Positions 1 through 64,000 of a DNA stretch of 64,000 nt are shown piece after piece. The stretch spans positions 372,001-436,000 of the forward strand of contig NW_026570247.1 of the NCBI RefSeq assembly GCF_019649055.1, given 5' to 3'. The DNA comes from Paramacrobiotus metropolitanus. Taxonomy: Eukaryota > Tardigrada > Eutardigrada > Parachela > Macrobiotidae. A model generated the notes under the pieces. It ran no database searches. It saw only the letters and a list, made by a program, of their open reading frames with translations, and had not been told where the DNA came from. The stretch's first letter is position 1. Each line of letters begins with the position of its first letter. Both the position numbers and the translations under genes were made by a program.

Positions 1-1299
1 GTTTTGTGGTGTGGCGGCAATATCGCCGATAAAGTCGATGTTTCCGGGTCGTCTGTCGAGGATACGCGTGGCGCCCTTACGGCCCCTTATAATACTACGT
101 GCCGCACTGCTTTACTGTCATGCGGCGACAAGCTGCGCTGTTTTTCAACGACGGCTTAATACAACCTGAGTAGCAGTAAGAGGTAACAACTTGTTACATT
201 GTGCAAATCTTGCGTGCATACCATATACCGCTGTCACAACTAAAACGTAGGAGAAAAAATGCGGGATTTTTAACATTTCACCGTACACATTTTGACCGGT
301 ATGAAAAGCTATTTCCAGCGTAATCAGATCCGCACGAAAAATCTGCACAAAATCATGTCACCTGCTCCGGGTGTAAAAGTCACAGGATGGCAAGGATCAT
401 CAGAATTTAATAATCGATTTCACTATTCAGAAGTCTACATTACTGTACCATACAACATCTTGTCAATTTGCCAATGATACAGAGTAGTGCTTTATAACAC
501 CATCGCACCTTAATTGCACCTTAATCAGGATGTACGAGCACATAAAACAACAACCCAAACTCGTTATCTTGCCCACGGTTACAAGGATCTCGCATGATGC
601 ATTAGACCAAAAGCGCTTAGCTCTTGCCGATCGCTAAATAGTACTTGTATATCACTCTGCTTTGCTTGATTACACATATGGCCTAATGTGTCGCAGCCTT
701 TATTGTCCTGTGGTTGGTACAATTCAAGATCGTCAATACATGTACAGAGTAGTTCACAATTTTACGAAAGTAATCAAACAAAGTGCTACGTAATTGACAC
801 CAAGGCAACATTTTGGCGCCGCAAAAAGGGCAAGTCGACCTGCATATCACAAAGGGGCCCAAAAAAAGAATGAAGTAGCAAAAGCTGATTGGACAACTCC
901 GCCGACTCCAAATGTCGATGGCGAATGACAAATGCACAGTCTTTGATGGAATGAGAGGCCCCTCCTCCTCGATGTGAGGCACACGGCAGCATGGATGAAG
1001 GCACCGCGTCGTGTGCAAAACGCAAAAGGTGGAAAACGATGCGAAAAAAACGAAGATGCAGAAGATATGCTTCCATAATGAATCTCCATTACCCGATGGG
1101 CAAGCTCTAATTAAGAGCGCCGCGTTCAAGTAAAAAACTCATACTTTGGCAAGGAAAAACAGTGGGAAAATAGCGAAAAAAGGGTACAGAAAAGTTCTAG
1201 ATTTATTGGCCGTTCGGTAGCTGTGCAGGCCAAGACTGAGAAAGCTGTCTGTGCAAAAAAAAGCTGTCTGTCTGTGTATTAGCTGTCTGTGTAACTAGA
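1..1299. other. No recognisable gene
   Basis: I see no supported gene here. Short open frames exist on both strands, but none has splice-consistent neighbours, a recognisable motif or a coding-like composition. The longest (683-1129, minus) is rich in Cys and Phe in a way typical of chance translation. Confidence 0.5.
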
Positions 1300-1625
1300 C
1301 CATCGGCAGATTGGGTCACAACGTCTTTATGCTCTGAACAGCCAGCAGGCATAAAACCAAAGCCATTAGAATATATTAGGTCTATTCCAGTGGCTTCGAT
1401 AAAACGGACCAGTCCACAATTCAATTTGACCCCGTTTTACTATCTGGTTTCGTATACTGTACGATCGCGAGGAAGAGAAATCACGAGAAATTTCATACTT
1501 CCAAACGCCGATGCAAGCCAGCAACTCAGTAGAGAACTGAGAGAAGCAAACCGCCAGTTGCCTAATTTTCGTTCCAGCGCTAAATACATATAGTGATAAA
1601 TAGTCGAACATTTTGCCCCTGCATT
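1300..1625 (-). repeat. Duplicated 5-prime flank of the F-box family (copy 1)
   Basis: Read on the minus strand, this stretch matches the region upstream of copy 3 at about 13130-13372. It shares the words aactggcggttt, cgcgatcgta, cggggtcaaa and ctgctggctgttcag in the same order. In both places it lies upstream of a family member and in the same orientation relative to it. It is therefore a co-duplicated flank of copy 1 and not an independent gene. The short antisense reading frames in it are not supported. Confidence 0.7.
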
Positions 1626-3045
1626 ATGCGGAATATCTTAAACAGCCACGCCTTCTTGAAGGAGTTGTACGACAGCTGCCGCTTCCATCTACGCATCGGA
1701 GCGGACAGCTGCACTTTCATCGTGTTGAGCGCTCCGACGGAGGTCATGCCGGCGGAATGGATGACATCCACTTTGCTGCAGGTGCTTCATCAGCATTGCG
1801 CTGAACGGACGGAGTTGCCAGGCCAACTGACAAGTCGACCGTTCGCGGGGCAATGGAATTCTGACGGCACAAAATCGAGCCATGGCGAGAATGAAGGAAA
1901 CCGTAAGTAGAATAACAGTTCCGTGATGTACTAATTGCAAACATGTCAAGTTGATGTTTATGGGTAGTTGTTACTCCGGGCGAATCCACAAGCGCGGACT
2001 TCGGTCATCTGCCGCCTCCGCTATGGACCGCGGTCCTGCTTCAGCTGGACCTACACATTCAGGCGACCGCCCAAAGGTTAGCAAAGGCCGATTGTTACGC
2101 GCATAAATACCCAGACGATTTCTAAAGTTACGGTTTATAACAGGGTATGCGCGTTGTGGCAGCAGATTCTCAGCGACCCGCGCAACATGCAGCACATCAT
2201 CTTCCGCTGCCAATCGTGCAGTAACGGCGCCGCCCAATGCCGCAGCCAAAGTGACCATGTCGCGCTGCTGCTGTTGGCCCGTTCCATGCGCCCCAACACG
2301 AAAAGCCTCACGATCACTGAGCACCGGCACAACTGCCAAATATCTTCTGCCTGCTGGTACTTATTCGCTGCCTTGAAGCCCCGCCTACCGCTGCTCATCC
2401 TGCGCGATTCCCACTTGAATTCCGGCGGCACGACCGGCGAGATGCATTGCTATGCCTTCCGATTCAGCAAATTCTGTTACTACGCCCAGCGCATCATTCT
2501 CCGCAACTGGAAGCTGCGCGAGCTGTTCGGATGCGCCATGGAATCCATACTCTACCATCCTCCGCAGCACGGCCACCGCCTGCCGATGACGGAGGAGCAG
2601 CTGATGGCCCCACTAAACAATCCTGATTTCACACTGGCCATCGACCGAATGGAGATTACGCTGGCCAACGTGGTGTTCCGCTGCGGCGCGGAGGAAGATG
2701 TCATGACCAGTCGTTTCATGTGGACCGTCGACGCCCACTGCTTGCCGCTCAGCGATGACCTTTACGCCCACGTGGCGCAGGTGTACCAGCGCTGGGTGCG
2801 CAACTTGGTCTATCCCGGGGAATGGTACGTGATTCGGGATTACCTTAACCAGTAAGTCATCCATCATGCCAACGAGGCACGAAACAAGGACCCTTTTTCA
2901 ATCTCTTAACGAAATTGACAGTTTCAGCGCATTCCACAGTGACGGGACACCGCGGTGCTGGGATGGCGAAGATTTGCGGACGGTGGACGTGCGACATCTG
3001 AGTAAACTGGCGGTCCTAGGTATCAGCGAAGTCTTCCGCGTCTGA
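1626..3045 (+). pseudogene. F-box family copy 1, subfamily A, 5-prime truncated
   Basis: This is the 3-prime two thirds of a four-exon family gene. Exons: about 1626-1902 (end of exon 1), 1968-2076, 2144-2851 and 2922-3045. All remaining junctions are GT..AG with phases 1, 2, 2, and the frame stays open to the TGA at 3043-3045. Exon 1 keeps only the KH0-like end (CRFHLRIGADSCTFIVLS). The two upstream Tudor-like modules are missing and homology begins abruptly near 1626, directly after duplicated 5-prime flank, so a deletion has removed the promoter-proximal part and most of exon 1. The F-box is complete (LPPPLWTAVLL in exon 2, VCALWQQIL in exon 3). The C-terminus has the family ending DLRTVDVRHLSKLAVLG. 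A truncated transcript from a later start is possible but not shown. It is convergent with copy 2. Confidence 0.75.
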
Positions 3046-5067
3046 TACGAAGACACAGAAAATATGTCAACCGTGACAACGTCATCTCGGCGTAATTAAC
3101 GTTATTTCTTAGTTCGTACAACACATACGCGTTCTCAAACCAACTTTCACCGACTTACTCGTATCTGTTTGCGAACGTTCACTTTCCCTGTCCGCTTTTT
3201 TCGCGTTGTTGGTTTTCTTTACTGTTCTGCGCTTTGTACTCAAAGTAATTTATTAATAAACTGTTACGAGTGATTTATTTTAGTGAACGTATTGCGAAAG
3301 ACCTGGGGACGGTTAGCGGCAAAATATTAATTTGTCTGGAGTGACCGGCTTTGTTCAGTCATCGTAGCTGCAATATCTTGCCGCTAATTTAAACCGGGGC
3401 ATAGATATCCTGGGTACCAATGCATGCTTTTCCGGGTACAGTTTTTTGGCCTCCGTTGCCGTTCATAATTTGCAACATACTTGTAAATAGTTGTAATTAA
3501 CTGATCAGTGACTGTCGACTGATCAATGATTCATTCTTGCAGAGATATTCGATCAATAAAGTTCGTGCGGTAACGTCCGTGACCTTCGTTGCTGTATATA
3601 CAATTTGCGCATACGGTTACCGCGGACACAGCTGCAAATTAGTATTTTTTTCAATATTTATTTTTAAACGTTTTTGAATTTGTAAAAATTCTGTCAGTTT
3701 TATTTAATCCTACAATGGACCAATGATGCCTGACAAGGTCATCTGCAATACCAGCAGCCAATCAAAGTGCATATCCCTATCCCCTGAGTTTATTAAATGA
3801 TGCCAAATGCAGAATTGCAGGTGGATTGCACCACTTGCACATTAGCTTAGAATGCTCTTGAGTCGTAACTCGTTCCGCAAAAAATCGCACAGACAGCTTA
3901 GAAAGAGGATGGGGGTCAACAGAGAGACATGAAATGCCTGAATTACCCGTAAATCCCAAAACTTCCCTCTACAGTCTCTCTTTAAATGTTTAGAATCCGA
4001 AGTTGAAAGGAAAACACATCAACCAAGGAGGACAGTTTTAAGCTCCTCCACCTTTTGAACTTTCCTTGATTTGCTCCCACATGATTTCACAAAACAGGAA
4101 AAATCTTCACAAAACCGGTCTAATAAACGATTAATGCAGTATGAAACGCTACCAAGTATGACAAACAGCAAAGTTTCGTACAGCACCACAAAACAAACGT
4201 TTTTCGGTTACAACAATCTGTTTTATCCTTTGCAGCCAATTCTCTTTATCGTGTGATTTTCTTCCGCCTGCAGCGAACTTTTTCTGGCGATTATTTACGT
4301 TCATGATTGCGCTGCGACAATTTGTGTTGGAACGAAGGGATTCCAACTAATACGTATTTTTCTGTAAAGGTAACTTATTATTCTACGTTTTGCTCATAAA
4401 AGTTCTTGCACATGCTCTTCGAATTTGCATTAACTTGTGATTTATCCAGCGCTGATTTATTCCGCGAAATTCGCGCAAGGTCAATTAGTACCAGTAACTG
4501 AAATTAATAATTCGCAGCGGCGTTCGTCGTAGCCGTATCAGATAATGAGTATATACAGAACCAAAGATCACGACGTTAACGCGCGCGGCGCGCACCGTAG
4601 TAATCGAATATATCTGTGAGATCAAAGCACTGGCTATCCAAATTTATGCTGCTTATTATGAACGGCAACGAACGCCGGAAAACTGAGCATTTTTGGACAG
4701 CACGCACTGGTGCCCAGCACAATCTATGCCACGATGTGTGCCAGCGGCATGAATATTGCGGCTACGATGGATAAACAAAGGTCATTCCACACAAATTGCT
4801 ATTTTGCCGTTTCGCAGTGTTTTGCAGTTCTTTCATACTATTCTCTTTAAAATACTGTACATACAGCGTAACAGTTTGCTTAATGAATCTGCGTGCAACG
4901 GTGCAAGCAAAGAACAAGAAAGAAAACCAAAATTACTAAAAACATACATGGATCCGTAAGGCGCATAAATGAAAAAATTCATTCGTGGAGGTTGTCGAGT
5001 AAACCATAACTACATAGCTCCTTTCACTTTGAAAGGCTTTAACACGATTGGCGTATTTGTCGTTGTA
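3046..5067. other. Intergenic stretch between convergent copies 1 and 2
   Basis: This holds the 3-prime flanks of copy 1 (plus) and copy 2 (minus). Candidate AATAAA-like signals occur after copy 1 near 3252. I see no further gene, RNA gene or clear transposon. The sequence is AT-rich with no long open frame. Confidence 0.5.
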
Positions 5068-7253
5068 TCAGACGCGGAAGACCTCGCTGATGCCCAGCAC
5101 GGCCAGTTTGCTCAGCTGACGAGCATCCGCCGTGCGCAAATCCACGTCATCCCACCGCTGCGCTGTCCCGTCGCCTTGGAATCCGCTGAACCTGCCAATT
5201 GCATGCAGACATTGATTTCGTGTCCGTGGCATTTTTGTCAATCTTCTTATAAATCCTGTTTACTTTGCAACGCAGTTACTACCACGTGTTTGATGCTTGT
5301 CGTACTTCCTATTTCGTCGTTATGCGAGCTCGCGGCTGTCAACTTAGCTGTAGTATTAAAGCCATCCATATAAACAAAGCATTCCTACAAACCCGACAGC
5401 CTCGTTGTGTCACGTCTCGCTTCGACGACTTACTGGTTGAGGTACTCCCGAATCCCGTGCCATTCCCCGGGATATACCAAGTTGCGCACCCAGCGTTGAT
5501 GCACCTGCTCTACCTTAGCGTAAAGGTCATCGCAGACCGGCGGACAGTGGGCGTCGACAGCACACATGAAACGGCTAGCCATCGCGTCTCTGCCCGTGTC
5601 GCAGCGGAAGACCACGTTGGCCAGAGTAATCTCCATCCGGTCGACGGCCAGGGTGTAGGCAACCTCCTTCTGTGGAACCATCATCTGCTCTTCTTTAAGC
5701 GGCAGGCGATGACTGAACGGCGGAATGCGCCAGAATATGCCGCATATGGCGCGTCCGAACAGATCGCGCAGCCTCCAGTTGCGGACGATGATACGCTTAG
5801 CGTATTCGCAAAATCTTTGCAGCTCCAAGGCATAGCAGTGCTCCTGGCCGCCAGGGCCGCCGATAATGAAGCTGAAATCGCGCAGAATGAGCAGCGGTAA
5901 ACGGATCCTCAAGGCGAACAACAAGTCCCAGCAGGCGGAAGGTATACGGCAGCGAAGATCGCTCTCACTGATCGTCAGGCTTTTCGTGGTGGGAAGGATG
6001 GAGCGGGCTAGCAGTAGCAGCGCGATGTGGTCTCTTTGGGTGCGGCATTCTACTGCGCCGTTGCTGCAGGATTGGCAGCGGAAGATGATGTGCTGTGTGT
6101 TGCGCGGGTCGCTGAGAATGTGCTGCCACAGCGAGCACACCCTGTCAACGGTATTAATAGTAACTTGTCATGTTCATTGCGTACGCGCAACCGTTGCTCA
6201 CTACTGACCTTTTGGCGGTCGCCTGCATTTGAAGGTCCATCTGCAGGAGGATCGCGGTCCACAACGGAGGCGGCAGATGGCCGAAGTCGGCGCCTGGCAG
6301 ATCGGCCGACGTAACGATTACGATTCCCCGTAAAAAAGAACAAAGAAAAATGAATAACAGTTATTCTACTTACAATCATTCCTTGCATCCTCGCAACGGC
6401 TCTGTTTCGTGCCGTCAGAATTCCAGCGCTCGATGAACGTTGAATTTGTCGGTCGCTTGATGGATCCCGGCTGGTCGGCGCAGTGTTGCTGCAGCATCTG
6501 TAGCAGCGTGGCGCTCGTCCATTCCGCCGGAAAGAACTCAGTCGGGGCGCTTAACACGATGAAGGTGCAGCTGTCCGTCCCGATGCGCAAATAGAAGCGA
6601 CAGCAGTCGTACAGCACTCTCATCGCGGCATGGCTGCTTAAGGCATCTCGGAGCCGCTGGACGAGACGGCAGCGATCACCAGCATCTTGGAGAACGGACA
6701 ACGCTCCAGGAAATGGAATAACGTGTTTGGCATAATGAAAGCCGGTGCTGACGTTGGCGGGAGGTGTTTGGAGCGACGGTAGTTTTGCGATGACTTGCAA
6801 ACGGTCCACCACATCGAAGCTGAAGGTAATAACATCCAGCGAGTCGGCAACCGGCACGGGAGGCGTGCTGACGAACAACGTACACCGGTGATGGCCCCAG
6901 ACGCGGCCCCGTACAGTCGCCGCTCGGAAACGGAACGGTCCGCCGTCCTCATCCCGCAGCGCCACCTGCGCCGGCGGCACATAATGCCAGCTCTCGTCCG
7001 AGCGCATATCGCCGGCAGACACGGCCAGCCACACGCGGCTGGCCTCCATCCAGCAGGCATCCATCCGTTTCGAGTCAAAATCAACGAGAACAGAACGGCC
7101 GTCGTCTGAGATGTCCTGAATGTATCCCAGCCAATATGCATCATCGTTGCTGCCAGATCGCACCACCACCGTGTTCTGGTAGCCAAAGGAAAGCCCATCC
7201 GCTGCTGTCAACATCCGCCGGAACGGCGGTAACGCGGCTGAGGATGGCATCAT
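5068..7253 (-). CDS. FMRP-N-terminus-like / F-box protein, copy 2 (open)
   Basis: Four exons on the minus strand: 7253-6374, 6293-6209, 6141-5434 and 5191-5068. They give about 598 residues with no stop or frameshift, and intron phases are 1, 2, 2. Exon 1 starts at the Met of MMPSSAALPPFRRML, as in other copies. It contains NTVVVRSGSNDDAYWLGYIQ and VLVDFDS (first Tudor/Agenet-like module), then QVALRDEDGGPFRFRAA (second), then HVIPFPGAL with CRFYLRIGTDSCTFIVLS (KH0-like). Exons 2-3 encode an F-box: LPPPLWTAILLQMDL, then VCSLWQHIL. F-boxes normally bind Skp1 in SCF ubiquitin ligases; the substrate is unknown. The C-terminal 280 residues are family-specific, ending ISEVFRV. The usual exon-2 acceptor is lost (aat replaces the expected ag), so I placed the acceptor at CTGCCAG, which keeps frame but shortens the linker. 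The domain assignment to FMRP-like modules is inference from motif order. Confidence 0.7.
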
Positions 7254-8210
7254 TCTGTTGACGTGACGTTCTTGGCACGCCTTATACTGTTCGTTTGGGT
7301 GCGTCAGAAAATAGTGTAAGTGCTGCGGCGGCGAGATGCTCGGCTGTGTAATAATGTGACTGTAATTAGAAACGGGTAAATTAATAGTGGCGCTGTATCA
7401 GAAATTAGACGTCTTATCAGGCCGCGGCTTCTCTCCATTCTTCGCCGAGTTGCTGACAACAGAATATGAAGAAAAGAAATAAGTAATGAAGTAATGAACC
7501 TTACTCGATTTTCAGCCTTACATCGTACACGATGTAGGCCGAAAATATAACGGCTGTCACAGGCACTACTGCAAAGTAAATGCTCCCAAATTTGATAGCA
7601 CAAATATCTTTGAATTAATACCCTTGAATTTGCTCAGTTTCGTTTACGTTCGGCCGAAAAGGATTTACCAATAATGCTGTACGGAATTCAGGTTGGCAGA
7701 TGTCAAATGCGAAGGCGATACGATACAGTCGGGATACACTGTACAGTCTGTACTCTACACAAACGGCAAACCTGCTGTCCTGAAACCGAAAACTTTCTTA
7801 AGAGATGCTAATTATGATGATTAAAAACATACGATATTCGTATTTTCACGAAATTCATCTCTGATCTCATTACTGTGCAGCGGGAAAATGAGGCTAAGAA
7901 AGATGATTTATCTGGGTCGTCTGCCAAACCTCCCTTCTTCCTATTAAAAGACGCAGGAGAAGCCAGAACAGGCCAAAGTCGGTCAGACCATGGTCTGACG
8001 GACACAAAAGACCAGTGTTCTGAGTAGCCGAAACAATGACGTCAATGGAATTGTCCCCGGTTCTATTTTATTGCTTCGTTGTATGCTTCGAGTATCTTTA
8101 TTGCCCTGTTGCGCGGTGTTTTCGCTAATGCTGTTGCGAGAACGCAGGAGCTGGCGAAGATCGGCGCTCGTTGATTATTGAAGAGTGGAATCTCGTGCGT
8201 CGGCGGCGAA
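7254..8210 (-). promoter_or_regulatory. 5-prime flank of copy 2, partly shared with copy 3
   Basis: Upstream of copy 2 there are blocks matching the flank of copy 3. The segment around 7390-7455 (aaattagac, cttcgccgagttgc) matches 13140-13195. The segment 7976-8045 (gtcggtcagacca) matches 13549-13622. A perfect TGACGTCA palindrome (CRE-like) lies at 8037-8044 inside the second block, but the matching place in copy 3 does not keep it. No core promoter can be placed with certainty. Confidence 0.5.
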
Positions 8211-8223
8211 CTTAGTCAATTCG

Positions 8224-8548
8224 AGATCCTTGGGATACGATGAATCCCAAGGATCTGGAATTCATTAAGATCCTCGGCTTCGATGATGGCGTCGAAGTTA
8301 GTCCAAGTGGGATAACCAGGCCTCTTTCCAGTCCAGTAGCGTTGCTGGTGCCAGACTGCAAGTGGTAGCTAATTCAACTAAAGGCCTCAGCAAGCCCTTT
8401 AGCTGAACTGGCTATCATCTGGTCATTCGGTGCGGATATGGCATTGGCTTCCCACAACACCCTGCATGCGTGATGGGGGATTACTGTTGTGCGCGTAGAG
8501 GCGGCCCAGTACCGATAGGATCGCCTCTACGCGCATAACAGTATTCCC
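8224..8548. repeat. Cluster of consecutive hairpins
   Basis: Several inverted repeats follow each other. 8224-8256 is agatccttgggat with its exact complement across a 7-base loop. 8278-8297 is cttcga/tcgaag. 8366-8384 pairs with 8396-8414 with 3 mismatches in 19. 8482-8503 pairs with 8522-8543 with 1 mismatch in 22, and the stem extends to 8477-8548. No coding frame runs through it. It could be a structured RNA or a fold-back or composite transposon remnant; I do not recognise a known RNA family. Confidence 0.6.
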
Positions 8549-8561
8549 GGGCCTAAAAACT

Positions 8562-8616
8562 TGTGCTCACATAGCACAAAATGTGCTCACATAAAGGTGC
8601 ATGTGCTCACCTAGAT
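8562..8616 (+). repeat. Three copies of TGTGCTCAC(A/C)TA
   Basis: The 12-base word tgtgctcacata, or its variant with c, occurs three times within about 55 bases, separated by 11-13 bases. It directly follows the hairpin cluster. Its meaning is unknown. Confidence 0.7.
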
Positions 8617-9654
8617 CCCAATTAGTGCTTAAAAATTGTCAATACTCCCCCCTTCTGTGTAATTAACCGGCTTCTAACTGTTTTTAATTGTTTTAAGAGA
8701 GCAGAAACTTTCACGAACAAACAAGTAAAAGCTATAAGCCAATGCGTGTCACGTTAACTTTCACTGGGAGATGTGGCAGACGGCATGTTTTATACTTACT
8801 AACCACACTTCTGATGTTGCATAACTTACATGCCCACAAGTCAATAGTGCTCTTGTTGCACGTAGTAGAATCACGCGCGCTGTTTATAAAATTTGTATAA
8901 ATGTCTTTCGTGCGCAGTTAGTAGAGTGCATAGGGTCGTATAATACTGAAAATCAATCTTTAATCAGCGAACTCAAAGAAACAGCTACGTTCTCTTATTT
9001 GACCTCCAGTTGGCAGAATCAGGTGAAAAATTATGATTGTGTGAATTTGTGTCATTTGATGTACAAGCATTGTGTGCTTCAACTTTCACGGGATGATCTG
9101 GTGGTTATTTGAGAGAACGACCATTTCGGGTAGACATGCGGTATTTTAGTGGCAGTACCAGCAACAGTTGTCCATTTACCGATAGAGTTAAATAGGGAAT
9201 GCCATCTGCGTAATGGAAACAATAGTCACATTTATGAATACTTTTTTCGAAATTGCTGATATACCTTTTTCTCATTTCCGCTTTTGGATTTACCCTGTGA
9301 AACAGCATTATTACTAAGTTCAACAAATGCTGCAATGCGCTATTGTGCATTTGAGTTATGTAGCGGCAGAAGTGTGGTTACTTAAAAACTTTCCCAGTGT
9401 CTACTGGCAAATCTCCCAGTAATTGAAAACGTTTAAACTTGGTGGGTATTTGGCGCATATATCTCTCTACAGGTCGATACTTTTACAGCAACTACTCGTA
9501 GAACTTGTGATTTTGGTCGACCATTAGAATATCTTAGCGATTCAGCTCGTGGTTATCTTAGTTTACTTCATCTTTATCAAATACCAGTTTCCCCGGTCCA
9601 ATACTGACACGTCTCTCAGATCTTCCCGAACCAACTTTTCGCAAAGCACAACGG
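8617..9654. other. No recognisable gene
   Basis: This is AT-rich sequence without a supported gene. A minus-strand frame at 9105-9350 has no recognisable motif. It may contain worn-out upstream parts of the retroelement that is recognisable from 9655 onward. Confidence 0.45.
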
Positions 9655-10435
9655 ACATGAGACCTCCCGCTGTGTAATGTGTCTTTATCAGTTCTGCTGG
9701 ACATTTTTCGCGACGATAAGGTCAACCGTGCTCGCTTATTGGCTCAATCAACACCGGAAGCAGGCCTTTGGTTAAATGCCTTGCCCTTTGCACACATCGG
9801 TAACCTCCTTGACGATGACACAGTAAAGATTTCAGTGGGTCTGAGACTGGGCGTAAAGATCTGCGAGCCGCATTCATGTGCGAAGTGTCACAAGTCCGTG
9901 GATGAGTATGGACACCACGGCTTATCCTGCTCCTTTTCCGCTGGAAGACACGCACGCCACGGCGGTTTGAACAGTATTGTGTGTAGATCGTTAGTGTCAG
10001 CCGGCATCCCGGCTAAGCTGGAACCCCGGGGTACATCCCACACGTCCGATCGCCGTCCGGATGGGTGCACAACCTTTGCCTGGAAGCGTGGTATGTGCTT
10101 GGCGTGGGACGCGACGTGCGTGGATACCGTTGCGATGTCTTACCTGCAATCTACGTCAGTACCGCAGGAGCTGCTGCTGCGGAGGCCGAAGATAAAAAAT
10201 TACGACTGTACTCGTATTTGTAGGGTAGATATGTCTTCTCTCCACTAGGTTTCGAAACTCTTGGGCCATGGGGGAAGCTAGCCATACTCTTAGTAAAAGA
10301 ACTCGGCAAACGACTTCAACTACACACGGGTGAACCTCGCTCCCATGAATTTCTCCGTCAACGTTGTCACTAGAAATTCAGCGGGGCAACGCCGCTTCAG
10401 TACTCGGAACAGTGGATGGAGCGGCAGCTTTAAAT
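9655..10435 (+). mobile_element. Decayed retrotransposon polyprotein C-terminus
   Basis: The frame 9679-10248 encodes the conserved segment found downstream of reverse transcriptase in several animal non-LTR-like retroelement proteins. It shows ARLLAQSTPEAGLWLNALP, GLRLGVKICEPHSC, a Cys/His cluster (CAKC, HHGLSC), ARHGGLNSIV, LEPRG, RRPDGCT and WDATCVDT. Homology continues after a frameshift near 10195 (RLYSYL, then FETLGPWGKLA and TGEPRSHEFLRQR), but with TAG stops at about 10230 and 10372 and an end at about 10435. No reverse transcriptase catalytic domain (YxDD) or endonuclease is present upstream. It is a dead, 5-prime truncated copy lying between family copies 2 and 3. The family call rests on memory of these motifs and not on a search. 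Confidence 0.75.
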
Positions 10436-11216
10436 GAAATTTTGTTGTTGTGATTACTGTTTCTTTTCAATCTGTAATGTATGCGCGTTTATGAAATAAA
10501 AATAATACCGGCGATACTGACACCGTTGCTGAATGTCAGCCGTAAGGTCATCAATGCAGCCCCTGCCATGCTAAGAGCTCGGGGCAAAACGAATCACAAT
10601 ACAAAACGCTTCGCTAGTTTTATATACGAGTGTTTAACAAATTTGACAAACCCGAAATAGTTCTGAATAAATAACTTAATTTAATTGATTTTCTTGTGCT
10701 TTCTGGTCAAAAAGCAACGTCGGCTTCGCGCTTCGCGCGAGGCCTCAATTCGGACTCAAGAAATAAGCGAAAAAAGACAAAACATTCGCTGTCGTATTTA
10801 CAAAACTGCTGCACAAAAAAACTAACAACTTCAGTTATCTCAGAACTCATGTTTTTTGTATTAAATGCCAATTTTACTGGATAGGCACTCCCATAAAATT
10901 TTCTGTAAATTTGCCAACGCGTGCAATCTCCTGAGTCATGACAATGTCAGCCAGTACGAAAATCAAAGCAAATAATCAATACCCCCCTCTTTGCGAAATG
11001 AAGTGTGATCACATAGATTTTGAAGATTTTAGGCTCTGTTAGGCAGGAAGCGTGGCAACGGCCAAGTCCTTTATATGTTAACTATGTCAGTGCAATGCAT
11101 ACAGACTAGAGGAGACTGTTTTCAGTTCAGCTTCGTTAGCAGTTATGATTTACAGCATAACACGTTACTGAATTACACAGTCCTGAGCCTAACATCTCGC
11201 CACCGCGGCACTTGAG
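10436..11216. other. No recognisable gene
   Basis: Intergenic, AT-rich. A short frame at 10696-10884 has no motif. I see no repeat structure beyond simple A/T runs. Confidence 0.45.
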
Positions 11217-11331
11217 CATTGAAATTCCTTGGCGATCCTTCGTCTTACGAACACGAAAAGATCGCCGACTACAACGCCAACAGAATCATGGCTTGTCCGG
11301 CAGCGTTGCGGCCCTTTCGGCGAATGTTAGA
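11217..11331 (+). pseudogene. 5-prime fragment of an F-box family gene (fragment 3f)
   Basis: It contains the promoter-proximal word gaaattccttgg (11221-11232), also seen before copies 9 and 10. The start context cagaatcATGGCTTG follows at 11287, encoding MACPAALRPFRRML, the family N-terminus. Homology stops after 15 codons. The fragment faces the truncated 3-prime end of copy 3 about 130 bases away. Confidence 0.7.
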
Positions 11332-11460
11332 CGAAACACAACAAGATTTAAAATAAAACGACTGGCCATGGTCCAGCAAGCCCGTTGGTGCTGAACAGTC
11401 AAGGCCAACGGCCTAACGGATTTCACCTTGACGCTGAGTTCCGCGGAGAATGAAATAATG

Positions 11461-13001
11461 CTCCGTCAGCGGTAGGCTGTTACTGGGAGGCTCCATGAAG
11501 TAGAATATATCGTATATGGTGCGCCCGAACAGATCTCGCAGCGTCACGTTGCGGACGATGATGCGCTGGGCGCAATCGCAGAATTTGCCGAGTCGAAAGC
11601 CAAAGATGTACTCCTGGCGGAAATTCCAGTTGAAATCGCGCAGGATGAGCAGCGGTAGGCGGAGCTTCATGGCAGCGAACAATTCCAAGCAACCCACGAT
11701 AGGTGGCAGTGTTGATGGGGATCACTGATCGTGAGGCTTTTCGTGGTGGGGCGGATGGAGCGGGCTAGCAGCAGCAGCGCAGCGTGGTCGCTTTTGCTGC
11801 GGCATTCTGCGGCGCCGTTGCTGCAAGATTGGCAGAGGAAGATGATGTGCTCCGTGTTGCGCTGGTCGCCGAGGATCTGTTGCCACAACGCGCACACCCT
11901 GCTAACGGTGATATTAATGGCAACTTGTCGTCGTACTGCGTGCGCGCAACCATTGCTCACTACTGACCTATTGGCGGTCGCCTGCGTGTGGAGGTCCAGC
12001 TGAAGGAGGATGGCGGTCCATAGCGGAGGCGGCAGACGACCGAAGTCGGCACCTAGTAAATCACCTGGCGTGATAACTGTCCGATAACAACAGCAACTGT
12101 TCGAAATTTAGTACATCACTGAACGGCTATTAAGCTTACCGTTGCCTGCATTCTCGCCCCGGCTGCTGTCTTTACCGTCAGAACTCCATCGCGCCGTGAA
12201 CGGTGGACTGGTCAGCTGGGCGGGGAGCCCCGCTTTCTCGGTGCAGTACTGCTGCAACACTTGCAGTAAAGCTGCGGACGTCCACTCGATGACCTCGGTC
12301 GGCGCGCTGAGTACGATGAAAGTACAGCTGTCCGCTCCCATGCGCAGGTGGAAGCGGCAGCTGTCCCAGAGCTCCTTCAGCTGGGCGTTGCCGCTTAAAG
12401 CATTACGCAGACGCTGGACGAGACGGAAGCGGTCAGCGTCATGTTGGAGGACGGTAGACGCTACTGGAAACGGAATAACGTGCTTGACATAATGAAAATT
12501 AGTGCTTGTTTGGCTCCACGGCAGTTCGGCGATGACCTGGCAACGGTCGACCACTTCCAAGCTAGATGTGACAAGATCCAGCGGGTCAGCTGCGGCGCAA
12601 GAAGTGCTAATGAAAAAAATGCTCCAGTGGGGACAGTCACAGATGCTGCCCCGTATAATCCCCACCCGGAAACGGAACGGCCCGTCGTCATCATCCCGCA
12701 GCGCCACCTGCACCGGCGCCCGCGGCACACTGCGCCAGGTGTCGTCGGCGCTCCAATCGCCGACAGATAGTGCCAGCCACACGCGACTGGCCTCTATCCA
12801 GCACGCATCCATTCGTTTCGAGTCAAACTCAACCAGGATGGAATCTCCGTCGTCGGAGATGTCCTGAATGTATCCCAGCCAATAGGCATCCGCGTCCTGG
12901 CCTGCCCGCACCACCACCGTGTTCTGGTAGCTGAAGGAACGCCCATCCGCTGCTGTTAACCTCCGCCGAAACGGCGGCAGCGCTGCTGAAGAAGACATCA
13001 T
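11461..13001 (-). pseudogene. F-box family copy 3, 3-prime truncated and frameshifted
   Basis: Minus-strand exons: 13001-12140, 12076-11968 and 11899 to about 11461. Exon 1 is open and complete (MMSSSAALPPFRRRL start, YWLGYIQDISDDGDS, VQVALRDDDDGPFRFR, CRFHLRMGADSCTFIVLS). The upstream in-frame Met at 13073 is not conserved between copies, so I start at 13001. Exon 2 reads VITPGDLL then LPPPLW; exon 3 opens VCALWQQILGD. One base is gained or lost near 11700, where CHLS shifts to GCLELF. Homology ends at LPLTE near 11461, so the last 90 codons of exon 3 and all of exon 4 are missing. A chance stop follows at 11413. It is divergent with copy 4. Confidence 0.75.
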
Positions 13002-13963
13002 TCTCTTGTCGCCACCTGATACTGCTTGGTCACACCTTATACTGCTCGTGTCACGTGTGACGTGGGTCATCAACTAGCGTGAGTATTGTGGTGGCAACAT
13101 ATCTGATTGTATACAAATAATTATATATGGCGCTTGCCTAGAAATTAGACAACTGGCGGTTTATTCCTCTCAGTTCTTCGCCGAGTTGCGGGCAGTGTAT
13201 CGGCGTTTTGAAGTATGAACTTGCTTGGGGTTTCTCTGTATCGCGATCGTATAAGATAGCAGATAATAAATCGGGGTCAAACTGAAATGTGGACTGTTCC
13301 GTCTTCTGCCTGCTGGCTGTTCAGAACGGAGTTGTGACCCTGTCTGCCGACGGTCTTGCTAAGCAGTACAGTTAGCGTTTTACCTGTAATCATGGGCAGC
13401 CTGCGTATTAGCCGCGCTATTAGGTGAGCTTAGAAAGAACGCTATTGGGTGAGCTTATCGAGTACAATAGAAGTGCGCCTTGCACTCGTTACATACTGTT
13501 CTTGCAAAATCGCAGTTTTACAGTAGTTGCTCACTCACCCGGATTACGCTGAAGTCGGTTAGACCATTGTCTGACCGAATCAAAGACCCGTGTGTCGAAT
13601 AGCCACAGCGTCGACTTGAATGGATCAGTCACCGATTCATTTGCCTCGTTTTTATTAATTTTATAGTATATCTTTGTCGTACGCCATGGCCCAGTTAAGA
13701 GTAACTGAGTAATTCTTGTACGGTAATTCGCAATCGTCATCGCATAATTCAACAGCGCCTCTACACGACTCTGCAAAGAAGAGATTACAACCGGCCAGTC
13801 AGCTGCTTGGCCCGGTCAGATTGCCAGCGTTATGCCCTTGATGTACAGTCGAGCGTCGAGCCAGCGCATTAGGTGCTTAAGCATCTGCAGGTTTTGTAGG
13901 AACGCTAGGTAGGCACTACTGCACCAGACAAGGCAACGGCAGCGTGCCGTCGTACACAGAATC
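13002..13963. promoter_or_regulatory. Shared upstream region of divergent copies 3 and 4
   Basis: This region of about 960 bases lies between the start codons of copy 3 (minus) and copy 4 (plus). The 13130-13372 part matches the flank of copy 1 and the 13549-13622 part matches that of copy 2, so these blocks travel with the genes. It would have to hold both promoters. I cannot place a TATA box or initiator with confidence. Confidence 0.5.
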
Positions 13964-16295
13964 ATGGCTGCCTCAGCCGCCTTACCACCGTTCCGACAAA
14001 TGCTGACGACGGCGGATGGACGAGCCTTCGGCTACCAGAACACAGCGGTGGTGCGGACGGACAGTGACACGGATGCCTATTGGCTGGCCTTCATTCAGGA
14101 CATCTCCGATGACGGCCATTTTATACAGGTCCACTTTGACGCGAAACGGGTGGACATGTGTTGGATACCCGCAACACACGTGTGGTTGGCGCTGTCTGCC
14201 GGCGATAGGATCGCAGATAAGAGCTGGTATAATAAGGAGCCCGTGCAGGTGGCGCTGCGGGATGAGGATGACAAGCCCTTCCGCTTCCGAGCGGCGGTTT
14301 TCAAGGGCAGCATTTGCGGCTACCATAAGCCATACATTGGTATGTTTTTTTATCAGAACATACCTTGCGGCCGATGGCGCAGAGCGGGACGGGGCCTCCG
14401 CCGGGAACTTCGAAGTGGTGGACCGCTGCCAGGTCAACCCGGCACTACCTTTCGTCCACACATCGCCCGCCACCGCCAGCAACGCCCTCCATTATTCCAA
14501 GCATGTTATCCCATTTCCCGGAGCGTCATCCGTTTTACAAGAAGCCGCCGACAGATCCGGTCTCATCCGCTGCTCCACCAAGCCATCAGCAGCCACGCTT
14601 ATTTCCAGGCGTTTCACGACAGCTGTCGCTTCCACCTGCGCATCGGGCCGGACAGCTGTACCTTCATCGTGTTGAGCGCCCCGACCGACGTCATGCCGGC
14701 CGAGTGGACGAAAGCCACGCTGTTGCAAGTGCTGCAGCAGCACTGCGCCGCCCAGGTGGGGTTCACCGCGCGGCTGACCAGCCCGGCGTTCACGCAGTGC
14801 TGGAGTCCTGGCGATAGGAAGCGGAGCCGCTACGAGGATTCAGAAAAGCCTCAGTGGATGATCGTTCAGTCGTTGCATCGCTTGTACGTTGCCTCTTTAT
14901 GGGCCAGTGCCACGCTAGTTGATTGAACCAGCGCCGGACCCGCTCGTCTGCCACCTCCGCTATGGAAGGAGAGCCTCGCTCAGCTGGACCTCCAGGCGCA
15001 GGCCACCGCCAAAAGGTCAGTGATTTTTCACCCGTTTCGCAAGCCAACACTTGCACTGACACGACGGGATGACCTTTGCCTATTTCCAGGGTATGTGCAT
15101 TGTGGCAGCAGATTCTCAGCGATCCGCGCAATACCAAGCACATCATTTTCCGCTGCCAATCCTGCAGTAACGGCGCCGTACGTTGCCGCAGCCTACGCGA
15201 CCACACCGCGCTGCTGCTGCTAACGCGCTCCCTTCGCCCCACCACGAAAAGCCTGACGATCATCGGGCCCGGTTTCGGCTGCCGCTTGTCTAACGTCTGC
15301 TTCCATTGCTTGTGGGACTGGCAACCCCGCATACCGCTGCTAATCCTGCGCGACTGCGACCTGGATTTCGATGGCCACCATGACTTTACCTTGGAAGTTA
15401 CGAAATTTCGCTACTTTTGCCAGCGCGCATCATCGTTCGCAACTGGACGCTGTGTGGTCTTTTTGGGGGCGCCATGCACTGTTTCCTCGGCGTATCTTTT
15501 CAGCATCCCGACTATTCCCTCCCGCCGACGGAGCGGCAGTTGATGGCCTCATTGCCTACGCCCGGATCGCGACTGGCGATCGACCAGATGAAAATCATCC
15601 TAGCCAGCCTGGCGATTCACTGCGAGCCGAACGACGCAGCCATGGCCGTCCGTCTCATGTGGGCGGTCAACACACATTGTCCGCCGGTCAGCGATGACCT
15701 TTATGAAAAAGTGGCACAGGTGCACCAGCGCTGGGTGCGCAACCTAGCCTATCCCGCGGAATGGTACGGGATTCGACGCTATCTCACCGCGTAAGTACCG
15801 TCGGAATACGATCTTGCCAAACACATGAAGCACCATTACATGGTATTGATGTTCAATGGGTCAACGAATTGTAAAGTTGAATTGAAGTTCGTTTGAAAGT
15901 TTGAGGAGATTCACAACTTTTTGTCGATGTAGAAACGGTCTTCGTGCAAGTCCATCTCAAAACGAAGTCACGCTTATGGCAAGGAAATCACAGCAGACAG
16001 GACACAACCAGCCTATGTTTTCACTTTCTCCCACTTCAAGTCATGACTCGGTTTTGAGATGGGCTTGTACTTGGTTACATAACTGTACGTTTGCGTGTAA
16101 ATCTTGAAAAAAGAGCGATCCATAATGAGGTTTTTGACAGTGTTATCCGGTGTTCTGTGTGCTACTGGCAGGTTTAGCGGATTTTATGGCGACGGGACAG
16201 CTCGGTGCTGGGATGACGTGGACTTGCGGACGGTGGATGTGGGCCAGTTCAGTAAGTGGGCGGTGCTGGGCATCAGCGAGATCTTTCCCGTCTGA
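13964..16295 (+). pseudogene. F-box family copy 4, three frameshifts
   Basis: Exons 13964-14853, 14932-15015, 15090-15790 and 16172-16295 keep the family phases. Exon 1 starts MAASAALPPFRQML and has the Tudor-like words NTAVVRTDSDTDAYWLAFIQ and PVQVALRDEDDKPFRFRAA. Near 14345-14352 (a poly-T run) the frame slips by +1, and it returns near 14565 by -1. About 70 residues (in the true frame NFEVVDRCQV, HYSKHVIPFPGASS) are thus read out of frame. The exon-1 donor is the weak GTGGAT. In exon 3 a GC dinucleotide is doubled (cagcgcgcatcat near 15421-15427), shifting the frame between FCQR and IIVRNWTL. Exon 4 is intact (FYGDGTARCWDDVDLRTV, stop 16293-16295). Sequencing error in the poly-T could explain one slip but hardly all three. 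Confidence 0.75.
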
Positions 16296-18031
16296 CGAAC
16301 ATCTCGAGATTCTCGACCATGTCAACGCGCGCTTATGGATGCAGTTATTCTTTGATGCGAGTACAGCAGACGGTCGGATGGCTTAACCGTATGTTACTGC
16401 AGCACTTACCGGACAATCCTGAGTGTTTCTTACTCCGTCGTTTCCGACGATTTTTTTCACTCTCTGTTCTCTCGATCCGTTCTACGGTAGCTCATAGTCA
16501 TGCAGTTTGTCCACACTGCTTTTGTTTCTCGATGTTTTTGCTTCCAGAATTACATGACATTTTCGAACTAAGTTTTGCGGATTGGCTGTTCATCAGTACT
16601 TCAGTAAAATTGTAAAATCAAAACCGCTGACTCAGTTTTTACGTACGGTGCGATACTTAGTTATTATAAAGACGTTATACAGGTACGATAAATCAACTAA
16701 TTGCGTATTGCAGTTGTAGAATCGCATAAAGTTTCTGTGTGGAATATTTTACAAAGTACACTTATGGCCAACCAGTAAATAAAGTAAAAAAATAAATAAG
16801 TATGACACATAAATATACTTGTATAGATATGACCAGTAAACAAGTAACAAAATCGGTACGTAGGAAAGCTATATAAATAGTACAATTAATATCACACTAC
16901 GAAAACGTGTGCAGTTGTATATTGTCGGAATTCGTCGCATTGTGATGATGTGATCGATTGATTTAACTGTCTGCGTTATGCAGTTAGGCAGCAATGGGAA
17001 TAATTATAATGTAGTGAAGTCCAGAACAAGAAAAACACCCAACTAGAGCAAAGATTAACCGTGTGGATTAATTGGGAAGGGACGGGATCTATCAAGCAGA
17101 AGATATTACTTATAAAGCTGGTGATTCGGGATTCAGCAACCAATAAAGTAAGGGGAAAACGTTTAATGAGGCCCTGGGGTCTTGCAAAGTTCTTTGGTGT
17201 CCTGTCTTATAAGCGTTTCAGCAGTTTTGGATAGTATCGATCAGTCGCTATAAGTTCCGTCGCTAAACGTGCTTACAGATATATCGGTAAGCTCCGTTTT
17301 CAATGGCGGAACGTTAACCTATTGATATGCTGCTCAAGCTCGGACTCGACAAACCCTTTTCGGCTTTTCCCACCCTAAATTTCGCGACGAGTGCACGCAT
17401 GCGCTGCCACACCGCCAATGCCAAAGGGTAACTCGATTTTACTGACAGCCGATAGGATGCACAGAGTATCCATGCCCTTGCAGCCGTTTTTCAAAATACC
17501 AATACTTCCGGCGCTTACAATGTCCTAGAGCTGGGTTATGCTTGCCGATTTTTTCAAGCTTCTACAGAGTAGTTGCAACGGGGAGTTTACTACAGTACAA
17601 TCAGTCACTTGATAAACACTTGGTTGGACACTTCTAGCTGCTAAGCTATACAAGTCAGCATTTTTAATCGTCGAAATTTCGCCACCAAAGCTGTGATGAT
17701 CGACAGGTTTCAAAACGTTACTGTTACGTTTCAAATAACTTTCATGAGACTTATTTTGAAACATGTCCTTATCCTATACTATAGCTATGTGCTTTTGTGT
17801 TATCAACTGATCAGTGTTTGATTCAGCTAGAAGATGCCAGCTACACATTAACTATTAAATAGCACTGAACAGATGCGACGGAAACAAAAATGCAAAGGAA
17901 GCACTACGTACAACACAACATTATAGGTATGAGAATACTCTTAATTTTACACTAACAACAACGACAGTAACATTTATAACGGGACAATAAAACCCTAGCT
18001 ACGGACCGGGCATTATACGTCTCATCCGGCC
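16296..18031. other. No recognisable gene
   Basis: This is the 3-prime flank of copy 4 followed by AT-rich sequence. Minus-strand frames near 17320-17500 and 17525-17764 show no motif or splice-supported continuation into the chemoreceptor gene. Confidence 0.45.
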
Positions 18032-21000
18032 TCACAGCGCAAAATCCAACCCGGAGACGGTGGTCTCCTGCTGCAGACCGCGTAGGCTACCGTTGCCGGC
18101 AGCGCCGCACTGGCACACCTCCGGGCATTTCTTCTGATGCCCGAGAATCTCGCTGCAGACGATCCCGGCAGACAACGTCAGCGTCCACGTCTGCAGAAAA
18201 CACTGCGTGTTCTATGAAGAGCGACCCGATTGCGGGGCTACTGTAATTAAGGAAATGGCCCGGTACATAGCGTCAAGAATGGGATACATCCACTAAAACT
18301 TTCGCTTTCGCGCACTCCGAATCACTTTTTTGTATTACTTAATGTCATTTTAAAGCTAAATGATTTGTTTATATTGTTCTGAAAACCGTTTGCGCGCGCA
18401 ACATCCGGTTGCCGAGATATGGTGGAACAAAATGGGCAAAAAGTTTAAATGCATTGTCGTGTACCAAAAGTCTGGTTATTACCAATTTGAAAATTCATTT
18501 TAAAATTGGAAAAAAATGCTATGGATCTGATATTGGTTCACTTTCGACCTTATGGTCATGTGTCGTTTACAGCAAAGTTTCAAGAAGATCGGGTAATAAC
18601 CAGACTTTTGGTACACGACAACGCATTTAAACTTTTTGCCCATTTTGTTTCACCATATCTCGGTAACCGGATGTTGCGCGCGCAAACCGTTTTCGGAACA
18701 ATGTAAACAAATCATTTAGCTTTAAAATGACATTAAGTATTACAAAAAAGCGATTCGGAGTGCGCGAAAGCGAAAGTTTTAGCGTATGTATCCCATTCTT
18801 GACGCTATGTACCGGGCCATTTCCCTTAAGCGGAAGTATGCAGTACGCACCGCGATGGGAATGTGGCGCGTAATGTGGAACATCTCCGCACCGTGGAACA
18901 TGAGCACCTGGTTCTTGCTGGCGTTGATAAAGGACACCAGGTACTTTTTCAAGTGTTCCCCCTGCAAATGTACCAGGCCATCATCATGTGGAAACAAATT
19001 ATTTGATTACCAAATTTACTATAAGCAGTACAGATAGATAAATATATATAACTCTTGCAATTTTCGATCTTATATTTTTCATAATAATTATAATCTTCTT
19101 ACCATTAGTATAAGTTTTCAAAATACGCAAACATGGTAATGTACACGTAATCTTCAGCACTTCATTGTAATAAATTAGTAATTTTTCATTAAAACAAGTA
19201 AAGCATAATTACAGAAATAATAAGGTACCTGTACGTATTTGGCATGCAAATGTGCTGTATAATCACGATGCAAAATAAATACGTATCAAACGTTCTGATA
19301 AGGTTGGTCAAAACACTTTCTAATAGTGTATAATTTTAGCTATTTTTGGGAAAATACATTACGAGTAAAACGTAATAATAAACGTGATAAATATTTTTGA
19401 CGTAAATTTATTAATGATCAATGCAAAAGTAAATTTTTATTGATAATAAAAGCTTTAAGACGTTTATAAGGAAGTTGCTTTACCTCGGTGGGCGGAGTGT
19501 AGTGCTCGGCGGTGTGGAGCATCTGGTACAAGGCCCGCATAATGCGATGTCCCTGCAAAAACATTCGCCCTATCACCCCACCGAAAGGTCACCGGAAACG
19601 GGATCACCGCACCCACCTGTTCGTGGACGCGCACCAGCGGGATGAAGAAGACGGAGGCGTAGACCCCGTACAGCAGGACACTCAACCAGTGGTACAGTTT
19701 CCCGCTTAGCAGGTGGCTCTCCACGTTCATCACCACGTCGGCCACGTAGCCGCACACGGCGCACACATCCAGGAAGTAGATGAAGAACAGCTCCCAGGCG
19801 AAGGTGTCGTTGAACTCCTCGCAGTACTCCACGAGGCGGGCGTGCCGGTCTTTTAGCGCGATGACCAGCTTCTCCGCCGTGGCCATGTGCTTCTCGGAGT
19901 GGCCGTTGCTGCGGCCCAGACGCCGCTGCAGGTCGTCGTGGGCCTCGTTGATCTCGCTGACCAGCTGTTTGATGCACGACCCGAACATCCACGACAGCAC
20001 CATCGCCACACCGAACACCTATATTCAAATTTTTATGATAAATAGTGTTGCTGAAATATTTGTTTAGGTAAATAAACATGTGAATAAAGTAGGCAAAATA
20101 CTGTTACAATTCTGTTAAATTCCCTCGAAATGTTAAAATGTGTACCAAAATATCGTTTAAGAGTTTTAGTGCAACAATTTGATAACTGATTTATTATGAC
20201 AATGTTGTAATAATTTTATAATTTATTTTAATTTGTTTTCTTGAAAAGTAATATAAAATTAGTAAACCTAACTGTAAAGAAAATTCTGTAAAATAAATTA
20301 AACAGTACGCGCGAGTACAATCATACGTAAATAGACAAAATATTTTCCAAGAATTTCATGGAAATATTGTTAATAGAAAAAGGTATCTGCGGATTATAAA
20401 CATAAATTCTGATTATTAAAACCACGAAAAAATTAAGAACGTTTTTAAATGCAAAAAAATTTGGAGACTGGCTGGAAATCATAAATGAGCAAGGGAAAAG
20501 TCCCCGTTTTATTCTAAAAAACGGGCAGAATTATCAAAATGCGTATAAAATAAATAGTTGATTGCCACAATAAACCAAGGGAATACCTTTACATATTTCT
20601 ACAATACTGATTTGACCTGTTGCGAGACGAAGAACGGCAGCGAGGAGAAGACACTCCACAGCACGACAAACTGCACCAGCGTCACCCGCAGCGGAAACGG
20701 GTCCCACACATTCTCCGCCGTGGCTTCCGGCCGCGTCTCCAGCTGCTCGACAAAATACCACCAATTACACGCGTCCCAGGCCACCCGCAACACCAGCGTC
20801 ACCATCCCCAATACGGTCGCCGCGCGCCGCTCCCCAGGAGCTCCCCCTCCAGCCGTTCCTCCCCGAAATTCAACCGCAGCACCTCGTCCGTCGTCTGTAC
20901 CACATCCCGCAGTAACTGCCGGTCGTAGGCGGTCCGCAGCAGCACCGACAACGCGCGCAGCGTAAAGAGCAGGGGCGGGAGGACGGAGAGCAGGAGGACG

Positions 21001-21236
21001 AAGGGGCTGATGTGGGCGTGGCTGTGGCGGACGTGGGCGAAGGTGTAGGCCACGAAGCCGGTCAATAAACCCAGGTTGGCCAGGGCCCCGAGGAGGAAGA
21101 GCCCGCCCACGACCTGCCAGAGGTGGTACAGTCCGCGCTGCAGGACGCCGCCGCCGGGAGGGGGCGCCACCAGGCCCAGGGTGCGCAGGATGCCCAGCTG
21201 GAAGACGAGCACGTCGGATGCCTCATCGGCCGGCAT
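18032..21236 (-). CDS. Gustatory-receptor-like 7-transmembrane protein, one frameshift
   Basis: Five minus-strand exons: 21236-20617, 20018-19617, 19552-19484, 18961-18851 and 18190-18032. All junctions are phase 0 with GT..AG, giving about 450 residues, the usual size for 7tm_7 receptors. Hydrophobic segments include VVGGLFLLGALANLGLLTGF, FVLLLSVLPPLLF, FVVLWSVFSSLPFF, VFGVAMVLSWMFG, AWELFFIYFLDVCAVCG, LSVLLYGVYASVFFIPL and TLTLSAGIVC. The intracellular word LKDRHARLVEYCEEFND before a membrane segment is typical of insect-type gustatory receptors. Such proteins form ligand-gated cation channels in sensory cells; the ligand is unknown. One G is missing in the homopolymer at 20832-20835 (between GEL and ERRAATVLG), so the copy is either a recent pseudogene or carries an assembly error. 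The Met at 21236 is the first ATG in frame; a further 5-prime exon cannot be excluded. Confidence 0.7.
18247..18829. repeat. Large fold-back element in the last chemoreceptor intron
   Basis: Two arms of about 239 bases (18247-18485 and 18592-18829) are near-perfect reverse complements around a 106-base spacer. Both outer ends read TTAA next to gg(g)aaatggcccgg. Only scattered mismatches separate the arms. The whole element lies between the exon ending at 18851 and the exon starting at 18190, so it would be transcribed as a long hairpin within the pre-mRNA. No transposase frame is visible. A TTAA-flanked non-autonomous DNA element is one reading; a local inverted duplication is another. Confidence 0.85.
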
Positions 21237-23512
21237 CCACACGCACACGCAGCGCACGCAATTTTAACCAATCGCGTGCGTCCATCCAATCCCGCAAACT
21301 CTTAATCCATAATATCCGTTTGCATATACATATTTTTATAACATTATTAAAATAAAATTATATAAATGATCGGATGACCTTTTGAACCTCACCATTTTAT
21401 ACCCCTTTATTTGTAATACGTAGTAAAAAAATCACATATATAATTTCTAATGAATTTTGATTAGTTTCACACGAAATTAACTTAAAACAAACTATTTATA
21501 TAAGAAGCTTATACAAACAGTATTAACAAAGTATCGATTACTTGTACGAGCACGCTTTTGCACTCTTCCTGTGCCATCAGGTTTGGTTTCCTTGGAGAAG
21601 AGCTGCCAGCGTCAAAATAACTCGCACATGAAGTATACATCATTAAGTGTTTTCCGTCGTCAATAATTACCGTGTTGCTGATTCCCCGCGCGTCTGGCGT
21701 CGGTGGCTTCGTTAGCGCCCGCGATCCGACCTATAATTACCTGTAATCGCGGACAATTACACGGCCGTATATATACATCTATATACACTCCCGCTGCACG
21801 GCGTTCCCGTAATCGCGTGTCATAAAACAATCAGCAAAGGTCAGCCGCGGCTTTTATGCTACCGGTGGCAATTGTTGAGTCTTTTATGTTGCGCGCTGAG
21901 AACGACGAATAGCGACGCAGGTGCCGCTGGTTGTATATATACAGGATAGTGTTGCTAATAATTATCCAGCGAATTCTGCGTTTCATTCACGGTGGGTAAC
22001 AAGAGCGCGCTGTAGTTGGGGGAGAGATTAGTGTATTATATTATTCCCTATTGAAAGGACATAACGGCCAAATGTGCACCGTAAAGTTTCAATTTGTCCT
22101 CGCGGTTAAGAACCGTGCTAACAGCTGTGAGACAGGTTTAAAAGGACTCTTTTTAACCGGAGTATTGAGTACAAAATGGAGCGATTAACTTTATGGGGCG
22201 TGCTACAGGTGCTGCGTGGTTGTTACGGAATTTTAATGGGAATTTTTATTCCAGGCGTTCGCAGATTGAAGGAGCTGTTAAATAAAGCCCGTTTACAGTT
22301 GTAATAAAAAATTAAAATAAATCTCATAAAAATGCGCTTAACCGTAATAATATTCAAATACATAAATAATAGAAAACCAGAATGAAAAATATAAAGGTCA
22401 CTCGTAACACTTTCAAAATTTTATTCTAATAGAAAACCGTGTGTGAATATTCGTCGTATAACAAAAATAAAATCGGAACTCGAAAATCTGCGTAATTTTA
22501 TTAAAACCGAAATACATAAATGTATAACAAAAATAAGAATTAAAATAAATGTAATTTAAATGCATAAAAAACAATGTATTTACGCCATAATTAATAATAA
22601 TGTCGTGAGTAAAAATGCGAGCTGCCATATGAGCTAACAAGTACCGTTACAGGATAGGAAATGCCTAACACAACAACAGAAGAAATTAAATTCGAAAGGT
22701 AACTAAAGGCATCAGCAGCTGAAAAGTTGAACGTTGGTTGTTAACAGACATTTACATGAAGTGTGAACAATTACTAGCTGGCACCGTTAAACAGGCCACT
22801 GCTTGATTAAACCGGATAATGGGAGAATGGAGGGAATGTTTATTTGTTGTAGCAAGTGTTTACCGCGGGGCGCCATACCGCCCGCCATAACATCCGTGTA
22901 CTACACAGACTACACCGTGTCCTCGGCTGACCGTTACACTGACCACTGGCTTCTTGCCGGACAGAGCGTCTTGACGGCGTAATGGGTGATGGATGATGGT
23001 GGCGTTAGCGCATATCCGGAGCTGCCGGTGCATCTGCAGCGCCATGTGGTCTGTGTTTGTTGTTATCGCGATGCACGGATCACTCACGTCATTCGCCGTG
23101 AATGGACGCAATGTGTGACGTGGACCGGCATGTGTGCGCTGACCTTGCGTCATCGGCGGAATGCGCTGCCGGCGCTGGACAAGCAAATACAACGTCCGCC
23201 GTCGCGCACATGGCGGAGTAACGCCCAGTTTTTAAGAATTTCAGAATCGTGGTTTTAAAGTTTATACAAAATTAATTGTAAAAATTTTAAATTTTTCACC
23301 AGAATCTGAAATTATAAAAAAGCTATTTAAGGAAAACGGAAACAAAATTCAGAAGATTTAGAACTTTCTACAAAAAATTGAACGAACTATCGTACTTTAA
23401 TAACGTTTAATTATTAAACTTCAATAACATTTGTGTACGTTATTTATTAATTTTCCTAAGTTATGTTAAATACTCGCTGGTATCTTAGTAAAGAAGTGCT
23501 TCACATAGCTGT

Positions 23513-23513
23513 C

Positions 23514-23569
<56 letters not shown>

Positions 23570-23575
23570 GTATTA
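23513..23575. repeat. (ATT)n microsatellite
   Basis: About 60 bases of uninterrupted ATT/TTA trinucleotide, ending in a single imperfect unit (tagtattatag). Confidence 0.95.
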
Positions 23576-25074
23576 TAGCAACTACAGTAGCCAAACTCCA
23601 TTAAAGGAGACTTTAACCCTAAGGTGAAAACCTTTAGGTTTTTAGGCTACTGGAAAATTTTTTGTTTACCAGTAATTTGAAAATTTTATACTTTTTTTTG
23701 GTTTGATTTATGAAATAAAAGTTACCCACCACGGTTTTAAATTTTTAATCGGTGAACGTTAAACCACGGAATAATTGAGACCCTTAGGTTTGTACGATTT
23801 GATTAAACTATGTTAAGAATGCCGCCGCATGAGTGATGGGCATTGTGGAATTACACAGCCGTGGTGTCTAATTAAAACCGTATGTTGGTTGCGGCCGCAT
23901 AGGAGCCGCTGGAGCATAATGAGGCCGTGATGGATGGGCGCCCTGGCCGCGGAATTGACCACTGGTCAAGTACGGTGCATTTTATTGTGGAGCGGTCACA
24001 CTCGGCTGCGTTAGGCAGCCATCAATCGGGATGGAGCTGTCAGGCCGGAGCGTATCGGGAGCTGCTACAGCTCCTTGATGACAATTACGGACGGCTCCAT
24101 CATGGCATCCCTTAATTGGCAATTCGATCATGCTCGGTTGGCTGTGCTGTATGCTGGTTAACAGCTTTACAGCGGATCATGTTGTGGGAGCTGCGACATG
24201 GAATATTCGCACTGGACAACAGCAGCGTCAATCTGCACGACACCTGTTGCGCTGAACGGGTGATAAGGAGAATGTCCGGCACTCACCAGCCATCGCCTGA
24301 TGAAAGATATGACCACAAAACGTCCCAATTAACTCTGACAAAATGCTATTAAGAAATCGGGAAACTTTATTTAAATTCCACATCACTAAAGATTTTACTG
24401 AACGCTAGTGCAAAAAAAGCCGTAGCCAAGCACCGAACGCATGGTTATATAACCAAACAGATTGAAGTTAAAAATTAAAAAAAACCTGCTCTGCTTGCAG
24501 TTTTTACGTACACTGGAAATTTAAGCAGTGTAAGTATTAATTTTATTAAATTAATTCGTATTAGCTATCAAGTACAACTGATACTGATATTTTTCGATTA
24601 CTGTTTGAACACAGTGGCTGGTGTTCGGGATCTTCGAGCAATGCACTCATCAGCTTCACGTAAAGAACTTAAGACCAGCAATCTCCAATGAAGAATTTTA
24701 ATGTGCAACCTGAGAAGCGTCATTAAGACGATTCTCTGCATGTCAGTCACTGTTCCCCGGACAAACGATGCACTCTCGTGCTGATGGATGTCCATTAATG
24801 ATGGCCCATCATCGGGACCGTTGGCCCGTAATTAAAATTCTGCCCGAATATGCCATTTCCATTTCCCAGAAAAAAATTATCAAGCCTCTCAATTAAACTG
24901 ACGACATTGGCAGCGCAGTGACGTTGGCAATGCAACAGATTGCGTAAAATGCCGCTAATTAGTCGCACAGAATAATCGGCTCGGCAGCGGTTCGGTTTTG
25001 CAAAGGGCTGGAAGTGGATAACGCTGTCCAGTGGTCAGACGCAGCGCATGCAAAGCGAAAGAATGCTGCAGCCT

Positions 25075-25210
25075 CGCTTCTCGCTGTCTCGTGTCTCTCA
25101 ACTCTGTCTGTGCCTGTGTCTGTTTATATCCGCGTCTCTCTCTCTGTCTGTATCTGTGCAAAGGCTGCCTCTCTCTGTGCCTGTGTCTCTGCGTATATCT
25201 GTGTGAGCAC
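25075..25210. repeat. CT/TGTC-rich low-complexity block
   Basis: The plus strand is dominated by tctctgtctgtgcctgtgtct-like words. It gives spurious open frames on both strands and has no other recognisable content. Confidence 0.8.
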
Positions 25211-28023
25211 ACTCCTGTCGGCGCAGTGTCTCCCTACCGTCTTTGTTTGATGCGTCCGTGTAAGAATTCTGTTGGCCAGTTTTCACATGACGCCTCTTCT
25301 TCCCCGGGCTGCTTCTTTCATACTTTCTCCAAAATGCTGATTCGGTATTCAACCCGCGTCTGATGAAAGGCCAGTCGTGATTTATCTGTCTCCGTGCGTC
25401 TGAACACCATACACAACGGGCTAATGATCATCAGGCGCATTAATGAGCCCCACGGATTGGATTACCCTACGCATTTTCACTCAACTCCATAACGCATCGC
25501 GCGCTACTGCATCCAGTTCATCTGCGGTCAACACGGTGTGTGTGTGTGTGTTGGCATTCGACTTTTTCTTCTTCCTCACTCCGTGCTCCAACGCACGCAA
25601 CAAGTAGTCGCGCGTTTTCCAGAAGCAGAGTGTGCGTGCGGAATTTGATTTCCGGGTTCTGCGAGAGGTAATCGGGCTAATCGAGTGGTGTGTTTGCGGA
25701 TTTGTCAAGGAGCGATGAATGGGAGTTGGAGTGGCTGATGAAGGTAAATACACCGGTTAACACATGTACACTGCTCCTGTGTACACAACCGCGTCTCTAA
25801 GACGTGGAATTTATATTGTATGCGGGAGTGTTACCTTTTCGCATCAAACAGCGCGCGCTGTTTACTTTCTGTCAACTGTTTATTAAGCTGGACCACAACG
25901 GTCTTTAGATTCTTTACGGCGCGCAGACGTTGATCAAACTATTTAAGCTGATTTCGTCCCATTCAAGCCTTCACTCTATTTAATTTATTGCCAATCAACG
26001 CCAGCAATTCACTACATTAAACTGCTTACAGAATAAATAACCTTATAGTTAATAAAAATAAAATAAATTAACAATTTCTTTTAATAAATAATGTACATAA
26101 TTATTTCTTAAGCTGCAGCAATGCGTGGAGATTTAATTTGGCCACGCATGTTGGCGTGAATAATTGATGGAGAGATAAAACCGGCATCATAAACCGTTTT
26201 ACCTGGTGAACAACCGGCTAATATGCCTCATTAATGGCTGTTAATACGGACGCGGCAGCTGATGCTGACTGTAAATAAACACCCGATGCCGGGCCACTAT
26301 TGACTCAACAGCTCAAACGCACGCGCGTCGATTTTATTGCAGCGGCCGCCTGATTAAACCCAACGCCGATTTTAATCCAATTACCCCATTAAAATTGATT
26401 TAATTAATCAAAATTTCATAAATCCATTTTTTCCACCGGTTCGGTTAATTTTTTTTCAACGGTTGTTTAATTGGTTACATACTGGTTACATAGTTAATTA
26501 AGTCCGCTAAAGATGTCAGTTTAATTAAACAGTGTTTTTCGTGTAATAATCGCGTAGAAGAATTAAACGAGAGCAAAATGGTAATTTGGGCGTTTTTGCG
26601 GATGAGCAGTTGTGTATAGCATTGGATTTAAGCTGGCTACTCTGTTCAGCAGCCGTTGGGCCAATTATAATTAGGTAGCCCGGTTAATGAGCCGCTGCAT
26701 GTCGATTAGTGTTGGCTGCTGTGGGAAACGCTACGACCACGGACAGCCATTATCCGACACCGGCCATTATCCACACCGGGAGCACACAATTGCCGGCTCC
26801 GCAGCAGCGCAGCAGACAATATTCCCTCAATACCGTATAATCCCATGGCAACATTCCTTTCCAACTGTGTTTCTTTCTTTTCTCACTACACCCATCGGGC
26901 GAAATTAGCAATTTTCCTCCTGCAAACCAGCGCTGACTATTATTCGTGGTAGACGCGCTGGGTTTTTATGGTGTTTTGTCTTTTCTGAAACGGTCAGTCT
27001 TTAATCTCCAAACCAGCAAAAAGAGACCTTGCTTTCTGCCCTCAATGAATTATGCCGAGAGACGCTTGATTCCAGCAAACATGAAAATTTTAATCTTGCA
27101 AAATAAATTCTTTCAAAATGTGTAATCGGCAAAAAATAATAAAATACTCTGTAAAATAAAATACAATATTTAATATAATAAAATTTTTTTTATTTTTTTA
27201 TTTGTATATGTACATTTTCATGTTGTTTGTATTTTAATATAGTGTTGTGTCTGTTCTTCTTAAATGGAAAAATTAATACAAATTTATTTCGTAGAGTTTT
27301 TATCTGTATTTATGTTTACACTTCAACAGATCATGCTTGTTTTATTAACTGTATTTGCTTACTGTTTGCCTTCTTTCTTTTATGGAAAAATTAGTGCTAA
27401 TTTATATTTTGGAAGCGGTTAGAAAAATCTTTAAATTTTCATGCATTTCAGTTCGAATTTACGTGATCGTTTACATGTGTGTATATTTGATAAAGGCGTC
27501 ATGTCGAAAAGACAACAATTGAGGGAAATTAATGTCTTCCTCCGTCTCAGGCGCATCTTCCAAACCGAGATTTATTTACAAAAAGCTTTCCCCGGCAGCA
27601 TCCTGTTTTGATGAGAATTCCCACGCGCCGACTACTGTACACTTTACACCAGGCGTAGTGTACAGCATTAACGCTCCCCGTGCGTCTCGAAATGATCCGC
27701 GATGGCGCATTAAGATTGGCCAGTGTCCATTACAACCAGTTCCATTCTGCTGTGCTGCTACTGCGCCTGATAGATCCGAGACAATTTAATCGAATCCATC
27801 AGCACAACTCGTAAAATACACATATATTCCAGTCGTCCCCTGAAAGAAGGCGCGTCATAACAGTCATAAACATTACGTCCCGCGCACAATCAGCAGACAG
27901 GAGAGGAGCAGAACAGCAGCAACAAGTCGCTAATAATTACCGCGCGATGCCGGTATCAGCGCAGCGCTCTTGGCACGGTCAAGGTTGAGCGCGTTTAATG
28001 CTAATCCGTGTTGGCGGGTTGTG

Positions 28024-28590
28024 TACGTGACCTTTATCATAACACTGCTGCGTGCCGCGCGTAAATCGTGCGCGTGACCTTTACATAAACATGGGCATTT
28101 TTAATGATTTTTTTCCGTAGAAATATCAAGACACGTGCACGTGTCTTTTCCTCGTCACACACGTTTGTAACGTTTATACAATACAGAAAAGAACGTGTAC
28201 GTGATCTGTACATAAACACCAACCAGAAAATTATATACAGGTAAATTAAAAAATAAAACATATAATATGAAATCATAATTGGAAAAAAATTAGGAAACAT
28301 TTATATGCAGAAAAGAGCGCCTGTGTGAATCAACAATTTTTTCAAAAATATCTAACATATAGAAAAAAGAAAAAAATATATACATTTTAATTTTTTTTTA
28401 TAAAATTTATATATACAAGAAAGATCTTTTGCGTGACCTTTATATAAACATCGAGAATTCTGGAAGAAGTTTTAGGCACGTATGTAATGAATTCTAGTGT
28501 CTGCGTGACCTTTATATAAATATCAACAACGTTCGGGCGAAAATGCAGGACACGTGCGTATAAATATACCGAAAAGATGGCTTTTCGAAA
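28024..28590 (+). repeat. Degenerate repeat around GCGTGACCTTTATATAAACAT
   Basis: Five related units occur near 28024, 28071, 28195, 28431 and 28501. The best conserved core is cgtgacctttatataaacat. Flanking words such as acagaaaagaacgtg and gacacgtgc also recur. Spacing is irregular (about 45-235 bases), so this is an old minisatellite-like array. TGACCT is also a nuclear-receptor half-site. Confidence 0.7.
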
Positions 28591-30107
28591 ACCGGTAGAA
28601 AGTGTTGGGTGTATTCGGATTGGGGATTAGAGAGAATTGTGTTGATAATGTGTGAGAGTGTGTAATTGACGCGTAAGCGCGCGGAATAATCGCCGGCTCC
28701 GCGGCGCATACCATCACGCCATAACCGGGGATAAATTACCACGTTGGCATTGAGGTATTATACGGGAAAAATGATATACACGACAAATGCCCGTCCTGAT
28801 GTTTGACAGATGCAGGCGCGGAATTATGATGCTGCGCGTTTCTCCTGCGCTTTTGTCGCGCCTAGGCTGAAACAGGTTAGGAAACGGCCGGTCTTCGATG
28901 GAGAAGATATATTATTATATAGATAAGTACAATAACAATGGCTGGCGTTTTGCTTGGCTATAAAATAGAGCCATCTTCGGTAGCTGATGGATGGATTGGA
29001 TAAACTGATCAGATGCAGCGGCGAGAGAGTGAGTGGTCAGTGGAGAGTGAGAGGCACAACAGACGGGAGATGGGACAGATTAGCTAACGAGCTTGCCAGC
29101 AGCCCATTTTTCCCCGCAGCTGACCACTTCACTTTACCAAACGCTACACTCTCGTTGTGAATGCACTTTCGACGAGGGATTGTACAACTTGTTGCGTGCT
29201 ATTCATTCACGAGACAGGCGACGCGCCGAGGGGAATTTTTCTGGGTCATGTTCGCAGCTTGCCCAATTTTTCCCGAATTGTTTCTTGATTTTATTGCCGG
29301 TAATAGTGCCCGCTTCGATTTTTGCATTTTATTTCGTTTATCTTTAACTTCAAATTTGCTTTTTAATTATTATCATTTTTTAGAGGATTTAACATTTTCA
29401 AAAATGCATGCTTTCCTATGTTTTTAGTATTTCCCGGTTTTATTTAAAGTTTGTTTTCTGGTTTTATTTATTATGGCGTTTTGATAATGTTATATATCAT
29501 ATAGCAAAGATTTTGGCATTTATAATATGTACATCGCTATAATATTTACGTATATAATATCTAAATAATACTTACATTTATAATATTTACAGCTTTTATT
29601 AATTTGAAATTTTGTTCTAATTTCTGTTTATTGCATTTATTTATTTTAACAGATTTAGACGTTTTAGCATTTTCCACGTATTACTAGTATAGCATTTACA
29701 GACCGACAAAATTTGATTGCGTATTTTTGTTGTATTTATTTTCCCGGCGAGCAATTCTTCCCGGCGCTTGATGGAACTGTATTTTAAATAGAAATGTTTT
29801 CGTGGCTGTCAGGAGAAATTATTTTAACCGTGGTCAGTATCATTAGACGGCACCATTTAAGGCGTCTAACGATGACGGTTAAATCATCCTCTATCGATAG
29901 GTCATACCGGCAATTAGCCATTTTGGATAATTATGCCGGACAGGAGCCAGTGGAAAACGGGACAAGTGCTCCATTACCGATAAGCCGAAATCACTATCCG
30001 TCGCTGTGGGCATCCGCGCAATTAGCCCCAACGCCGATATCATCATCATCATCCGCATCTAACCTCTGCGTATATATAAACACAAATATAATCATCATCC
30101 GCGCGTC

Positions 30108-33100
30108 ATGGATCCGCGGACGCATGCCGGCGGAACCGGTTCCCCCTACGGTAAGCACAGATAGCCGAATAGCCGACGGCCGGAAGCGGTGGTGGATAGT
30201 TGTGTGTGTGTGAAAAATAACCGTTTCCATTGAGTGGTGGCGGGTGATTAGTGTTAAGTGCGACAAAATGTTTTCGCATCACTATGCCGTGTGGTGGTAT
30301 AATGCGGAATGTGGCAGGGTATCCCTTCCCCATGTCGCCCAGTGCCTTCGCGCTGCACCAACCGGTGTCGGCGCCGATGGATCCGCGCGGACTGGAGCCG
30401 GCGCGCTACGCCTCGCCCTGGGATCAGGCGCGCTTAATGGGCATTTCCGGGTACAAAATAGTAGTAAACAACTTTTATTACTTTTTTGTAAAAAGTGATA
30501 AGAAGTGCCAGGTTCAGTAATAACGAAAAGACCGCCTTTTTAATTCTGTTTTTATTTATTATGGATTTCTTTTTTTAAATCGAAGTGATGTATGAGATCA
30601 TTGTTAAAAAAGGCCTTTAAGGACAGTTAAATATAAACAAAATTTGCCGTTTTTTTCTTACATCAATAGTTATTTTTTTTTAATAATTTCAATGTAAGAG
30701 CATCGTTCATTTTAGTTTAATTATCTTTTACTTTAATGCCGATTTGCAAACTATGTTAAGGTTTATTATCTGATTTGATTTTAGTGAACGCTTATTTAAA
30801 AATGGTTTCAAATAAGTGAAGTGGCGAAAAAAGAATTATTAATAATTAAAATCTTTATTTTAAAACAGTCAACGTTAAATAGATGTGCAGCTAAAATTAA
30901 CATAAGAAATGACTATTGCTAAAACAATTCGAATATCCATTTATAACGAGTGAAACTGTTCATGTATAAATAAGAATTCTTCTTTTAGCTGAAAATAATC
31001 CGGCTAATTTTTTTTTCAAACAGCGGAAGTCCGTTATTGGGCGACCTAGGTCGTTTGCCGATGTCGGACGCGGCCAGCGCCGCCTACCGCTACAGCATGT
31101 GGGAGCAGATGTACCGGCTGCAGTCGCTGCAGCGCGGCCTGCCCATCGACCCCCGCGGTACATTCACCCTGCTTTCTTCCACCACACTGCACTCTAATAC
31201 ACCAACCTTCTTTCTCTTGAACAGTTCCCATCTCCCCGGATTTCTTAGCCCGGCAAGCCGCTATGGCGGCCGCCGCGGCGGCGGCAGCCAGTGCGGCGGC
31301 CCCGCCCGATGTCTTCAGCCTGCACCCGGCCAGCGTCACGCCCAGCATCGGGCTGCCCTTCACCGCGGAGGGTAAGGGCTTAGAAGTCATAACAATGTTT
31401 CTTAGATTTCTTAGCTTTCTTAGATTCCTTCGAACCGCGGCCAATCAAGCGAGAGATGTACATATATACGTGTTCCTTAGGTTGTGTATAAGCGGCTAAT
31501 CAAGCGAGAGAGATATATATGTGATTCTTAGATTTCTTAGGTTTCTTAGATTTCTTAGACAGGGCTAATCAAGCGAGTGACCTATTGTTGTACAGGTGGA
31601 TCCCGTCTGAGCACACCGCGGCCGGAATCGCTCAGTCGTATCGGCCGGAAACGGCCGCTCTCCCTGTCGCCCTACGCCGCCGACTTCGATCTCAACACCG
31701 TCATCCGCATGTCGCCGAATTCGTTGCTGTCCGGCGGGAATCGCTCGCGGTGTTCCAGTTCCGCTAGCGGCACCTATGGACACTTGGCTGCTGGTCCGTC
31801 AAAATCGTTTAAAAAATGATCAAAAAAATTTTTATGGTTAAAAAAATCAATTATTAAACGCTGAAAATAATTTAGGCGCGTTGAGTCCGTCGCTGTTGGC
31901 GCTGGATCACGTGCGCATGCAGCAGTACATGCAGGCCTTCTCCTCGGCCTTCTGCCCGCCGGCGCCCTCCAAGACCGACCTCCCGGAGGCGGCGGAGAAG
32001 CCGTCCAAAAAAGAGCCGTACCTCCCGGCCGCCCCCCTCCAGCCGGTGGTCTCCAGCAGTGTCCCGGCCGTCAGTCCGCGGCGGAAGCCAGAAAAGGTCA
32101 CCCGGGAATCGGCGCAGTCCAGCACCGGCGGCAACGAGGACGACGACGGTAACCGCCCCTCAAAAAATTCCCTTAATGTTAAAGACCAACTACAATATTC
32201 TAATAACAAAAATATAAAACAAAATAATAATAAAATGTTTATTACAGTAATTATAAAATAATAATGCATGCTAAATAAATTACTAAAAATATATATAATA
32301 CTAGAATAATTATAAACAAGCTTGACCTTTTTTAAAAATATTTAGTAAATAATTTTCAGTTTAATTATTTTGAAAATTGTAGATGCGATGATGCGGTCGC
32401 CGGCCGCGGGCGGTGAGGAGCTGGAGCCGGTGGAGACGCGGTGTCGCTGGGAAAATTGTCAGTTGGAGTTCCAGTGCAACAGCGCCCTGGTGCAGCACGT
32501 CAACCAGGACCATCTGCCGACCAATAAGAAGCAGTTCGTCTGCCGCTGGACGGACTGCGTCCGCGAGGAGAAACCCTTCAAGGCGCACTACATGCTGGTG
32601 GTGCATATGCGCCGACATACCGGCGAGAAGCCGCACAAATGCAAGGTACGTACTGGTAGAAACAACTACTCAGATGCCTGTTTTAGTCCGAATCAAGATC
32701 TTACTATAGGTAGAGGACTGGGAAGCGACTCTGCAACGGTCGACTACGTCATCACTGTCGCATACAGAATGCACTGCTCTGCTATTGCTTACCATAGGCC
32801 CACAGATTTTATTGTCCCTTTTTAAAGATATTCTCAGTTCCTTTCTCCTCTGAAGCTTTCTGATATTTTAACAGATCATATTGAATTTAGAAAACCAAAC
32901 ATGAGAGGCTAGAAATAGAAGAGAAAAGAAATATGCTGAGAAAACTGACAAAAACCGTAAAAAACGCGCATCTGTCGCCATGGCAGCCGCCCTCTCGTGT
33001 GTGCGAGAGTGATGACGTCAAACGGTAGGTTACCAGTCCTCCTCACACTATAGTAAGTACTTGTCCGAATATATGCGAAATTTTTTCGATTTCTTGTTGC

Positions 33101-36100
33101 AGTGTTACCTCTTACATCTGTAGTCTGTACAACTGAAGAAACTGACTTTCTCTGGCCGTTTTACGCATGTCCGCAGTACATCAGTTGTTCAATTTGGGTT
33201 ATATCTTCCTGGTTTATACGGATTTTATTATATCACTCAATTGTTTCGTTTTTCAGTTTATTCTACGAAATCTCCTGAAAATTTCCATAAATCAGCCTTT
33301 TTCTTACGTTACATTGTAATTATTTTCGGACAACCTGTCGTATGGCGAGCGTAGTATTTCTGCTTTCCAGTTTATTTGTGTTTTTGCTTATTATGAAATG
33401 TCATAAATGCAGTGATGTTATGTGCGTTGTGGGATAGTTTGCCGGCTGTCCGAAAGCGTACTCGCGGCTGGAGAATCTGAAGACGCACGAACGCAGCCAC
33501 ACCGGCGACCGGCCGTACCGCTGCGAGTTCGAGCACTGCCCCAAGGCCTTCACCAACGCCTCCGACCGCGCCAAACACCAGAACCGTACACATTCCAACC
33601 AGGTACAAAATTGTTACACATCCTACACAGCGTTATGTAAACCATTCAGAAAAACACGAAGTGGCGTTTTCTTGTCTGCTTCGCAGTCAGCGAAAACATT
33701 CCGTTGCGGACTCGCTGTGCAAATTACGTATTATTCGTGTACTATAAATTAATTTTGTAATTAATGGTATAGTTAGGGACCACACACAAACTACGTACAG
33801 AACGAATTTTCGGGAACGTAGTTATAGATAGTCCCTTACAGTATCTTCCTTTGTGTAACTTGATGCTTGTGCTGTGCTAAACCACCCCCCTAAAATGTGC
33901 GAATCAGAATCGTGTAACATTTTGGTTACAGACTTTCCATAGACCTGACGAAAACAAGCCGTAAACTAAATAGTGTACAAAGACTAGTCTTTGTAATTAT
34001 TCTAGTTTAACCGACTGCCAACTGGTGTCAGTCCGCTCCGGAAAATATTGGCACAGAAAGTCGGCAATTAATCAAAATTGTTCGTATAAAAATTTCTCAA
34101 CCAATACGGTATATATTTCAACCAATAATTCCATAATTAGTTAGACTACTATAATTATCGTACAGTATATATCTCGTATAATTTATCAGATCAGCAGTTA
34201 ATAGATACAAGTTGTGTAACTATTTTGTAAATACATTTTTATTGACAAACATTTTTTTTTTGGAATTATATTGATTTTGATTGCTATTTTTATTGAATTT
34301 TTCCGCCATTTTATTTTTATTTTTCTCTCATTTTTTGGGCGTGCATTGCGCAGTACGGGTTTGACCTTTTCCGGCGATGTGTTGTCAGTCAAGGCAGACG
34401 GTGTTTCGTGTTGCAGAAACCGTACTTTTGCAAAGTGGAGGGCTGCACCAAGCGCTACACGGACCCCAGCTCGCTGCGCAAGCACGTCAAGACGGTCCAC
34501 GGGCCGGAGCACTTCGCCAACAAGAAGCACAAAGGCAACGATGTGCCGCGCGGCCGCCACCACCGCGACCACGACGCCGACGAGCCGCCGGCGCACTTCG
34601 CGCCGCGCCACTTCGCCGACGACACGCGCAGCTCCGGGCGGTCGGGCAGCGAGCCCAGCACCCCGCGGGGACATGTCAAACAGGAGGTGGGTGACCTTTG
34701 CCGGTGTCCAGTAAAAAATAAGTTTTAATTGTGAAATTCAACAATAAAATAATTAAAAATTTGTCAGTTTTATTGAAGTTTATACCACAAATTAAATTTA
34801 AAGTGAAGTAATAAATTTAAATAAAATTAAATTGTGTAATAAAATCGATAGGGCAATGAAATATAAATATAAAACTGCAAAAAAATTAAAATTGGTAAAG
34901 AAAATAAAGCAAAGTAAAGAAAACCGCGTGGCATAAAAAATTCCTTAATAAAATTTGAAATAATAGGGTTAAATAAAATTGCTGAATAAAACTGCATTAC
35001 AGAGTGTGGAGCTGTCGCCGAGCTACTCGCACCCCTCGAGCACCTTCACCAACTGCTCCCTGGACAGTCCCGCCAGTCTGGCGGACTTCCACCACCCGGT
35101 GCTGACCCGCGGCCACCCAATGCGCAGCAACGCACCAATCGCCGAGGTGGACAACGAGATGGACGCGGACCCCTTCGCCGACATGGCCAGCGACATCCGC
35201 GCCGCCATCTACGGCCCGGAGGTCCTCCCGGCGCCCCGCCTGGCTCCGGCCCGCCGCCTCCCATGCAAAACGGCCCCGGCGGGTCCCCTCAACATCCACG
35301 ACCTCAACCAGCGCTTCACCGAGATGCACACCTTCCCGGAACCTCCCCGGCCGCAGTACTACACCTCCGGGGAGCCGGAGCCGGGTCCCCCGCTGACCTG
35401 CCGCCGCGACAGCGCCGCCAGCATCGGGACCTTCTACTCTAGTCTCCCGGCGTCCGACATGAGCAGCCGGCGGGTCAGCGAGGCCTCGGCGACCAGCCAG
35501 CCGTACGACCCGATCTCGGTGGGGTCCTCACGGCGCTCCAGCGAGCCCACCATCGTCCCCAACCGCTCCTTCTACCAGCAGAAGATCCAGATGCGCCAGC
35601 AGCGCTGGGCGGTGCAGGCCCCGCCCCCGCGCACCGGGACCCTGGACACCGCGGCCTGGACCCCGCCGGTGCAGTACCACGGCCTCCGGCGGGCCAGCGA
35701 ACCCACCGGGACCATCGCGCCGGCCCGCATCCAGCCGCTAACCCGCCGCAACCTCCAGCGCCACAACAGTCTGTGCGCCGGGGACCCCGGAGACCATTTC
35801 CCGCGGGAAGACGCCCTCCACATCCCCGACGACATGATCCGCCACCTCCACGAGGTCGCCGAGCGCGCCCGCCAGGCGCGGGAGCTCGGACTGGTCGAGG
35901 AAGACACCGGGGACGATCTCCCGGAGATCCAGCCCAACTACGCCGGCCACGGGTACCCCCCGCCGCCGCCGTACGGGCGCAGCGCCTCCTTCTCCCACGG
36001 GCCGCCGGAGGTGTACCAGCAGCCCCGGCGTCCCTCCCAACCCCCGGAATTCTACGCGCCGGATGTGTACCAGACCGCCAGCCACCAGCGGCAGCGGCGG

Positions 36101-36313
36101 GGCGCCGTGGTGCCCCTCCCGGACGCCGGAGGGGGTCGACCGCTAACGGAAGGGTCCCCGGACAGTTACCAGGTCACCAGCACCACCGGGATGGACGCCC
36201 ACTACCCGGGCGGGAACACTTTCTACGCCGGCGACAACATGGTGATGAACGATATGCACTCGCTCATGTCGACGCTGAACTACGAGAACGAACTGTACAA
36301 AATGGTCCAATGA
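30108..36313 (+). CDS. ci: GLI/Cubitus interruptus zinc-finger transcription factor
   Basis: Ten coding exons: 30108-30150, 30318-30450, 31024-31157, 31225-31371, 31596-31793, 31876-32148, 32383-32645, 33438-33602, 34417-34686 and 35003-36313. They join in frame to about 978 residues. This is the nuclear effector of Hedgehog signalling. Residues about 168-195 ([18 protein letters not shown]) and the TYGHLAAG word near 212 match the conserved N-terminal region, where SYGH-type motifs bind Sufu. Five C2H2 fingers span about 330-480, including [38 protein letters not shown] and [18 protein letters not shown]. Downstream, PKA-type sites RRDS, RRVS, RRSS and RRAS (residues about 679-774) agree with phosphorylation-controlled processing. 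The protein is shorter than Drosophila Ci. The first two exons rest on splice fit and the motif [23 protein letters not shown] sits at 30071-30080. Confidence 0.9.
31381..31590 (+). repeat. Minisatellite in GLI/Ci intron 4
   Basis: Three units carry (c/t)aatcaagcgag(a/t)ga, at about 31441, 31495 and 31566. Two of them are preceded by runs of tttcttaga/g words. The array fills nearly the whole intron up to the acceptor at 31595. Confidence 0.8.
33013..33020. promoter_or_regulatory. TGACGTCA palindrome in GLI/Ci intron 7
   Basis: A perfect CRE/CREB-type octamer lies in the intron between the second and third zinc-finger exons, in a locally GC-richer stretch. A single site could be chance. Confidence 0.35.
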
Positions 36314-36396
36314 ATTTTGTTTTTATTTTAATTTCTTTTTTTTTGGCTCAATGCGCATACAAGCTTTAATCTGTTGTTGTTTTTGGCGGGCAGAGA

Positions 36397-36402
36397 AATA
36401 AA
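36397..36402 (+). terminator. AATAAA polyadenylation signal of the GLI/Ci gene
   Basis: AATAAA lies 84 bases after the stop codon of the GLI/Ci gene. The next gene is on the other strand and ends at 36538, so a short 3-prime UTR is expected. Confidence 0.5.
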
Positions 36403-36537
36403 ATTCAGTTACAAATCAGTGGGCTACGCCAGCGTAGCCGGAAGCATTTTGGGACGCGTATATATCACAACAGAGTGAGTGCAATTTACGGCGTTTATAT
36501 AAGCGCCGGTTGCCGGTTGATTTCCGGGTTGGGTTGG

Positions 36538-39325
<2,788 letters not shown>

Positions 39326-39361
39326 ATTCCGTGCAAAAACCGGATAATTTACCGGCAACAT

Positions 39362-40729
39362 TTCAGTATACAATTGTCTCGCTGCGCGCGCTCCACCGAT
39401 AAACTGAAAGACTTGCGGTTGGTGAAACGAACCGCCAGTCGCAGATCAAAGGGATTTATTACCGAGTGTACATTAGGAACGAAATTCAGGATCAATTCAG
39501 GATCAATTCGGTGTATATAATAAATGTACATACAGATATACACCGGGTTGGATAAGAGCCATATAAAAGCCAGCAACTGCCGACTGGATGTTGGCGGTGG
39601 AGTTTATATGGCGGCCGACCGCCAGTGATCGGCCTAATCACGGCCAATCGCCGGCCAAGTATACCCATTTGCCATTAAGAATTTCTCTTGGCGCGTGCCA
39701 GAATTGGTTCTGAATCAGTTTTCAGTTTTCTTCGGTGTTGGTGTCATTTACGCACCCGGCACCGCGGTGTACCGGTAGATCCGTTCATGCGGGAAATCCT
39801 TTACATAAGATCCTTTACACACCGTGTATATGCGTACTATACATTCGACACGGAAGCTATGATATTGTACATAATAATCCTGACCATTCTTATTCATTAT
39901 TGACTGAGAAAATGTAAACGTCCATCTGTTATTATCGATTTAAAACACTCTCTGGCTATAACCATTCATTTATTGAATTAGCACGTACAGGGTAAACGAA
40001 ACATTTATTTTCGATTTATCTCATCATTCCAGTTATTATCTGTTACTATGAATTATAATTTACCAACTACGTAGTTATTCTCGATTATTTTAATTAATAA
40101 TGTAATTAATTTATTTATTTAATTATTTATTTTGGATTTATTTAATTTATTTTCTTGTATTATTTATTATTTTTGCGCTTTTTATTCGTTTTATTGTCGA
40201 ATTATTTTATTATTTATTAACTATGAATTTATTTTTGATTTGTTTTATTATTTTTGTTTATTTGCCAGTATTATTTATACCAGTATGTTTCCAGTTTCAC
40301 TACTTCGAACTTCGAAGAACGTATTCGGCATAATTTTGTGATTTGCGCTCGATTTGTGAGAATTATTTACATTATTATCGGTTTAAAACTAGAACCAATA
40401 CGTGTAATAATAAAAACTGAAATTTCTTTTAACTTTATGGACAATAATGTCGTGTATATTATTGTAGATTAACTGTTCTTTCGACTGCCAATATTTACAA
40501 ACACCTGGTAATAATTATGAGTGGGCAGGTGTTACTCGGTGTTCTCAGTGCGATGCAGTGTCATGATTACGCAAGAGGATCCAATTAGAGCGATAATCTC
40601 CGCACATAGCCATTTTCCTGCATTTTATTGATCTTTAGCGTAAATGTGAGAAAATGAACGCGGCCACGGATGCCCCGCGGCCGGCACCCTCTACGACTCC
40701 ACCGACACATCAGCCGCGGCAAAAAATAA
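39362..40729. other. No recognisable gene
   Basis: This lies upstream of the serine protease homologue on one side and downstream of the GLTP gene on the other. It is strongly AT-rich in 39900-40480. No supported exon is seen on either strand. Confidence 0.5.
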
Positions 40730-40990
40730 AATCAACACCGGTATAATGATGTTTTTTATTTATATAACATCAGCGGCCCACATTCTTCACCAACAGATGT
40801 ATTGTATAAAATTAATACCATTCTGATAAAACGGAATCACTTAATGCCACCATAAAATTAAAAAAAGGTAAGTAAAATAAAAATAAAATCATTACCGTCG
40901 CCAAAATCTAATTAACAGCGGTATAACGATGTTTTTTATTATTTATATAACATCAGCGGCGCACATTTCTGCACAAAACAGATCATTTAA
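40730..40990 (+). repeat. Direct duplication of about 75 bases
   Basis: Segment 40732-40800 (core cggtataatgatgttttttatt, then tatataacatcagcggc, gcccac) recurs at 40915-40985 with few changes (cggtataacgatg, cggcgcac). The two lie in the 3-prime flank of the GLTP-domain gene. Confidence 0.8.
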
Positions 40991-41173
40991 ATGGAAAAAT
41001 CTCACCACTCCGTACACAGCCGGGACATGTTGATTGTTCCTTTCAACGCCACACAAGCAGCATCACAAATCACACACACAACAACAACAGCGGACACCAT
41101 CCACGGAAACTAGAAACAAATCAATGATTTTTCATTTTTATATTTTTAATAACTTTTTTTAATATTTTTTTGG

Positions 41174-43330
41174 TTAGCTGGGCAGCTTGTGCCGGGCGTA
41201 GAATGCGTCCAAGATGCTGACCAGGCGGTGCAGCGCGACGTGGTAGGCCGCCGCGCTGTCCAGCAGCTCGCGCACGGCCGCGGCGTCCTCCGCCTTGTCA
41301 CGGCCGTACAGCAGCGCCGCCAGGAAGTCCCGCCGCGACGGCAACGCGTACATGGCCACCTGCCAATGCCAACGCAGTTTTTTTCAATTATGAATAGGGC
41401 TCAGAATTAAAAAAAAATCCATTATAAATAAAAAAAAAATTTATTTTCAGAATTATTTACAATTTTTAACAGTGATCTTTTATCTTTTTGTGAAAACTAT
41501 TTTACTTCAAAATCCAATCCAGGAATCAATCATTAACATTAACATTCACAGTTTAATTTTGTGCTCTCTCATTTATGTAGTTGCAAGTTGCAACGAATGT
41601 CTTCACTTTGTTTTCCATTTTATTTTTTAACTTCGCTCCGGTTTAGTTAGGTCCTTAATTTTTTATGCCGATTGCCAGTCATATTTTCAATTAAGGTTTC
41701 CAAAAATTCAATTTAATTTTTTTAGATTGTCTTAATTCGATTTAATTTCCGGTTACTCCGATTAACTGCTTAATATCTTTATTGAACTTTCAATTTCCCG
41801 TCTAAATAAATCCAGGTTCAAAATAAATTCGAGGTTTCAATATTAGTTACTGTTTTAATTAAATTACTGAGCTGCCTATTAAATTCAATTTTTATTCCAA
41901 TTTATTTTAGTTCAAAAAATAAATACAAAATAAATTCTAAAGAAATAAATCCTTTTCCACGTTAAAAAACACGCATCTAATAAATTCTTAAAATAAGAGA
42001 TACTTTTTCAAATTAGCAAAATTATTACAAAACAAGTTCATTAACAATCTAATTCTTTTCCATTGACAAAAGTCAAAATAAATCTAAAATACGTTCTTAA
42101 AAAATAAATTTATCCCAAATTATAAAAGAATGCTTGACTATGACCGGTGCAGTCAACATCCGGCGCATGCCCACCTGAAACGCGGTCCGCACCAGCAGAT
42201 TATGCTGCGGCTGCAGCGTCCGTTTATACGCCCGCCCGGCGCACTCCCGCGGCTCGGCCTCCGTCTCCAGCAGCTCCTTCAACAACTCCGCCACAAACCC
42301 CAACGTCCGCTTCAGCCACATCAACGCATCACTGGCCGCCGTCAACTGCCCCTCCACAATCCCGTGCCGCTGCATCTCCCCCTCCAACAGGCCCTGCACC
42401 GTGCCGCCCACTTCCGGCGCCTCCTCCGCGGCGCGCTGCAACTTCCCGACGTTGCCCAGGACGTCGGCCTTGACGGGGGCCAGAGCGCGGCCGCCCAGCA
42501 GCTCCAGGATGGTCAGCATCTGCCGGCAGGCCTCCAGGAACTCGGGGGTGCTGATGCGGTCCGCGGGGTCGATGGGGACGCGCGGGAAGGACATGGGCAT
42601 GTGCGAGAAGACGTTGGGGTGCCGGGGAAGGGGCGGGGAGGCCGTGGGGGAGGAGCAGGACGACGGGATGTCCAGCTACGCGGGAAAATCGTTCATTTAA
42701 ATTTTCGTCTTTTTTGTTTATTTATTTTATATTATTTCTTGAATTTAGACTGATTGGTATTAATTACTGGGCGCTCACTTATTAATTTTTCTGTTATTTC
42801 CACTACGCATTCATAATTATCTGCACTGAAGAAATTTTGTTTACACTTATTTGTACGCGTCGTAATGTGCATTTTACATTGTCCATTTATGCGTGTGCAC
42901 TTTCGTTAATTTTATCTCATTCATAAACATTTTGTTGATTAATATCTAAATTTATTTGCATTTTTTCTTTGATTTATCTCGTATATTAGTTTTATGAGTT
43001 CTTGTCAACGACTGTGTCATACTAGATGAGCTATTGCACAAAATAAATGCTACATAATAAAATAAATAAAAAATACACGCGACATGATAGGATAAAATAC
43101 AGATATTTTTAAAGTAAAAAGCATCTGCCAGAAAAACTCACGGTGTCGTCGTCGACGGGCGGGTGCAGCGGCGGCCCGCCGCAGGCCCTCTCCTCCTCCT
43201 CGTCAGCATTCTCGATGGCCTCGCGCAGTTCACTCTCCAACGCCTGCGCAGCACACGCCAACGTCACGCACTCCGATCGAATAATAATACTTAGTATAAT
43301 TAGAAAAACTCCAGCAGCTGTCCTAATCAT
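41174..43330 (-). CDS. Secreted or membrane-anchored GLTP-domain lipid transfer protein
   Basis: Three minus-strand exons: 43330-43142, 42675-42175 and 41359-41174. Junctions are phase 0 and give about 291 residues. The N-terminus has a hydrophobic segment (VFLIILSIII, residues 8-17) with Met at 43330 as start, then an acidic stretch and a Ser/Pro-rich linker. Residues about 108-290 form a glycolipid-transfer-protein fold. The sphingolipid headgroup residues are all present at the expected spacing: D134, N138 and K141 (KADVLGNVGKL), W183 (LMWLKRTL) and H221 (PQHNLLVRTAF). The final exon gives YALPSRRDFLAALL. The family moves sphingolipids (glycolipids or ceramide-1-phosphate) between membranes. 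Most members are cytosolic, so the leader is unusual and recalls vertebrate GLTPD2. The lipid specificity is not predictable here. Confidence 0.85.
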
Positions 43331-43866
43331 CCACTGCCGCAGCCCGAAGCTCACAGATCAGCGCTCTCGTATAAATAAAAATCTGGACTGAATTTAGTCA
43401 ATTTACGCCACGTAGCTATTATTGATGATACGTGTGGAAATTGTTGCTGTGAAACGGTGATAATTATTCATAAAATAGTATTCTGATTATCAATTTTTTA
43501 TAATTATAATTATCAATTTTTTTACGACTTTTCTTTTAAATCGCGTAGGTTAGAGCACTGGAGAAACACGAAGGAAATTCTCTGATTTTCACGGCTTGAA
43601 ACAGTTGCAACCGCTCGGTGCGGCAGTGTAAAGCGAATGTTATTAGGAAAGTTTTTTGAATATAAGAAAATTCCTCATCTTTTCCTTTTTGATGACAAAA
43701 CCACTTTCGTAACAACAAAATTAATTTATACTGCTACTATTAGGAAAAATTGCACTAAAATCGCAGAAACTATTCTAAACGATAAAATGCATATTCTGGA
43801 AGCAGAAAACGTAGAAAAACAAGACCTCGGTAATAAATCGAACGGGAAGCTGCAACAGTGCTCAGG

Positions 43867-44423
43867 TTAAGCGTAAACAACACTGATTGTGGTTAAAGCA
43901 CCGAACGCTGCAGAAAGTCCAAACGGAATGAAAAGTCGACGAAAATCTGCCAGATACAGTACCTGTTGTTGTGTGGAGAACCAAGGTCCTTCGATGCGTC
44001 CCGCGGGGAAGGAACGCGAGGCCTTCTTGGGGGACTTGCCAGGGGAGGAGGCGGCCGGAGTATCCTGCGATGTGGAGGGGTGAGGGGCGGCCGCCCGTGC
44101 GGAGAGCGCGGTCTACAGATAGAAGATCAAGCGTCGAACAAGTTTTGTTGCAGTTGGAAGGATTAAAAGTAGCGACACCTACGGGCGACACAAACCACGG
44201 TCCCTCCACGTAGCCCGGCCGTTTGCTGGCGCTGTTGCTAACTGCGAACGACAAACAGCGTCCCGTTAGATTCTGCGAACATATAGTGAAGAAATAATGG
44301 GATGTGAAATTAGGGGAAGAGCGTACAGTGCAGACGGAAGGCATGCCAGACGGAGGAATGCTCCGTGTGTTTGGTGTTCTGCGTCTTGGCGCAGCGCTTC
44401 TCCGCTACCGAGGAGTGCTTCAT
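43867..44423 (-). CDS. Tentative small single-pass membrane protein
   Basis: Three putative minus-strand exons, 44423-44352, 44272-44183 and 44064-43867, join in phase 0 to about 119 residues. The last exon is the best supported. It has a clean acceptor (cacatcgcag), a basic Ser/Pro stretch (SSPGKSPKKASRSFPAGR), IEGPWF, and a C-terminal hydrophobic segment (FGLSAAFGALTTISVVYA) ending at a stop. The middle exon contains the very similar GYVEGPWF, so an exon duplication or mutually exclusive exons is possible. The first donor (GTCTGG) is weak. I do not recognise the protein. It lies upstream of, and in the same direction as, the GLTP gene, 537 bases away. Confidence 0.4.
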
Positions 44424-45705
44424 GTCCCGTTCCACACTGACAATCTTTCGTATAACACACTGATCAGATTTCACAACAACGACAATCAGAGTAATGGTTC
44501 AGCCGTCAAAAAAGCTTGATCGCAATAAACAGCGAATTTTAACAGCAATCTGCACTACAATCTGAATCATTACGAACGGATATTGCTCTGCAGTTGCAAC
44601 GTGTTACAACGTGTAAAGTGCAGCGCAGCATTGGACGATCTGCAATTCTGCACCGATGTAGCGTCCGCGGGCGGTTGGATGCCGTACGACTTTACATTAC
44701 AGTTTACAGACAGCCGGAAGTTGGTGGCTGGTACTGGCTGCTCTACAGTACAGCGCCAATCGCACAATGTTAGAATTATTTTTTCTGGAACACCGATTAC
44801 CAAGTTGCCCGTCTACCAATGGGACAGGCACATGGAAATTAATAGACAGCTATCGTCTGTAACTGTAAGCGAGTTACGAATCAACAAATGCCATCGTGGT
44901 TTGACATTGTATAGTCAAAGGATCTGTGTAGTGCGTACATGAGCGTGAAAATCGTATGTGCAGTTAGTGCAACATCCGCTTGGAGAGTTGTGGATGAAAT
45001 AAAACCACAAAACCAAGTTTACTCAATCGCACATATGCGAAGTGGAAACTTTTTCGAACTCAGCAAAGTGTGAATATATATTTATGTCTTTCAAATGTCT
45101 AAAAAGCATCGCGTATTACTCAGCATCAAACAACGAATCCTTACAGTTTTATGATTATTTTCATTCAGTGCCGTGTACTACCGTATCTAGCTGTGCAGTA
45201 TCCTTTACGCATCCTCCACATGTATGGATCACACAAGGATAACAACCAACCAACCAGCCAACCAACAAGAAAACATATGCAATAACACAAGAAAAATAAG
45301 AAAACTGAAGAAACCTAAGAAAACTAAATGGGATACAGATTATACGAATCACGCGTTACAGGAAGGATACTACCAAACGCGTGAGGTTACTGCATATGTA
45401 CCTATATGGGATGCTCTAAATACGTGTAAAAAATGACTACGTTTAACAATATTCGCAATACGTACAGACTACAGAATACTAATCAAAAATGGTGTTTGCA
45501 TGCGTATCACCATTCGAAAGCCATGGTATCGGCCACCGTATCACACGGTCACCACCTCTACGTAGTTTTCATGAATCCTCCTGAATGTAGCGAGGAAGTT
45601 ATCAGTGAAGATATCAGTATCCTTACGGTATCCGTCGTGTATCTTTCAGGTATCCGGAGTAAGTTTTCTGAGGTTTCCTACGGGTTGTGGAATACATTCG
45701 GGATA
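44424..45705. other. No recognisable gene
   Basis: Intergenic stretch. Several short frames on the plus strand (44583-44942, 45433 onward) have no motif. From about 45330 the words ggatac, gtatcc and gatac become frequent. Confidence 0.45.
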
Positions 45706-45713
45706 CATAACGG

Positions 45714-45951
45714 CAGGCCCGTCTTTAGCTTTTTTGGAAGGGGGGTGGGCAAAACCTCGCGCCAGCTGCGCCAGTTGGGAAATGGCCGAAAATTTCAGGA
45801 AAAACGTAGAAAAGTGGCTCAAAAAGCCACTTTTCTACGCTTTTCTATTGTAATTTTCGTTGCGCCAGCTCCCGGCACACCTTTTTCCCGCTTTCTCCCT
45901 CCGGGAGGGGGGGGGGGCGCGCCAGTGCGCCCACCCTTAAAGACGGGCCTG
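45714..45951. mobile_element. Non-autonomous hAT-type element (MITE)
   Basis: The 238-base element has perfect 14-base terminal inverted repeats (caggcccgtcttta). It is flanked by an 8-base target duplication, cataacgg on the left and cataaagg on the right (one mismatch). An 8-bp duplication and CAG..CTG ends are typical of hAT transposons. Internally it has an almost perfect hairpin at about 45804-45840 (gtagaaaagtggc/gccacttttctac) and a G run. It encodes no transposase and would depend on one in trans. Confidence 0.85.
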
Positions 45952-45959
45952 CATAAAGG

Positions 45960-46510
45960 ATACTGAAGAGATACAATGCGATAGGGCAGTGACTCAAAAA
46001 ACAGTACAAAATTTAAAGGTCATACAAAGGATACGTGGACGATACGGCAGGATATTGTGGATACAAGGCCGACCACATGCCCGGAAAAAAAAATTTAACG
46101 TGTACTAACCGTGCCATAGGTTTGATAATTACGCAGAAATTACCGATAAAATTATTAACTCCGTAATGTAAAGCAAGGCGATGTATCGCAGAAGGCAAAA
46201 ATTGCATGCCGTTTCTTAAGACGTTACTGGACAGTGAACACATCAAAAACATTCGAACCCCAATAATATTCCACATAGGTGAGTATTGCAATATGTCGCC
46301 TGATGGCTCAGGTCGCAGACAAAATTAGTTAACCACAATTTATAACGATAGCAGACGCTTTCTTTAGTTTATTCCATGCGGCAATGATCATGATTCACGA
46401 ATGCCTCGGTTCCTACGGCGGCGTTAACTGCCGAACAGCGAGCAAATATGGGTTTCGAGGCGAGGAGTATTTGTCATTCTTATAATTACATGGCTACACG
46501 GGCTGGGCGG
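45960..46510. other. No recognisable gene
   Basis: 3-prime flank of copy 5 plus AT-rich sequence. It continues the ggatac/gatac-rich composition up to about 46065. No gene is seen. Confidence 0.45.
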
Positions 46511-49500
46511 CTACGCTTCAGTCATGAACACCTCAGTGATCCCGTAGACGGCCAGTTTGCTCAGTTCGAGCGGATCCACGCGCGCCAAATTAACGGCCCG
46601 CCATGATCTCGGTGTGCCGTCGGGGTAAAAACCATTGAACCTGTAAGACGGGCAATTCTTACGACGAGAAGAGCTATCGAGCGAACAAGACTTACAATGA
46701 TAGGTAGCTGCGAATTCTATCCCATTGAGACCGATAGAACAGGTCGCGCGTCCAACGCGCATAAATCGCCTTGACCTTTGCACGCATTTCCTGGGTAACC
46801 GGCGGAAATCTGTTGTTAGCAGCGCACATGAATCGACTGACCATCTCCGGCTGGCCTTCGCGGCAGTCCAAAACCACTCGTGGCACCGTGATCTCCAACT
46901 TATCAATGGTCAGCTCGTGGTCCCATCCCAGATGCCGCATTAAATTCCTTTCCCTCTGTGGCAGGTAGTGCATACTGAATTCCGACTTGTTAAAGATTTC
47001 GTACATGGGTCGGCCAAAGAGATGGCTGACTGTCCAGTTGTGCAGCACAATCCGTTCACAGTGATTTTCCAACATGACGACATCGGTCATGATGGGATGA
47101 TCCAGGTGGAACTTCTCCTCGCACAGAATCCATTCACAGCTGTCCATGATAAAATCCTTCAGGACGATCAGGGGCAGGAAAACGTTCACGGCTTCCATGG
47201 CCTCCAACAAGAGCAGCAGAAATAGCGAACGATCGCGGAGAGAGCGCGTCATTATCGTCAAGCTGCGGGTCGCGGCGGTGATGGTGCGCGTGAGGAGTGC
47301 TGTCGCTCTAAAGCAGTTGTAGTTGTCGGACGTGGTTTTTTTGGTCAGACTGTCCAAATATATGCGGACGTGCTCGGTGGTGTGGGGACGGTTGAGGAGT
47401 TCGCGCCATAATGGGCACACTCTGTTCAAAGCGCACCAGTTATTGGTAATTATGGCTGGGATAAGCCGAAGCTCGGAAGAAACGCTGTGCACTGAATTAC
47501 CGTTTGAGCTTCATCACTGAATGCAGATCCAGGTAGGAAAAGATTTCAGTGAAGATCCAGTACGGCAGATTAGATAGCACGGCCCCGGAACAGGAGTGCT
47601 CCATTCGGAAATCTAAAATTAATTAAAAATTATCACTTATGTGCGGGAATATGAATAAACATTTACGGCTTATAATAAAAACAGGTGACCACTGCGTTCA
47701 CAACCTCCTGAGCTACCTAGCCTTCACTCCGTGCACGACGCTTTTGTTTTTTTTTTGTTTTCACGGTTTCGCGTGGGCAAAAATGGGAGGAAATTTGCGA
47801 CTGATTTCCTGCGTCATGATTTTCTCGAGTTCGAAAAGATTGCACAATAAAAATTTGAATACTCGTAGTGGTCTCGTACATGCCTGAATTCCTAGGATCT
47901 GTGAGATGTCTACGAACTGAATGTGATTTTCGGAGATAACATACTTAATGCATTTTAGCCTATCACATAATTATGTGTACTTCGCTTACTGCCTTATATG
48001 GGCTCCCCTCACATTACTCTCCCTTATCTGGGCCCCCGGCTAGTGAGCAATACCCGTCAAATTATTTATCGGATTTAAGCAGAACCCTTTTCTACTTCTT
48101 TCAACCGGATTTACAAGTGAGCTCACCAAAGAATTCCGAAATTTCACATCCGAATTATATTTATATAATTATATTATCTATATATTTTTTAATTATATCT
48201 TATTATCTATATATATCTTAATTAAATTAAAATACACTCAATGCTGCAAAAGTACTGGCGAAATAAGTTTTTTAAATAAATCTAAATTTTCATACAGTCA
48301 TAACACTGATAACAGCTGCAAAATTGTGAGTAGTAACGTAACCGCCGATATAGAGGGTTGCTCATATTGCTCGGGAGCCCAGATAAGGGAGAGTAATATA
48401 AGGGGAGCCCATATAAGGCAGTAAGCGAAATATGCACGTTCTGTGAAGTACGTGTTGTCTGTTCTGTTACGACTCGCTGTTCTTATCTAACTCGTTTGAT
48501 CGTCAGTTCATCAGCGATTCTGGTTCAGCTAAATGATTACTAATCAGTCTGCAGTTCCTAAAACTAAACCTGTGAATTTTTTTCTAGCTGAAAGGTCGGT
48601 GTGACTGTGGCTTAGGACGAAGTTCATTTCATTCTCGTTCTGTTCTGTTTGCGGTGTTCGTTCAGTTTGGTGATTAAACATTTGGAAACTTCCTGATTAT
48701 TTCGGTTTCGGTGAAAGTTTTTAGGCACGGCGATCCACTTGTACCTAGCGAAAGTCGGTAGTTTCCGTATTACTTACGGAGTCCAGAGCATATTCCCACT
48801 CTACCGATTCAGCAGGTTTGGTCATCTAGTGCGGTAATCGCGTTACAATTTCCGCATAGCATGCGACCATTGCGGGATAAGCTAGTGCACGGAATGAAGA
48901 AGTAAAAGGCAGTGCGAAAGGTTAATGTTATGCAAGAGGACAGCCTATCAACACCCACCTGCTGAATAAATACTGATTTGCTTGTTGGAGCCATCCTCAA
49001 AATTAATCGGCAGCAAATCAGCCCGGGTGGCTAGATGCCTCTCCAGCACTGTCGACAGCTTCGTAATGGTCATCTGTTGCGAATCCGCGCTCGGTCCGAC
49101 ACCGGCGACCACAAACATACAGCCACTGGCTTCGGTGCGCAGGTGAAACCGCCAACAATCCGTCACGTCTGTCAGCGCTGTATCGTTCTCAAACGCTTCG
49201 CGAAAAAGTTTAATAACGCGCGATCTGTCAGCCGGTTCGCTCAGGATCTGGTTCGCCATGGCAAAGGGAATAAAATGCTTCGTATACACCAGCCCGCTGT
49301 TACGGTACAGCAACGCTGGCTCAGAGAACCACTCCAGACCGAGGATTTGACAATTTTCCACCAACTCGATGCGAGCGCTGGCGGATTGTCCGCTGGTATG
49401 GTTTGTCATACACTGGACATTGGTCTGGACGTAATACATAAAATTTGGGTAACCTGGCGTAAATGCTTTGAGTACGAAAACCGACTGGAAGCGGAACGGT

Positions 49501-49796
49501 CCGTCGTCGACGTCGCGAAGTGCCGCAAAAATTGATCGGTTCTCGTGATTCCGGTTACCTTTGCACCACGGGACAGGGTAGACACTCCCGGAATGAATCC
49601 ATCGGGCGGCGGCCTTCTTCGAATCAAAATCGACAAACACTTGGTCCCCGTCGATATCCTGGATAAATCCCAGCCACATTGCGCCGTTGACTTGGACCGC
49701 AACGGTGTTCTGGTAGCTCATCTGATTAACGCCGGACAGCAGCCGCCGGAACAGAGGCGTTGATCCGACCACGGAAGTGCAATCCAGTAAACTCAT
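46511..49796 (-). CDS. FMRP-N-terminus-like / F-box protein, copy 5 (subfamily B, open)
   Basis: Four minus-strand exons: 49796-48959, 47612-47501, 47421-46696 and 46640-46511. They keep phases 1, 2, 2 and give about 601 residues with no defect. The start is MSLLDCTSVVGSTPLFRRLL; an upstream Met at 49826 is not shared by copy 6. Exon 1 shows YQNTVAVQVNGAMWLGFIQ and VFVDFDSKKAAARW (first Tudor-like), AALRDVDDGPFRFQS (second), then KHFIPFA and CWRFHLRTEASGCMFVV (KH0-like). The F-box is the clearest of all copies: LSNLPYWIFTEIFSYLDL plus VCPLWRELL, as in Skp1-binding F-boxes. C-terminal family words are RIVLHNWTVSHLFGRPMYEI, VSRFMCA and LSKLAVYGITEVF. Intron 1 is long (1.3 kb) and carries an inverted-repeat element. 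A role as an SCF adaptor with an RNA- or protein-binding N-terminus is inferred. Confidence 0.8.
47978..48432. mobile_element. Inverted-repeat element in intron 1 of copy 5
   Basis: Terminal arms of about 75-80 bases (left about 47978-48055, right about 48358-48432) are near reverse complements. They share ttcgcttactgccttatat, ggctcccct and attactctcccttatctggg. The centre is AT-rich and non-coding. It looks like a fold-back MITE; I could not define a target duplication. Confidence 0.75.
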
Positions 49797-51741
49797 TTTA
49801 CGCTCACGCCTGAAAGACGCCCACACTTTAAGTCGGCCGTAAAGTTACTGGCGGATATTTTTCTATTGACGTGCAATCCGATATGAAATCACTCAGGGGA
49901 GAACTGACTTTGAAGCAGTGAACTTCAGGAGTTGCCCCATTTCTAAATTCTAGGCACTAAAAATTACTATCACCTAGAAAGGACAATATGTAGAATGTAA
50001 TTTCCTTTGTAAATATTGTATTCTTTAGATTTTTCGAAAATTGCATACAGTGTACATACCTGATGTACTGGCGTTTTCGCATACATACAGTACCTGTATT
50101 TTCTGCCTCCGTAACGAAATTCACTCAACATTAAAATCAGCTTTCCTGTTGCGGCGTTGCCAATACTATTTGAGGCACTGGAAGGATTATTCTACTAGTT
50201 GTCTAATAACTGGTATCAACGCCGCTCTGTTCACATTGATTGCAGAGTCCAAACTCACTGCAGAGACGCTAAAACGACGATAACTAACGTAAGATTTATT
50301 TATTTGGGTCACGAATGGGTGTTATGCCATCATGCCATCCGCCACGATACACGTACATCCTACTGCATTATTAATTTACACACAATGGTTAGTACTGCTC
50401 TGTGATCTGCTGTCTTATTAGCCTGGATGTGTCTTTTGTTTCGCCTCTGTCACTTTGCCCAGAATAGGGACCACTATTTCATGTGGGAGTACTATTGCTC
50501 CTTGTATTGTTGGATTGTTGTCGTAACAAGACTGTCTCGAGACGACCAAGGTGGGCACCGGACCGGACTGGGAAGCGTAATCCTGTCTACATACAGGATT
50601 AAATTAGGGCCTAATTTAATCCTCAACATCTACTGTATGTAGAGTACGAGTAGACGATTAATGATTTCCATCCGCTGGGCCAATACGATATTTAAATAAC
50701 TGATTGGCTACCTTATACGTACTGAGATCATCGCGGCGAAACTGTGCTTGAAGCATAATGAATCTGAAGAGGCCTGCTGGCCGCCTTTTCAAGACTACAA
50801 GCGCAGGCTACAAGTTTTTTTTTCAGTTGCACTAGTTTAGTTACTAGCCAGTAATTTACGCATCCAAAACGAAAAACATTATAACACAAAGTAAACAGCG
50901 TTAAAACCATCAGAACGTGGAACAGTGGACGTCACAGACAGCGCATTCCAACGCTGTATTTCAATACTATGTAAGACGTTGCATCAAAAACTCGTATGAT
51001 CGGTTTTCTCCAGAAGCATCCTTCAAGCATTTCCCCAGCTCACGCAAAAATTTCATACAAGCTGGGCCGCCGACGCCAAAAGTCTCAAAAGGCTACCAGT
51101 TAACACATAAGTACCAAATACAAATCGAACCCGGCACCAAGATAGTTTGAGTCTGAGGTAGCTAAGATAGAGAATTTCCTTTAGAGTGAGTTTGCAGTTA
51201 CTGAACAGAGCTTCGTTGCCACGAATAAGTTAAAACTGCGAGTATGGAGAAGAATAATTCACTTGTTAAACTGGCTAGCGTGCCTATAGGCTATAAGGAA
51301 TAGTGATACCAGAGAAGTTGGCTCCTGATGTTGAATTGATCCTGTAGGTGAGGCGAAAAATACAGGTATGTGTGCACACACTATCACAGCTCCAGTTATT
51401 ACAATTACGTACAGTTACCAACTTACCGTACCTACACGAAATCTACAATTTTTACGGGTTGCAATTTTTACGGGTTGCAATTTCGCTTCAATCTAAGGAA
51501 AGCGATGTTTGTAGATTTAACAAGATTCCTGAATTCTGCAAGATGCGCCTTATAGCATGGTAGCACTAGCAAGATATCAAAGATAAATTTTTTTCGTTGC
51601 CGGATAGAAACCACTGCGCAGTTCTTAAAGCATTTAAATGACCAATGTTTACCAGATCATGACGAACGCAAGCGGAAAGATAAACAGTGTTATGCTTATT
51701 ATTTGAGTGGATTGTCCAGGCGTGAGCGTCTAACGGATAAT
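49797..51741. other. No recognisable gene
   Basis: 5-prime flank of copy 5 followed by intergenic DNA. Apart from the nested hairpin listed separately, I see no exon, repeat or RNA gene. Confidence 0.45.
50578..50643. repeat. Nested, mutually exclusive hairpins
   Basis: Three stems overlap in 66 bases. taatcctg (50578-50585) pairs with caggatta (50594-50601). aggattaaattagg (50595-50608) pairs perfectly with cctaatttaatcct (50610-50623). tctacatacag (50586-50596) pairs with ctgtatgtaga (50633-50643). The first stem excludes the other two. No coding frame is nearby. It may be a mobile-element remnant. Confidence 0.75.
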
Positions 51742-51990
51742 ATGGATTCACACTTCCGTGATCGGGTCGACGCCTGGGTTCCGGCGGCTGTTGACTGGGG
51801 TCAGTCAGATGAGCTATCAGAACACCGTGGCGGTCCAAGTCAACGGGGCAATGTGGCTGGGATTTATCCAGGATATCGACGGGGACCAAGCGTTTGTCCA
51901 TATCGATTCGAAGAAGGCCGAAGCCCGATTGATCCATGCCGGGAGTGTCTATTCTGTACCGTGGTACAATCGTTACCGGAGTCCGGTACA
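51742..51990 (+). pseudogene. 5-prime fragment of a subfamily B F-box gene (fragment 6f)
   Basis: It reads GSTPGFRRLLTGVSQMSYQN, then VAVQVNGAMWLGFIQDIDGD, VHIDSKKAEARLIHAG and VYSVPWYNRY, matching the first 90 residues of copy 5. A 1-base difference near 51745 breaks the frame right after the expected start. Homology ends after the first Tudor-like module. It points toward the truncated 3-prime end of copy 6, about 50 bases away. Confidence 0.75.
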
Positions 51991-52044
51991 ATCGTTACGT
52001 CGCCGTGTTGCGTGCGATTCAGTGGTCTCGGAAATCAGATTTTC

Positions 52045-54617
52045 TTATTTATCTTCCCACTGACACCGATAGAACAGGTCGCGCGTCCAACGCGCATAAA
52101 TCGCTTTGACCTCTGCACGCATTTCCTGGGTAACCGGCGAAAATCTGTCGTTAACAGCGCACATGAACCGACTGACCATATCCGGCGCGCCTTCACGGCA
52201 GTCCAAAACGACGCGCGGCACCGCAATCTCCAACTTGTCAATGGTTAGCTCGTGGTCCCATCCCAGATGCCGCATTAAATTCCTTTCCCTCTGTGGCAGG
52301 TAGTGCATACTGAATTCCGACTTGTTAAAGATTTCGTACATGGGTCGGCCAAAGAGATGGCTGACTGTCCAGTTGTGCAGCACAATCCGTTCACAGTGAT
52401 TTTCCAGCATGACAACATCGAACATCAGCGGATGGTCTAGGTGGAACTTCTCCTCACACAGAATCCGTTCACAGCTGTCCATGATAAAGTCCTTCAGTAC
52501 GATCAGGGGCAGGTAAACGTTTACGGCTCCATGGCCTCCAAAAAGAGCAGCAGAAACAGCAAACGATCGCGGAGAGAGCGCGTTATTATAGCGGGTAGCG
52601 GAGGTGATGGTGCGCGTTAGGAGTGCTGTCGCTCCAAAACAGTTTTAATTGTCGGACGTGGTTTTTTTATTCAGACTGTCCAAATATATGCGGAGGTGCT
52701 CGGTGGCGTGGGGACGCTTTAGCAGTTCGTGCCATAATGCACACTCTGTTCAAAGCATGCCAGTCAGTAATAACGATGGCATTTAATATTTGAAGTTATG
52801 GTAAAAGACTGGAACACGATAATGCATTCCGGCACAATATACAAGCTTGCCCCGTAATTTCTAACGTAATGGTACAGATAGCGCGTATTAAGCGCTAGGA
52901 AAGGTCGGCATTGCACTACGTCTACCACCATGGTAAATTTGCTCCTCTCTAAAGGAGACAAGTAGATATTGTATTTATAGTTTTGTATAGATAGCTTATA
53001 ATGTATCTGGCATGCATCGACCAGGCCAGGTGCATGTGCAGCGCAAATACATAGTGTGGGGTGGCGCGCCATAGGGTGGAGCTTGGCATAATTGTGAATT
53101 GTGACCCGTGAATTTGTGTTTGACGCAGAAATTACGGGATAAGTTTGCACATTAAGTTACCGTTTAAGTTTCATCTGTGAATGCAGATCCAGATAAAAAA
53201 CGATTTCACCGACGATCTAGTGTGGCAGATGACATAGCAAGGCCTCCGAACAGGACGACAACTCCATCCCAAGATCTAAATGCACTATCAATTAAACACG
53301 TACGGAGCCACTAATAAACCGCTATGCTTTTGTGATAAAAATATGAAGTAGATAACTTGTTTAACAATAATCAGGCTTTAGTGAGTCCCACTGAATCAAA
53401 CGAAACACGGAAACGCAATTCATCTAGCTTTAAGGCCTACCTTCTGGGTCGATGTCAGTTGGCTTGCTGGAGCTATTGAAGTTGTCGAAATTAATCGGTA
53501 ACAAAGCGGCCCGGGTAGCCAAGTGCCTTTCTGACACTGTCAACAGCTTCGTAACGGTCGTCTGCTGCGCATCCGTGCTCGGTCCGACACCGACTATCAC
53601 AAACATTCAGCCAGTGGCTTCGGCGCGCAGGTGAAAGCGGCAACAATCCGTCACGTCTGTCAGCGCCGTATCGTTCTCGAACGCTTCGCGAAAAGCTTGA
53701 TAAGGCGCGATCGGTCAGCCGGTTCGCTGAGAACCTGGTTCGCCATGGCCAAGGCAATAAAGTATTTCGCATACAACAGACCGCTGTTGCGGTGCAGCAA
53801 CGACGGCTCCGAAAACCAATCCGGTCCGAGGATCTGGCAGAGATCTACCAATTCGATGCGAGCCCTCGTCTGGTTTGTTAGGCACTGGTCCGTGGTCTTG
53901 ACGTAATACATCAAATTACGGCAATCTATTACCAGGCGTTTCAGCACGAACACCGACTGGAAGCGGAACGGTCCGTCGTCTTGATCGCGCAGTGCGGCGA
54001 AAATGGGTGTGCCGGGGTCCGGGCCCCGGTGCCGACTGTACCACGGTACAGGATAAACCTTTCCGGCATGGATCCATCGGGCTGCGGCCTTCTTTGAGTC
54101 GAAATCGACAAACACGCGGTCCCCGTTGATATTATGAGCGCAGGCGTACATGCGTACACCCTCGCTTTGGCAGTCTGTTGTGTTTTGTTGCACGCCCGCC
54201 TTACGCGTGGCGGAAGCATGGTGTTCTGCGCGCACCCGCACTGTGTGGCGGCTACGTGCGCATTTTCCACGCTTGCTGCAGTCAGCAATGCGGAGTTGTC
54301 CACGAGGAAATTCTTACGAATTAAATTTTAGTCTTGTCATAAATTCCTAGCAATCACGCCATTTCTCGCTTTCTGTAGCGTAGGCGCCTTTTATAGCATT
54401 GCTAGGCTTTTTGGTAGGCAGAATTCCGTCAATTCTGTTCCTACGCGTGAACCTTCATTGGGTCCACGCTTTCAATATCCTGGATAAATCCCAGCCACAT
54501 TGCGCCGTTGACTTGGACCGCCACGGTGTTGTGGTAGCTCATCTGATTGACGGCAGTCAACAGCCGCCGGAACACCGGCGTCGATCCGACCACGGACGTG
54601 CAGTCCAGTGAAACCAT
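52045..54617 (-). pseudogene. F-box family copy 6, subfamily B, multiply broken
   Basis: Minus-strand pieces: exon 1 at 54617-54476 and 54131-53441, exon 2 at 53275-53161 and exon 3 from 52745 to about 52045. The start is MVSLDCTSVVGSTPVFRRLL. Exon 1 is interrupted by a 344-base insertion between FIQDI and GDRVFVDFDSKKAAARW. It then has a 1-base loss near 53690-53698 and a TGA at 53607-53609 where copy 5 has Cys. Exon 2 has a TAG in place of the F-box Trp (LPH-stop-IVGEIVFYLDL). Exon 3 lacks two bases after VC and has a TAA in the DN-NCF region, then reads well (CERIVLHNWTVSHLFGRPMY) until it is cut off at RCQWEDK. Exon 4 is absent. It is clearly non-functional as a full protein. Confidence 0.8.
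54132..54475. mobile_element. Insertion of about 344 bases inside exon 1 of copy 6
   Basis: The coding sequence gatat/atcctgg seen uninterrupted in copy 5 and fragment 6f is split here. Both borders repeat ATAT (or a TA dinucleotide), as after a target-site duplication. Weak inverted similarity is visible between the ends (ttatgagcgcagg and ttgaaagcgtgg on opposite strands). No transposase is encoded. It has no GT..AG ends, so it is not a new spliceosomal intron of standard type. Confidence 0.6.
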
Positions 54618-55034
54618 TCTACGCTGACGCCTGGAAGAAGCCAGTTAAACAATATGCAGACCATTGTTTATCTGTCCGTGTACATGCATCGTGATCGGGT
54701 TAACATTAGTCACTAAATGTTTTAAGAACTGCGCGGTTTCTTGGCGGCACCGAAAAATATATTTTTAAGATTTCACAGTCATTATCATGCTATAAAGCGC
54801 AGCGTACAGAACATCGTATACTTTAAAATGCCGTACAACTGTAATCCGTAAAATTATAGATTTCGGAGTTGTAATGATTCATACATCGACGCGACCTCAA
54901 AGTGTGCTGGCGCCGCCGCTGAACTTGCATGCCGGGAGAAGATAGGAAAATACAAGTCACTTACTGATCGCTGTTATTTTGTTCCTTTCGCATGCGAGAC
55001 TTTTGGCACTTGGTGTGAGACCGGCCGTTGTTCC
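54618..55034. other. No recognisable gene
   Basis: Region between the start of copy 6 (minus) and truncated copy 7 (plus). Nothing recognisable is seen. Confidence 0.45.
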
Positions 55035-55510
55035 TTGACCTACCGTTGACGGAGAAAGAGCTGATGGCCCCGCTGACCATGCCATCAGCACTGCCCGGCA
55101 ACCGGATGCGGATCACTGTGGCTCAAGAGGAATTCCACTGCGACACGGACGAAAAGACCATGGTCAGTCGTTTCATGTGGGCCGTCAACGCCCGCTGTCC
55201 GCCGGTCAGCGATGACCTTTACGCCAAAGCAGCGCAGGTGCACCAGCGCTGGGCACACAGTCTGGTCTCTCCCTGGCAGTGGTCCGGAATTCGAAAGTAC
55301 CTTAACGTGTAAGTGGCCGAACGCTGAAATGACCTCTGTGCGCTGCTATTTTCGCTATTTTAGCCGATCTCCCCTGTATTTGACAGGTTCAGCCCGTTCC
55401 GTTGCGACGGGACAGTGCTGTCGTGGGATGATGTGGACTTGCGAGCTACGGATGTCTGTCAGTGGAGCAAGTTGGCGGTACTGGGCATCAGCGAGGTCTT
55501 TCGCGTGTGA
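55035..55510 (+). pseudogene. F-box family copy 7, only 3-prime part
   Basis: It consists of the last third of exon 3 (about 55035-55308) and exon 4 (55387-55510), with intact GT..AG intron and phase 2. It reads LPLTEKELMAPLTMP, VSRFMWAVNARCPPVSDDLY, VHQRWAHSLV, then FSPFRCDGTVLSWDDVDLRA and ISEVFRV with TGA. Everything upstream, including the F-box and N-terminal modules, is missing. Confidence 0.75.
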
Positions 55511-55837
55511 GGGAAGGGCAAGAAGAATTATGGCAACCGTTTCTCGACCTGCCATGCTCAGTTGACACCAGCCCCCCTCCCGTAATATCGCGGTAACGTA
55601 CGTGTTATCGCGGTAACCGACTCTTGTACACCACACATAACAGCCATTCTTTCGTGTGGGCTTCCTGTTTTGCGTACGTTTTTTCTGTTGACCTGTATAT
55701 TGTGCTTGCTGGATTCCGGATTTGTTTAAACCAAAGTGTTCTGGTTCCTGTAAATTGTGCGTGGAGTGTAGAACATGTACCGTCCAACACGCTCTGTGCG
55801 TAACCTATTCCCGAGAATCATCACCTACATAGTTTAA

Positions 55838-56027
55838 GGGGAATTTAACTGCTGAGGCCAGCACTGCCTGTACTTGCTGCCGTCACGCGCCTGGAGTGTG
55901 ACGTTACGGCAATATTTACGGTTAAATCCGGCGCGGTACATAAGCACCATGTTTAGCCACAACGTAAAACTCCAGCCGGCTTACGGCAGCAAGTACAGGG
56001 AGTGCTGGCCTCAGCAGTTGAATCCCC
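55838..56027. mobile_element. MITE with about 59-base inverted repeats
   Basis: The left arm 55838-55897 and right arm 55969-56027 are near-perfect reverse complements (shared words aactgctgaggccagcact, cctgtacttgctgccgt). They surround a 71-base centre. Weaker pairing may extend outward (acatag/ctatatgt). It is non-coding. Confidence 0.8.
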
Positions 56028-56860
56028 CTATATGTCACGGAGCGGTAGTACTCGTGCCTTAAATAAGCTTGTAGGACTGTTTGAGGCCACAATTACGAGT
56101 GAAAATGATGCTGCAACTCTACATTTTGGTTCTCATGTTGTATTTGTGGTTATACTGTATTACGCGTTTTGTTTGGAAACGTCTTCGGGTAATAGGGCGG
56201 AAATCCGAATAAACGGTCTGGAGCTCCCTGTTCATTCATTTCCGTCAGTTAAAGCTCACATACAACCGTAAAAAAAGCAGACTTCCGCCAGCTGTGCAGT
56301 GGTGTCGGGAGCCTACAAAGGTCACGATGTCTTCGGCGAGCGTTCAGACTTACAGATTTTCTGTTGTCCTCCATGTAGTTTTCGGCGATAACACGGACGT
56401 GTGATTTGATACCTCTAATGGTATTTACGGTGGTTTTCATATTTCCATAAAACATTTCGGTGGTTTTTTAGAAAAGCAAACAAATTTCTCCACGCAGTTT
56501 GTCGACTGACACATATATAGACTGTGATCGTGTCTGATTTCTTTCGTTTTAAATTTTAGAATAAAAACATTTATTTCTCCGTAATTTATCGTTAGAAGCT
56601 GATTTGGAGATTCAGTACGTATCTCAAAAATGGAGATTCAGTTCGGAAATAGCGACGAAATTTACTACAAAATTAACTAAATGCAGCCGGTGTTGATAGT
56701 GGACGGCTACAGACGCAGCTCACACGAATTCGATTCCCGTCATCGGTGGTTTTATTCAGATTTAAAAACAAGTTAACGAATGAACATTCGCAGAGTATTC
56801 ATTTGCGTTGCGACCCTTTCCTTTGAGAAATGTGACCATTCTAGTACAGGAAACAGTTTC
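56028..56860. other. No recognisable gene
   Basis: AT-rich intergenic DNA. A B-box-like gaattcgattcccg near 56726-56739 was considered and rejected as a tRNA gene. Confidence 0.45.
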
Positions 56861-57283
56861 TTTCAGCATTTTGACCACATGCCATTCATTTCCAGCAAGA
56901 ATCTCTTTTTTCCGTTTAATAATTGGCCGATCTTATCTGCTCGGCTTGTAGTGTTCCAAAGGCTATGCCATAACCTGGACAAAACTGCTGTCGAGCATGG
57001 CATTTTCTAACCCACTGACCCACCAGGATTTCTATTGACGCATACTGCTTCTGCTCTCTGCAGTCTCTGCTTCGACCAACATAAACCGCTTCGCCTTTCG
57101 AAACAGCAAGAGAACTTTTTTCTCCTTGGATCAGGGAAAGCGCTAACACAGCACAGCCATGCGCTGACAGCGCTATAAGATGCACAACTGAAGGTATTCC
57201 ATATCAAGTGAGTACCCACCACATAATACTGCCCGGTCTGCACCCCTACAGTATAGCGCCACAATTTCAACGTGAGCAGAATC
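56861..57283 (+). promoter_or_regulatory. 5-prime flank of copy 8, shared with copy 10
   Basis: It aligns with 63090-63430 upstream of copy 10. Shared words include ccgatcttatctgct, tagtgttc, gcatactgcttctgctctctgc, cacagcacagccatgc, aagatg(c/t)acaactgaa and ccatatc. The distance to the ATG is similar. These are co-duplicated upstream sequences and the most likely place for the promoter. Confidence 0.6.
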
Positions 57284-59560
57284 ATGGCCTCCCCGGCAGG
57301 AATGCCACCGTTTCGGCGGATGTTGACTGCAACGGATGGGCGTTCCTTTGGCTACCAAAATACGGTGGTGGTGCGGAATGACAGTGACGGTGATGTCTAT
57401 TGGCTGGGATATGTTCAGGACATCTCCGACAACGCCGATCGTATTCTGGTTGACTCTGACTCCAAGCGGATGGATGCGCGCTGGATGGAGGCTAGCCGTG
57501 TGTGGCTGGCGCTGTCTGCCGGCGAGATTCTTTTGGATACGAGCAGGCTTCCTAAAATGTCGGGGCAGGTGGCGCTGCGGGATGAGAACGACGGGCCGTT
57601 CCGCTTCAGAACGGCGGTCATTAAGGACGCTGTCCACGCTCGCGGCAATGACATCAGCATTTGTCTCGTAATGGACTGCTCTTCCTTCAGTCTTCCATAT
57701 ATCTGTAGATGCACTTATTACAGAGTATACAGAGTAGAGCTTGCATCAATATCGTTTTTACACTGAACTGAAGTTAAGTTTCAAACAGAACCAGTTTTAG
57801 AACAGATTTACAGTTGTCGAAATTTATACAGATCTGTAATTATATTTTTTGAGAAAGCGGTAGAACGATCTTCATAAACCATGGGTTGTAAAACGGCTTA
57901 TTCTTGGATTATAAAACGATCTTTATGTCCACTTTCGTGCACATAAGGCCAAGATCAGGACTTTCGATTCGCCCCTTACAGATATCACATCGACTGAACG
58001 AGCGACCAGATTCCGTCGTCTGCCGCCTCCGCTGTGGACCATCATCCTTCTGCAGTTGGACCTCCAAACGCAGGCAGTCGCTAAAAGGTTAGTGAATAAT
58101 AATCACTAAACGCGTATACTCTAAACAAGGCAAGCGCTTCCTCTTGTCTAGTGTGTGCCTTTTATGGCACCAGATCCTCAGCGAGCCCCACAACACCCAG
58201 CACATCATCCTCCGCTGCCAGTCCTGCACTCGGGGCGCTGCCGAATGCTGGAGTGAACGGGACCACGCGCCGCTGATCCTCCTGATTCGCTCAATCCACG
58301 CCCACATGAAATGCCTAACGCTGATCCGTCCCCATCCGGATTGCCGTTTATCCCGTACCTATTCCAGCCTGTTCCGGGTGTGGAAACCGGATATACCGCT
58401 GCTTATCTTGCAGAATTTTCACTTGAACTTTGGCGGCAGCGACCGGCTGCATCGCTTTACCTGGATAGTCCGCAGCTTTCGCCAATTCTGTCAGCGCATC
58501 ATTGTCCGCAACTGGACGCTGTGCGATTTATTCGGCCGCGCCATGCACAACTTGTTTCGCGGCCGACCGCTGACGGAAAACAGATGATGGTCCCGCTGAC
58601 GCTGGGACCTTCAACATTGTCCATCGACGTGATTCAAGTTACTCTGAACAACGTGGAATTCCACAGCGACGCGGACGATGACGCCATGGCCAGTCGTTTC
58701 ATGTGGGCCGTCAACGCCCGCTGGCCGCCAATCAGCGATGACCTTTACGCCAAAGTGGCGCACGTGCACCAACGCTGGATCAACAGCCTGGTCTATCCCG
58801 AGCAGTGGGACGGAATTCGGAAATATCTCAATGTGTAAGTCGCCGCAACGAACCAATCGCGCTGTTCTAGGTATCCTCGGTGTACTAGCTTAACCGGAAA
58901 TTTCGGACGATCGAATCAATGCAGCGAAATATACACATTCACGTCCTAATGTAGTGACAGTTGCCCTAGCGCAAATTTCGCGCTAGATATTATAACGGTG
59001 CTCTTGAAGTAACTCAAATGGAATTGCTAATACAGCGCTTCAGGGAGCAGACGACTGTTCAGGTTGGAAAAGGATGCAGGATCACGAATCAGCTATCATT
59101 ACAATTACCAGAAGAGAGAAACACCGTGCGGCCAGATCGCAGGCCTAATTTATTAGACGTCGTCCCGTACGAACGGAAGGAGAAACAAGAAACTAAAATC
59201 AAGTTTAGAAGTAGAATGGGCCAGCTTCCGATAATGTGTCTACTCATGCTACGCGCATGGTGAGCTGGTCAGAACAGGTTGTCAGGTAGACACACATGGT
59301 GAACCGCTTAGACAACATTCATTTCGCCTTAATATTTGTAGTCGGTACTGTACGTAGGACATTGTTGGATAATCTTGTATTTTGATACTAGACCGATGTC
59401 GGGTGCATTTGGCAGGTTCAGCGGATTCCATGGCGACGGGACGGAACACCGGTGGGATGAGGTTGACTTGCGGACGGTGGATGTGCGCCAGTTAAGCAAA
59501 TTGGCAGTGCTGGGCATCAGCGAGTTCTTCCGGACACACAATAACATGCGCCAACCGTGA
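57284..59560 (+). pseudogene. F-box family copy 8, broken exon 1 and frameshift
   Basis: Exons: 57284 to about 57660, 57982-58087, 58152-58834 and 59416-59560. The start is MASPAGMPPFRRML, and both Tudor-like words are present (NTVVVRNDSDGDVYWLGYVQ and QVALRDENDGPFRFRTA). Family homology is then lost after AVIK, and about 320 unrelated bases replace the KH0-like part and the exon-1 donor. Exon 2 (LPPPLWTIILLQLDL) and exon 3 (VCLLWHQIL) keep the F-box; the junction codon is Ser in place of Arg. One base is missing near 58580 (LTENR versus KQMMVPL), breaking the frame. Exon 4 is open but has an atypical tail after ISEFF (RTHNNMRQP). Confidence 0.75.
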
Positions 59561-60436
59561 TCAAGCTGCTTTGCCGGAATCTGCTTTGAAATCAACTGCC
59601 GACAAGCGATCGATACCTACAGTTATGTTGTTACTGCAGTAACCGACATTCGTGCCACACGAACAATATCCATTCATTTTCGCCTCTAAATATGTGCGTT
59701 TCATGTTTCTGTGTGTGTTTTTTTATAAACTGTTTACTTTGTTTGCTGGTTTCTAATCTTTAATACCAACACATGTTGCCAGGAAAGTCTGGTAATTTTA
59801 TACCGGGTGACTGAACAAAATGGCGCTCTCCGCTTTTGGTTGACCTTGCGCGGAATACCTGCCATACTGCGAAGTTGATAACTCCGTCAAAATAGTTCCC
59901 AACAACTGCATGAACACTTGTTTCCCGGTGTGTGCTACTGTTTACACACGTGATCTTTCGCTTCTGGGCAGACACGGTCACTAAGAATGTCCCTGCTCTT
60001 AACCGTGAAAGAATTGATCCGTATATAAACATCTCGGCGGATTGGCGCAACCGCTCTACTCTGTTTATCGACTTGTACAAAAGTACGAGTACTGCTTTAA
60101 TTGCTTTCGCAGCATTTTGAGGAAAACATAAAGGAGATTCGTCTAGTAGTCAAAGCCCGACTTTCGTCTGACCCAATTGTCCGGTCACGTTCTTTTTTGA
60201 CCGTGATTTCTGCGCTCGGCAGTTTCTTCTCTGCTCCTTCATTTGACCCAATTAAAGGGCTTCGCATTTCGCTCAGGGTATAGAAATTTGTTTCTTATGA
60301 GGCAGCTGAAATTGCTATAACGCGGAATAGGTATGTCCCCACTCTCCAGTTTCGCTGGTGTGCACAGCGAAATAATACTAATGTGCAACCGAATTAATTC
60401 TCAACCCAGTAAATAGTCACGCCATACATACTACTT
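59561..60436. other. Intergenic stretch between copies 8 and 9
   Basis: 3-prime flank of copy 8, then 5-prime flank of copy 9. No other gene is seen. Confidence 0.45.
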
Positions 60437-60462
60437 CACTAGAGAAATCTCCTTGGATTCTA
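60437..60462 (+). promoter_or_regulatory. Conserved promoter-proximal word before copy 9
   Basis: cactagagaaatctccttgg then attcta lies 19-44 bases before the ATG. It matches 63434-63459 before copy 10 at about 22 of 26 positions and, over gaaattccttgg, the fragment at 11221-11232. Confidence 0.5.
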
Positions 60463-60480
60463 CTCGACTTGCACACAGTC

Positions 60481-62512
60481 ATGGCATCCTCAGCGTTGCC
60501 GCCGTTCCGACGGATGTTGACCGCGGCAGACGGGCGTTCCTTCGGCTACCAGAACACGGTAGTGGTGCAGACCGGCAGCAAAACGAATTCTTTTCGGTTA
60601 GGATACATTCAGGACATCTCCGACGACGGCACTGCGATCCTGGTTGACTTTGATACGAAACTGGTTGATGCGTGCTGGATGGAGGCCAGCCGCGTGTGGC
60701 TTCTTCCCTCCGACAGCTGGTATGATGAAACGCGGGTGCAGGTGGCGCTGCGCGATGAAAACGACGGTCCATTCCACTTCCGTGCAGCGGTTATAAAGGG
60801 GAGAGTGATGGATCGACACGGCAGTACTCTTTTTGTAAGTACGCCCCCGGCGACGCAGGATGCCGTCGCGGGCTTTGAAGTGGTCGACCGCTGCCAAATT
60901 ACTGACAAATTACCGTCGACTAGCGCCAACGGCGGCTGCAAATTGTATTACGCCAAGCACGTCATCCTGTTTCACGGGGCGCCGTCCCTAATTCGACGGT
61001 CCGCTGACCGCTACCGTCTCGTCCAGCGTGTCCAGGATGCATTGAGCAGCCACGCCCCGATGAAGAAGCTGCACGACATCTGTCGCTTCCACGTGCGCAT
61101 CGGGACGGGCAGCTGCACTTTCATCGTGATTAGCGCCGCTACGGAGGTCATGTCGGGGGAGTGAATGGAAGCCACGTTGGGGCAGGTGCTGCAGCAGCAC
61201 CGCGCCGACTGCACGGAAGGCGGGCACCAGCTACCTGGTCAAGCGACCCGGAATTTATGCGCGACTGATGGCAGTAAGTCGACACATCGCTGTGCAGCGT
61301 AAGACAAGGTTATCGAGAATAATTGAGAGATTCTTAAACAACTGATCAATTTCTTATGTTTTTGGTCCCAGCCGGCAGTCGGTACAGTTTTAATATTATT
61401 GCTATTACGAGCAGCTACTACGTCAGTCGAACGAGTGATCCCCCTCAGTCGGCTGCCGCCTTCGCTAATGACCGAGATCCTCTTGCACATGAACCTCCGG
61501 GCGCAGACATTCGCTAAAAGGTCAACTACTATTGTCTCTACATGGCGTCGAACGAAAACTACAAACTTTTAAATAATACAGAGTCTGCTCCTTGTGGCAC
61601 CAGATCCTCAGCGACGCCCGCCACACGCGCCACCATACCGTCCGCTGTCATTGCTGTACGTCTGGCGTTAAAGAGTGCGGCAGTCCCCGGGACCTCGCCG
61701 AATTGTTCCTCCTGGTTCGCTCCATTCGCTCCAGTACGAAGAGCCTGACGCTGCTCAGTCCCCATCCGGACTGCGCCTTACCTTTTCTGTGCTGGAATTT
61801 GTTGTGCGCGTGGAAACCTCGCTTACCGCTGCTCATCCTGCAGAACTTTCACCGGGAACTGGGCAACTGCTGGATTACAGTGCATGCCTTTGCCTACGAA
61901 GTCGTCCGATTTCGCGACTGCTGCCAGCGCATCCTGGTGCGCAACTGGACGCTGTGCGGGCTATTCGGTCGCGCCATGCACCTGGCATTGCGGGTATTCC
62001 CCTGGCTTCGGGTGGCTGTTCTTCCGCGTAAAGAGAGACGGTTGATGGTGCGACTCAACACGACGCCCTCGCCCTTAGCCATCGACCGGATGCAGTTCAC
62101 CCTCGACAGCGTGGCATTCCCATGCGACACGAACGAGAAGGTCATGGCCAGCCGCTTCATGTGGCTCCTCAATGCGCAATGTCCGCCGGTCAGCGATGAC
62201 CTTTACGCTAAAGTGGCGCAGGTACACCAGCGGTGGGTGAGCAGCCTGGTTTATCCTGGGCAATGGTACGGGATTCGGCTGTATCTTAACATGTAAGTCA
62301 GCGCCTCACCGCTGCGCAAGGCAACTCGCTGTTTGTGCTGTTTCTGTCGCACAGTGATCCTTATAACTGTCTTCGCTGAAATTGGCAGATTCAGTGGATT
62401 CCGCGGCGACGGGACAGTGCGGTGTTTTGATGATGTCGACTTGCGGACGCTGGATGTTTGTCAGCTGAGTAAGTTGACAGTGTGGGGCATCAGCGAGGTC
62501 TTCCATGTCTGA
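60481..62512 (+). pseudogene. F-box family copy 9, open except for one TGA
   Basis: Four exons, 60481-61273, 61415-61520, 61582-62292 and 62389-62512, keep phases 1, 2, 2 (577 codons before the final stop). The start is MASSALPPFRRML, with NTVVVQTGSKTNSFRLGYIQ, VQVALRDENDGPFHFRAA and CRFHVRIGTGSCTFIVISAA. The F-box is LPPSLMTEILLHMNL plus VCSLWHQIL. The C-terminal words RILVRNWTLCGLFGRAMHL and VASRFMW-like ASRFMW are present; exon 4 ends ISEVFHV. The only defect is TGA at 61162-61164, where relatives have the Trp of AEW; the frame stays open after it. It is either a very young pseudogene, a sequencing or allelic difference, or a truncated protein without the F-box. Confidence 0.75.
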
Positions 62513-63433
62513 CGGATACGCCGAACCGTTTCTGCGCTGTCCTTGTCTTACGTCACTTCCTGCCGTTAAGTACTGTATTGCAGTGGTCGATGTTTTGGCG
62601 ATGGTCTTCATGGCTATTTTCGGTTTTGTGCGTTTGCTCGATATAATACGTTTTCTCTGTTTATTGGTTAACATATTTATGTTAAATGACCTTTTGTAGT
62701 GCCACTGGCCAAATTGTGACGTGGATTGTAGTGACCATCGTGTTTTTTTGTGAAGTGTAGTGGCATTATCCCAGGCTATTAAAAAAATAGCCAAAGTCAT
62801 GATTATCAACAACTTATTGGTGAATATGCTTGCTGCAAGTCGAATTCGATTTGTCGAAACTTACCTGCGCTGTAAGGGTTTGGAAAGGTGAACAGTAAAA
62901 TCAGTTGAATATAAATCTCCAGTTCGGCAGACATTGTTACCTCCCACACAGCCCCATGCGAATTATCCCAAAACAACGCCTGGCGCAAACGAGATTTGTA
63001 GGCACAAGGACAACTGACAGGGTATCAGTAATACCGATGGACGCAACTTGATAAGATTTGAATCGATAGATTTCCAGTCTTTTCTGCAAAATCTCTTTCA
63101 CCATTTTAATACTTTTCCGATCTTATCTGCTTCTCGGCCTATAGTGTTCTTATGGCTTTTGCATAACTTGTAGAAAAATGCACTCGACCAGGGCCCATTG
63201 TCTAGCCCACTGGCTCGGTTAGACGGCTACTTATGTCGATGCATACTGCTTCTGCTCTCTGCCGTCTTTACTTCTGCTTTTAACCCACATAAAGCGCTTC
63301 GAACGTCGCTCAGCAAGAAAATCGTTTTTCTCTTGAGCAACGGAAAGTGCTCAAACAGCACAGCCATGCACTCACAGTGCTGTAAGATGTACAACTGAAC
63401 GTACTCCATATCCAGTGAGAAGCCACCATACTG
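62513..63433. other. Intergenic stretch, distal part of copy 10 flank
   Basis: 3-prime flank of copy 9, then from about 63090 the duplicated upstream sequence shared with copy 8. No gene is supported. Confidence 0.5.
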
Positions 63434-63459
63434 CACTAAAGAAATCCCTTTGGATTCTA
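63434..63459 (+). promoter_or_regulatory. Conserved promoter-proximal word before copy 10
   Basis: cactaaagaaatccctttgg then attcta, 66-91 bases before the ATG, matches the element upstream of copy 9. Confidence 0.5.
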
Positions 63460-63524
63460 AAAGATTAGTACCGTATAAAACTGGCTGTGCAAAGTGCGGC
63501 AACGAGCTAGCACGTAAGCAAGCC

Positions 63525-64000
63525 ATGGTTATTCATGCAGCACTGCCGCCGTTCCGGCGGATGTTGACGGCAGTCGATGGGCGTTCATTTGGTTATCAGA
63601 ACACGGTAATCGTGCGGAATCCCTGTGACGCAGGTCCTCATTGGCTGGGCTACATTCAGGACATCTCTGACGACGGTGCTAACGTTCTGGTTGACTTTGA
63701 TATTCAGCGGACGGGTGCGTGTTGGATGCAAGCCGGTCGCGTTTGGCCGACGTTGTTCGTGGGTGATGTTCCCTCGGACAGCCAGTCACCGGTGCTGGTA
63801 GCGCTGCGGGATGAGGACCACGGACCTTTCAGCTACCGCGCGGCGGTTGTAAAGGGCAGGATCATAGATCATAAACCCAGCACAATCTTCTTCGTAAGCT
63901 GGCCCCCCGCGGCGATGGATGGTTCGCTGGCAGCTGATGTCAGCGCCGGATTCGAAGTGGTCGACGGTTGTCAGCTCCTTACCGAATTACCGTGGGCCCG
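63525..64000 (+). CDS. FMRP-N-terminus-like / F-box family copy 10 (runs off the window)
   Basis: The frame is open from ATG 63525 to the window end (158 codons). The start MVIHAALPPFRRML is followed by NTVIVRNPCDAGPHWLGYIQ, VLVDFDIQRTGACWM, VLVALRDEDHGPFSYRAA and GFEVVDGCQLL, i.e. both Tudor-like modules of exon 1. No defect is seen in this part. Exons 2-4 should lie beyond the window. The 5-prime flank carries the conserved word also found before copy 9. Confidence 0.75.
   Translation, partial: MVIHAALPPFRRMLTAVDGRSFGYQNTVIVRNPCDAGPHWLGYIQDISDDGANVLVDFDIQRTGACWMQAGRVWPTLFVGDVPSDSQSPVLVALRDEDHGPFSYRAAVVKGRIIDHKPSTIFFVSWPPAAMDGSLAADVSAGFEVVDGCQLLTELPWA

Follow-up and report, generated by a model that had tools for sequence, protein, structure and literature searches.

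RNA and modified proteins are bound by the N-terminal part of the fragile-X protein, whilst the F-box serves cells as a handle in the marking of proteins for destruction. For the tandem Agenet domains of FMRP, binding to methylated lysine and to RGG/RG proteins has been reported, F32 and Y96 being the putative methyl-binding pocket residues (PMC5430443); the GxxG motif is absent from the FMRP KH0 domain (PMC9603430), and F-box proteins are SCF ligase adaptor proteins (PMC8665587). Structures of FMRP, FXR1 and FXR2 (4QVZ, 4OVA and 4QW2; tandem Tudor structures 2BKD, 3KUF, 3O8V and 3H8Z) have the same Tudor1-Tudor2-KH0 order and folds as are predicted for the N-terminal half of a gene from the tardigrade Paramacrobiotus metropolitanus, found within a window (the whole stretch of DNA analysed) of 64,000 nucleotides. 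This gene is very probably a member of a large tardigrade F-box family with an FMRP/FXR-type Tudor1-Tudor2-KH0 N-terminal half, the members of which are inferred to be SCF receptors, Skp1 binding likewise being inferred.

The window gene was modelled from open frames and splice signals, without transcript data, as three minus-strand exons with two GT-AG introns (80 and 67 bases) between them, which together encode a product of 558 amino acids. Its features are as follows:

7253-6374, minus strand: exon 1, FMRP-like N-module, residues 1-293 plus one base (open frame, GT donor, paralogue alignment)
7020-7172, minus strand: predicted Tudor/Agenet 1, residues 28-78 (AlphaFold2 strands, A1 profile matches)
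6786-6971, minus strand: predicted Tudor/Agenet 2, residues 95-156 (AlphaFold2 strands, Foldseek, dN by domain)
6474-6737, minus strand: predicted KH0-like domain, residues 173-260, beta-alpha-alpha-beta-beta-alpha without GxxG (AlphaFold2 and Foldseek alignments)
6293-6209, minus strand: exon 2, first half of the F-box, LPPPLWTAILLQMDLQMQATAKR (GT-AG introns; similar half-boxes downstream of paralogous N-modules)
6141-5430, minus strand: exon 3, second half of the F-box, VCSLWQHIL, then a C-terminal domain of unknown fold and the stop codon

The motifs on which the initial annotation had based an FMRP-like module (YWLGYIQDIS..VLVDFDS, VALRDEDGGPFRFRAA, HVIPFP and CRFYLRIGTDSCTFIVLS) were all located in exon 1, within a single minus-strand open frame of 295 amino acids (7253-6366). 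The order that it had proposed, an N-module followed by an F-box in one gene, was also borne out, with the F-box spread over two exons: LPPPLW lies in the short exon 2 and VCSLW at the start of exon 3, and the window F-box is therefore split by the 67-base GT-AG intron. The full order is N-module, F-box, C-terminal domain. The span first assigned to the gene, 5068-7253, fits exon 1 at its start but passes the stop codon by about 360 bases, in that coding ends at 5430 and 5068-5429 lies outside the coding part. The fold of the C-terminal domain remains unresolved, not being revealed by the best 50 PDB matches listed for the full-length model of a sister gene (L073, see below).

The 169.8-Mb assembly (533 contigs) was searched at the protein level with exon 1, giving at least 138 matches, or at least 129 N-module loci on 51 contigs, for the subfamily of the window gene (subfamily A). 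This number is a lower bound because only 133 of 716 candidates were scored, and some of the loci are fragments. Forty of the 129 loci are situated on the contig of the window, and eight inside the window itself, along with degenerate pieces. The copies other than the window gene are:

12141-13001, minus strand: paralogous N-module (tblastn, 62% identity), with C-module pieces at 11446-11897
13961-14848, plus strand: paralogous N-module, with the C-module at 15091-15788 in two frames
60484-61293, plus strand: paralogous N-module with an internal stop, and the C-module at 61583-62290
49029-49766, minus strand: more divergent paralogous N-module (31%), with the C-module at 46698-47420
1626-2852, plus strand: partial paralogue with the N-module end, F-box and C-module (2145-2852)
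57281-58832, plus strand: partial paralogue with the N-module start, F-box and C-module in two frames
63525-64000, plus strand: paralogous N-module running off the window edge

Degenerate pieces of more family copies were seen on both strands at 51764-54578 of the window, a sign that copies have been gained and lost within the cluster. For 97 of the 129 A-type N-module loci, a same-strand C-module follows no more than 6 kb downstream, relative to 22 with one at most 6 kb upstream, which serves as the background due to clustering; both counts rest on 150 of 154 C-module matches.

Two other loci in the window are mentioned for completeness. A zinc-finger gene (32370-36313, plus strand), which by resemblance may be a GLI/cubitus interruptus orthologue, comprises a zf-C2H2_15 match (32370-32825, E 3.7e-19), a weaker finger below the cut-off (34408-34728, E 7.3e-5) and a frame of 444 amino acids (34979-36313) without a Pfam match. 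At 19464-20018 on the minus strand, a model of 7tm chemosensory receptors was matched weakly and below its cut-off (E 1.9e-4).

A multiple alignment (A1) was prepared from 43 stop-free A-type N-modules (four in the window and 39 elsewhere), restricted to matches spanning more than 200 residues; two of 45 such N-modules were left out due to internal stops. Eight columns are invariant across the 43 members. In the KH0-like domain of subfamily A (window 6474-6737), C229 is invariant and C218 nearly so, and neither cysteine was seen in the sister subfamily.

This sister subfamily (B) was retrieved by way of the Pfam model Tudor_FRX1, which matched 27 places in the genome, four of them over the cut-off, the best being the true FMR1 gene, which was also matched by KH_9. 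The A1 profile matched nine of the remaining 26 places, and two of those without an A1 match (L068 and L064) were utilized as queries, yielding at least 134 matches that correspond to at least 132 loci on 38 contigs (at least 126 matches with L064 as the query). The locus lists of the two subfamilies, compared by eye only, had no place in common; together they amount to at least 261 N-module loci in the genome. Sixteen B-type loci were fetched, and in four of these (L071, L072, L073 and L086), as well as in L064, the N-module and F-box occur in one open frame; in the other 12, the two parts are in separate frames or only one part was seen. There is also a third group, with a short first exon that matches Tudor_FRX1 (L087, 30.5 bits, and L088, 27.3 bits, over the cut-off; L089, 24.1 bits, just below it). 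For L088 the F-box profile described below gave 12.3 bits, and for L089 the F-box was read by eye, the joined exons matching PF00646 below the cut-off (E 0.00076); no F-box was found by the profile within the 4.5 kb examined for L087.

The genome's own FMR1 has Pfam matches to KH_1, KH_9 and Tudor_FRX1. In this orthologue (L041/L042, around C5:3433332-3433952, minus strand) the Tudor, KH0 and KH matches are unbroken by introns in an open frame of 630 amino acids. An FMR1 frame without introns is unusual, and the N-terminal part could have spread more easily from a copy of this kind.

The initial annotation had also named a check of the F-box, which Pfam F-box models met in part through the window gene and more firmly through its sisters. 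The spliced window F-box matched PF12937 (E 0.001) and PF00646 (E 0.0046), both below the curated cut-offs, and the F-box exceeded a Pfam cut-off in all five B-type single frames that carry both parts. Of two separate B-type C-terminal frames scanned, L080 passed the F-box cut-off and L085 failed. In searches of PDB with a full-length B profile, FXR1 ranked first over the N-terminal part (E 0.0028), and the F-boxes of KDM2B and FBXL3 were matched by the F-box part (E 0.19-0.22). A profile constructed from the window F-box together with 12 F-boxes of subfamily B was run over 47 A-type stretches (seven in the window and 40 elsewhere); in 35 it scored above 6 bits at a point downstream of the N-module, three of them by the second half only, with reverse complements scoring no more than 0.7; the window gene, itself part of the profile, is one of the 35. 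The other 12 stretches gave no F-box match in the short DNA examined, and are considered undecided because that DNA is short for genes with long introns. In the A-type F-boxes listed, as read by eye, the first half mostly stops at a common point, following KR or similar residues, which would be the expectation if the copies share a splice site.

It remains conceivable that these are F-box proteins in name only, with weak or no Skp1 binding and an N-module that works without SCF, for example in RNA granules. The sub-threshold scores of the window F-box could be read in this manner, and FMRP modules do work without F-boxes; nonetheless, the uniform passage of the cut-off by the sister frames with both parts, and the recurrence of the F-box in nearly three quarters of the A-type stretches, the remainder being undecided rather than negative, render this unlikely. 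Four Skp1 matches were found in the genome.

F-boxes were also surveyed across the genome, where all 150 of those scored, among 997 candidates, were over the Pfam cut-off. One of these 150 was present within 1 kb downstream of 14 of the 132 B-type loci and upstream of none, and within 5 kb downstream of 19 and upstream of seven. As a scored F-box lies near only 14 of the 132 B-type modules, other expanded F-box groups seem to be present, though A-type loci were not compared.

The initial annotation had likened the N-module to the FMRP order of Tudor/Agenet 1, Tudor/Agenet 2 and KH0, and structure comparison agreed, placing the N-terminus on FMRP Tudor1-Tudor2-KH0, with FMRP-family structures first for the models of both subfamilies. 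An A1-based AlphaFold2 model of exon 1 (pLDDT 84.1, pTM 0.82) predicted two strand-rich domains followed by beta-alpha-alpha-beta-beta-alpha. When this model was compared with 350,542 PDB chains using Foldseek, ranks one to six were occupied by FMRP N-terminal structures comprising Tudor1-Tudor2-KH0 (4qvz, 4ova and 4qw2; E 1.6e-6 to 8.8e-5, 235-238 columns, prob 1.00), followed by the SHH1 SAWADEE domain (4.5e-4) and SGF29 (2.1e-3). The rmsd to FMRP was large (8.6-9.5), and the packing of the domains therefore either differs or was badly predicted.

Sequence comparisons of subfamily A were considerably weaker. The A1 profile, searched against 177,635 PDB sequences at E<=10, retrieved only FXR1, FXR2 and FMRP (E 0.16-0.57), whilst phmmer with window exon 1 alone found no PDB match and a Pfam scan of the same exon gave no FMRP match. 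The single, weak Pfam match of this exon was to Cas_Csa5, which was taken as chance. Tudor_FRX1 matched one of the 43 A-type members (E 0.19) and Tudor_4 matched four (best 0.013), and with a profile HMM of the FMRP family six of the 43 outscored all of 2160 shuffles, which the window gene, at 1.4 bits, did not. Comparison of A1 with one FMRP sequence in hhalign gave nothing useful, hence an FMRP alignment was needed; an alignment of the genome's FMR1 with human FMRP and FXR1 was therefore employed. Against this family, A1 aligned with Tudor1 only, scoring 30.3 relative to a shuffle maximum of 24.6 (probability 20.7%), and the KH0 of subfamily A was not above chance by this method (10.2). The identity of KH0 in the window subfamily thus rests on structure prediction alone, and is a weak point of the assignment.

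The sister subfamily supplied the stronger evidence. The 16 B-type N-modules aligned with the FMRP family from Tudor1 through Tudor2 and into KH0 (E 3.2e-12, probability 97.6%, score 83.2, 172 columns), whereas 60 column shuffles scored no more than 23.2 and the reversed alignment 13.1. Omission of the four members that had been picked by Tudor_FRX1 left E 5.5e-11 and a probability of 97.1% over 141 columns; these E-values derive from single comparisons, not database searches. The B-type KH0 alone scored 18.4 relative to a shuffle maximum of 14.9, and an F-x-K motif at its start, shared with FMRP, has a nearly invariant F and an invariant K. The full-length L073 model was weak outside the N-module (pLDDT 72.9, pTM 0.47), and its ten best PDB matches in Foldseek were FMRP, FXR2 and FXR1 (E 7.9e-8 to 3.3e-4). 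FMRP chains with KH0 (7.9e-8 to 5.7e-7) surpassed Tudor-only chains (1.6e-4 to 3.3e-4), indicating that KH0 contributes to the match. A profile of the B-type N-module (A3) placed trypanosomatid uL24m (0.007) ahead of FXR1 (0.081) in PDB; uL24m was set aside as the identity of the B-type Tudor2 because its match covers part of one domain and FMRP prevails in structure and profile-profile comparison. The two subfamilies aligned with each other over Tudor1 and Tudor2 (E 1.4e-4, probability 52.8%; E 0.0012 and 19.8% for the reduced set). FMRP-type homology of the N-module is accordingly supported by both sequence and predicted structure in subfamily B, and by predicted structure in subfamily A.

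An alternative is that the N-module represents a generic Royal-family tandem Tudor/Agenet, of the SGF29, SAWADEE or plant Agenet type, joined to an unrelated alpha-beta domain that matches KH0 by convergence. The SAWADEE and SGF29 domains do rank next after FMRP, sequence comparison gives no significant support to KH0 in the window subfamily, and a plant Agenet with an F-box is in print (PMC4634149). Set against this, FMRP heads the list for each model, its best match surpassing the best SAWADEE match by some two orders of magnitude in one and the best SETDB1 match by almost five in the other, and the sister family aligns with FMRP over both Tudor domains and part of KH0, the latter exceeding its shuffles on its own and retaining the F-x-K motif. 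We therefore hold the generic alternative to be quite improbable, and retain an FMRP-type origin for the module.

Whether this origin extends to ligands is less certain. Of the A-type members, 42 of 43 have a phenylalanine equivalent to F32, as do 11 of the 16 in subfamily B (the genome's FMR1 has Y). The Y96 position is not kept in A-type members, and in B-type members is W in 11 of 16 in one alignment mode, but not in the other two of three modes. GxxG is absent from the alpha1-alpha2 region in all 43 A-type members (B-type members were not counted). Binding of methylated proteins or RNA by the N-module is possible, though there are no binding data, and as F32 is kept but Y96 is not in subfamily A, it is not to be assumed, there least of all.

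The family has expanded to hundreds of loci that are partly clustered, and close pairs of its members are under purifying selection, with dN/dS of 0.22-0.48 in the 25 closest N-module pairs. The window gene is in none of these pairs, the pairs have members in common, and among the more divergent pairs dS is large. Tudor 2 had a higher dN than Tudor 1 in 24 of the 25, and in 20 it exceeded both other domains. That most copies owe their spread to mobile elements or are in decay, the family having no organismal function, is the least probable alternative, for although the loci number at least 129 and 132 on 51 and 38 contigs, window copies have stops, frame changes and missing ends, and internal stops occur in 13 of the 138 exon-1 matches, it is opposed by the low dN/dS of close pairs, the stop-free state of 43 of 45 long N-modules and the clustering of 40 of 129 loci on a single contig.

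By inference, and in the absence of expression, Skp1-binding or ubiquitination data, these proteins most likely act as receptors of SCF ubiquitin ligases, with the FMRP-type module as the head that binds the target. The F-box would bind Skp1 and so dock the protein on an SCF (Skp1-Cul1-F-box) ubiquitin ligase, and the Tudor-Tudor-KH0 head, perhaps together with the C-terminal domain, would select proteins or RNPs for ubiquitination. Duplication, with Tudor 2 as the fastest-changing domain of the head, may then provide a varied repertoire of receptors, as has been proposed for Caenorhabditis F-box families. A bolder suggestion, for which ligands are untested and which we offer as speculative and rather doubtful, is that in this tardigrade lineage a copy of the fragile-X reader module became the target-recognition head of several hundred SCF receptors that constitute a fast-duplicating surveillance system, removing RNPs or methyl-marked proteins through a diversifying Tudor 2; targets could include, for example, viral or transposon RNPs or methyl-marked proteins, or the storage granules left once the animal has dried. 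Should the head indeed read RNPs or methyl marks, the family would be a natural targeted-degradation system for both.

The claim that no described protein joins this module to an F-box held in part. An FMRP-type trio with an F-box was not found in the literature, as judged from titles and abstract openings among the matches listed, with subscription papers and most preprints outside the search, and an expanded F-box family with an FMRP-type head, in effect a large set of protein-disposal receptors, is apparently undescribed. However, plant Agenet/Tudor proteins likewise combine Agenet/Tudor and an F-box in one protein (PMC4634149), so the combination of Agenet and F-box is not unheard of; as far as the accessible part of that source goes, these belong to a plant clade and no KH0 is named, and no sequence comparison underlies the likeness. 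A working analogy is provided by UHRF1, in which a tandem Tudor reader is situated inside an E3 ubiquitin ligase, though it ranks well below FMRP in Foldseek and its ligase is of the RING type, not SCF.

The likeness to FMRP, FXR1 and FXR2 extends to the F32-equivalent phenylalanine in most family members and to a KH0 without GxxG. It does not extend to the Y96 pocket position, nor to the family size of hundreds of loci, and where the whole FMRP/FXR protein has KH1 and KH2, the tardigrade family has an F-box and a C-terminal domain instead; Pfam at E<=0.1 gave only F-box families in full-length L071, L072 and L073, and no KH1 or KH2. The family thereby shows an FMRP N-terminus surviving without KH1, KH2 and RGG. 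The expanded F-box families of Caenorhabditis (PMC8665587) share the lineage-specific expansion and the joining of an F-box to a divergent domain, and are thought to be substrate receptors, but their partner domain is FBA2 or FTH, whereas in the tardigrade the F-box comes after an FMRP-type module. Among animals, large F-box expansions are known from nematodes with FBA2 or FTH partners; the tardigrade partner is a module with known ligand classes, namely RNA and methylated proteins, and the family hence offers a direct route to what expanded F-box families recognise.
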